In this document: in pieces, positions 1-64,000 of the stretch | How the letters are laid out: each line of letters starts with the position of its first letter | Numbering within the stretch: position 1 is the first letter of the stretch | DNA from: Mesostigma viride | Lineage: Eukaryota; Streptophyta; Mesostigmatophyceae; Mesostigmatales; Mesostigmataceae | NCBI GenBank assembly: GCA_009746045.1 | Contig: RPFO01000156.1 | Location: 2,716,452-2,780,451, forward strand | Reading direction: 5' to 3' | DNA: 64,000 nt | Notes under the pieces: model-generated | Seen by the model: only the letters and a program-made list of their open reading frames with translations | Databases searched by the model: none | Told to the model about the DNA's origin: nothing | Translations under genes and position numbers: made by a program

Positions 1-1
1 G

Positions 2-607
2 GAGAACGATGACTGGAAGGAGTGGAAGACCGAACGAGGAATGTCCTTCTTCGTGAACAAGCGAACCGGCCATTCCCAGTGGGGTGATCCCCGCAACATC
101 GTGACACCATCCGGGAACAGCAAGGGCGCTGCCAACAACCGTGACAGCACCGCGGCCGCGCAGCAGAAGGCCGCCCAGGAGAAGGCCTCTCAATCGACTC
201 CAAAGTCGGCACGCAGTGACGCATCCGGGTCGGCGGGCGCAGCCGGTGTACGGCGGGCGACGGGTTGGGAGGACGACGTTTGGCAGGAATGGGTGGACGA
301 GAACGGTCGCCGCTTCTATCAAAACAAGGTCATTGGGTACACCCAGTGGAAGCACCCGTACGACCGCACCGGGATGAAGCTGGCGCTGTCGGTGACCGCG
401 TGCTGTGTGGCGGTGGGCGCCGTGATCGTCTACTTCAACTGGGGCAAGTTTGACAACGAGTACTGGAAGCGGCAGGAGCGGAAAGAGATGCGTAAGCTGA
501 GGCGCAACAACCGCGACAAGCTGCCCGGCGTGGGCAAAATCTCGGGGCAGAAGGTCGGGGGAGTACAGGACGCGGGGCGCAAAGGCAGTGCCTGCGGAGG
601 CAAATGA
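2..607 (+). CDS. Tandem WW-domain protein with C-terminal membrane segment, 5' end outside window
   Basis: The frame is open from base 2, so the gene starts upstream; the ATG at 41 is internal to the first WW domain. Counting from that Met, WW domain 1 spans the region just before it through about residue 17 (second Trp at 14). WW domain 2 is at about 75-107 (Trp76, aromatic RFY at 91-93, second Trp at 103). A hydrophobic segment at 111-132 follows, then a Lys/Arg-rich tail ending at 188. WW domains bind proline-rich peptides, so this may be a membrane-anchored adaptor; that role is inference. The linker (20-70) is Ala/Ser/Gln-rich and probably disordered. No TGTAA 3'-end signal is obvious in the following 600 bases. 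The family is not identified beyond the domains. Confidence 0.75.
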   Translation, partial: ENDDWKEWKTERGMSFFVNKRTGHSQWGDPRNIVTPSGNSKGAANNRDSTAAAQQKAAQEKASQSTPKSARSDASGSAGAAGVRRATGWEDDVWQEWVDENGRRFYQNKVIGYTQWKHPYDRTGMKLALSVTACCVAVGAVIVYFNWGKFDNEYWKRQERKEMRKLRRNNRDKLPGVGKISGQKVGGVQDAGRKGSACGGK

Positions 608-1256
608 GCGCGTCAGGGCAGCGCGTGCTTATCGTGGCCACTTATCATAACAAAAGGAGGCAGCATTGCTGCATGGTTGTCTGTCGTGGGAACATCGGAA
701 TTTGGTTGGCAATGCCGGTGTGGGCGAAGGTGCACCTGTCTGGGCGCAGGTGTCATGTGGGATGTTTTCGTGTTGATCCCAGGTTTAGGGGTTATTCTGC
801 ACAGAGACGTGCACCGCAGCACGATCCAGCTTTGAGGCTGGGATCTTTCCTGTGTGGTAAATGTACTTTTAGCTGCCGGGAGGCCGGTGTACTTTCAAGG
901 CCATCCCGTATGCTTTTGAGGGGGGAGAAGGGGGGGGCATTGACGCGTGGGCAAATGGCAGGAATGAGGTCGCTAATTGCCGCTTAAGATGGGTAAAAGC
1001 ATGGACCTTCTACCCTTTTATACCGTCAAGAGGAATGCATCATTATCGGAGTGCTACTCTTCCTGGACGAATGGCTCCATGGTTTTAACCTGCTGCATGG
1101 CTCATTCTCATTCTGCATGTTTCGATATGCATCATGCACACCATGAGCTACCTCCACAAACCTGTCAGCAATCGATGATAAACCATTTAGGCTTTTTAAA
1201 GGACGTCCATAGTCAATCGATCAGGGGAACTGAACCCCCACTCTGAGCGATGCAGC
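608..1256. other. Intergenic, probable 3' UTR of the WW gene
   Basis: No coding region, known repeat or RNA gene recognised. Short ORFs here have no domain signal. The LINE debris begins after this stretch. Confidence 0.4.
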
Positions 1257-1349
1257 TTGTCCCCATGGGAGGAGCTTTGTGGAAATGCATTGCAGGCTAA
1301 ACCATATCTTGCTATCAATAGACAATGTGGCTGTTTTTTGCCCAGTTTC

Positions 1350-1718
1350 TCCCTGTGGGGGGGGGGGCTTGCCCACAGGGGCTGGGGTGTGGGCCTGGAC
1401 AGTGGTCTGCCACCTCTTCTTGTCCTGCATAGCAGTTCAATCAAGAGAGAGGGAGGAAATGCCGCGGTGTGCAAACAGGGTTGGGACCACTAGGTCGGCC
1501 AGCAACTGATCTGAAGAGTTCATGGCAGATCTACTAGCCCGTCTGGGTTTGTCCTTGGGGCCAGGCCAGGTCAGGATGTGCCGCCCTGACCGGCCAAGCC
1601 GCTGGGGGCCGGCCAGACCGAGCTAGCTAGGGCAGTGCCTACCTGACTGGTTCGAGCAAGATGTCATGCAAATACTATCCTACGCTGCCTAATCTCATCC
1701 GTAATATGTAGGGGGCAT
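1350..1718 (-). mobile_element. LINE RT-element 3'-end fragment (ORF2 C-terminus)
   Basis: Read on the minus strand this matches the last part of the LINE ORF2 at 14.29-14.62 kb, including the region encoding the GRHILTWPGPKD-like stretch and the Pro/Lys-rich end. It is frameshifted and has lost its own stop and tail. It abuts an oppositely oriented fragment at 1,719, so the two were joined by rearrangement. Confidence 0.7.
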
Positions 1719-2005
1719 ACCTAGACTCTCTCTCCCGTCTTTGGACTGTCATGCAGGACAAGACGCGGTGGAAGAAGATTGTCAAGGCGCACACGCCCGA
1801 CCCTGTGGGCAAGCCACCTCCCCCCAAGCGGAGGCGGCGTTTTGATGAGTAGTGTAGTTAGGTTTCTCTAGATAGCTTAGAGTTAGTATAGTTCGATCAC
1901 GCGGCTTCCTCCACCCCATCCATCATGGAATATGTGCTACATGTCCTCCCCACGGCGGCATGTTATAATTTAATTTAATTTAATTTAATTTAATTTTTAA
2001 TTTAA
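1719..2005 (+). mobile_element. LINE RT-element 3' terminus with hairpin and TAATTT tail
   Basis: The start matches the end of LINE ORF2 through its GATGAGTAG stop near 1,851. The 3' UTR follows, with CTCCCCACGG hairpin sequence around 1,945, then a tail of TTTAA/TAATTT repeats (about 1,966-2,005). It is nearly identical to 14,490-14,755, so it is a severely 5'-truncated copy. Confidence 0.75.
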
Positions 2006-2530
2006 TACCTAGACCTTTTCAGTGGTTTCCCATTTGCGGGTATTTCCTCGTAAATGGTGGGAGAGCGATCGCAGCAATGGTGCTTACCCCTAGACACTCC
2101 CGGCCAGTTAGGCTCGAAACACATGCCCTGATCAAGCAAGCTGTTTCCAGCCCCACCGTCTAGGTCATCTAGTCGCTCTACACGTAAGCCAGCCATAATT
2201 TCAATGCACAAGGCTACACATTTCCATCACCATTCATCTTCATCATCCTGAACGACTCGAACACGCGGATAAGATAACGGCAGGCTCGAGCTCTCATGAT
2301 CCGGATTCTCCCGATTTCTGGCCTGAGCTGGTTGTCTCCTTGCATGATAATTTCAATGCACAAGGCTAGCTACACATATCCATCTCCATTCATATTCATC
2401 ATCCTGAACGACTCGAAAACGCGGACAAGACAACGGCAGGCTCGAGCTACTGACCATGGTCCGGATTCTCCCGATTTCTGGCCTGCATGCGCTGGTTGTC
2501 TTCTTGATACCCTTATACAAAGACTCTAAT
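2006..2530 (-). repeat. Dispersed repeat P1, two nested or tandem copies
   Basis: The stretch contains two copies of the P1 arm in inverted form (about 2,297-2,345 and 2,455-2,510; core CCGGATTCTCCCGATTTCTGGCC followed by GGTTGTCTCCTTG). The central part (2,010-2,290) is shared with 10,720-10,890 and 14,750-15,060. No protein is encoded. It looks like a non-autonomous element with palindromic arms. Confidence 0.6.
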
Positions 2531-3522
2531 GACCCATGCTTGGAAAACCCTACATTGATTCAGGACCTGTCTGCATTCGGAGCATCCTGTAAACTGTGCC
2601 ATTCAGCCGGGTGACCAGCTTGTCCGCGAGCGTCCATGCCTCGGCGCCGTATAGGTGAGTACCGTGAGGACCAGGACCTCGAAGAGTACGCGCTTGTGGT
2701 CTAGCTCCCCCAGGTCCTTCGAGTGCCGGAGTATGTGTTGAGCCAACGTCGAGCCTGGCCCAGGCCAGGCCGATGCGCGGCCGGTGCATGTGCGTGGACC
2801 CACATCATCGGCGGTGTCACTGAGGGAGCATGAGCACTCCCCAGCAGTTTGAAGCGATCACGGAACGGGACCTCCATCCCGTCCAGCAGCCGCGGCTTCG
2901 GCGGGCGACTGACCAGTAGCCCCAATCACCATCGCCACAGTTTTGACACTAATCTCCAGCCCCACCGCCCGCGCCTCTAAGCCTAGACAGTCCAGCCATG
3001 TCTGAATGTAGCACTTAGGTTTACGTACCCTCCTTCAAGGCGGGGACTTGGTAGTCCGCGGCCGAGGAAGGCGCCGCGGGCCGGGCGGCGGGCGGGGCCG
3101 TCCAGCAACACCAATTAAGGTACGGGCGGCCATCTCGGGGTGAAGCGGCGCGGGGGGGGGCCGGGGGCGCGAGCGGCCTGGCAGTACTGTTACTTAAGGA
3201 AACATTGGTGGCCAACTAGCTGTCACCAAGATTCAATTAAGGCTGACCGGCGCCGCGACATACGTCCCGCCCCCGTGTGCTACACAAGGGTGCGCCGCCG
3301 CCGGCCGCCGAGCCGGCCGGTAATGAGGTGGTACCACATTTCCTCAAGTGCCCTGGTTAACCCATGTTGCGAGCTTGGCAGCAGGCCTTGGCAACCGCGA
3401 TGCACTGGGCTGCCTCGATCTGAGTCCTGAGCACGTGCATGCATAATAGGCCTCCACAAGGGCGGCCTTGAGCACCTACGCCCGTTTTAGCAGCGGGGCC
3501 CGGTTACGCTTGAGGCGGTGCC
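2531..3522 (-). pseudogene. LINE ORF2 remnant, RT core deleted
   Basis: On the minus strand 3,520 to about 3,025 matches the N-terminal half of ORF2 (compare 12,510-12,990). From about 3,005 to 2,540 it jumps to the C-terminal part (FRDRFKLLGS-, VLTVLTY- and GAEAWTL-like pieces). The reverse transcriptase palm with YADD is missing, and many indels break the frame. Confidence 0.65.
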
Positions 3523-3534
3523 GGTCGCTACTTG
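3523..3534. other. Target-site duplication, left copy, of the ORF1-only LINE unit
   Basis: GGTCGCTACTTG here is repeated at 5,547-5,558, directly flanking the ORF1 element between them. It marks a target-primed insertion. Confidence 0.75.
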
Positions 3535-5546
3535 AATTGAATTGAATTGAATTGTAACATAACTCCGTTGGGAGTATATGTAGCACATAGCCCTTGAGAG
3601 GGGGCGTATGGCCTATCATACATCCTAAGCTACTTCCTGCAAGGGTGGGGATGTAAAGGACCCTTGCTCTAGGTGCACCAGGGCACTGGCAGCCCCATGA
3701 TCTTCAAGCTATGCCCAGCGAAGGGGGAGCCTGTCATGGGGGGGAAGATCAGCATAGCTATACAAAGAAGCTAGGGCATGGCGTCTCAGCAGAGAGTTAT
3801 TCCCTGCATAGGCACAACAGAACTAAATAAAGCTAGGCATCATCTGGGGTGTGGCTCATAATAGGCACACATGTACATGATTAAGTAAAGCGCGTGGCTT
3901 AGCTGAGATAGTGCCTCTAGGAGGCGTACATGTACATGGCCACGGTCTATCTATTCTACACTACTACTGCTATATTCCCCTAAGCTGGGGCGTCTGGAGT
4001 CGCTGGGGCCGCGGGGGGGAGGGGGTCGCCTGCCAGGGCTTATGGCCGACGTAGATGGCCGCCCCCTTCCAGTACACCGGCTGTCCCGCCTTGGTCTGCC
4101 GGAGCTGGAGGTAGGTCGGCCATAGCTCCCGTCGCCGTTGTTGCTGCGCCAGGGTCAAGTCGTCATCAAGGGTGAAGAGAGTCTTCTCGAGCCGCTTGCG
4201 GCGTCTGAGAAAAGAAATCTTGTCCGCCGGGGTCTTAAAGGTGAGAAGGAGCGGGGGCGGCCCTGCCTTACCCCGCGCGCGGGGAAGGCGGTGGGCGGCC
4301 AGCTCGATCTCACCGTTAAGGCCCATGCGACCAAGGATTTCTCTCTCAAACGCATGCAAAAGCTTCTCGGAATTCTCACCTTCCTCCATCTTGAAGTTCT
4401 TGACAATGACGTTGAGGCTGCGCTTGGCGAGCTCGGCCTCCTCGCGGAGGTCAAGCGTCTGCTGCATGTTGAAGCTGGGCTGCGACGGCGGAGGTGGTGG
4501 AGGTGGTATGTTGCTTAAGCATGTCCGCCCATGTGGTGATGGGAGGAGCATCGCCGGCCAGGCCAGCCGGGGCTGGCTTGGCGGCAATGTCCTTCACCGC
4601 CTGGGCGGTGAGGCCTGCGGTGTTCTGCAGAACCTCGATAGCGATGGCGTTGTCCTTAAGACGCTGGTCGATGTCACGGAGCTGGGCGGTGATGGCGTCG
4701 GAGGTGGGGGTGGTGGCGGTGGAGGAGGCGAGGAGGCTGGAAGTGGCGGTGGAGATGGTGGGGAGCTCAGCAGCCAGCGTGCCGCCCATTGCCGCCACAT
4801 CTGCGGCTAGGGGCGTCACGTGCTGTGAGATGGTTGCTTGGAGGTGGAAGAGGAAGGTGGATTCGGTCAAGGGGGAGGGGGTCCAGAGGTCCGTGACAGA
4901 GCGGTCAAGGATGGAAAAGAGGGCGCCGATCTGAAGACGGGGGCGAGACCAGCTGGCCAGGTTCTCAGATTGTTGTCGCATTGTGAACCGGCCGTCAGGT
5001 CCATTGCGGAAGCGGTAGCATTGTTGAAGGCGTTGGCACAGGTCGAGAAGGGAGGCGTGTGACCCATAAAACACGAACTCCAGTAGCTTGAGGGGTGGCA
5101 TGTCGAAATAGCTGGGTCTGTGATCGTTGAAGGTTTTGAAGGTGGAAAATATCCCGTCAACGTCAAAATCGCGCTCAGACCAGCTCGGTTCGGCTGGGCG
5201 GCTGCGTTTTGGCTCAGGCGAGGCTGAAGGCGAGGCAGGAAGCCCGGGGGGGTGCTGGACGACCACCAGTGCGCGACTAGTGGCAGCACTGCCTTCCGGC
5301 CCTGATGGCGAAGCTGCAGCCGGAGCTGCAGACGTATTTTCATTGCCGAGCGCAGCCGCCAGGCTGCGTTGCGTCGAGGCGCGTTTATTCGCCATATAGT
5401 GCGTTATAGCTTTGGAAAATTATATCAGCATGTGCGTCTAAGAAAGACGAAGCGATTGTGATATTCACAGCTGAATTCGGGGCTCAAACGTGAAAGTTAT
5501 GAGCTCCGACAGCCATGGCTACCTCGTGGCTCGTAGGCGTTCATCA
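3535..5546 (-). mobile_element. ORF1-only LINE unit (2,012 bp) with 12-bp target-site duplication
   Basis: On the minus strand the unit runs as 5' UTR starting with CGAGCCA heptamers, the ORF1 frame, a roughly 370-nt 3' UTR, a terminal hairpin (ACTCCGTTGGGAGT on the plus strand near 3,565), then an AATTG microsatellite tail at 3,535-3,555. It encodes no endonuclease or reverse transcriptase. Length and layout match the complete unit at 37,168-39,168. The right-hand 12-bp duplication is at 5,547-5,558. Confidence 0.75.
3970..5395 (-). pseudogene. LINE ORF1p-like RNA-binding protein, frameshifted copy
   Basis: Two overlapping frames together cover the ORF1 protein. The first (5,395 down to 4,451) carries an Ala/Ser/Pro-rich N-terminus with KRSRP and a helical middle. 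The second (about 4,480 to 3,970) carries the RRM-like and C-terminal region: NVIVKNF strand, HRLPRARGK, PLLLTFKTPADK, then QQRRRELWPTYLQLR. Compared with the 37.6-39.0 kb copy, 4 extra bases (ATGT on the plus strand near 4,458) cause the shift. This domain order resembles L1 ORF1p (coiled coil, RRM, C-terminal domain), which binds element RNA. Assignment rests on fold-like motifs, not a search. Confidence 0.7.
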
Positions 5547-5558
5547 GGTCGCTACTTG

Positions 5559-6059
5559 GTATCCATTTATCTAATTAATTAATATCTAATGATCTCCTCA
5601 CTGGTTAATAAAAATACCCATTTACCCGGAATTAAAAAACGACAACCATATCATATATGCGCTGGTTGTCTCCTTGATATCATATGCCGGCGCTGCATGG
5701 TTGTCTCCTTGATATTGATTATACCAAGTGAGACAACTATGCCTGGACGCATGGCGATCCAACGCCGTGGAAGGACTAGGGTAGTTGTCGGAGACCATAT
5801 CATATACGTCCACTTTGTCTCAAGACTATCAAGGTTCCTTGATAGGACTTCCGGCCACTCATTTTCATCATCGGCCGAACGGTTCAACGTACATTCGCGG
5901 ATAAGAAAACAGCAGGCGAGCTACCCTCAAGGAGACAACCAGCACTGAGTGCGCAGGCCAGAAATGGGGAGAATCCGGACCATGGTATCTTGAACCCATG
6001 ATCGCCAAGCGCCTCACCAGAGCCCACGAAACCCAGCCACGAAAACAAATGGCGCCACT
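5559..6059. repeat. Gene-free stretch with scattered P1-repeat pieces
   Basis: It contains several GGTTGTCTCCTTGATAT and AAGGAGACAACCAGC fragments (about 5,665, 5,700, 5,930) and a P1 arm at 5,950-5,985. No gene is recognised. Confidence 0.5.
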
Positions 6060-6926
6060 TCCTCCCAATTAAGCCACGACTTGTTTTCTTTCAGCGCCTG
6101 GCTGGCCCTGACGAGGGAAGAATGCAACGACATAGTCAAGTTCTTAGCAACGGAAGGCAAGCTCATGGGGCACGGCGGGCCCATCCACTGGTCACGACGT
6201 GCACACCCTGCGCGCCTCGCCATCGTGTGCAGCCACTGAATTCCAGCTCACTGAAGTCGCCATCATCGCTCAGCTCCGCACCCCAGCCCAGCCTGCGCGG
6301 CCGACAGCCACATCGGCTTCCTCCCTCTGCAAGGATCGATGACATCCGAGCAGTGCTGGAGGAGCACGTGACCTGGCCGCCGTTGGCCGAGAAGCTGACC
6401 TCGCTACACACGACGCTCAACACGGTGGAGGCCCGGGTCTCCTATGTGGAAACCAAGGTCGTCCACAACAAGCTCCAACCACAGTTCACGGCGCTGCACA
6501 TGCACCGCGGCGCAGGCATCTGACTGAGACGCACGCTGCACTTGTCTCTCGCCTAAACCAGGTGGAGGGCAAGTGCGGCCCGACGTGCTCTTGAAGAAGC
6601 TTGAAGTCATCACCGCCCACACGGATCTAGGTCCTGGCCTCACAGGTCGACCAAAGATTGCGGAGCAGACGGCCACCATCGCATCCCAGCCACCCCGGCT
6701 GGATGCTGGTGACCTCCCACCCCTCTCCTATGCGGACCTGCTGCGGACAGCGACCGCTTCCACCACCGACGCCATCGCTACGAAACTCCAGGAGCTTGAA
6801 GACCTTCGCCAGGCACAACAACGGGAGGCCATCGACCGCGCCCGCCGCGACTGCCGGGTGGCCGGTGCTGCGTCGTTTCCCCCAGAAGCCAGGTGAGACG
6901 TCAACCTCCCTTGCCGATGAGCTTAA
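6060..6926 (+). pseudogene. Second-type LINE ORF1 (ORF1-B), N-terminal half, interrupted by a TTAA transposon
   Basis: Coding-like blocks in shifting frames: LTREECNDIVKFLATEGKL near 6,100; a helical block with KLTSLHTTLNTVEARVSYVE near 6,390; SYADLLRTATASTTDAIATK near 6,730; and TSTSLADELK at about 6,900-6,926. The last two match the minus-strand ORF1-B copy at 31.4-31.78 kb. The frame stops at TTAA (6,923-6,926) and resumes at 9,628 after a 2.7-kb insertion. Confidence 0.65.
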
Positions 6927-9623
6927 GGGGAGGTGGCACCCCAAAAACCTTAAAATTTGACATATCAAAGAGACAACCAGCGCAGGCCAGAAATCGGGAG
7001 AATCCGGACCATGGTAGCTCGAGTATGCTAATATCACTTGAAATTCATTTGCACAATGCTGAATTATTATTGGGGGCACTAAATAACATCTCTAGTGAGT
7101 TGGGGATGCACTTGTTGGGGGTACTACCCCCATATATACGCCAATAATGCGCTATAAATAGCAAAAGACGCTAATTAGGGCTGGGTATGCCCCAGCCAAT
7201 TCACTTATTTGCTGGCTACCAAAAATCAAGGTCATATAGTTCCCTGAGTTTGTAGCTTGCTGAGCTATTTACATCATGGAAATGGCAAAACCTTGAACAG
7301 TTATTAATTTTCCCGCAAAACAGGTCATTTTTCACCGGACATTGGGAATAAACATATCATAAACACTTCCGATAAGGCCACAAAATCAACAAAAATTCCG
7401 GCTAACAGGGGGACAGCAGTGTTCCAAGTCCCAGGTCATTCCGACAAGTCTAGCTCAAGTTATTGCGTCAGACGTGTTTTCAGAAAAATGCCCGCTAAAA
7501 CAGAAAATGTCACTATATCAGCCCTTGTAAGCATCCTGCACAAGGCAGGCAGGGCAAAACCAATCCCCCTTGGGCTCCTTAGTCAACGGGGGGTCAGCGC
7601 AGCACCCATGCAGTCCTCCCTTGCACCCGAATGTGCTGCACAGCAGGAAAGGGACACCGTCAATTTCATCCGGGGACGCACATGCAAGGCAAGGAATATC
7701 ATCAACATCATTCTCATCATCACTACTACCTTCCCCATCGTCCCCCTGCCCCTCCCTTTGCATCACGTCGTGGCAGCCACCCTTAAAACAGGTCATTCCG
7801 ACAAGTCTAGCTCAAGTAATAAGGTTATGCGTGCTAAAACCTGAACATAAGCTTAAGGGGGTTTTTCTTTGTATATGGCCACTTAGGCATGCTGTTTTCC
7901 ATCCAAAAAGCCAGAAAGCATGCCCCACTCGATCACAAAACATAAGCAAACGGCTAGGCACCACATCTGCCCTCACCTGCCCTCGGCATGGCCAACCTTG
8001 CCAGCGCAAGCATAGCAACACGATCGCTAGGCATACATGCCAAGAGAGCATACACTATACTCTACCCAAGGTTACCTTGTAAACTTCATGCCAAGAACTC
8101 AGCAAATCTATGATCAAAAGCACATATAATTAACTCTAGCACACTGATGACGACACATGCTCAAGGTTGGGGGTCACTGTGGCACGCACTGATGGGTTTC
8201 CTAGAGACGACCACTCACCACCTGACAAGGCGCTAAGGACCACTCAGAAAGCAAGTAAAACAATCACACTTTACATGCCATCAACATGGATCAAATCCAT
8301 GCTGAATATGTATGAAGTACAAAGGGGTGGCCACGCACCTCATACTCCTTCACCGTCCCTCGAGCATGGCCAGACTTATAAGTACGTGAATAGCAATAAT
8401 GATGATGGCACTAACATGCATTACCAGCATTTTCTATGTTTCTCCCAGGTTAGAGTGTAAGGGTTATGCCAACCAAGCTTACCAACACAGCAACAACTCC
8501 TTAACTGCCCTACCCGACATGGGCAACAAACTGGAACTATGGAGGGCAAGGAACCAAGGAGATCATGGCATACAAAGCTTGCATGCAGTCAACCATGTCA
8601 ACCATGGTTGGCTCAGCACATTGCTGTCTTGTCACATCATCATAACAAGGAAAGCTCAAATAAACCAATGATGGCAGCTATCTACATGCAGTCACACAAA
8701 TGCAATATCTCCAACATGATCGTCGATAAAAAACTTCCTTCCCTGCACGATAAAATGCAAAGAAACCAGTGGCGGCCGTTCAGCTTCTGACCGCTGTGAT
8801 GCCGCTGCGAGGAAAGGGTGCGTCACTATCACACAACAAGAAGCGTCCATACGCACAACATCCTTGCCAGAACACGTGCTATGAAATCCCTTACGCCTTC
8901 CCTAGGATCTATCGGCTGAGACTGAAGCGGATTTGATCAAGACATCAACGAAAACAAGCTAAAGCTGCCAGGTATTCGTCAACACGACGGCAAGCAACGG
9001 AGAGTTAACTGGCGGAAACTGACCAAAACGAACGCAAAAAACTTCGAACGATGAGCTCTTCGAAGAAAGAACTGATAGTAGATAACAGTCGCCACAAATC
9101 TATACCTTGCCCTCGTAGATCCCTCGCCCAGGCGCGCAACAACGGCCGTTCTTCCATGGAAGGTTCCGACATGCACTGCGCAGGCCTGAAGAAATACTTA
9201 CCGAGAATGGCCGAAAATGTAGCAAAAAGCACCCGTTCGGTTTAGAATTCGATGCTACCGATAAATGCATCCTTCACGGTCAAAAAGACCCCCAAAACTG
9301 AAAATTTACTGCCGCAATCACGAATTCTATTTTATTCCGCGCGACCAAAAAATGCAGATTACCCCCCATGCCGATGGCAGTAAAAGAAAGCAGCGATATT
9401 GTAAACCAGCCACTTGCCGCCGCAACCCAACATTATTAAATCATCGTCTTCAACATCCAAGCATTTTTTTTGCATTTCTCTAGCCCTACATTGCTAGTTT
9501 CGCCTAAACGCAGTCGCCATGGCCACTTTCGCAAGTGGTGCGCGCACGGAGCACCCACTTTTCACGGTACGGCCGGTGCCGCGAATTTTTTCGCGCGGAA
9601 AATATTCGGCGCGCCACGTCCCC
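6927..9623 (-). mobile_element. TTAA-inserted DNA transposon A (2,697 bp), piggyBac-type target
   Basis: It is flanked by TTAA on both sides (6,923-6,926 and 9,624-9,627). Ends are inverted repeats: GGGGAGGTGGC at the left and GGGGACGTGGC (reverse complement) at the right. Removing it and one TTAA rejoins the ORF1-B frame as ADELKDQL, which matches the uninterrupted copy near 31.63 kb. Internal DNA is homologous, in the opposite direction, to element B at 34,289-36,570. No transposase is seen, so it is probably non-autonomous. TTAA duplication is the hallmark of the piggyBac superfamily; that family label is inference. Confidence 0.8.
7518..7796 (-). CDS. PHD-finger ORF inside transposon A
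   Basis: A 92-aa frame with an acidic stretch (DDGEGSSDDENDVDD) followed by a well-formed C4HC3 zinc finger: C-x2-C-x13-C-x4-C-x4-H-x2-C-x14-C-x2-C, with the usual Trp-Phe before the last Cys pair (DWFCPAC). PHD fingers typically read histone H3 tails. It may be one exon of a longer gene. Its segment (7,466-7,790) is bounded by a direct repeat (about 7,433-7,465 and 7,791-7,823) and is absent from element B, so it looks acquired. An alternative is the cysteine-rich tail of a degraded transposase. Confidence 0.5.
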   Translation of the reverse strand: MTCFKGGCHDVMQREGQGDDGEGSSDDENDVDDIPCLACASPDEIDGVPFLLCSTFGCKGGLHGCCADPPLTKEPKGDWFCPACLVQDAYKG

Positions 9624-9627
9624 TTAA

Positions 9628-9990
9628 GGACCAGCTCCTTACCCTCATGGGCCTGGTAGGTGAGGTAGAACTGCGTGGGTGCCACCGCCTTCCCCACTCA
9701 CGGGACAAGGCGGCTCCCCCACCAGTCCTGCTCACCTTCCCCTCCATTGAGGACAAGCAGCGGTTCCTCTCTCGTCGCAAGCGGTTGCACGACCTCACCT
9801 GGACGCTAGCTGGACGATCGCGACCTGACCCCCGCCCAGCAGTGAGCAGCAGCAGCGACGCGACCTGTGGCCGGAATACCTCCGCCACAAGCAGGACCCC
9901 GGCCCTGAAGCCCAAGGTGTACTTGAGGGGCAGGGACCTGATGATCAACCACGTCAAGATGTGCGGACGCCCCCAGCGGGCTAGAATAGC
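9628..9990 (+). pseudogene. Second-type LINE ORF1 (ORF1-B), C-terminal half
   Basis: It continues the frame cut at 6,926: LLTLMGLVGEVELRGCHRLP, PPPVLLTFPSIEDKQRFLSR, KVYLRGRDLMINH. The RRM-like and C-terminal pattern parallels ORF1-A but the sequence is clearly divergent. It carries frame damage after the HDLTWTL region relative to 31.3-31.68 kb. A 3' UTR follows. Confidence 0.65.
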
Positions 9991-10227
9991 TTGCATAATA
10001 GCCAGTAGCTAGCTTGTATCCATTGGTAGTCACTGCCGCTATGGCAGCCATGCTTAGCATCGATCAAGGAGACAACCAGCCATGTTTGCCTAGCTGTGCC
10101 ACCATACCTAGTCACGTGCCCCGCTAACGCACTGTACACAACCAGCCATAGCCTTAGCTTAGTTCTTGTACAGCCACGCTGCGTCCTGGCTATGATCGAT
10201 CAGATTACTTGCCCACGCCGGCCTTGT
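9991..10227 (+). mobile_element. ORF1-B 3' UTR, first part
   Basis: Matches the reverse complement of about 31,080-31,300. It contains a solo ATCAAGGAGACAACCAGC remnant near 10,063. It is interrupted at 10,228 by a P1 repeat and resumes at about 10,894. Confidence 0.6.
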
Positions 10228-10893
10228 TATGCATGCTATCAAGGAGACAACCAGCGCAGGCCAGAAATCGGGAGAATCCGGACCATGGTAGCTCGAGCCT
10301 GCCGTTATCTTGTCCGCTTACGTGTTCGAGTCGTTCAGGATGATGAAGATAAATGGTGATCAATGGAAATGTGCATGTATCCTTGTGCATATATTCGAGC
10401 TACCATGGTCCGGATTCTCCCGATTTCTGGCCTGCGCTGACCAGTTGTCTCTTTGATATTCTGATCAGACACTCCGCAAAGGTGAAAACCTTTGCGTTCA
10501 GTGCCAGGCCGCGGAAAACGCGGAAAACGCGATCTGCAAATGAATCCGACCGGAATCGAACTGGGGACCTCTCGCACCAATTTTGCTGACTATAGGACGG
10601 ACGTCTCCGGTTACCATGGCATCGCCAACTTACACCTACAGTCATCCGCAAAAGTTCTCCTGTCCGGGGAGTGATGCAAGCCTTTCGGATTTGGTACTAG
10701 ATAAATCACTTTGATATATTGAAATTATGGCTGGCTTACGTGTAGAGCGACTAGATGACCTAGACGGTGGGGCCGGATCGAAACAGCGTGCTTGATCAGG
10801 GCGTGCATGTGTTTCGAGCCTTAAACTGGCCGGGAGTGTCTAGGGGTGAGCACCATTGCTGCGATCGCTCTCCCACCTATCAAGGAGACAACC
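10228..10893. repeat. P1 palindromic repeat inserted in the ORF1-B 3' UTR
   Basis: It starts TATCAAGGAGACAACCAGCG and ends with the same motif (about 10,878-10,893). An inner inverted repeat of about 60 bp pairs 10,228-10,291 with 10,393-10,459 (CAGGCCAGAAATCGGGAGAA arm and its complement). The second half (10,718-10,880) is shared with 2.0-2.3 kb and 14.85-15.0 kb. No ORF. It carries a nested SINE-like element at 10,460-10,708. Confidence 0.65.
10460..10708 (-). mobile_element. SINE-like element (249 bp) with tRNA-type B box and 3' hairpin
   Basis: It is flanked by a 9-bp direct repeat CTTTGATAT (10,451-10,459 and 10,709-10,717). On the minus strand it holds GGTGCGAGAGGTCCCCAGTT followed by CGATTCC. 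This resembles the 3' half of a tRNA-Pro with a pol III B box, and it is degenerate (T-stem imperfect). Near its 3' end is a perfect 9-bp hairpin, CGCAAAGGT/ACCTTTGCG. A shorter copy lies at 33,792-33,898. The pol III origin is inference. Confidence 0.6.
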
Positions 10894-10977
10894 TATGCTC
10901 GCATGGGTCTTATTGCACCCACAGATTGCCAGATCGTTAGCGTGTCCGTTTAGCGTGTCCGAGTACAGCTGTGGCAT
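10894..10977 (+). mobile_element. ORF1-B 3' UTR, middle part
   Basis: Contains GGGTCTTATTGCACCCACAG, matching 31,055-31,080 in reverse complement. It ends in AGCTGTGGCAT, the left target-site duplication of the next insertion. Confidence 0.6.
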
Positions 10978-11632
10978 TAATTAATTAATTAAAATCATAG
11001 CTCCGTGGGGAGCATATGTAACACATAGCCCTGAGAAAGGGGCATCTATGGGTTTGTAATACAATCAGGGCGACAACCTGCAGGTGTAGGATGTACAACT
11101 ATCACCTGCTCTGGGTGCACTAGGTGCACCTGCACCTCCATGATGGTTCATGCCTCCTAAACAAGCACAGGCACCCAGGGGGGGCTTGAGGAGAGGGCCT
11201 AGAAGGCCTGCATGACATATGGGGTGGAAGGTATGTGGCTAGGCTATAGCTAGGGTACACATGGCCTCTCAGCAGGGAGTAACTCCCTGCATGGGCAAAG
11301 CATGACTCGACATTGCTACGGCTATTGCAAGGGCGGGTGTGGGCCCATCACGTAGGCATACATGGCCACGTCACTAAGCTTTCTAGTCTACACTACTGCT
11401 ATATATTCCCTAGGCTGGGGTGGCTGGGGTGGCTGGGGTTGCAGGGGTCGCCTGCCAGGGCTTGTGGGCGACGTAGATGTCCGCCCCCTTCCAGTAGACC
11501 GGCTTCTGCCCCGCCGTCTGCCGAAGCTGGAGGTAGGTCGGCCATAACTCCCGTCGCCGTTGTTGCTGCGTCAAGGTCAAGTCGTCGTCCAGCGTGTAGG
11601 CGGTCCCCCCAAGCCGCTTGCGACACTTGAGG
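10978..11632 (-). mobile_element. 5'-truncated ORF1-A LINE inserted in the ORF1-B 3' UTR
   Basis: On the minus strand: the C-terminal part of ORF1-A (11,632 to 11,410, ending near the stop), a 3' UTR almost identical to 37,190-37,580, the hairpin (CTCCGTGGGGAG near 11,000) and a TTAA-type tail at 10,978-10,992. The 11-bp duplication AGCTGTGGCAT is at 10,967-10,977 and 11,633-11,643. Only about the last 75 codons of ORF1 remain. Confidence 0.75.
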
Positions 11633-12416
<784 letters not shown>

Positions 12417-12417
12417 G

Positions 12418-14755
12418 TATCTTGAGCCCGTTGCTGGCGGCCCGGCACCTGCCGGTCATGCCCCGCCGCGCCGCCCCGGCCCGCTCTACCGCCAGGACCC
12501 CAAGGTCTTGGCCGCCCGGCACCGCCTCAAGCGTAACCGGGACCCGCTGCAGAAACCACTGCTCCAGGCCGCCCTTGTGGAGGCCTACGAGCACGCTCAG
12601 GACGCGGAGGCGGCCCAGTGCATCGCGGATGCCAAGGCCTGCCAGGCTCGCAACCAGGGCAAGGACATGTGGTACCACCTCGACCGGCTCGGCGGCCGGC
12701 GGCAGCGCACCCCGGTGGAGCACACGGGGGACGGCACGGCGCCGGTAAGCCTTGACCGCTGGTTGGCCCACAATGTTTCCTTGACCGGTGGGGCTCGCGC
12801 CCCCCCCCCGCCGCTTCACCCCGAGACGGCCGCCCGCCTCGGGGTCGCCGGACCCCCGCCGCCGCCAGCGCCCCCCTCCTCGGCCGCGGACTACCAAGTC
12901 CCCGCCTTGCAGGAGGGCTGCCTTGCCACTGACGACGTCGTCCCCCCCTTCACTTTGAAGGAATTGGACGGCGCCCTTGCTCCCCTGCGGTACGATGCGG
13001 CGGTCGGTGCCGACCACCTTTCTGCTGAGCTGCTGAAGACCCCTGATCTGGCGGTTAGGGATCTTCTGCTGGCGTTCTGCAACCGTGTCCTGCTCTCTGA
13101 CGAGCCTCCGCCTGCTGAGTGGCAGACGGCCATCCGCGTCATGCTGTGCAAGAAGGGCTCTGCTGCTGACCCCTCCGGGTAACTACCGGGGTGTCTGCCT
13201 CCAGAGCGCCGCGCTGAAGGTCTTCATGCGCATGATGCTGCACAGGCTCCGCGCCGCGCTGGACCCACACCTGGGTGAGTCTCAGATGGGTTTCCGTCGT
13301 GGTCGTAACACTACATCATGGCTGTGTTTGTCGCGCGCCGGTTGATGGAGGAGGTGCGTCGACTTCCCCCTGACAGTTTGCCGCTGGTCTTCATTTTTGT
13401 TGACTATATCAAGGCCTTTGACACGGTTCTCTGGGAGGCTCTTTGGGCCATCCTAGCTCTGGATCGGGTACCACGTGCGTTTATTGCTGCCATTCGCCGT
13501 CTGTATGAGGGTTCACAGGCAGTAGTGCGGACTGCGGAGGGCACCACTCCACCATTCCCCCTTCACCACGGGGTGTGGCAAGGTTGTGTCCTGTCCCCAC
13601 TACCTGTTCATTATTGTCGTGGATCACGTCATGCGCCGGGCACGTGCGCGCTTTACTGCTCTTTAAGGGGTTCGAGCCAGGCTTGGACATCCTTAACGTG
13701 AAAGAGCACGGCGGGGTTAGACCTGGTTACCGCCTTGCCGACCTGATTTATGCGGATGATACCACCCTCATCGAGAGCCCCGAGCACATTCAGACCTGGC
13801 TGGACTGCCTGGGCCTGGAGGCGCGGGCGGTGGGGCTGGAGATTAGTGTCAAAACTGAGGCGATCGTGATAGGAGCATCCAGTAAACCACCGCTAGCTGC
13901 CGCGCCTGCTCGACGTACGGGATGGAGGTCCCGTTCCGCGACCGCTTCAAGCTGTTGGGGAGCTGGCTTCCTGACACCGCCGACGATGTGGACACCCGCA
14001 TCGGCCTTGCCTGGGCCAAGCTCCGTTCGCTCACACCCTACTGGCGCTCGAAGGGCCTGAACGGGCACCGCAAGCGCATGCTCTTCAAGGTCCTCGTCCT
14101 CACGGTGCTCACGTATGGCGCCGAGGCGTGGACCCTCCCCCCCAAACTGGCAGCTCGGCTCGACGGCACAGTTTACAGGATGCTCCGGCAGGTCCTTAAT
14201 GTAGTTTTTTCCGAGCGTCCGTCATCAGAGTCTCTGTATCATGGCATGCCTCGTGTTTCGGACGAGATTATAGACAGCGTAGGATAGCATTTGTAGGACA
14301 CCTTGCCCGCACCAGCCAGGTCGACACCACCCTTGGTCTGGCCGGCCCCCAGCGGCTTGGACAGCCAGGGCGGCACATTCTGACCTGGCCTGGCCCCAAG
14401 GACATTCCCAAAAGGGTAGGGAAACCTGTCACGAACTACGTTCAGATGCTGCTGGACGACCTCGTGGTCCCAGCCCAGTTTGAGCACCGCATCCACTCTC
14501 TCTCCCGTCTTTGGACTGCCATGCAGGACAAGACGCGGTGGAAGAAGATTGTCAAGGCGCACACGCCCGACCCTGTGGGCAAGCCACCTCCCCCCAAGCG
14601 GAGGAGGCGTTTTGATGAGTAGTGCAGTTAGGATTTTCTAGATAGAGTTAGGATAGTTCGATCACGCGGCTTCCTCCACCCCATCCATCATGAAATATGT
14701 GCTACATGACCTCCCCACGGAGGCATGTTATAATTTAATTTAATTTAATTTAATC
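12418..14755 (+). pseudogene. LINE RT-element (ORF2), 5'-truncated and frameshifted, with 3' end
   Basis: Five overlapping frames make up one ORF2. Pre-RT region: 12,508-13,182. RT palm pieces: IFVDYIKAFDTV at about 13,395 and HHGVWQGCVLSP at about 13,565. Catalytic YADDTTLI is near 13,750. Post-RT region: FRDRFKLLGSWLPD, then VLTVLTYGAEAWTL near 14,090. The stop is at 14,620-14,622. The 3' UTR, hairpin (CTCCCCACGGAG near 14,710) and TAATTT tail (14,731-14,755) follow. The YADD box and the downstream GAEAWTL motif are typical of non-LTR retrotransposon RTs. No endonuclease domain is present because the 5' end is missing; whether the full element had its own ORF1 cannot be seen here. Confidence 0.8.
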
Positions 14756-15225
14756 TTGAGCCTGCCGTTATCTTTTCCGCGTTTAATTCAAGTTGTTCAG
14801 GATTATTCGAATATGAATGGAGATGGAAATGTGTATAGCCTTGTGCATTGAGATTATGGCTTGCTTACGTGTAGCTCTAGCGACTAGATGACCTAGACGG
14901 TGGGGACGGCCAGATCGTCGAGACAGCTTGCTTGATCAGGGCGTGTGTTTCAAGCCTAACTGGCCGGGAGTGTCCAGTGGTGAGCACCATTGCTGCAATC
15001 GCTCTCCCACCATTTACGAGGAATTACCCGCAAATGGAAAACCACTGAAAAGGTCGCAGGCGAGCTACCATCAAGGAGACAACCAGCGCAGGCCAGAAAT
15101 CGGGAGAATCCCGACCATGGTAGCTCGAGCCTGCCATTATCTTGTCCGCGTGTTCGAGCTACCATGGTCGATCCGGATTATCCAGATTTCTGGCATGCAT
15201 TCGCTGGTTGTCTCATGGATATACT
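14756..15225 (+). repeat. P1 repeat copy with inverted arms
   Basis: The central part (14,756-15,060) matches 2.0-2.3 kb reversed and 10.72-10.88 kb. Arms AAGGAGACAACCAGCGCAGG (15,073 onward) and the inverted CATTCGCTGGTTGTCTC (about 15,197-15,213) form a hairpin around GCTCGAG sequences. Confidence 0.6.
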
Positions 15226-15707
15226 AAGTGAGGCAACTATTCCTAATGAGACAACTATTACTACTAGCTTGAAAAACTAATACCAGGAATATCACTGCAG
15301 TGTGTACATGAATTGCACACAGTTGTCTCAGTGAGGTCCCCTTCTCATCCTTGCGGCTTTGGGAGCTGCTGCCCACGGCCCTACTTGCCATAGTTGTCTC
15401 ACTTATATATTGCTCCTCACGGCACAACGACAAGAGAGAGGACTGACAGAATGTCTTTTTACTGTGCAACGTATTGAGTTCCCGCGCAAACTTCAATCGA
15501 CCACAAACAGGTCAACAGTACGGCCCGCAGGTAGGCAGACTACAAGTACGTCCTCAAGGTCACATCTCAAGGAGGTCACATCCATCCAATCTGAGGCATG
15601 CTCTGCCGGTCATTTTGGGTTCCCTGTGAACGCATAGTCAAGCAGCACGAAGTAAGCAATGCCATTTCTAGTAACCCCCTGAGCCAGCGGTTCGTCTTCC
15701 CCACACG
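15226..15707. other. Gene-free stretch downstream of the minus-strand gene pair
   Basis: It contains several copies of GAGACAACTAT / ATAGTTGTCTCA (about 15,229, 15,249, 15,322, 15,386), possibly remnants related to P1. No gene is recognised. Confidence 0.4.
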
Positions 15708-15712
15708 TTACA
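15708..15712 (-). terminator. TGTAA polyadenylation signal
   Basis: TGTAA on the minus strand, 184 nt after the stop codon at 15,897. TGTAA is the standard chlorophyte 3'-end signal. It is the first one downstream of both minus-strand ORFs at 17.5-15.9 kb. Confidence 0.55.
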
Positions 15713-15896
15713 TGGTCCTTGCCAACCTACTATGGGCAAACCCAGAAGGTTGCCGGATCGAAATCCTCTCAGGCTTTCATTTCCATCGGAACGAGCACTT
15801 GCAGATGGACTGCTGCGTGCCAAGCGCTTCCCGAACCGCATCGCCACACTGCCACATTTTCGGGGCCAGGTGTCACCGCCGTCCCTGGATTTTCCC

Positions 15897-17286
15897 TCAC
15901 ACTGCACCCTGAGCCTTCTTGCCTTTCTTCACCATCCCAATCTTTTCCAGATCCTCGGTCACCACGTTTGTTCTGCACACGCAAAGGCAGCACACACGTT
16001 ATGCATCTCAACAATCTTGTCAGCATCAGCCGGGCAGAAGGCAAAGATGGGATCACGTGACCACGCATCACGAAGGACAAGGCATGCCAGTGCCAAATGA
16101 GAACAGGATCAGGTAGCTAGATATGCAGAATCAACTGGACTCATACTAAAATTAAAAGCTTGGGCCTTTTCAAGAAAAAGAGCTGCCCCAACGAGGTTCG
16201 ACGATAAAAACCATCAAAGCAGCAAAGACGCCTGACGCGGCAAGAACAGCAGCTGTGACTGAGCTTAGGCAATGACTGCCGTGAAAAAGCTGCTGAAGAG
16301 GACAAGGGCAGTGGCCTGAACAACATTGACAGGGAGCGCAGCAGGGATGAAACCTTGACACTAAATGACAATATTGTAAATCACATTCAAAATGATAAGA
16401 ATGCTGGCATTGAAGGACCACAATGGCCAACCTGTCCATGATGTAGAAACCTCGAAAAATATCATATGCCACAGCTTAACCTACAGTACATATAGTTGAT
16501 TATGAGACGTGACGAAATCCTGCCCTCATGCCAATGGAGCAGGTGGGCTAAAAGTACCATTGATAGCAACAAACAAAAGCACCTTCAATGTCAATCCTGC
16601 TCAACCAACCACAACCCCCCCGACCTGATGAAAATGCAATGATGCCCCTACCCAACCCTCCCTGTGAATGGCAGGCCTTATAACAATGGGCACGCGGTGG
16701 GAAAGCCTTGCCAAGTAGATACACACCTTCCAGACAACTGTGGCGGGCGAAACATGATCCCAGCAGCCTTTGGTTGAGAATACGATTCGCCTGCCTTTGG
16801 TTGCTTCTTTGGCGCCGGATTCTGCACCTGGCCTGCAACCCCTCCGGCCACGGTAGGTCTCTTCGTCGGGAAGCTGGGTACAGACGACGCTGAGAAATCC
16901 CCGCTTAACAAGGAGGCAGCGGATGGGAGGATAATTTTCGGCGACTCCGTGTCGGGTTTAGCCTGCATTTACCAAGGAAAGGTGGACACCACAGGAGGTA
17001 AAAAAACTTGATGTTTGCCATGTGGCCCACAACACCGGCCACTCACTAAAGGGCAACATATTTTAATCAACCACGCTCTTGCCGACTCGTGGAACGCTGG
17101 AACCTCGCGTTGAATTAACCAAGCCGGATTCCACAATGATTAAGTGCTGGTAACTGGAAACAAATGCAGTACCTTGTCGGCCGCAACCTCGCTCCGAGTT
17201 TGTGCCGCAAGTTCCTCAGCTCCAGCTTCTTCCGACCCGGTGTCCGAATCATAATCCCCGCTAACGAGTAAATTTGGCTTTTCCAT
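15897..17286 (-). CDS. Conserved green-lineage protein with PPQL-x-GR / NVVTED motif, three exons
   Basis: Exons on the minus strand: 17,286-17,173, 16,962-16,727 and 15,972-15,897, all with GT-AG introns and matching phase, giving 141 aa. Visible parts: acidic N-terminus (residues 1-38), LPSAASLLSG (50-59), a Pro/Lys/Gln-rich middle, then FRPPQLSGR (109-117). The last motif is split by the second intron and continues as TNVVTEDLEK (118-127), ending in a Lys-rich tail. I recall this C-terminal motif from uncharacterised land-plant proteins; no function is known to me. The exon 3 choice rests on the NVVTED match; another frame at 16,141-16,231 also fits the phase but lacks it. It starts 51 nt after the stop of the upstream ORF. 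Confidence 0.7.
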
Positions 17287-17337
17287 CCCACCCCTTGCAA
17301 CCTCTATCCCCGAAAACACGGCATACCATGTAGCATC

Positions 17338-17487
17338 TTAGTGGTGGTGGTCAGCCTTCTTCTTCGGGTACCAAATCTTCAGCATCTGAAGTTTGGTGTA
17401 CCCATACACCAATCCAGCCGAGGCAGCACCCACGCGGCAAACAGTGGCCAGCGTGCTCTTGGAGCTAAATGCAGAGTAGCCGGACAT
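17338..17487 (-). CDS. ATP synthase subunit e-like small protein (49 aa)
   Basis: A single short exon. Sequence features are FSSKSTLATVCRVGAASAGL and VYGYTKLQMLK, ending Lys-Lys-Lys-Ala-Asp-His-His-His. One hydrophobic segment (about 12-28) with a small-residue face is followed by a YG motif and basic residues, as in mitochondrial F1Fo subunit e. The wording is close to the small plant proteins annotated as ATP synthase E chain (recognised from memory, not searched). Subunit e lies in the inner membrane and helps dimerise the enzyme. The start is the first ATG. No TGTAA signal lies between it and the next ORF on the same strand, suggesting shared mRNA. Confidence 0.6.
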   Translation of the reverse strand: MSGYSAFSSKSTLATVCRVGAASAGLVYGYTKLQMLKIWYPKKKADHHH

Positions 17488-18253
17488 GGTAGCTGTGCAA
17501 TATTACCAGCTGACCAAAGAACCCACAGGCCGGCTGAAGCTATGCAGGTGATGCCTGCCTTCGACAACGCTGGTTTGCTCTTTTACAGCTGGACAGCGAC
17601 GCTCATCGCCCCGACCCCCCGTCCTCCTGCATGCCGTCGTCGTTTGCCATGCCATGCGCCATGCCGCCATCGTCGGCAACAACCCGCAAGGTTCCAACTA
17701 TGTAAATCATACGGTATAGAGTAGTACGAGTACCTAGAACCATACCTGAATCTGCATATACAAGAGGCTTTGCCGTAGTGTATGGAAAATATTATGTCAG
17801 AAGATAGCGAACCGACGCGCCGCGCTGCGAGGACGCCTGACTGAACGCGCGAAACGGCAGATTGGAACGAATGGCAGTCTTATAGACTTCGGGCAATTCC
17901 GGTACAAATACCGTTACAATCATGTACAGTACAGTAGTACATACATGTACTGTACCAGTGTACCTAGGCCAGGGCTACAGTTCTAGGGGGCGCTAGGCGA
18001 CCTGGGCTGGCAGGAATGGGAAGTGGGAACGCACGAGCCAAGCACACTGTCAGCAGGGATGCACGCAGCACGAAGCGTCGCGCCATTGAACAAGCCCCCT
18101 GGCAATTTGCCTGTCGACTGTCGTCACTCGTCACGATTTTATGCATGGTGGGCAGGCGTGTCTCCATGGCAAGCCAGCTCGTCACTGCACGCTGGTAACA
18201 GGACCCTTGCCCTTCGGTGGAAATAGCCGGGCAATGCCAGTATAGTGGTAAAT
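17488..18253. promoter_or_regulatory. Divergent intergenic region between the subunit-e-like gene and SDHA
   Basis: 766 bp between two heads facing away from each other; both genes appear to encode mitochondrial respiratory proteins. A palindrome (GTACAGTAC ... GTACTGTAC, about 17,924-17,955) lies some 300 bp before the SDHA start. No TATA box is called with confidence. Confidence 0.4.
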
Positions 18254-29372
<11,119 letters not shown>

Positions 29373-29558
29373 GCTGTTTCAAATGTTCATTTGGAGCCCT
29401 GGGCACGATTGTCATTTGAAATAGGCAGCATATCATCTGTTCTGATGCCTGATGGAATCGTGAACGTTGCATATCAGACGTGCCTGCCACCGTGGGATGG
29501 ATTGGCATGAACAACCTTGATGGTTGTGTGGCTGCGTGAACGTTTCAATTTGCATCCT

Positions 29559-29563
29559 TGTAA
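29559..29563 (+). terminator. TGTAA polyadenylation signal of SDHA
   Basis: TGTAA 187 nt after the stop codon at 29,370-29,372, the chlorophyte signal at a typical distance. Confidence 0.6.
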
Positions 29564-29767
29564 AATTATACTCGTCGTGAGTAAAGAAATCCTTCTGCAA
29601 ACTGGGCGTACGCGTGGATGGGTGGTGGTCCATTAATTCCTGCATGACGCGTGGCGGTCCAACTTTGTACTAATGGAGTGTACTTAAGGAGTTAAGTATA
29701 CTAATTAAGGACTAGAGTAGGCTAATTAAGTACGCGCTGTCCCATTCATGTGCAGACACGTGGAGCA
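29564..29767. other. Intergenic stretch between SDHA and the LINE cluster
   Basis: No gene. It contains short TTAAG/CTAATTAAG repeats around 29,685-29,730. Confidence 0.5.
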
Positions 29768-32700
29768 TTAAAAATTAAATTAAATTATAACATGACTCCG
29801 TTGGGAGATCATGTAGCACATATTCCCATGGATGGATGGAGGGGGGGGACAAAGCCGCGAAACCGAACTAATCTAACTCTAAGCTAATCTAATCTAGAAA
29901 ACCCTACCTATTCTACTCAGCAAAGCGCCCCTTCCGCTTGGGGGGAGGGGGCTTGCCCACAGGGGCGGGCGTATGAGCCTGGACAATGATCTTCCACCTC
30001 CTCTTGTCCTGCATAGCAGTCCAAGCAAGAGAGAGGGAGTGAATGCGATTTTCAAACTGCGCTGGGACCACTAGGTCAGCCATCAACTGCCGTGTGGGTA
30101 GGTCATGACATGTTGGCCTACCTTCTTAGGAATGTCCTTGGGGCCAGGCCAGGTCAGGATATGCCGTCCTGGCTGGCCAAGCCGCTGGGGGCCGGCCAGA
30201 CTGAGGGCGGTGTCTACCTGGCTGGTGCGAGCAAGATGTCCTACGAATGCTATCCTACGCTGTCTAATCTCGTCCGAAATGCGAGGCATGCCCTGGTACA
30301 AAGATTCTAGATGCCTATGCGTGGAAAACCCGACAGTCAGGGCCTGACGGAGCATCCTGGTTACCGCGCCGTTTAGCTTGGCCGCCAGCGTGTCCGTGAG
30401 CGTCCATGCCTCGGCGCCATACGTGAGCACCGTGAGGACCAGGACCTTGAGGAGCATGCGCTTGCGGTGCTCGCCGATGACCTTCGAGTGCCAGTAGGTT
30501 TTCAGCGAACGATGCCGAGCCCAGGCCAGGCCGATGCGGGTGTCCACATCGGCGGCGGTGTCAGGAAGCATGCTTCCCAGCAGTTTAAAGCGATCACGAA
30601 ACGGGACCTCCGTCTAGCAGCCGTGGTAGCAGCGGGCTACTGGAAGCCCCAATCACCAGAGCCTAGCTCAGTTTTGACGCTAATCTCCAACCCCACCGCC
30701 CGCGCCTCCAAGCCCAGACAGTCCAGCCAGGTCTGAATGTGCTCGGGGCGCGCGATGAGGGTGGTGTCGTCCGCATAAATCAAGTCGGCCAGGCGGTTGA
30801 ACCCCGCCATGCTCTTTCTCGTTAAGGATGTCCAAGCCAGGCTCGAACCCCTTAAGAGCAGTAAACCGCGCACGTGCCCGGCGCATTAATTAATTAAACA
30901 CGTGCTCCCGTTGGGGAGTCACGGAGCACCAAAGTGCTTGTAATCCCTGTGTGTGCACTACAGGAGAAAGGGCAGAGACCCCCAGTCTCCTTCATGCCAA
31001 AGGCATGCCACAGCTGCATTCGGGCGCGCTAGCTAAACGGACACGCTAACGATCCAGCAAACTGTGGGTGCAATAAGACCCATGTAAGCGTAGCATAACA
31101 AGTATAGCGTGGGCAAGTAATCTGAACATAGCCAGGGCGTAGCATGGCTATACTAGGACTAGGCTAAGGCTATGGCTGGTTCTGTACCGTGCGTTGGTGG
31201 CACGTGACTAGGTATGTTGGCACAGCTAGGCAAACATTCTAGGCATGGCTGCCTTAGCGGCAGTGACTCCAGTGGTTACAAGCTAGGGCTATTGCTGTTC
31301 TAGCCCGCTGGGGGCGTCCACATCTTGTGGTTGATCATCAGGTCCCCGCCCCTCCAGTACACCTTGGGCTTCTGGGGGTCCTGCTTATGGCGGAGGTATT
31401 CCGGCCACAGATCGCGTCGCTGCTGTTGCTGAGCGGGGGTCAGGTCGTCATCCAGCGTCCAGGTGAGGTCGTGCAACCTCTTGCGACGAGAGAGGAACCG
31501 CTGCTTATCCTCAGGGGAGGGGAAGGTGAGCAGGACTGGTGGGGGAGCCGCCTTGTCCCGTGAGTGGGGAAGGCGGTGGCACCCACGCAGTTCTACCTCA
31601 CCTACCAGGCCCATGAGGGTAAGAAGCTGGTTCTTGAGCTCGTCAGCAAGAGAGGTTGACGTCTCACCTGGCTTCTGGGGGAAGCGACGTAGCACCACTC
31701 GGCACTCGCGGCGAGCGCGGTCGGTGACCTCCCGGTGCTGGGCCTGGCGGTGGTCCTCCAGCTCCTGGAGCTTTGTGGCGATGACGTGATCCACAACAAT
31801 AATGAACAGATATGGGGACAGGACACAACCTTGCCACACCCCGTGGTGAAGGGGGAATGGTGGGGTGGTGCCTTCCGCAGTCCGCACTACTGCCTGTGAG
31901 CCCTCATACAGTCGGCGAATGGCAGCAATAAACGCAGGTGGCACTCGATCCAGAGCTAGGATGGCCCAAAGAGCCTCCCAGAGGACCGTGTCAAAGGCCT
32001 TGATATAGTCAACAAAAATGAAGACCAGCGGCAAACTGTCAGGGGGAAGGCGACGCACCAGTCCTCCATCAACCGGCGCGCGACAAACACAGCCATGACA
32101 GTGTTACGACCACAACGGAATTAAACCCATCTGAGACTCACCCAGGTGTGGGTCCAGCGCGGCGCGGAGCCTGTGCAGCATCATGCGCATGAAGACCTTC
32201 AGCGCGGCGCTCTGGAGGCAGACACCCCGGTAGTTACCCGGCGGGGTCAGCAGCAGAGCCCTTCTTGCACAGCATGACGCGGATGGCCGTCTGCCACTCA
32301 GCAGGCGGAGGCTCGTCAGAAAGCAGGACACGGTTGCAGAACGCCAGCAGAAGATCCCTAACCGCCGGAGCAGGGGTCTTCAGCAGCTCAGCAGAAAGGT
32401 GGTCGGCACCGACCGCCGCATCGTACCACAGGCGAGCAAGCCGGTGCCGTCCAACTCCTTCAAAGTGAAGGGGGGGACGACGTCGTCGGTGGCAAGGCAG
32501 CCCTCCTGCAAGGCGCGGGGACTTGGTACTAGTTCGCGGCCGAGGAGGGTGGCGCAGGCGGCGGCGGGGGTCCGGCAACACCGAGACGGGCGGCCTTCTC
32601 GGGGTGAAGCGGCGGGGGAGGGGCGCGAGCCCCACCTGTCAAGGAAACATTGTGGGCCGGCCAACCAGCGGTCAAGGCTGACCGGCGCCGTGCCGTCCCC

Positions 32701-32930
32701 CGTGTGCTCCACCGGGGTGCGCTGCCGCCGGCCGCCGAGCCGGTCGAGGTGGTACCACATGTCCTTGCCCTGGTTGCGAGCTTGGCAGGCCTTGGCATCT
32801 GCGATGCACTGGGCCGCCTCTGCGTCCTGAGCATGGGCGTAGGCCTCCCCAAGGGCGGCCAGGAGCACCGGTTTCAGCAATGGGTCCCGGTTACGCTTGT
32901 GGAGCATGCATGTACATAGTAAGTGCACTT
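29768..32930 (-). pseudogene. LINE RT-element (ORF2), 5'-truncated, with a nested ORF1-B insertion
   Basis: Reading down the minus strand: pre-RT region (about 32,900-32,110), RT palm with IFVDYIKAFDTV (about 31,990) and HHGVWQGCVLSP (about 31,830), a break at 31,780 by a nested element, then resumption at 30,886 (MRRARARFTALKGFEPG). YADDTTLI is at about 30,770 and TYGAEAWTL at about 30,410. The end of ORF2 is near 29,940, then hairpin (ACTCCGTTGGGAG at 29,795) and TTAAA tail at 29,768-29,786. Several frameshifts make it non-functional here. Confidence 0.8.
30887..31780 (-). mobile_element. 5'-truncated ORF1-B LINE unit nested in an RT element
   Basis: It encodes only the C-terminal part of ORF1-B (31,780-31,300), then about 400 nt of 3' UTR, the GTGCTCCCG-type hairpin near 30,903, and a TTAA tail at 30,887-30,897. 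The host RT frame continues on both sides (FIIVVDHV / MRRARARF), with at most AT duplicated. It shows that ORF1-B moves without an RT ORF. Confidence 0.8.
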
Positions 32931-32939
32931 TACATCCCT

Positions 32940-33185
32940 GTCTGTATCTTAAAATGAAACTAAATTAAATTATAACGTTATGACTCCGTAAGGAGATCAT
33001 GTAGCACGTATTCCATTGCGTGATGGATGATGGGGGTGAGCGAAGCCGCGAAACCTACCTAAGCTAACTCTTGGCTAATCTAGATTTATTCCTACTAATA
33101 ACTCTATACATACTCAGCAAAGCGCCCCTTCCTCCTGGGGGGGGGGCTTGCCCACAGGGGCTGGCGTGTGGGCCTAGCTGGATGA
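32940..33185 (-). mobile_element. LINE RT-element 3'-end fragment
   Basis: TTAAA tail and hairpin (ACTCCGTAAGGAG at about 32,982), the 3' UTR and the last codons of ORF2 (CTTGCCCACAGGGGC region, about 33,147). It is truncated at 33,185 and abuts a different LINE in the opposite direction. Confidence 0.65.
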
Positions 33186-34265
33186 ATGGTCTGCCACCTG
33201 TTCTTGTTTTGCACCCACCCACCGCCAGCCCTCTTTCTCCTTGACGGCTCTCGAGTCCTGTATCGGGACCGCGTCAAGCTGCTGGGCAGCTTGCTTCCCA
33301 GCTGCGAGGCCGATGTGGACCACCGCATCTCCCTCGCCTGGCACGCTTTACGCCAATACCGGGCCCTGTGGCGCAAGCCCCTGGGCAAGATCGAGAAACA
33401 GGACCTGTTTCGATCATGTCCTCGAGTCCTTCCTGTTCTTACGTATGGGGCCGCGACGTGGACCCTCACCGCCGACCTGGCCCGCAAGCTGGCCGGCCGG
33501 GCGCGGTCACCAACATGCTGCGATCCATTTTCAGAGTTGCATGGATATGCTGCTCATGTCCGGCGCAATGAGGACCTGTACCTTGGCATGCCATACATCA
33601 CCAGCACCATTAAGCAGCTAGTAGCGCACCTAGCTCGCACCAACCAGGTAGTAGACACCTCACGTGGCCCCCCTGCGGGACTGCGCCCAGCTCAGCCTGG
33701 CCGGCACCTCCTTACGTGGGCCCGGCCCCGTGATGCAAGACGCCGCAAGGCCCGCACCTTCAAAGAGCAGCTAGTAAAGGACATATGGGGGCCAGTTCGA
33801 TTCCGGTCGGATTCATTTGCAGATCGCGTTTTCCGCGTTTTCCGCGGCCCGGCACTGAACGCAAAGGTTTTCACCTTTGCGAAGTGCCTGATCAGAATAT
33901 GGGGGGCCTAGGCCTCTCCGTGATTTGGAAGAAGATGATCGATGGACAAGGCCACGTGGGCCCATGCAGGTCATGTAGAGAACAACGCGCCCCCCCCCCC
34001 ATGGGAAAGCGCCTGCGTGTGCAAATTAACCCGCGGGAGGCACGCCAGACAGGTCGATAACTCGATATCCCCTAGGGTATAGAGTTGATGTTGATAGATC
34101 TTGTAGATAGATGTTGTAGAGTAGCTGTTGTAGATAGATTAGACCGACCGGTATAGGACTGTTTGCACCCATCCATCCCTCCATCGGGGTTAATGCTCCG
34201 TGACTCCCCAACGGTAGCGCGAGTCTAACTAATAATTAATTAATTAATGAATTAATTGATTGTTC
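33186..34265 (+). pseudogene. Second LINE family (LINE-2), C-terminal ORF2 and 3' end
   Basis: The 241-aa frame 33,186-33,911 encodes a post-RT region: LYRDRVKLLGSLLPSCEADV, LPVLTYGAATWTLTADLA, LGMPYITST. This is related to, but distinct from, the main family. A SINE-like insertion sits at 33,792-33,898. The 3' UTR follows, with GATGGATGG-type motif complement near 34,170, hairpin (ACTCCCCAACGG near 34,204) and TTAA tail to 34,265. Confidence 0.7.
33792..33898 (+). mobile_element. 5'-truncated SINE-like element with target duplication and paralogous empty site
   Basis: 107 bp starting CCAGTTCGATTCCGGTCGGA and ending after the CGCAAAGGT/ACCTTTGCG hairpin. ATGGGGG is duplicated at 33,785-33,791 and 33,899-33,905. 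The related LINE-2 copy at about 36,895-36,925 (minus strand) lacks it and reads GGACATGGGGGGCCTAGG. Confidence 0.75.
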
Positions 34266-34288
34266 TGCGCATGCATTTAATTAATTAA

Positions 34289-36570
34289 GGGGACGGGACA
34301 CCCCCGAATTTTTTGGCGCCAAAAAATTCGCGCCGGAACCGAAGGTCACAAATTTCACGTGCACGGTGCGCGCACCCCTTGCGGAAGTGGCCATGGCGAC
34401 TGCGTTCAGGCGAAACTACCACAATAGGGCAAGCGAAATGCAAATATTTTACTCGAATCTAAAAGACGATGAGTTTATGATGTTAGTATGTGGCGGAAAT
34501 CAGCTGGTTTACAATATCGCTGTTGTTTTTTTATGCCATCGGCATGGGGGGTAATCTGAATTTTTTGGTCGCGCGGAATGAAATAGAATTCATGATAGCG
34601 GCAGTAAAATCGCGGTTTTGGGGGTTGTTCTGACCGTGAAGCAGGCATTAATACCGGTAGCATCGAATTCTAAACCCAGCTGGTGGTTTTTGCCAGATTT
34701 TCGGCCATTATCGGTAAGTAATTGTTCAGACCTGCGCAGTGCGTGTCTGACCTGTCCATGGAAGAACGGCTGTTGTTGCGCGCCTGGGCGAGGGATTTAC
34801 GAGGGCAAGGTACAGAAGTGTCGCGAATGTTATCTGCTATCAGTGCTTTCTTCTATGAGCTCATCGTTCGAAGTTTTTTGCGTTCTTTTTGGGCAGTTTC
34901 CGCCAGCTAGCTCGCCGTCGCTTGCCGTTGTGTTGTCGAATACTGGCAGCTTTAGATTGTTTTCGTTGATGTCGTGATCAGGGCCGCTTAAGTCGCAGCC
35001 TATAGCTCGTCGGGAAGGTATAAGGCATTTCATAAAACGTGTTGTGGCAAGGATGTTGTGCGTATGGACGCTTCTTGTTGTGTGAGAGTGACGCACCCTC
35101 TCTTCGCAGGCCGCAGCGGCATCACAGCACTCATGCGCTGAAGGGCCGCCAATTGTTTATTTGCATTTTATCGTGCAGGGATGGAAGTGTTATAGTGATG
35201 ATGATGTTGGAGATATTGCATTTGTGTGACTGCATGTAGATAGCAGGCACCATTGGTTGTTTGAGCTTTCCTTTGTTATGATGATGTGATAAGACTACAA
35301 TGTGCTGAGCCAACCATGGTTGACATGCATGACTGCATGCAAGCTATATATACCATGTTCCTACTTGGTTCCTTGCCCTCCATAGTCCCAGTTTGTCATC
35401 CATGCTGGGGAGGATAGTTTAGGAGGTGTTGTTGTGTTGATTAGCTTGGTAGGCATCAACCTTACACTCTAACCTGGGAGAAACATAGGAAATGCTGCTT
35501 AGGCATGTTAGGGCTACCATCGTCAAGGCTATGCACATATTTACAAGGCTGGCCATGCTCGAGGGACGATGAAGACGTATGAGGTGCGTGGCCACCCCTT
35601 TGTACTTCATAACATATTCAGCATGGATTTGGTGCATGTTGGATGGCATATGAAGTGGCATTGTGGTGTTACTAACTTACTGAGTGGTTCTTAGCGCCTT
35701 GTCAGGTGGTCATATAGGAAACCCATCAACTTGAGTAGTTCTTGTCACAATGACCCCCCACATTGAGCATGCGTTGCCGTCAGCGTGCAAGAGTTAATTA
35801 TGTGTGCTTTGGTCAGTTTGCAGATGTCTTTGATGAAGAAGGAGGTGCTAGTGTGGCTAAATGGTTACTCTAATTTCCTTGTAGCGTCTACATGGGTGGC
35901 CGTCTTGGAATGGTTGTAACTTGGGCAGTTCTTGTCAGAATGTCGTCAAACCTTGAACATAGGAGGTACCATATGTGCAGAGGATGGTAGTGTGTGGTTT
36001 GGCCAGTTTTCACGCGGCTTGGATGAATAAAGGGGTGTTAGTGTGGTTAAATACTGGCTAAAACCTCCCTTAGCTTCGTCATTGGTGACAACCTAAGAAC
36101 GTTAATAACTGGAGCTGTGGTGGTCAGAATGACCTGAAATTTTGGGGCTGCATGTCCCCCCTCTCTAGTATTTGGGAATATATGGTATGGCAACATTTGA
36201 AGTGTTTATGATTTGATTTATTTTTTTTTCATTAAAAAAGGACCCTTTTTGCGGGAAAATTAATAACTGGTGCATCCATGCTTATGTATTGGTCCCAATT
36301 AGGCAGACTTTCTCAAAAGTGGGGGAACTATGCGGGAATATGTGATTTGGTCCCAATATGTTTGCCCATTGTCCTAGGAAAAATGTGACTAAAATAGCGT
36401 CTTTTTCTATTTTTAGCGCGTAACCGGTGTATGGTGGGGGCTAGTACCACCCCCAAGTGGCTGGAAAATTTTTTTTTAATCATATTTATGGTCCCCAATC
36501 ATCATTGGATTTTTAGCACATGCATAGGTATGGTTTCCAGAAAAGTGCCCTTTAGGGGTGTCCCCTCCCC
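34289..36570 (+). mobile_element. TTAA-inserted DNA transposon B (2,282 bp)
   Basis: It is flanked by TTAA (34,285-34,288 and 36,571-36,574). Terminal inverted repeats are GGGGACGGGACACCCC and, at the right end reversed, GGGGAGGGGACACCCC. It shares subterminal DNA (GAATTTTTTGGCGCCAAAAA near 34,307) and long internal stretches with element A in reverse orientation. The right third holds imperfect repeats of about 190 bp (motif AGTTCTTGTCA at about 35,735, 35,925 and a weaker copy near 36,115). No transposase; no PHD segment. Confidence 0.8.
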
Positions 36571-36574
36571 TTAA

Positions 36575-37159
36575 TTAATTAGACTCGTGCTCCCGTTGGG
36601 GAGTCACTGAGCATTAACCCCGATGGATGGATGGATGGGTGCAAACAGTCCTATACCGGTCTAAGCTATCTACATCAGCTACCTACTACATCTATCTAAC
36701 AGCATTCTGACTACAACGTACATCTATCTAGCTAGACAGCCTTACGCTGCCCTAGGGGAGCTGTCTGGCGTGCCTCCCGTGGGTTTGCACACGCGGGCGC
36801 TTCCCCACGGGGGGGGGCTCGTTGTCGATCCTCTATGACCTGGGCCCACTTGGCCTTGTCCATGATCTTTTTCCAAATCAGGGATCGAGAGGCCTAGGCC
36901 CCCCATGTCCTCTACTAGCTAGCTGTTCCTTGAAGGTGCGGGCCTTGCGGCGTCTAGCATATCACGGGGCCCGGCCCACGTAAGGAGGTGCCGGCCATGC
37001 AGGCTGAGATGGGCGCAGTCTCGCGGGGCCGGGGGCCAAGTGAGGTGTCTACCCGTGGTTGGTGCGAGCTAGGTGCAGGCGCCGCTGCTTAAGGGTGGTG
37101 CTGGTGATCATATATGGCATGCCAAGGTCAGAATATAAGATGGCATGCCAAGGTACAGG
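36575..37159 (-). mobile_element. LINE-2 3'-end copy, minus strand
   Basis: Tail and hairpin (GCTCCCGTTGGGGAGTCAC near 36,590), UTR with GATGGATGGATGG at 36,622, then ORF2 C-terminus homologous to 33,560-33,960. Transposon B is inserted at its tail and an ORF1-only unit is inserted at 37,168. Its sequence resumes for a few bases after 39,176. Confidence 0.65.
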
Positions 37160-37167
37160 TCCTCATT

Positions 37168-39168
37168 AATTAATTAATTAATTAAAATCATAGCTCCGTG
37201 GGGAGCATATGTAACACATAGCCCTGAGAAAGGGGCATCTATGGGTTTGTAATACAATCAGGGCGACAACCTGCAGGTGTAGGATGTACAACTATCACCT
37301 GCTCTGGGTGCACTAGGTGCACCTGCACCTCCATGATGGTTCATGCCTCCTAAACAAGCACAGGCACCCAGGGGGGGCTTGAGGAGAGGGCCTAGAAGGC
37401 CTGCATGACATATGGGGTGGAAGGTATGTGGCTAGGCTATAGCTAGGGTACACATGGCCTCTCAGCAGGGAGTAACTCCCTGCATGGGCAAAGCATGACT
37501 CGACATTGCTACGGCTATTGCAAGGGCGGGTGTGGGCCCATCACGTAGGCATACATGGCCACGTCACTAAGCTTTCTAGTCTACACTACTGCTATATATT
37601 CCCTAGGCTGGGGTGGCTGGGGTGGCTGGGTTGCAGGGGTCGCCTGCCAGGGCTTGTGGGCGACGTAGATGTCCGCCCCCTTCCAGTAGACCGGCTTCTG
37701 CCCCGCCGTCTGCCGAAGCTGGAGGTAGGTCGGCCATAACTCCCGTCGCCGTTGTTGCTGCGTCAAGGTCAAGTCGTCGTCCAGCGTGTAGGCGGTCCCC
37801 CCAAGCCGCTTGCGACACTTGAGGAACTCCATCTTATCCGCCATGGTGTCGAAGGTGAGGAGCAAGGGGGAGGGGCCAGCCTTACCCCGCGAGCGGGGAA
37901 GGCGGGTCACCCCCCGCGGCTTGCCCTTACCAGTGATAGCCATGGGGACAAGGATTTTGTTCTCAAACGCCAGGGCAAGGGTCTCGGAGGTCTCGTCCTG
38001 CAGCGGGTCGAAGTGCTTGACTATGACGTTAAGGCTGCGCTTGGCGAGCTCGGCCTCCTCGCGGAGGTCCAGCGTCTGCTGCTGAAGCTGGGCGGCGACG
38101 GCGGAGGTGGTGGAGGTGGCGTGCTGCTTCAGCATGTCCGCCCAGGTGGTGATGGGAGGAGCATCGCCGGCAGGGCCAGCAGGGGCTGGCCGAGCGGCGA
38201 TGTCCTTCACCGCCTGGGCAGTGATGCCGGCGGTGTTCTGCAAGCATTCGATGGCTATGGCATTGTCCTGCAGGCGCTTGTCGATGGCGAGGAGCTGGGC
38301 GTTGAGGGCTTCGGTGGTGGTGGAGGTGGCGGCGAGGAGCTTGGAGGTGGCGGTGGTGGTGGAGGAGAGGAGGGGAAGCTCGGCAGCCAGCGTGCCGCCC
38401 ATGGCCGCCACATCTGCGGCCAGGGGTGTCACGTGCTGTGCGATGGCCTTGTTGATGAGGGAGCGAATTTCGGAGGTGGAGGGGGGGGCCCAGATCTCGG
38501 CGACAGAGCGCCCGAGGAGGCAGCAGAGGGCGAGGAGCTGAAGGCGGGGGCGGGAGTAGCGGGACCCGCGATCCGGCTCAAAGAAATCACCACGGGTAGG
38601 CGAAATGATGCGATGTTGGACGTAAAAGTGCTTGCACAGGGCAAGAAGCGAGGTGCGCGTCCCGTAGAACACGGCTTTCATAAACTCGATGGGATCTGCT
38701 TGGCCTTGTGTCCACCAGGCAGCTGATTTGGCGTCAAAGTCGATTTCTTTCCAGCCCGGCTCGTCAGGGGGCGGATCCTCAGGGCGACTGCGTTTAGGCT
38801 CAGGCGATGCCGAGGGCGAGGCAAGTCCGTGAGGGGGCTGGGCAACCACCAGTGCACGACTAGTGTCACCGTTGCCTTCCGGGCTTGAGGGCGAATCTGC
38901 TGCCGAAGCTGCAGACGGACTTTCATTGCCGAGCGCAGCCGCCAGGCTGCGTTGCGGCAAGGGGCGTTTGCTCGTCATATATTGCGTTATAGCTTCGGAA
39001 AATTATATCAGCATGTGCGTCTAAGAAAGACGAAGCGATTGTGATATTCACAGCTGAATTCGGGGCTCAAACGTAAAAGTTATGAGCTCCGACAGCCATG
39101 GCTACCTCGTGGCTCGTGGCTCGCTTCGTGGCGTGGAAGGGGGAATCGGAAGGGGATGGATGGATGGA
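37168..39168 (-). mobile_element. Complete ORF1-only LINE unit (2,001 bp) with 8-bp target-site duplication
   Basis: TCCTCATT is duplicated at 37,160-37,167 and 39,169-39,176. The flanks rejoin as GGTACAGGTCCTCATTGCG, which matches the uninterrupted LINE-2 ORF at about 33,567-33,585 (reverse complement). On the minus strand: 5' UTR with CGAGCCA repeats, intact 465-codon ORF1, a 3' UTR of about 390 nt, hairpin (GCTCCGTGGGGAGC near 37,191), and an ATTA/TTAA tail at 37,168-37,187. No reverse transcriptase or endonuclease is present in the unit. Confidence 0.85.
37581..38978 (-). CDS. Intact LINE ORF1p-like protein (465 aa)
   Basis: The N-terminus is Ala/Ser/Pro-rich with a basic KRSRPE patch near residue 63-68. 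A helical, Ala/Thr-rich middle (about 170-310) with heptad-like spacing could form a coiled coil. An RRM-like block follows from about 315 (NVIVKHF), with TRLPRSRGK and PLLLTFDTMADKMEFL. The C-terminal block (about 395-445) has YTLDDDLTLTQQQRRRELWP and PVYWKGADIYV. This order is that of L1 ORF1 proteins, which coat element RNA and act as chaperone; the function here is inference. It is the only undamaged LINE protein in the window. Confidence 0.75.
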   Translation of the reverse strand: MTSKRPLPQRSLAAALGNESPSAASAADSPSSPEGNGDTSRALVVAQPPHGLASPSASPEPKRSRPEDPPPDEPGWKEIDFDAKSAAWWTQGQADPIEFMKAVFYGTRTSLLALCKHFYVQHRIISPTRGDFFEPDRGSRYSRPRLQLLALCCLLGRSVAEIWAPPSTSEIRSLINKAIAQHVTPLAADVAAMGGTLAAELPLLSSTTTATSKLLAATSTTTEALNAQLLAIDKRLQDNAIAIECLQNTAGITAQAVKDIAARPAPAGPAGDAPPITTWADMLKQHATSTTSAVAAQLQQQTLDLREEAELAKRSLNVIVKHFDPLQDETSETLALAFENKILVPMAITGKGKPRGVTRLPRSRGKAGPSPLLLTFDTMADKMEFLKCRKRLGGTAYTLDDDLTLTQQQRRRELWPTYLQLRQTAGQKPVYWKGADIYVAHKPWQATPATQPPQPPQPREYIAVV

Positions 39169-39176
39169 TCCTCATT

Positions 39177-40137
39177 GCGGACTGATTAATTAATTAAATA
39201 ATTAAATAATTAGTTAATTAATTAGGAACATAACTCCGTTGGGAGTATCTGTAGCACATAGCCTCGAGCCACGAGCCACGAGCCACGAGCCACGAGCCAC
39301 GAGCCACGAGCCACGAGCCACGAGCCACGAGCCACGAGGTAGCCATGGCTGACGGCGGAGCTCATAACTTTCACGCCTCCTCCTCTTGGGGGGAGGTGGC
39401 TTGCCCACAGGGTAGGGCGTGCAGTGAGCGGCTTGACAATCTTCTGCTACCGCGTCTTGTTCTGCATGGCAGTCCAAAGAAGGGAGAGAGAGTGGATGCG
39501 GTATTGAAACTGGGCTGGGACCAGTAGGTCATCCAGCAACATCTGGACGTAGTTCGTGACGTACATGTTTCCCTACCCTTTTGGGAATGCCCTTGGGGCC
39601 AGGCCAGGTCACTGAGGTCAGAATGTGCCGCCCTGGCTGGCCAAGCCGCTGGGGGCCTGCCAGACCAAGGGCGGTGTACGTCGACCTGGCTGGTGCGAGC
39701 AAGGTGTCCTACAAATGCTATCCTACGCTGTCTAATCTCGTCCGAAATGCGAGGCATGCCCTGATACAAAGACTCTAAACTATGCCGGACCTATGCGTGG
39801 AAACCCCTACATTCAGGGCCTGACGGAGCATCCTGGTTACCGTGCCGTTGAGCCTGGCTGCCAGTGTGGGTGTGAGTGTCCACGCCTCGGCGCCATACGT
39901 GAGCACCGTGAGGACGAGGACCTTGAAGACCATGCGCTTGCGGTGCTCGCCCAGGCCCTTGGAGCGCCAGTAGGTGTTAAGCGAACGTAGCCTAGCCCAG
40001 GCCAGGCGGATGCGGGTGTCCACATCGCCGGCGGTGTCAGGGAGCCAGCTCCCTAACAGTTTGAAGCGATCTCGGAACGGGGCCGTCGTCCCGTCGAGCA
40101 TGCAGGCGCGGCAGCGGCGGTGTACTGGAGGCCCCAC
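39177..40137 (-). pseudogene. LINE RT-element 3' part, rearranged
   Basis: ORF2 C-terminus: FRDRFKLLGSWLPDTAGDVD near 40,080 and VLTVLTYGAEAWTL near 39,900, then frameshifted down to about 39,380. Its 3' UTR is replaced by an ORF1-unit 5'-UTR piece in inverted orientation (39,264-39,378) before the hairpin (ACTCCGTTGGGAG at 39,232) and a TTAA/AATTA tail (39,184-39,222). Confidence 0.65.
39264..39340. repeat. (ACGAGCC)n heptamer array
   Basis: About 11 copies. Two to three copies of the same heptamer open the 5' UTR of each ORF1-only unit (near 5,530 and 39,105). Confidence 0.9.
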
Positions 40138-40500
40138 TATACTTTTCGTCCGAGGGTGGTAAAAAGCATCCGAGGCGTAAATTACGAGGTGGTAAGTTAT
40201 ACTCCGCTTTTACTCTTACCGTTTGCATACGAGTTCGGATCTTTCTCGTAAGCTACGAGTTAGATCCGAGGTAAGATCCGACGTCGTAATTTACGAGGTA
40301 GTAATTTACGAGGTAGTAATTTACGAGGTAGTAATTTACGACACAACACCGCGAACCCGCCAAATTTTGACATAAATTATTGTCCGGATTTCGTCCGAGA
40401 TCTAGATTTTTCCCGCGCCGCGAGAGACGAAAACGACGAAAACACCCATGGCGGTCGAGCATCAGCTAGCGTTCTGAAACCTGCGTCATTTCAGCCGCCT
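40138..40500. repeat. TTACGAGGTAGTAAT repeats and flanking unassigned DNA
   Basis: A 15-bp direct repeat (about four copies, 40,290-40,340) preceded by diverged pieces (40,175-40,290). The same motif occurs at 43,808-43,834 and 53,268-53,372. No gene. Confidence 0.7.
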
Positions 40501-41290
40501 GAGGTGTCAAAACGAAGCTTACATCACGATTAATCCATGGAATAAGTTTGGAATGATATGCGCTGTGATTGCGACGAGGGCATTGAGCGGGACAAATATT
40601 TTTTTTGCAGCGCACAATTTTTTTCGCGAAATCCAGATTTCTCGGTGGTACGTGTCTCACGGTCCTGGATACGGGAGGAAACGAAAAACCCGGCACGATA
40701 GCTCAGCTTGTTCGTTATAATATTCCCGAAGAGGTTAGTGTTTTCGTTTTTTGAGTTTCGCTTTTAATTTTCCGGCATTTGCGTGAATAAACTGGGGGGT
40801 GCGAAATCCGTCTGTTTCTTGCGTCATGCAATGCATATCTTTATCGTCAGATAATTACCTCTTTAGGCTATGCCCGACCTTCCTATACTGCCAGCCTGCG
40901 GCAATAAGCCAGCAGGACATATGGCGTGCACGAGATTCCGCGCAAAGGTCCCTAATGGTCTCCCGGCTGTGCAATAAGTGCGGTAAAAACTGCGAAAATT
41001 GCTTATAATGCCTGTAGAAAGCTCTTTGCGACAGTGTTTTCCAAGCGAGTTTATCGTTCTTTTGACGCCCGATACAAAAGGCAAAGGGGGGCATCGTTTT
41101 TAATTAGTCGGCATGCGGTTTCGAGGTGTGATGGGCCGGGCAGAGGACCTCGCCACGACACGCTGGGTTCAAGCTTCGCATCTCCCGGCAGCCATAAAGA
41201 AGCGCAGATTAAGCGAGGTGAGCGAGCTAGAGGGCCCAGGATTGCTGCTAACGCAAGGCAGCTTCTCAAAGGGTAGAGAGCTGGATTAAT
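40501..41290. other. Unassigned stretch with a possible short exon
   Basis: No recognised gene. ATG at about 41,129 opens a short basic frame ending in KKRRLSE exactly at a GTGAGC donor-like site (about 41,216), so a first exon on the plus strand is possible but unsupported. Confidence 0.25.
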
Positions 41291-41519
41291 AAGACGTTCT
41301 CAAGTGCATTTTGCAGTGGTTATTGCCACCTTGTCCAGATATTTGCCCTCGTCTTTCTGATTTAAAGACTGTTTTAAAGAGGGATAGGATAACGTTTCCA
41401 ACGTTGTTGCTCATTCATTAAAGTATTAAAGAAAGAGCCTTTTCAGTTGCTGACAACGAGATGGAAGCTGCCTCATGCAAGCTACCCATGCAATGCAAGT
41501 GATGCAACGTGAGGCCATG

Positions 41520-42800
41520 CATGGCTAACGTTGACTTCATGCGTGAGTTGGGCAGGTGGCTGGCTAGGTGTGTGGCTGGCTAGGTGAACGGGGCGTGTAT
41601 GGAGGGACCTGATGGTGCCGCGGGCGTGCGAGGGCAAATGGGCGGGCACATGCCTGGCTGGTTTGGGTGTTGGGTGGTTAGGTGGTTTGGTGATCGGGTT
41701 GTTGAGTGGTTAGGTGGTTAGGTAGTTGTGTAGCTGGTTGATTGGTTGGTTGGTTGTTCAGTTGCCCTGGAAGTCTTGGGTGGGAGGCTTAGGCTGTAGA
41801 TGCTTCAAGGGATTCCTAGACATGGGTGGGTTCAATGGCAGGTGGCTGGCTGAAAGGTGGATGCCTTGGTAAATGGCTGGCCGAGTAGCTGGGAGCACAG
41901 GCAGGTGGAGAGGGTGGGTGGATGGGTGGCTGGTCATGATGGGTAGACGAGTGTTAGGGTGATCGGTTGTAGGCAGATGGCCAGGTGTCTGCGTGATGAT
42001 AGGCTTTGGAGACTCCTATTAAAGTGGGTGGGTAGTTAGATGTGTGAGTGAAACAATTGCATGGGTTTGAGGATGGTGGGTTAGTGGTTGGGTGGTTAGG
42101 GATGCGTGTGGGTGGGTGCATGGGTTGGTGGATGGGCCATTGGTGGTTGGTGGCTGGTGGATGTGTAGATGACTAGGTGTGGGTCGGTGGGCGAAGGGAC
42201 GGGTAGATGGGCGGGTGGGCGCACAGATATGGATGCGTGGGTGGGTTTATGGTTGGGACCGACTCACCTGATATCGCTGGTGAAGGGCTGTGCAGGTTGG
42301 GGGTGAGGTGGGGGGTGGCTGGCTGAGAAAGTGCATGTGTGGGTGGGTCAGTGGGTATAAGGGTGGGGGGCACTGAGTGGTTGAGTGGGTGGGTGGGTGG
42401 GTGGGTCAAGGGTGGGTGGCCGGATGGTGCATATGGGGCATGCTGGCTGGGTGTTTAGGTGGTTGGGTGGTTGGGTGGTTGGCTCATTGGATGGGTGAGT
42501 GCTTCCTTATTACCTATTATAGGTGTGTGGGTTGCAAGCGCAGGTGCCTTGCTGGGTGGGTGAATGTCCAAGTGGGTTGGTTAAGCTGGTTGGGTGCCTA
42601 GGTGCATGCGTGGTTATATAATAAGGTGGGTTAGCACGTGCACGGCTGGCTGGCTGGCTTTGGTCACTAGGTGGGTGGACGTGTGGGTGGCTGGGTGCAC
42701 GGGCGCGCAAGAGTGTAAGCAGTTCATTGGGTGGGTGACCAGGTGGCTGCATGGGTGGGTTACTGCATGGGTGGCTCGGTGCCCACAAAGCACAAGAGAT
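41520..42800. repeat. G/T-rich degenerate minisatellite region
   Basis: Long stretch of GGTGGGTGG-, TGGCTGGC- and GGTTGGTTGG-like words with strong G over C skew on the plus strand. ORFs here are low-complexity artefacts. Confidence 0.7.
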
Positions 42801-44006
42801 GGAGACATGGGATATGCCAATACCATATCACGTGAGCATACGTGGATGCCAGGTGACATGTGCCAGCGGCTGGGTGTCACTTCACCTTGATGTTCGCTCG
42901 GCATGTTCTTGACATGTATTACACGCATATATCACGCATGGTGCGTGTTGGTAGCAACCAAATGGCTGTGTTCTAGTGACGTGGCATGTATTGTCCACCT
43001 TTCCTTCCCATTTTGCAATGTGCCAAGTAGTTTAAAGGTATGGTGTTATGGGGTATATATGGACGTGCACTGCGCATCACAGCAATGTGGCATACTGGCA
43101 ATGTCTACCTTACATCATACATTCTGCTAGCTATGGTCACCACTCAGGCATTCACATGCCCCAAGGTTTTGCACGCTGTTTGTACTAGTCATTCTTGAGT
43201 TGCCCGCAAAGAATTAACATGATGTGCCCTAGCTTGGGGAGTGTCTTGGTGGTTAGTGTTTTTAAAATTGTGATAAAAAAGAGCCAAAATGGTGACAAAT
43301 GCAGGCAAATGTCACCATTTTGGGCTCCGTATGATCTGAATTTTTGCACATGAATTGTGGGGACCCTGTGTCAGGTGTTGGCATGATGACAATAGGTTTG
43401 GGTGTCATTCTGACATTATTTGGATTTAATATTAATTAAAAATTGCCATTTACGACAAATGCTAGCACTATTTTGCTAGCATTTGTCACTAAATAGGGCT
43501 CCGAATGCCCTAGAACTTTGTACAAGGTCAGAACAACTCGTATTCGTCACCCTTGCAAAGTTACAGCATAATCTGATATCAATTATTGTTGCTATGCAAG
43601 TGCAAGTGGTTTAGGTGGCCAGTTTTGGCCTTGGATCTGGAGTTAACTTAAGCAGGGAATACCACGTAAACTTAACATTTTGACTCAACTACTCCACCAC
43701 TAGCCAGACACATCCCGGGGAGTCGTGGGATCCAATCCTAGGTCAATCCAACCATAAACTTGCCATGGGCCAGAATTTATGTAAAAAAAAGGCCATTTCA
43801 AGGTGTTGTGGAGGTAGTAATGTACGAGGTAGTAATGTCGCGTCTGCGTACCACAATCTCCGGCGCTACCATGGCGGCTGGCCATGCTCAGCTTTGGTAA
43901 AACCCAAATGAGCTGAGCTGACGTGCCTGCCTTAACTGCATGCCCGGTGGGGTGGGCGAGGACCTGTCCCATGATTCCCCCCCTCGCTGGCTCTCATCAT
44001 GGCTCC
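42801..44006. other. Gene-free DNA beyond the 3' side of the Ty3/gypsy element
   Basis: A purine tract (GCGAGGGGGGGAA on the minus strand, about 43,974-43,986) follows the PHD ORF and could be the polypurine tract. I could not find the LTR expected after it. A TACGAGGTAGTAATG pair occurs at 43,808-43,834. No gene otherwise. Confidence 0.4.
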
Positions 44007-44339
44007 TCACATGGCCAGCGACCGTGCCAACACCACAGCAGCTAAGGAAATGGTGACGCTACTGGTTGCGAAGCGGGCAGCGACACAAACTGGGCAAAAC
44101 CACTGGCCCGCTGGCACGGTGGTGAGCGCTGGCTGCAAGCAGTGCATGTGCCACCCACAATTACAGTGATCACACAGCAACATGGTATCCCCCTGGTCTA
44201 CGCGATGGCAAACCTGACACTGTGCGTCCTTGACCCGCCTGGCCGTGTGCGGGGCGAGGTCAGGCAATAAGTTGGGCAACGAACACGGACTGAGGTTGCT
44301 TACGTTATCGGTGGTGCGACTGCCGTCGACGCCCTCCAA
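44007..44339 (-). CDS. PHD finger at the C-terminus of the retrotransposon polyprotein
   Basis: The 110-aa frame overlaps the end of the pol frame by 40 nt in another phase. It starts with an integrase C-terminal end (LEGVDGSRTTDNVSNLSPCS), showing it is the natural continuation of pol after a 1-nt shift. It then has a textbook C4HC3 PHD finger: Cys41, 44, 56, 59, His64, Cys67, 82, 85, with Trp80 before the last pair. PHD fingers bind histone H3 tails; here it could steer integration, analogous to integrase chromodomains. That role is inference. Confidence 0.8.
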   Translation of the reverse strand: MEGVDGSRTTDNVSNLSPCSLPNLLPDLAPHTARRVKDAQCQVCHRVDQGDTMLLCDHCNCGWHMHCLQPALTTVPAGQWFCPVCVAARFATSSVTISLAAVVLARSLAM

Positions 44340-47300
44340 ATGGCGACCCCAGATGGCTTGATGGCGACGATCCGCAAGATGGTCGGCCCCGCAGTCACGT
44401 CAAGAGTGTCGGTCAGCTGCGTGCGGAGAAAGACGAACTGCCCCGGACGAAAATGCAGCTGACGGGCCATGTAAGCGCCCCCCCGGCGCTGAGCGTAGCG
44501 CAGGGTATCTCGGTGCTGGGCGATGAACAAGTTGTTCATGGCGATGGGCATAACCTTGCGGAAAGTAGCCGCCCGTGCGGTCACCTCAGCCAGAAACTGA
44601 CTGGCGTTGTCAAACGCCATAGGGGTGGGGTGTGCACTCTGCGCCTCCGTGGGGAGCAAGGGTGCGCGCCCAAACAACAGGAAATACGGGGAGAAACAGG
44701 CGAGCGACTCCTGGGGTGACATTCGGTAACCCATGGCTATCCACGCCAGTTCACGATCCCACATAGTGAATGATGCTGACTGCAGGCTCCACTTGCGCAA
44801 AGCCTGCTTGACAGTCTGCACCAATCTCTCAGCCAAACCATTGGCCTGAGGATGCTCGCGAGAAGTGCGACGGTGATCAATGAGACATGCATCCAACAAT
44901 TCCTGAAATTCCCCACGAAACTCCCCGCCCTGGTCGGTGACCACCTCCGCGGGGGCGCCAAACCTGGCGATGATGTCGGCGAAGTGCTTGGCGGTGGTGG
45001 CGGCCTGCTTGTCAGCAATGGGGATGAGCTCGACCCACTTGCTAAAACTTTCGACACACACCATGACATACTTGTGGCCATCTGCACTTTCATCAAAGGG
45101 CCCACACAGGTCTACGTGCCAGCGGTAGAAGAGCCCTCTGATGGGTAGGCTCATCAATTCTTTCGCATCGTGGTCCACATTGAACCTGGCCTTCACCCGG
45201 GCACACTGCGCGCAGCTAGCGACGACCTGCGCGACTGTGGCACGCATGCCGTTCCACCAATAAGAGGCGCGCACTAGCGCCAAAGTGCGGTTACCACCCA
45301 GGTGGCCATACCGCTCATGGGCTTGCTGGACGATGGCGACCCGCTTGTGAGGCGGCGGCACCACCACTTTGCGCTTGCCGATCATTTTGTGGAGGACCCC
45401 GGCATCCCACGAGTAGGTGACCGCCCTATGTTGCACCCTATTCAACTCAGCGTCACGCTGGGCTGAGGACCAATCAACAGGGGTTGGGGTGAGAGCTATC
45501 CCTTGGACCTGCTCCAACACACGCCCATCGAGCCACACATCACCCATGTTGCATTCCACTGTGAGATGGCCAACCAACACCACCTGGAGTGCTAGGTATC
45601 GTGCCAAGGTATTGTCAATGTCAAAGGACGGAGAATTACCTTCCTCCAACGCGAGGAGGCCAGCGGCAGGGGTGAAGGGAGAAGGGTGAACTGCATTGCA
45701 GCTTGCCGCAAAGTCTGCGACTGTATACTCGACTGCGCGCCAGTCTGCCTCGGCGTCGGCGTCAGCGAAGCCTGCAGCATTAACAAAAACCACAGACCCA
45801 GGCGAGCTCTCGGCCCCTAGGGCCCGCGCACCAGTGTTGTCAACAGTGGTTGGTAGAGCATACCTGGACAGGACGTCCGCGTTGGAGTGATCCACACCTG
45901 GCCGATGGACGATTGTCAGGTGGTACTCCTGAATGATCATTGCCCACCGGGCCAGCTTACCCGTGAGTTTGTCGCTGGTCATCAACCACAATAAGGGCTG
46001 GTGATCAGTGACAAGTGTGAACACCCGCCCAAAGAGATATGGCCTGAAGTGCTTGATGGCCCACACAACGGCTAACGCTTCCCCCTCGTAGGAAGAGTAC
46101 CGACTCTCGGCAGAGTTGTTACTCCGACTAGCGTACGCGATAACATGCTCGCGCCCCGCATCGTCCTTTTGTGCTAGCACAGCCCCTAGGCCTACCTTGG
46201 ACCAATCGGTGTAAAGAATGAAGGGCAGAGCATAGTCGGGGGCGCGTAGGATAGGAGCGGCAGTCAGTTCCTGTTTGATGGTATCGATGGCTCGCTGCTG
46301 AGCCGGACCCCACGCCCAGACATTGCCCTTCTTCAACAACTCAGTCAGGGGTTTGACTTTGGTGCTGAAATTCTGAATATATCCTCGATAATAGCCAGCT
46401 AGCCCGAGATACGCGCGCACCCCCGAGATGTCGATGGGCACTGCGGCGTTGCTGATGGCTTCCACTTTGGCTGCCTCAGGGGTCCGGCCACCTGGTACAA
46501 TCTGATGGCCAAGAAACCCTATGGTCTGTTGGGCGAACTTGCACTTTTCAGGGTGCAGCCGCAGGTTGGCCTTATCTAGGGCGATCCGAACCTGATCGAG
46601 GTGAGCTAAGTGCTGGTCAAACGTCTCGCTAAAGACAATGACATCGTCTATGTAGCAGGCTGCAAATGGCAACCCTGCCAGCACCTGGTCCATGGCACGT
46701 TGGAACACCGCACTAGCGTTGCGATGTCCGAATGGCATGCGAACCCACTCGTACAGACGGGTCCCACCCCAAAAGGCCAGCTTGCGCTGATCTGCCTCTA
46801 CGACCTTGATCTGATGGAAGCCGCTACGCAAATCTAGCGACGACACATACTTGACCTGGGGAGATATTTTATCCAAAACATCATCGACCCGAGGCATGGG
46901 GTACCTATCAACAGGAGTGTGCGCGTTCAGCTGACGCAGGTCAGTGGCCATGCGCATACCTGTCCACTCGCCTGTGATGGTATCCTTCTTGGGTGCGACC
47001 ACCGTGGCAGCTGCATAACTGGAGGATGAAGCGCGGATGATCCCAGCTGCCTCTAGCTCTCGACAGTTAGCATCTACGAATTCCAGCTCAGCCAAGCTCA
47101 GCCTATGCTGCCGCCTGAATAAGGGCTGATCCGTATCTAGTGGGACCCCCATGCAGCCCCCGTTGTAGCACCCTAGTTCTTCACTGCTGAAAGCGAATAC
47201 TGAGCGTGCAGAATGCAACCAGTGCTCCATAGCCTTGCGTTGCGTGGCGGTGAGGTGCTCACCTATGGCCCATATGTGAGAGGCAGCAGGATCTGCGACT

Positions 47301-48076
47301 GCGGCACTCCTACTGTCGAGACAAGGCCCCCGGACAGCGGCATCGTGGAAAAGGGAAAATGCGGCTACACCGGGTGTGACGCTCACCTGCTGAATGGCAC
47401 GGACTGCGCGACCGACCGATTGCTGCAGGGTGGGCGCTCCAGCGAACACCGTGCTGGACAACAAGGACGTCATGAGGATAACGCTCCATAGTTGAAGCAG
47501 CCGCGATCTCCATGGCGACCCAGTGCCGCCGGACGCTGTTGGCCGGACACCAGCCGCGTGGGCACTGACAGGCGGTGGCGGTGTGGGGATATCTCCCCCA
47601 CCCTGGCGCACTTGCATTGCGGCCCGCAGAACATACCCAACCTGGAAGGCTGACATGGCTTGCCCAACGAGAGACCACCTAGTGGCCTCTAAAACCCCCT
47701 CAGCGGCGGACGCCCCCACATGGAACCCCATGCTCACCTCCCGAAACTCAGCGGGCGGCTGCACCAACAAACCCGTACCGGTGTCCCATACCAAACCCTT
47801 GCCCCGGTCCCTGTAGGCCGATGACCCCTGGTAACTAACCAAGGTGGGAAGAGCGCACATAGGCTTACCTACGTGATTGACGGGTGCGTAAGGGTGCCGA
47901 TCGGCGACATCTACCGCTGCGTGACCAAATGTGGTGGCAGCGCCACCTCCGCGGGCATGCCGTCGTGCTGTCGTGTGATCGCATCTACCACTGCCTGGAT
48001 GGTGGTGGTGAGTGCAAGGTTGGTCCAGAATGCGCGGTACCTGTGGGTGAGCCCGCCCAATCCTGCATTGTCGCAC
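44300..48076 (-). CDS. Retrotransposon pol: methyltransferase C-terminus, RT, RNase H, integrase (1,258 codons)
   Basis: Residues about 60-150 match the C-terminal end of a C5-methyltransferase (ALPTLVSYQGSSAYRDRGKG, then EFREVSMGF and LVGQAM). RT spans about 335-560: LDLRSGFHQI at 414-423, catalytic YIDD at 475-478, FLGH at 521-524. RNase H spans about 618-740 with Asp624 and Asp734. Integrase zinc region: His920, His925, Cys955, Cys958; catalytic Asp989, Asp1048, Glu1083. The frame ends early at 44,300 because of a shift before the PHD finger. The first Met lies inside the broken methyltransferase, so it is not a true start; pol is expected to be made as a gag-pol fusion. Confidence 0.9.
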   Translation of the reverse strand: MRQCRIGRAHPQVPRILDQPCTHHHHPGSGRCDHTTARRHARGGGAATTFGHAAVDVADRHPYAPVNHVGKPMCALPTLVSYQGSSAYRDRGKGLVWDTGTGLLVQPPAEFREVSMGFHVGASAAEGVLEATRWSLVGQAMSAFQVGYVLRAAMQVRQGGGDIPTPPPPVSAHAAGVRPTASGGTGSPWRSRLLQLWSVILMTSLLSSTVFAGAPTLQQSVGRAVRAIQQVSVTPGVAAFSLFHDAAVRGPCLDSRSAAVADPAASHIWAIGEHLTATQRKAMEHWLHSARSVFAFSSEELGCYNGGCMGVPLDTDQPLFRRQHRLSLAELEFVDANCRELEAAGIIRASSSSYAAATVVAPKKDTITGEWTGMRMATDLRQLNAHTPVDRYPMPRVDDVLDKISPQVKYVSSLDLRSGFHQIKVVEADQRKLAFWGGTRLYEWVRMPFGHRNASAVFQRAMDQVLAGLPFAACYIDDVIVFSETFDQHLAHLDQVRIALDKANLRLHPEKCKFAQQTIGFLGHQIVPGGRTPEAAKVEAISNAAVPIDISGVRAYLGLAGYYRGYIQNFSTKVKPLTELLKKGNVWAWGPAQQRAIDTIKQELTAAPILRAPDYALPFILYTDWSKVGLGAVLAQKDDAGREHVIAYASRSNNSAESRYSSYEGEALAVVWAIKHFRPYLFGRVFTLVTDHQPLLWLMTSDKLTGKLARWAMIIQEYHLTIVHRPGVDHSNADVLSRYALPTTVDNTGARALGAESSPGSVVFVNAAGFADADAEADWRAVEYTVADFAASCNAVHPSPFTPAAGLLALEEGNSPSFDIDNTLARYLALQVVLVGHLTVECNMGDVWLDGRVLEQVQGIALTPTPVDWSSAQRDAELNRVQHRAVTYSWDAGVLHKMIGKRKVVVPPPHKRVAIVQQAHERYGHLGGNRTLALVRASYWWNGMRATVAQVVASCAQCARVKARFNVDHDAKELMSLPIRGLFYRWHVDLCGPFDESADGHKYVMVCVESFSKWVELIPIADKQAATTAKHFADIIARFGAPAEVVTDQGGEFRGEFQELLDACLIDHRRTSREHPQANGLAERLVQTVKQALRKWSLQSASFTMWDRELAWIAMGYRMSPQESLACFSPYFLLFGRAPLLPTEAQSAHPTPMAFDNASQFLAEVTARAATFRKVMPIAMNNLFIAQHRDTLRYAQRRGGAYMARQLHFRPGQFVFLRTQLTDTLDVTAGPTILRIVAIKPSGVAIWRASTAVAPPIT

Positions 48077-48630
48077 GTGACTGGGCCCCTAAGATGTCCA
48101 CGATCTGGGCCCAGTCCTTCCTCACTACCTCGTGAGGGCTGTCGTCGGCCACCACGTTCTCAAAAAGATACGCTAGTGGCTGGTCCTGCAGCTGCTGCAA
48201 GAGTCCAACGACTCGAAGCAGATCCCAAAACAACCCGCTCCTAGGATCCGCAAGCCCGCGTCCTACGCCGGCCTGACTCAACCCTTGACATTCCCAGCCC
48301 GCGAGGACGAGGTCTATCCTCTTGTGCCGCCTCAAAAGGCCTCGCACATGAACCTCCCCAATGCACGGATATCCTGAGGGCACTCCCCAAACGGATCTGT
48401 CCACGCAGACGGAGGAACTGAGATGGATACAGGGCAGACAGCTGGGCACAGTGATGCCTATACACTGCCCGAGCGGTAGGAGACGGCTCTACGGCGATCA
48501 ACGTGTGGCACGTACCGCCTGCAGCGAGAAAGCCAGCCAGCCCCCCTCCCATCCCAGCAAACAATTCTAGCAATACAACCCCTCGGACAAGACCCGCGAC
48601 TCTGCCACAACATCGGCACAGAAGTTACCT
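47620..48630 (-). pseudogene. C5-cytosine DNA methyltransferase domain between protease and RT, frameshifted
   Basis: Motif I LLELFAGMGGGLAGFLAAGG at about 48,575-48,515. A PQDIRALG block is near 48,385. Motif IV DLVLAGWECQGLSQAG is near 48,318-48,270, with Glu replacing the Pro of PCQ; the catalytic Cys is kept. Next are GLADPRSGLFWDL, then motif VI FENV at about 48,165. Motif VIII-like THRYRAFWTNLA is near 48,045. The C-terminal part continues in the pol frame to about 47,620. The pieces lie in all three minus frames, so at least four shifts break it. The family methylates cytosine C5 in DNA. Retrotransposon-borne methyltransferases are known from charophytes and dinoflagellates. Confidence 0.8.
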
Positions 48631-50041
48631 TCGTTGTCGCGACAGCCACTTGGGACTGCGATTGCCGCGGGAGATGAGAGAGTTGTTGCTGCCGCACCGC
48701 GTTGGTGACGTGCTGACGCAAAAGGGCCTGCCGCGCTTGCGGCTGCTGTCGCGCCGCCCACGTGCTGTGCAATGAGGCCCGTCCCACCAGCGCTGTTGGG
48801 ATGCACGGCCGATGCTTATCACGCACAGCCCCCCCAGCTGCCGTGACCTCCCCCATCCGTACCTCCACCACCGCGTCGTGCGAGCCAGCCTCGACCCGGT
48901 TGACCGTCGAGACACGCACTGCCCCAGTGTCCGAGCTGTAGCAGCTCACCGGGATGCTTGCTTGGCGCATGGCGTCACCGTCTCTGTCAACGATGTACAC
49001 CGCGCGGCCTTCCCACATGCGTACCTCGAGCCGCATGGGAAACATGACCTCCATGCCGACCAGCACGTCATACGATGACTGCTCGGTCACAAGGGCATTC
49101 ACAGGGATGCAGGCCATGTCGGATGGCCTGAGCGGGTTGAGGATGACCATTACCTGGACCGCAGTCATGGCAAAGGGTTTAGCGGCAGGGCCCTGCCAGC
49201 CCGCCACGGACACATGACTGTCCCGCAGCCCGCCATTCTCCCTGGTTAGGTTGAGCAACTGGGCCAGCCGAGCACTGATAACGAGTGGCTGGGCCCCGCT
49301 GTCCAGTTTCACGACCAATTCATGGTCAGTACTGTAGACCACGTTGCTCAGGGGCTCCCCGTGCCCCTGCGCCTGAAACGCCATTGCTGGCTCGCCATCC
49401 GGATATGAGGTGACAGTGGGTGCCCTAGGCACTACGCACGCCCGCTGCGCGTTGTCCAAGACACCATGAGCGACATGACCCACGATTACCGAAGCCGATG
49501 CAGGGCGATGCCCGACAAATGTGGCTGTCTCAGCGTTGTGCAACCTACGGGCGTCCATTGTGTCAGCGTACCGCTGTACCTCTGACGCATGCGACCCGAG
49601 CACCTCCACGGCCCGCTGACCGAACCACTCGACCACTTGCCGGGGAGTGTATGCAGGCGTGTCCACGACCGATGGCATAGGGTATAATGGCAACAACCTG
49701 CGCCGCTGCTCTGCCCCAGCAGGATTGTCGTGTTCCAGGGTGGAGCCGGTCCGAGCGGGAGCCATGCGAAAGGACTGAGGCAACTGCCCCACAGTCTCAC
49801 TTGGCTGCCCCACCTGAAACGACGGTGGTGCACGTGCTTGCTTCCCGCGCGCGCCAACTGCGTGGATGTCCAACGCCATCACGTCGGCTGGCCGCCAGAA
49901 GTCCTCGTCCCTGTATTGAACCTGCGATCCCCCATCCTCCCTTTCACGCCCCCCGCCTCGCCCGTCGGCTGAATGATGACCACCCCCGCGTCCACCTTCT
50001 TGTCCTCCACGTCCGCAAAGTGCACCCCCGGCGCTGGGCAC
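48458..50041 (-). CDS. Retrotransposon aspartic protease region (527 codons)
   Basis: Retropepsin motif VVKLDSGAQPLVI with Asp247 in DSGA, and DVLVGMEVMFPM (325-336) as the downstream strand typical of element proteases. A long N-terminal linker (1-235) of unknown role precedes it. The frame overlaps gag by 163 nt in the -1 phase. G-GGG-GGC at 49,954-49,948, read in the gag frame, is a candidate slippery heptamer. The last roughly 50 residues are probably out of frame, since the methyltransferase continues in another phase from about 48,628. Confidence 0.75.
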   Translation of the reverse strand: MPSAGGALCGRGGQEGGRGGGHHSADGRGGGREREDGGSQVQYRDEDFWRPADVMALDIHAVGARGKQARAPPSFQVGQPSETVGQLPQSFRMAPARTGSTLEHDNPAGAEQRRRLLPLYPMPSVVDTPAYTPRQVVEWFGQRAVEVLGSHASEVQRYADTMDARRLHNAETATFVGHRPASASVIVGHVAHGVLDNAQRACVVPRAPTVTSYPDGEPAMAFQAQGHGEPLSNVVYSTDHELVVKLDSGAQPLVISARLAQLLNLTRENGGLRDSHVSVAGWQGPAAKPFAMTAVQVMVILNPLRPSDMACIPVNALVTEQSSYDVLVGMEVMFPMRLEVRMWEGRAVYIVDRDGDAMRQASIPVSCYSSDTGAVRVSTVNRVEAGSHDAVVEVRMGEVTAAGGAVRDKHRPCIPTALVGRASLHSTWAARQQPQARQALLRQHVTNAVRQQQLSHLPRQSQSQVAVATTKVTSVPMLWQSRGSCPRGCIARIVCWDGRGAGWLSRCRRYVPHVDRRRAVSYRSGSV

Positions 50042-51750
50042 TGCCCCGCCAGATGGGTGCGGACCGTTGCCGGGTGTGACTTCTTACACGCCTTGGGACA
50101 ATCACGTTTGATGTGCCCATCCTGACCGCACAGGAAGCAGCCCGATTTGCGCGCATCCGTCCTACCCGTCTGTGAGGACGTGCCCCCCCCAGCTCGCGTC
50201 GGCGGAGCGGCAGCGTCCTTGTTGCCGCCAGCGGCGTTACCCTGGGTTGCATCATGCGATGAGGCGTTGCGAGACCCCCCTTGGTTCCTGCTAGCACCGT
50301 GGCCGCCTTGCGGGCGCGCTTGTCTTGTGGCAGACGACTCACCCGACTTGGCCTTGGTCAGCGCGTCGACCTTGGCCTGCAGCTCGGCCACCACCGTGCT
50401 TACCGAGATCCGGCCTTGCGCGTGTCGTCGCATCATGGCCCTGACCTCAATGCACAGTGACCGCAATCGCCACGGCTGGCCGTTGGGCGGCGTGGGCAGC
50501 TCCATCTCCTTGGAGCCTAGCGCTTGCAGCCATTTCTGACACGCCAGCTTTTCGGACCAGTCCTCCACTTCGCCGGCGAACTCCATGAGGCGCTCGTAAG
50601 ATTGCTCCGGGGTTTCACCCTCGGCTATCTTGAAACTGCGCCACTCACGCTCTGCCTTGATGGTCTCCACCGGGTATTCCTGGCGAAGGAGGCCCCACAG
50701 TTCCTCGGCAGGGTCGACACCATACATGATGTTGTCATAGTCGGGCTGGCCACGCCCGTCGAAGCCGAACCACACGTCCGTGTGACGCGTGTACAGCGAG
50801 ACCTCTCTCCACTGCTCCACCAGCCTAGCCACTCGCCTCAGCGTAAGGCCGTGAAAGAAGAAATGCATGTTGTTCATCACAAACTCATGCATTACAGCGC
50901 CTTGCGTAGTCATGTATTGCAGATCAATCCATGACTTGTACGCGTTGTAGGCCTGCGCCAGCGTGGCCAGATTGCCGGTTGTGGAGAACTTCTCGCGCAT
51001 GTCCACCCGTGGTAGGGTGGGCATCTTCGCGCCTTCAGGTATGAGGCGCACCCTTTGCGGGTACTGCACCCCATCGGCATCCTCCGGCGGTCGCTGAGCT
51101 GCGCGTCCCTGCGCCAGCGTGCTTGGGCGTGCTGCCTCCCGTACTCGGAAAGCCAGCGGCGTGGTTATGTCCTCCATGGGCGGAATGCGCCCGATTGGCA
51201 CACTTGACCACCGTGCAGTCGACCCGCCGGTCAGCGCCCCACCGCCTCGCCCAAACGGAATTGAGACCCCGCCTGGCAGCATGCGTCCTGGTGCACCCCT
51301 GCGTGGGTCCATCGCGCGCGCCAGCCCTGCCCCGTTCTCCTCGTGCAATCCGTCTCGCGCTTGATCGAAAGGCAGGCGCCTGGGCGCCAGCGTATACTCG
51401 CCCCGTGGCTGACCATCCGCCTCACCAAGCAAGTCGTGTTGGGTTAGCGACCCAGCCAAAACCCCCGGTTCCATCGGAGCCCTTCCCGCCGCATTACCTG
51501 AGGTTGGCGGCTGGTCCCGCTCCCTCGGCTCCGCGGCAACACCACTTGGGCCCGGCATCGATGCCTGCCCGTCCCATGGTGTGGACTGCAGATGACGACC
51601 CTCTACGGCCACCAATCTGTCGGTCACTTCCCGCATCTGCAGCGCCAGTTGCTGCTGCAACTGTTGCGACTGTTGCTGCATCTGCGCTTGCATCTGCGCG
51701 AACAGCGCCACCATACTCAGCGGCGCTTCTTGGTCGCGACTCTCACCCAC
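49879..51750 (-). CDS. Retrotransposon Gag (up to 623 codons)
   Basis: A Gln-rich coiled-coil start (AQMQAQMQQQSQQLQQQLAL), a Pro/Arg-rich linker, a capsid-like helical middle (about 240-430) with a WFGF/DYDNIMYG region, and one CCHC zinc knuckle: Cys538, Cys541, His546, Cys551. The frame opens with GTG at 51,750; the first in-frame ATG is codon 13 (51,714). An upstream ATG at about 51,826 opens MADANRADANTSAPGSNGGF in another phase and stops after about 36 codons, so the true N-terminus may be frameshifted. Confidence 0.85.
   Translation of the reverse strand: MGESRDQEAPLSMVALFAQMQAQMQQQSQQLQQQLALQMREVTDRLVAVEGRHLQSTPWDGQASMPGPSGVAAEPRERDQPPTSGNAAGRAPMEPGVLAGSLTQHDLLGEADGQPRGEYTLAPRRLPFDQARDGLHEENGAGLARAMDPRRGAPGRMLPGGVSIPFGRGGGALTGGSTARWSSVPIGRIPPMEDITTPLAFRVREAARPSTLAQGRAAQRPPEDADGVQYPQRVRLIPEGAKMPTLPRVDMREKFSTTGNLATLAQAYNAYKSWIDLQYMTTQGAVMHEFVMNNMHFFFHGLTLRRVARLVEQWREVSLYTRHTDVWFGFDGRGQPDYDNIMYGVDPAEELWGLLRQEYPVETIKAEREWRSFKIAEGETPEQSYERLMEFAGEVEDWSEKLACQKWLQALGSKEMELPTPPNGQPWRLRSLCIEVRAMMRRHAQGRISVSTVVAELQAKVDALTKAKSGESSATRQARPQGGHGASRNQGGSRNASSHDATQGNAAGGNKDAAAPPTRAGGGTSSQTGRTDARKSGCFLCGQDGHIKRDCPKACKKSHPATVRTHLAGQCPAPGVHFADVEDKKVDAGVVIIQPTGEAGGVKGRMGDRRFNTGTRTSGGQPT
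49948..49954 (-). promoter_or_regulatory. Candidate -1 ribosomal frameshift heptamer (GGGGGGC)
   Basis: It lies in the gag-protease overlap, split as G-GGG-GGC in the gag frame. Slipping back one base gives the protease frame. The X-XXY-YYZ pattern is the known form; G-runs are less usual. No downstream pseudoknot was evaluated. Confidence 0.4.
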
Positions 51751-51829
51751 TGCGGGTACGGCGGGAGGAATCCGCCATTCGACCCCGGAGCGGACGTGTT
51801 GGCATCTGCTCTATTTGCATCCGCCATGG

Positions 51830-52960
51830 CTCGAGTCTGCGCTCGCGTCAGTGGCATGCACCAGCTGACCGATGGGCAAAACAAGAACCAACAAGCCTAG
51901 GTTAGCCTGCCAGAAAAAGACAAGAGCCAGCAAATTCTGGCTAGTTCTATTTTCTTAAAATCTGTCTCAAGACACTTCCTTTACAAACTGTCAGCCAGGC
52001 CGTTCCCTGTACTGCTGATGGTTGATAAACACTAAAGCCAACGTCTTGGCTTCGAACAGGAGGAAGCAGACTACCGGGTAGTCTCTTCGAGTAACGAAAG
52101 GAGGTTCTCAGCCGAGGACAAGGAATTGTCCCTCGTGCCTGATGACCACCTTAATGCTTTTTCCTCCCCTGATATAGAACAATGTTTTCACAACACACAC
52201 TTTGCACAGTCTGATGATGAAGCCGCACATGCGGAATTTATTGAGAAAGTTAATACAATTACAACACGTTGATAGTCTCAATATCGATGCACTCCATGCT
52301 CACGAGCCCGCAGTTAGGCAGCGCTCCATGACATGCTACCGGCCTTGCTCCCAAGGAAAGGGAGAAACACGAAGGCCACTAACGAGAGACTCGAAGAGAC
52401 TACACGCTACGTGAGAGTCCTCTTCGACTATGAACCAAACCATTCGTCATGCCACACGCATGACACACGCCACACTTGTCAGTCCAGCCAGGAATGCCAA
52501 AACTATCTTGCTGCCTGAACCATGCAAACAGAAACCGCATTCCAGTTGCCGTCCTGGCTTACTACCACACATGCCAACAAAAACAGGAAGGCATCCCGAC
52601 AAATCTAAATTGCTACCCTGTTGCCGATCTCATCTCCTAGAGGCTCCGGCATTTCTGTCCCTGGGAATGTCCGGCATTTAGTCACGACCACCAAGGTCGA
52701 AGCATAATATCCTTCAAACAATCTGCACGCTCACACCTTGCGTGTGAGTGGCCCAGCAAACATTGCTTCTAATCTTTCCTTTCTAGAAGAAATCCCTTTG
52801 TAGGGCTGCCAGCGATTTCGCATTCATTCCAGCGATCTGGCTCCGCACCGCAAATTGTCCTTTTCCATTTTCTGTCCAGTCCTCATAACGTTGACCCGCT
52901 ATTCTACACCACAAAGACACCTGGCCTGTCAATAGCCTCGGCGCTGTTGAAGTCCAGCAG
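51830..52960. other. Gene-free DNA on the 5' side of the retrotransposon
   Basis: This should contain the 5' LTR and primer-binding site, but no sequence here was recognised again near 43-44 kb. A stretch with a TATA-like ATATAGAACA (about 52,172) exists. No other gene. Confidence 0.35.
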
Positions 52961-52961
52961 T

Positions 52962-53003
52962 CCAGCTCCAGCTCCAGCTCCAGCTCCAGCTCCAGCTCCA
53001 GCT
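52962..53003. repeat. (AGCTCC)n microsatellite
   Basis: About six to seven hexamers just before the possible exon at 53,022. Confidence 0.9.
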
Positions 53004-53021
53004 GTCCACTATAACTCGCGT

Positions 53022-53130
53022 ATGATCCTCTCGACGCTGCGCACTTGTGCTGCCGTCCGCTCAAGTGCGTCAGTGCTGCGCGCCCAGCCGTGCCTGGCCC
53101 GGCGCGCGCGCACGTGCACTTTCGTCCGCT
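53022..53130 (+). CDS. Possible orphan first exon with mitochondrial presequence
   Basis: ATG at 53,022 begins ILSTLRTCAAVRSSASVLRA and continues rich in Arg, Ala and Ser without acidic residues to RSYAASAS, as in mitochondrial targeting peptides. A GT (GCAAGTGCTAG near 53,138) could be a donor. Downstream lie TTACGAGGTAGTAAT repeats and no recognisable exon, so the rest may be lost or far away. Confidence 0.3.
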
Positions 53131-53267
53131 CTTATGCTGCAAGTGCTAGTGTCCCCCCCCCGGTCACTAGCCTTTGTCGAAAATGCGCAGAAAACAAATT
53201 CCTTGCGCACGTCACCGGTATTGTGCATAGTGGGTGCCCGGATGACATAGCTCGCGTCCGTGACAGT

Positions 53268-53372
53268 AATGTACGAGGTAGTAATGTACGAGGTAGTAAT
53301 TTACGAGGTAGTAAGGTACGAGGTAGTAATTTGCGAGGTAGTAATTTACGAGTTGGTAATTTACGATCCCGG
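53268..53372. repeat. TTACGAGGTAGTAAT direct repeats
   Basis: About seven 15-bp units with a variable base in the TAATTTACG part. Same motif at 40.29-40.34 kb and 43.81-43.83 kb. Confidence 0.85.
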
Positions 53373-54050
53373 TACTCGGTCCCGTAGGTTACGGCGTCGT
53401 ATGCTTCTCGCGTACACTACCGGTACTACAATCATGTCGCTATGTCGTTCTGAATTGCAGTACGCATGTCACTTATCAGAATTTCACTTTGATTTCACTT
53501 ATCATTTCGGTCAACCTAACCCCTAACACCCATTTACCCGGGGGAAAAAAATGAATGGCATTTGCAGCAAGGCTCATGCAAGACGAGTTCCTATTTCATA
53601 AAAATTTTCATTATTAAATGCAGGATTACATGTCATGCACAAAAATCCAACGCCTTCACAGAAAATAGCATATCAAGTCTTCTGACGACAATATCAAGTC
53701 AATATCAAATTCGTGGCTTCTCTTCGTGGCTTGAAATACTGTTTCCATGCGGTGCTTAGGACAGCTCCGGGGATGTCGGCACCGCACAGAAGCTCCATCC
53801 GGGAGCAAGTGCGCCGGGGGAAGATGTTGTACATCCAGAGCTCGATATGTGCGGGAAGCCGTCGTGTTGGAAACCGAGGTGTCTGCACATAATTCCGCGC
53901 GCAGGCAGCTTGTGCCTTTACGGGGGAAGACCTGCGACACAAAAACCGTGTCCGGACAATGCAATACGGAGAAATGGCAACGGCAGATGGAGTCGGCTAA
54001 GGCCGCTTGTAAGGAAAGTGATTTTTAATGCACGAATAAATGTATAATGC
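53373..54050. other. Unassigned stretch
   Basis: Open frames of about 90 codons occur on both strands (53,694-53,942 minus; 53,747-54,028 plus) without a recognisable domain. No call is made. Confidence 0.3.
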
Positions 54051-54089
54051 ATGCTACATCGCCATCGCTTGGGCGGTGAAAAGACAAGG

Positions 54090-54950
54090 ACCAACCACAT
54101 GCCCCCACCTACCCTTCGTGCATCCCGCCCTTGACGAGGCACAACCATGTGCCCCCACCTACCCTTTGTGCGTCCCTCCCTTGACAAGAAACAAGCACGT
54201 GCACCTATCTAACCTTTGTGCATCCCTTCCTTGGCAAGGAACAAGCACACCCACCCACCTACTCCACATGCATCCCTCCCTTGACAAGGAACAAGCACGA
54301 TCACCCAGCTACCCACTAGCACGGCAGCAAGGCAGACCTTACAATGGCAAGTGATGTTTATCGGTAGAAACTGTTAGACAACTAGCAAACGAGCCAGCCG
54401 GTGAAGAGCAAGGCACGCATGCAAGGAATTTGTCGTTGCCTATGTCTACGCTTGTGTTTGTCACTGCCGTTGAAATCTGCATTTGCATCAGCAGGCCCGA
54501 TCGAACTCCATGTCGCCACCCGCATTTCCACTTATACTTCACGGCCCCTTATTCTTCTCTTGTGCCTGCCTTTGCCCTAACTGTTACCCTAGCATCTGCC
54601 CTTGCCCCTATCCTTTGATCCCCAGTGTTTGCCGTTGCCCTCATCCTTTCCCTAGTGCCTGCCCTTGTCTTCATCTTTTCCCTTGTGCCTGCCCTTGCCC
54701 TTGTCCGTTCCCTCGTGCTTGACTTGTCCTAATCTCTTTCCCTTGCGCCTGCCCTTGCCCTTATCCGCTTCCCTTGTGCCTGCCCCTGCCCTTGCCCTTG
54801 TCATTTCCCTTGAGCCTGCCCTTTTGGCAAGCACAAGTGCCTTTGTCCTTTCCTTGGCCTTGTGCTTGCTCTTCCAGTTTCCCTTTCCTTTGCTCGTGCG
54901 GTTGCCTTTGCTCTTACCCGGGTGCTTGCCCTTGCCGTTTGCAAGCTGCA
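54090..54950. repeat. Minisatellites: ACAAGCAC...CCCTCCCTTGAC and TGCCCTTGCCC types
   Basis: About five units of roughly 45-50 bp (54,090-54,310), then pyrimidine-rich CCTGCCCTTG-type repeats (54,540-54,940). Low-complexity ORFs here are not genes. Confidence 0.7.
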
Positions 54951-55660
54951 TTATTGTCTTAGCAAGCTAGCAAGTGCAAACTGGCACTGAGCCAGAAATG
55001 CAAGCAAAGCAGCCAGTGTAAATAAGGATGGACGGGAACAGTAGAAAGCTAGGGGTGGCAACGGTGCTAGAGCTCATGGCAACAAGGTGGTCCCATTCTT
55101 GCTGCATTGGGTGCGTTGCGTGGGTGGGATATTGCGAGAGGGGGACATTCTTGCCTTGGTTGTGTTTTCACATGCACCCGGTGCTTGAATTTATGCGTGC
55201 AAGGGTGGCTGGTATCCCAACCAACAGCCTAAGAGGAAAAAGAGTGCTTAGAAAGCAAGAATGACTTAATGTTGGTAATAGCAGTGGCGGCAGCAAAAAC
55301 TGTTGTTATAGATGCAAGCTACAACACTGCGGATGGTTTCTCACACTAATGTGGATAATGATAATGCATGCCACTTAACGGGACCATATAAACCACAACA
55401 AGAATAAATCGTGAGAGCAAAAGAAAGGGGAGTACAAAATGGCCGGCTTACCTAGCTACAGCAAAAAAATTACATGAAAAACAAGATAACTCACCTTTGT
55501 CGCAGCAGTGACCATATCAGACAGCTCACAAAAACTTGTTGATCCTTGAAACTTCCTGCTTGAAGGCAGCCACCAACGGTCTGGAGTTTTCACCCCAGTC
55601 CTTCTCAACAGCCAAGGAAAAGGGAAAGAGAGAGGAGGGGTGCGGGAGGGACAAGAGAGC
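54951..55660. other. Gene-free stretch
   Basis: No domain, RNA gene or repeat family recognised. Confidence 0.4.
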
Positions 55661-55671
55661 GGGGGGTGGGA

Positions 55672-55849
<178 letters not shown>

Positions 55850-55859
55850 AGAAGTGCGG

Positions 55860-56850
55860 GTGGGGGTGGGAGAGGTGGGATGGAAGATTCACTACGTTAG
55901 CAGGCGACTAAACTGCTACAATGACACAAAACCACGGAGCTAGGCCCTTAACTCCATCAGATCAGAGTGAAAACCCATGTTGAAACTGGGACAAATGCCA
56001 TTAGAATGTTACTATGACCGTGGCTAGTAAACGTGAATTGACACCCAGGTTGTGACTTCAACGATTGGAGGCAACCTTGCCAAGTCTCCCAAATGCAGTC
56101 GGCTAGACAAGCTTCACAAAAAACGCAGCAAACATGTTAACGTTGCTAATATTCCAACGACGCGCATCCGCAGTCCGGCTGCCAATGAAGTCTTCTTGGT
56201 CGCCAGCTGTGCACAGAGGAGTAACCGCTAGAGACGCCAATTTGCGAACAACTCATTACAATTACAAAGCGCAGGAAGCAGATGGCTATGCATCAACAAT
56301 TACTTCCGCTCGCCCTCGTATTTTGCCAGGTCTATCTGCCCAAACTGGGTAAATGTTTTGCGATCGGTGAAATTGGCACTCTAGTGACTTACTTTCCCAG
56401 AAAGTGTCCATTCACACGACAACCGACTCACGCTCACACGTCGTGAGGAGTTGCCGATAGGATAAAGAAGCCGAACGATGAATTGCTGTACATAAATGCC
56501 ACGCTAACGGCGTCGTGAACTGACTTCTTGCAATCACGATTAAAGTGCCCGGCCCAACAACAAATTGGCGACACACGACCCCGCAACTGGAAAAGAATTC
56601 TGGCCACATTGATATACATCGGTTTGATAAATTAAAACCTCGCATTCGGTTCTGGCTAGCCTCAAACGCATGCGCCTTGAAACCTTTCTCCTCCTGGCGG
56701 CCACAGTTTCTCGGTTCTCTTGTTCCGTTGGTCGTGCCGCTAGCGTGCCACCCGCTCCAGTCCCTAAAATTCAAATTCGTGTTGTTCGAGAAAACGTTGT
56801 CGGGTCGGCGACGGCACGATGCCGGGCCGGGCTGCATGGGCCATGGAGGG
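55860..56850. other. Unassigned stretch with a weak zinc-knuckle-like remnant
   Basis: On the minus strand near 56,545 a frame reads CCWAGHFNRDCKK, resembling a CCHC knuckle with one misplaced Cys; possibly decayed gag. Otherwise nothing is recognised. Confidence 0.3.
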
Positions 56851-56851
56851 T

Positions 56852-57290
56852 GGTGGTACACAAATACCGTACAGGTGGTACACAACTGCAGCCAGGACAA
56901 CAGCCGGGCGCTGCGTACCTGCCGTGGGAAGGAGGGGGTGGTACACAAGTACCGTACAGGTGGTACACAACTGCAGCCAGCACAACAGCGAGTCGCTGCG
57001 TACCCGTGGGAAGGAGGGAGGTGGTACACAAAAACCGTACAGGTGGTACACAACTGCAGCCAGCACAACAGCGAGTCGCTGCGTACCTGCCGTGGGAAGG
57101 AGGGGGGTGGTACACAAATACCGTACAGGTGGTACACAACTGCAGCCAGCACAACAGCGAGTCGCTGCGTACCTGCCGTGGGAAGGAGGGAGGTGGTACA
57201 CAAAAACCGTACAGGTGGTACACAACTGCAGCCAGCACAACAGCGAGTCGCTGCGTACCTGCCGTGGGAAGGAGGGGGGTGCTACACAAA
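56852..57290. repeat. 85/86-bp minisatellite, about five units
   Basis: Unit contains GGTACACAAATACCGTACAG and GTGGTACACAACTGCAGCC. Starts at about 56,855, 56,940, 57,023, 57,109, 57,195 and 57,281. Because the length is not a multiple of three, several frames stay open on both strands. Confidence 0.9.
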
Positions 57291-57534
57291 TATCCGACCT
57301 ATATATTAGCGATAGCCGCCGCCTATTAAACAGGTCCTATTCATCACGAGCGTCAACGCCCCGTCATCGCCCCGTCATCGCCCGGCCGAGGGCCTTAACC
57401 TGTTAACTGTTTATTCGGAGTGATAGTCAACGACCTATACTACCAATAGCTGCCGCATTTCAAACATCGGTTTTTCATCGGGCCCGTCGAGGGCGATGAC
57501 GGTGACGGTCGTCACCGTCATCGCCCTCGACGGG
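57291..57534. repeat. CGTCATCGCCC repeat unit with palindrome, left of the hAT element
   Basis: Contains a hairpin of about 52 bp: CCCGTCGAGGGCGATGACGG (57,483 onward) pairs with its complement ending at 57,534. Its last 8 bp form the hAT target duplication. It is related to 61,667-62,150. Confidence 0.8.
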
Positions 57535-60500
57535 CAGTGTTTTTTTTAAGGTTTTCGCTACTAGTGGCGCTAGGCCACTTGTGGCGTTTCGAACTATGAA
57601 AACTTCAGTTTACTCGGCCAATGTGTGGCTTTAAGCCAATTAAAATTGGGCTTGGCACGGCCACGTGTGGCGGGCTGGCTTTTTGGTGCAGCAAATGACC
57701 CTGCCGGCAGTGGGGTCAGCGCGGCGCGGCGCCGTACTGGCTGTACACAAGGCGGGCGAGCGTCTCCGTCTCAGGCATCGGCGCCGGGCGCCGGCCGGGC
57801 CGCCGGCTGCCCGGCCTGCTGGCGGGCAGCCCCATTCTCATCATACTTCAATTGCACTTGTGTCTTCCTACTTAAATGAAAAGTATAAAAACCTATGAAG
57901 GTGTAGTGTTTACTAACGCGTTAAATAATGAGACTAAGGATGCATTATAGTTACCTAATTAGTTTCAGTCTACTATGAAGTGAGGTTACTCAGTCAAAAG
58001 TCAACTGAAAGTTAGTCAGCTCATAAGCTTCAGTAAGCGGCCGTACTAAATTTATGAAATCACTACGTCACGCGAGAATAAATTCAAAAAAAAGCACTGT
58101 GTGCTTTGAACTTACTTAATTTGTTGTATTGGCGCAGTATTACTTCTCACGACCGACTTAGTAATGTTTGGCTTCCTAGTTTCCGTGATTCCGTCATGAA
58201 CGAATAATAAGGATTATGGCTCATTCGCAATTGCTCATTGGTGGCCTCATCATTTTATTTAAAGTTCATTAATAATTACGCCCCTCTAAAAGCGAAGCCA
58301 TGACTAGCTTGCACACTTGACTACATGCCGATGGCGGGGACAATGTAAGCAATTACGTTGTCGTCAGAAGGCCGGGCAACAAACTTGAAAACGCTAGCTG
58401 CCCAAAATTTGAGATTCCGCGGAAAGCACAGAAAATAAGAAAACTTAGTAGCTAGCAGCAAGGAATCATATAAGCAATTATGTATTTAAGTAAGAACACT
58501 GCCGGTTGCGCGGCGGCCCTTCTCCGCAGACCACACTGCATATGCCGCCTGGATCGGCATGTCTTCGTATGAAGAGCTGCATGCAAAGATGCGGACCGCC
58601 ACGTTCAGATGGCGCTCGAGAAGGCGGTTGCGAATATCGCTCTTAATGAAATTCATGTGGCTGAACCTCCGCTCATTCTCCACGCTGGTAAGAGGGAGGA
58701 GCAGCATCAACTCTGCCAGCTGCAGATACGCCCCCACAAACTCGTGCATGAGCGGGTTGGTCAACAAAACCTTCCACAACGCCCTTGCGGACGTGTACTC
58801 CTGGCTGTTGCTCTTCATCATGAGCATAAAGGAGTCGAGCTGGTCATCCAGGAGGGACGGGGAAATCAGTGGGCCCACCTTCTTCCCATTCACCATGGTG
58901 ACCCCCACAGCAAACTTGCGCTTGAGCACCTGAACTTGTTTCTGCACCTCGGCCACGTCGCGCTCCTTCTCAGTCCACCAGCCTGGCTGCAAAATGGACA
59001 TCGCGGAGAGCAGACCGTTTGGTGGGAATCGGATATCGAAGTCGTCCAGCACCACCTTGGCCGCAGCGGTAGCCTGCTCCTGCGCAGCAATTACGCGGAG
59101 TCTGAACTCCTCCTCCGTGACACTTGCCACTGAAACGTAGCGAGCCCGAGAACCCGAGGCCTCGTGCACCGTTTGACATGTTACCGGGTGTTCCATTTCC
59201 TGGCAGTTGCGGAAAACCTCGCCGCGGTCGGTGAGAAAGGGTGACGTGTCGGCATCCAAGTCTATAAACCCCTTCCAGAGGGTCCCAGTGAACACCTTGG
59301 GCCCTTCCACATACTCATCACGGATTGTTGTCTTGCAGTCCTCGATCGCATGGGCAAGGGTGTCGAGCTGCAGGTCCTGCTGCTGGCACTGCTTGACCAA
59401 GAAATTCATGGCATCCAGCATGCGCGCGAACACGACCACCCCGAGCTGGGTGTCAATGTCCAGCATGTTGGCTAGCAAGTCCTGTGCTGCTGCCATTTGC
59501 TCCACTTCCTTGTGTTGGTAGGTGGCCAAGCACATGGCGATCGCAGGATACTCAATGCGGAACGTGTTGAGGCACCCCTGCACGCTAAGCCAGCGTGTGT
59601 CGGACACGCGCTGCAGCTTCCGGCCACCCGTGCCCAGCATCCCCTGCCACATCTTCAGTTGCTCTGACTTCATGGCTGAGTGCGCCACCCAGTTGTGTGC
59701 TGACTTGAGGATTGACTCCACCCGCGCAAACAAGGAGTTCCCCTTGAGCTCGTTCGCTATCAGGCTGAGCTTGTGCGGCGCGCAGTGCATGGGCACGAGG
59801 AAGGGTGCATTGCTCATCAAGAGCTTCTTCCCGACACCCTTCCGCTGCCCCATCATCACCGATGCCCCATCTGACCCGAAGCCAACCAGCTTCACCACGA
59901 GCTGATCGTCCGTGATTCCGAGCATGCCTCGCATTACTATGCACAGCTCGTTGTGCAGGGAGAGGGCGTCCACCGCAGTCACCTTTTTTAGCGTGACAAA
60001 CTCCTGCTGCTTTATTCCATCCTCCACAAAAGCCACCTCCACCGACATGAATTCTACGTTATCATTGGCCTTGGACTCATCGACGGTGACCGCGACATAC
60101 CTAGCCGCGGCGACCCTTGCCTTAAGGTCAGCAAGCAACACGGCATCCAACGCCTCCGCCATCTCCCAACCTGAGCCGTCAGTCCAATGGTGGGAGGGGA
60201 GCGCGTCCCTCATCTCCTCGTATTCGCAAAGGAGCGTTGGCAGCGACTCATAATCAGTCATAGGCTTACCCTTCGCCAGGGTGTACGCCATCGCCTTGAA
60301 CTGCTTGAGCTTAAGTCGGTCGGACTTGCTCAGCTGACCAGGGGGGGGGCAAACTCGCCCATGACCGTCTGCCTCTGCCGGCTCTGCGTGCTCCTCTCCT
60401 CCCCTGAATACACCCGCAGGCACTCGCTCTTCTCCTTCGCAATGGCGGCCACGTGAGAGTCAGCCACAACGTGTGTCTTGAAAGTGTCGATCTTGAAAAC

Positions 60501-61658
60501 CTTGGTCCCCCTACCCAGCCCGATGGTGACCTTGGCATCACGGCAAGGGCCGCAGTATGCTTCGTCCTTCTCTTCGTCATAGCGCAACCATGGGAAACGC
60601 AGCCCCCATTCGGGTTTCCACTTCCTATTGGCATCCGCGCCCTTCCAATCCCTCTTGGCAGGTGGCGCTACGAAAATGGAAAGCAGCACCAAGGAAATGA
60701 GGGGCGCATCACATCCATTCGAAGGCACATCGGACCCCACTTCCCCGTCCATGACCTTAATGCTGACCTTGATGTAGTTCGCGTCTGCCCCTATCACCTC
60801 GGGATGTTCGGGCGCCCCCTCACTCTCTACCCGCCGAGCAGCAGCCCGCGTCTCCTTCGACCTAAGCCTTTTCGCCTCCTCGGGAGCGATCTCTACCGTC
60901 GCCTTGGTTTTCCCAACGACAATGGAGGCTCCATTCGGACCTGGAAAGATTGGTTTGCATCGCATTCCGGCTGGGAGGGCCAAAGGCTTCCGGCCAAGCC
61001 CGGTGCCATAAAACACACTATTTCTTCTCTCTCCTCCCCTCACTACCTGCGGCGGCCCAGGTGGCCTAAACGGCCCAGCGTCTGCCATGGATTTTTCCTA
61101 CTTGGTAAATTAACAACAACGATTACTAGTGCCGAAAGTCGAAACACATTAGTCAATGCAGTATGGCTGGCGAGTGACTTAATACTGAGGCGCCAGGCCG
61201 CCACTCGCCAGCTGTTATATGAGCCAGCTGTCGTGAAAATGCAGTTAATGAAATGCACACAAGCTGCAGTCTGCACAGTGCACTCTCCGTGCTCTGGTCT
61301 CGGGCAGCGGGCCACTTGCCACTTGGCACTTGGCCGCCGGCCGGGCTCTACGTACTGTACATGCACTATGCAGTCAGTCAGTCATAGTAGTACTCATAGT
61401 AGTAGTCTAGTACTAGGGAGGCTTGTGGCGGAACGCCGACCGGAAGACCGGCTGACACCGCCAATTGTGGCGTAACCTGTACTAGAGTAAACTTCAGGCA
61501 CGGCCACCCTGTGGCGAAACGAAACTACGAAGTAGAACAGCACGGCCAAATTGTGGCTTCTTGGGAGCCCTGTCAAAGTGGGTGGCAACGCCACATTTTG
61601 CCAAAAAAAGTGCCACACCGCCACATTTGGCGGTGTATCGCCACTAAAAAAAACACTG
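57535..61658 (-). mobile_element. hAT DNA transposon (4,124 bp) with perfect 8-bp target duplication
   Basis: TCGACGGG is present at 57,527-57,534 and 61,659-61,666. Terminal inverted repeats are a perfect 14 bp, CAGTG followed by eight T and A. Subterminal GGCCA...TGTGGC motifs recur at both ends (about 57,565-57,670 and 61,425-61,635), like hAT transposase binding sites. It carries one transposase on the minus strand. It is inserted at the foot of a palindromic repeat. Confidence 0.92.
58486..61088 (-). pseudogene. hAT transposase, single frameshift in a G9 run
   Basis: First frame 61,088-60,330 (252 aa): Arg/Pro-rich start and a TTF/BED-like zinc finger (Cys179, Cys182, His206, His212). 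Second frame from about 60,350 to 58,486: RNase H-like core with VTVDES (Asp115 of the 645-aa frame), GFGSDGASVM (Asp185), and CAPHKLSLIANEL. The C-terminal hAT dimerisation region is LLPLTSVENERRFSHMNFIK and following. The frames overlap at 60,330-60,423 and meet at nine G (60,341-60,349, plus strand), a likely 1-nt indel. Without it the protein would be about 870 aa, typical for the superfamily. Confidence 0.85.
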
Positions 61659-61666
61659 TCGACGGG

Positions 61667-62150
61667 CCAACATCTAAACTCTTCTCTTAATCAACAATCT
61701 ATATTACCAATAGCCGCCGCCTATCAAACAGATCCTATTCATCACGCGCGTCAACGCCCCGTCATCGCCCCGTCATCGCCCCGTGATCGCCATGCCGAGC
61801 CAGCCGAGGGCCAACCTCTTAACTCTTTACATTTGTATTCGGAGTAGTAGTCAACGACCTATATTACCAATAGCCGCCGCATATCAAAAAGGTCGTATTC
61901 ATGACGCCCGTCGAGGGCGATGACGGTGACGCCGTCACCGTCATCGCCCACGGGCCAACATCTAAACTCTTCTCTTAATCAACAATCTATATTACCAATA
62001 GCCGCCGCCTGTCAAACAGATCCTATTCATCACGCGCGTCAACGCCCCGTCATCGCCCCGTCATCGCCCCGTCATCGCTCCGTGATCGCCATGCCGACTG
62101 CCGAGGGCCAACCTCTTAACTCTTTATTCGGAGTAATAGTTAACTGCCGG
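61667..62150. repeat. Tandem CGTCATCGCCC-rich repeats with palindrome
   Basis: Two units of about 200-290 bp sharing CAATCTATATTACCAATAGC and CATCACGCGCGTCAACGCCC. A palindrome (GGGCGATGACGGTGACGCCG and its complement, about 61,909-61,952) lies between them. Confidence 0.8.
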
Positions 62151-63269
62151 CATTGCCATACAAGAAGAAGCTCTCGATCCTAGGTATAGACTACCTCGGG
62201 TATCATCATCGTAATTGCTAGCATCGAGATCATTCATACCTACCGACGATGGCCAGCTTCAAAAGAAAAATGTCGACCAACAGACAGGACCTATCGCCGG
62301 GAACCCTCAAGGCAATAAGGGCGAGACAGGCTTTCACCGTTAAGTAAAGTTGTCCACATCGTGCTAAGGAATTTGTGCTAATCTATGAGTACCTATATGG
62401 ACACTTTGTCGCATTTTTTACATGGCAAATAAGCGATGTATGTGTCATGTAGGCTGCCATTGGTGCATGCATGCATGGGCCAGCAATGATGGTCAGAGGT
62501 ACATTGTGCCTATGAGATAACCATCGATTTGTTGATCAGCAAGTGATTCATTACGTGAGACAACAATATGTTTGGGGGCTAAGCTTCTTACATTGGTCAC
62601 ATGGCCCGCCATAATTGTTTTCTTATGTGTTTAAGGTTAGGGCTCTGTTCATGACTGAACGTCATGAACGCGCTCTATTCATGACATTGATTAATTGATT
62701 TTAATTAGTCTCATGTCCATGTTGGGGGACCGGGATCTCTGAATTCCCCAAAGAAGATATAGTGGAAGTCCCCCAAGACGTCAATATCCGTCAAGACGTC
62801 AATAACTACATGTATGTCCACAGCTCAGCTAGTAGTCTAAAATATGGGCCTCGAGCTAATCTTGCACGCAAGCAATGCCTATCATCAAGGATGAATTAAT
62901 GCCTATCAACAAGGAGACAATCATGCTTGTTAAATTTCCTAGGACCCACAACTGGGGGGTCGTAGTCTTTGACAATGTCCGCCTGGGCAACGCTACTAAT
63001 CCTACATATCCGAGGTCCCATGTATGAATAAGAGGGGTTGAGCGGATGACGCCAACAGTGTCTGTGCTCTGCATGTCAGCTAAAATCATATCGCGGAGAC
63101 AAACATATGGCGGTATGTCCAATGTTGGCCACTGCGTCGCCTAACAGGTTCTTACATGGTCGGCAAGGGCCTGACCATGTAAGAAGATATCTCCCTGGCT
63201 GGCCAGTCCACAAGGAACCAGCACAGACCTCATCTGAATCAACCTGATTAATTAACTAACTACTTAATT
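62151..63269. other. Gene-free stretch with P1-like fragments
   Basis: ATG at 62,249 opens a 32-codon basic frame with no recognised homology. CAACAAGGAGACAATCATGC at 62,908 resembles P1. Nothing else is recognised. Confidence 0.35.
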
Positions 63270-63325
63270 CATTTATTAAACTCATGCCCCCATTAGGGAG
63301 TCAAGGAGCATTAGCTAACCCCGAT
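63270..63325 (-). mobile_element. LINE-2 3'-end fragment
   Basis: Hairpin CATTAGGGAGTCAAGGAGC and CTAACCCCGAT, matching 36,590-36,622. It continues after the nested insertion at 63,614 into the TGGA array. Confidence 0.6.
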
Positions 63326-63613
63326 TAATTAATTAATTAATTAATTAAACACGTGCTCCTGTTGGGGAGTCACGGAGCACCGAAGTGCTTTTAATCCCTG
63401 TATGTGCACAACAGGAGAAAGGGCAGAGACCCCCAGTCTCCTTCATGCCTAAGGCATGCCACAGCTGCATTCGGGAACGCTAGCTAAACGGACACGCTAA
63501 CGATCCGGCAATCTGTGGGTGCAATAAGACCCATGTGAGCATGGCATAACACTAGGAGCGTGGGCAAGTAATCTCATCATAGCCAGGACGTAGCATGGCT
63601 GTACTAGGACTAT
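63326..63613 (-). mobile_element. 5'-truncated ORF1-B LINE (288 bp) with 8-bp target duplication
   Basis: Only 3' UTR, hairpin (GCTCCTGTTGGGGAGTCACGG near 63,356) and TTAA tail are present; sequence matches 30,887-31,180. ACCCCGAT is duplicated at 63,318-63,325 and 63,614-63,621. Confidence 0.8.
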
Positions 63614-63621
63614 ACCCCGAT

Positions 63622-64000
63622 CAATGGATGGATGGATGGATGGATGGATGGATGGATGGATGGATGGATGGATGGATGGATGGATGGATGGATGGATGGA
63701 TGGATGGATGGATGGATGGATGGATGGATGGATGGATGGATGGATGGATGGATGGATGGATGGATGGATGGATGGATGGATGGATGGATGGATGGATGGA
63801 TGGATGGATGGATGGATGGATGGATGGATGGATGGATGGATGGATGGATGGATGGATGGATGGATGGATGGATGGATGGATGGATGGATGGATGGATGGA
63901 TGGATGGATGGATGGATGGATGGATGGATGGATGGATGGATGGATGGATGGATGGATGGATGGATGGATGGATGGATGGATGGATGGATGGATGGATGGA
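63622..64000. repeat. (TGGA)n array, at least 93 copies, running off the window
   Basis: Pure tetranucleotide. The LINE-2 UTR carries 3-4 copies of the same GGAT unit at the matching place (36,622), so this is an expansion inside that UTR. Confidence 0.95.

Follow-up and report, generated by a model that had tools for sequence, protein, structure and literature searches.

The window (the whole 64-kb stretch of DNA that was analysed) carries a retrotransposon on its minus strand, in which gag, protease (PR), reverse transcriptase (RT), RNase H and integrase (IN) follow each other in Ty3/Gypsy order. The features are listed in Table 1. The nearest PDB sequences to the RT-RNase H part are those of Ty3, with E values of 2.8e-62 and 4.1e-62, the next being at 4.6e-41. 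A methyltransferase domain (DNMT) lies between the protease and the RT, and a PHD finger follows the integrase in a frame different from that of Pol.

Table 1. Features of the element and its surroundings in the window
Feature	Coordinates	Strand	Basis
gag ORF, CCHC zinc knuckle at about 50142-50092	49879..51810	-	zf-CCHC E 7.2e-6
ORF with retropepsin-like protease at about 49324-49046	48458..50083	-	Asp_protease_2 E 3.8e-4 (21.5 bits, below the curated cut-off of 24.3)
C5-cytosine methyltransferase domain, putatively Dnmt3-type, split over several frames	47612..48579	-	Pfam and relatives
Motif IV ECQ, including the catalytic Cys	48285..48293	-	Motif reading and family alignment
Pol ORF: methyltransferase end, RT, RNase H, integrase	44303..48088	-	ORF list and Pfam
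RT	about 46993-46499	-	Pfam E 8.9e-28
RNase H	46237-45923	-	Pfam E 2.7e-38
Integrase H2C2	45358-45185	-	Pfam E 3.3e-17
Integrase core	45127-44849	-	Pfam E 9.7e-12
ORF with PHD finger at about 44219-44085	44010..44399	-	PHD E 4.8e-10; frame differs from Pol
15-nt minisatellite unit, 3' side of element	43811..43838	.	Repeat search
15-nt minisatellite, 5' side of element	53265..53366	.	Repeat search

The minisatellite has the unit AGTAATTTACGAGGT and occurs at three sites, namely 40177-40341 and the two in Table 1. The latter two flank the element, and may mark its insertion site. Repeat searches found no LTR pair around the element within the window, and the copy may be truncated. No DIRS-like repeats were found around it. 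There are no tRNAs in the window, and no Rfam families at gathering score.

Several other features were observed in the same stretch. An ORF at 24602-25405 (+) matches FAD_binding_2 (E = 2.6e-40) and is probably an exon of a host flavoprotein, possibly succinate dehydrogenase. Of two adjoining ORFs at 58492-61097 (-), one matches a C17orf113-type zinc finger (E = 1.4e-7) and the other matches DUF4371 weakly (E = 0.068); together they resemble a transposase that is domesticated or hAT-like. A non-LTR-type reverse transcriptase element is present in several copies (81-94% alike) at 12525-14746, 29772-32902 and 39373-40135, with a match to RVT_1 (E = 6.5e-9) in 32103-31306. The 661-base repeat pair at 10976-11636 and 37169-37828 (99.7% identity) is a very recent duplication or mobile element, and a fragment of a WW-domain protein is found at the window edge (1-604, +; E = 5.8e-9, two stretches).

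The motifs of the methyltransferase occur in the correct order, spread over three frames of the minus strand: LELFAGMGG (motif I, 48570-48544), GWECQ (motif IV), FENV (motif VI, 48164-48153), HRYRAFWTNL (motif VIII, 48045-48016) and, in the C-terminal stretch, LVGQAM (47671-47654). A preliminary description of this DNA had placed a methyltransferase between the protease and RT of a Ty3/gypsy element, with motifs I, IV, VI, VIII and the C-terminal region in order and the last part in frame with the RT. Pfam and the relatives agree with the placement, the motif positions were verified, and the Pol ORF contains both the end of the methyltransferase and the RT. An HMM search, which that description had proposed, gave a significant match to PF00145 for the motif IV/VI ORF by itself (E = 2.1e-8, 34.4 bits, cut-off 22). 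The motif I ORF by itself matched weakly (E = 0.071, 13 bits, below the cut-off), and the C-terminal stretch by itself had no Pfam match at E = 1. When the frame pieces were joined by X, relatives were matched at E = 9.0e-83 and 3.6e-115 in a database of 5.8 billion proteins, which excludes chance for the methyltransferase reading. The GC contents at the three codon positions of the methyltransferase pieces (849 nt) are 0.668/0.473/0.671, near those of gag (0.678/0.520/0.722).

These matches come from two protein searches made with the joined pieces, in which no base was restored, and in each of which the best approximately 7,995 word-sharing candidates were scored. They returned 27 proteins, consisting of 24 relatives and three other methyltransferases (P0009, P0010 and P0028). 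With the exception of the short P0011 (1.3e-4), the relatives have E values between 1e-115 and 1e-19, as against 6e-6 to 1e-6 or weaker for the three others. Four relatives are from Mesostigma viride (P0002, P0003, P0011, P0012), three from Haematococcus lacustris (P0023, P0026, P0027), and there are 17 others. None of the 27 is near-identical to the window pieces, and the nearest named ones are those of M. viride, with 60-68% identity for P0002, P0003 and P0012, and 78% over 36 residues for P0011. Mesostigma, or an alga close to it, is therefore the probable host. A search of the protein database with residues 45-190 of the Pol ORF had given 1587 candidates, none at E = 0.01; this is a matter of sensitivity, given that the joined pieces later recovered the relatives.

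The domain belongs to a family of elements, as 20 of the 24 relatives contain further domains of an element, or a region with homology to part of the window element. In P0003 and P0012 it comes after a stretch homologous to the protease ORF of the window, and in P0013 after a Pfam protease; P0012 represents a cluster of 4 sequences, and P0013 one of 11. All three end ahead of any RT, and the RT side of the domain is visible only in the window and in P0002, whose tail after the domain resembles the DNMT-RT linker of the window (57% over 158 residues, including the domain end). Between the window and P0003 the methyltransferase has 60.5% identity and the protease ORF 37.5% over 256 residues, so that the methyltransferase is the better conserved of the two. 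Twelve relatives have an IN match, of which three end inside it, and all nine others have a PHD region directly after it. These nine regions are homologous to that of the window (37-48% identity), and therefore the PHD ORF of the window belongs to the element.

The domain occupies a different position in many of the relatives. In 12 proteins (P0006, P0008, P0014, P0015, P0017, P0019-P0023, P0025 and P0027) it comes after RNase H, and in P0005, P0016, P0018 and P0024, which have no RT, it is found ahead of IN. In P0016 a G-patch domain (residues 404-438, E = 3.1e-7) lies between methyltransferase and integrase. For P0002, P0004, P0007, P0011 and P0026 one or both flanks of the domain are not visible. 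Six relatives (P0014, P0015, P0017, P0019, P0020 and P0022) have RT, RNase H, the domain and IN in a single predicted protein of 1505-1791 residues. The chlorophyte H. lacustris is among the sources of Gypsy polyproteins in which the domain separates RNase H from IN and the same PHD finger is present.

The profile and the predicted fold of the relatives' domain point to the Dnmt3 class. The profile gave E = 8.6e-18 for DNMT3A, 4.2e-7 for HhaI, 4.4e-7 for DRM, 4.5e-5 for HaeIII and 0.0022 for Dnmt2, and the predicted fold is closer to Dnmt3 than to other classes. The window piece alone does not separate HaeIII (E = 9e-4) from DNMT3A (E = 0.0086). The preliminary description had noted a change of PCQ to ECQ in motif IV, with the cysteine kept. 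The cysteine is indeed kept, but Glu in place of the usual Pro is the norm of the family, being present in 16 of the 22 rows having this stretch, and is not a change in the window copy; ECQ as a sign of decay is thus ruled out. In P0021 and P0022 the motif is ECS and ECV respectively, so that Gln is lost and the catalytic Cys kept, and the domain of P0026 and P0027 is incomplete. Throughout the family, motifs I, IV (Cys), VI and VIII are conserved.

We consider it probable, without being certain, that the window element is one copy of a green-algal Ty3/Gypsy family with a Dnmt3-type methyltransferase and a PHD finger, whose enzyme methylates the element's own cDNA or insertion site. This reading starts from what is observed, namely the domains and their order, the relatives in which the domain can be read within a single protein, the Dnmt3 class of the relatives and the conservation of the catalytic motifs, and from there self-methylation is proposed. 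In a working copy the domain would be made within the polyprotein, and either be freed by the protease or stay in the particle. It would then methylate cytosines, probably at CG, in the new cDNA or in the DNA around the insertion. The PHD finger would tether the integrase to a histone mark, such that the element would both find and make its chromatin setting, and a copy arriving methylated would be quiet and less harmful, and would therefore be tolerated. Host cytosine methylation normally silences transposons, and an element equipped with a Dnmt3 and a PHD reader of its own would reverse this arrangement. Such elements could also supply de novo methyltransferases to algal genomes, and P0014, P0020 and other relatives readable as a single protein allow direct tests of self-methylation. 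Several points stand against it: the Glu in motif IV, the loss of Gln in P0021 and P0022, the broken state of the window copy, the failure to find an LTR pair, the fact that the window piece alone does not tell HaeIII from DNMT3A, the lack of yeast activity of the K. nitens element domain (inconclusive according to its authors; PMC5890265), and the CpG content. The CpG o/e is 0.77 in the domain, 0.77-0.81 in the flanks and 0.93 in gag/PR, and no CpG depletion as a footprint of methylation is seen in the window copy, so that self-methylation in this copy has no support from its CpG content.

Judged from its reading frames, the window copy as sequenced could not produce the enzyme. Compared with P0012 over the aligned 50.75-47.79 kb there are seven frame changes. 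The first is close to the gag-PR junction, the next two immediately precede the domain, and the remaining four fall within it; the PHD ORF requires one further. It is quite possible, although we lean slightly the other way, that these are assembly errors and that the copy is whole. All seven are one base short, and this one-way direction speaks for errors of some kind. Six of them are clustered in 779 nt, at about 48.7-47.9 kb (p = 0.029, with a uniform null chosen post hoc). The end branch of the window pieces in the DNMT tree is 0.038, compared with 0.36 for P0012; their amino acids are thus little altered, and the breaks are either recent or sequence errors. However, the sites have runs of 2-4 and no long homopolymers, which leaves homopolymer errors unsupported as the source at the seven sites, the indels between other repeats in the window vary in size, and the LTRs were not found. 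A separate suggestion is that the domain is an inherited Dnmt3 fold that no longer methylates, but serves in DNA binding or particle structure, or has an altered chemistry. The family-wide Glu, the lost Gln and the partial domains described above would fit, as would the finding that KnitGypsy-Dnmt3 from Klebsormidium nitens had no activity in yeast, a result that its authors call inconclusive (PMC5890265). We regard this as rather unlikely, given that a mere scaffold would have no need of motifs I, IV (Cys), VI and VIII. An enzyme that acts mainly on the host, marking its DNA or disturbing its silencing and leaving its own cDNA alone, appears unlikely. In M. viride 5mC occurs, mainly at CG, and there are orthologues of CMT/DMT genes that could maintain such marks (PMC6947507), and host-wide effects in Symbiodinium are discussed by de Mendoza et al. 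(PMC5890265), but K. nitens has such elements and a plant-like methylome (PMC5890265).

The origin of the domain has also to be considered. The best solved-structure match of the motif IV/VI piece is the HaeIII methylase (E = 9e-4), as might be expected if a bacterial or host methyltransferase gene had landed by chance in one element copy. We think this extremely improbable, given the strength of the matches to element relatives and the shared position of the domain behind the protease in P0003, P0012 and P0013, which rules out a chance insertion into a single copy. The preliminary description had named such an insertion as a way in which it could be wrong; 24 of the 27 returned proteins are close relatives, with element features in 20 of them. 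A phage or bacterial source for the domain of the window copy was rejected, as the motif IV/VI piece has no phage match. A pattern search of IMG/VR gave 18 matching stretches and no relatives, and a search of it with the family profile gave 15 loci with best-segment identities of 26-48%. The PR-DNMT-RT and RNase H-DNMT-IN arrangements could be two separate captures of related Dnmt3 genes, which is possible but not what we favor. The DNMT tree has 22 rows, three of them an outgroup that is small, long-branched and without Dnmt3 from green-algal hosts; P0002, P0003, P0007, P0026 and P0027 were left out as incomplete, and P0011 is absent. In this tree the window pairs with P0012 (99/97) and then with P0013 (97/94), also behind a protease, while the 16 others form one clade (99/97), in which no row is known to carry the domain after a protease. 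The RT-RNase H tree (9 rows, rooted on the long branch of Ty3) likewise puts the window outside the others (89/95), and 24 of the 27 matches are one family, all of which argues against two captures. The identities in IN and DNMT are correlated (r = 0.61 over 11 taxa, with 10 of 5000 permutations as high). On the other side, the window is relatively more distant in DNMT (37.5% identity to the others, which share 50.5% with one another) than in IN (44.4%, compared with 47.8%), and the unrooted IN tree has a split (96/98) by which midpoint rooting would place the window within the others.

The simplest reading is one capture followed by one move within Pol, with two captures being possible. A more far-reaching version can be offered as a speculation that is doubtful as a whole: an old Gypsy lineage spread across streptophyte and chlorophyte algae would bear a writer (Dnmt3) as well as a reader (PHD) of chromatin marks, the writer having shifted once within Pol, from the PR-RT interval to the one separating RNase H and IN, and each new copy would silence its own reader-chosen site.

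It has been known since 2018 that a Dnmt3 domain can occur in a streptophyte Gypsy Pol, namely in KnitGypsy-Dnmt3 of K. nitens (de Mendoza et al. 2018; PMC5890265). This is the closest known case, and shares with the window element a Dnmt3-type domain in the Gypsy Pol of a streptophyte alga. The preliminary description knew of no such element in this kind of green alga, but mentioned a report from charophytes; the nearest named host, M. viride, is a streptophyte, so that the host group overlaps with that charophyte report. The KnitGypsy-Dnmt3 repeats are reported as DIRS-like, and no repeats were recovered around the window element; the text consulted describes no PHD finger (PMC5890265), whereas the window element has one. 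No K. nitens protein is among the 27 returned. The SymbioDIRS-Dnmt3 and SymbioLINE-Dnmt elements of Symbiodinium are also retrotransposons bearing a C5 methyltransferase, Dnmt3-type in the DIRS version, whose domains methylate CG in yeast, but they are DIRS and LINE elements and not Ty3/Gypsy (PMC5890265).

The presence of some DNMT3s in retrotransposons, previously reported for streptophytes and dinoflagellates, is noted again in a 2025 survey, whose main text does not mention Mesostigma or Haematococcus (PMC12344493). A clause in a 2019 review refers, giving no details there, to DAM-/DCM-encoding Ty3/Gypsy and DIRS elements in green algae, charophytes and others (PMC6338049). In the literature searched, which did not include subscription papers or preprints, a methyltransferase-bearing Gypsy element is not described for Mesostigma, for Haematococcus or for any other chlorophyte, nor are the PR-RT position of the domain and its pairing with a PHD finger, and an earlier description is possible. 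Such elements may have been overlooked, since the 2018 survey counted genes holding the Pfam DNA_methylase domain (PMC5890265), and 9 of the 21 family proteins scanned here fall short of the PF00145 cut-off. Within the searches made, the PR-RT position, the PHD pairing, the chlorophyte members and the two positions of one domain family are new.

To judge by the relatives that can be read in other algae and environmental samples, enzyme-bearing elements seem to form a wider family than the one described green-algal case. The Gypsy polyproteins P0014-P0027 share with the window element a homologous methyltransferase, RT, IN and PHD, and differ in having the domain between RNase H and IN where both flanks are visible, compared with between PR and RT in the window. 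Chromodomain-bearing Gypsy elements also have a chromatin reader behind the integrase; in the window element a PHD finger takes the place of the chromodomain, and a methyltransferase is present in addition.
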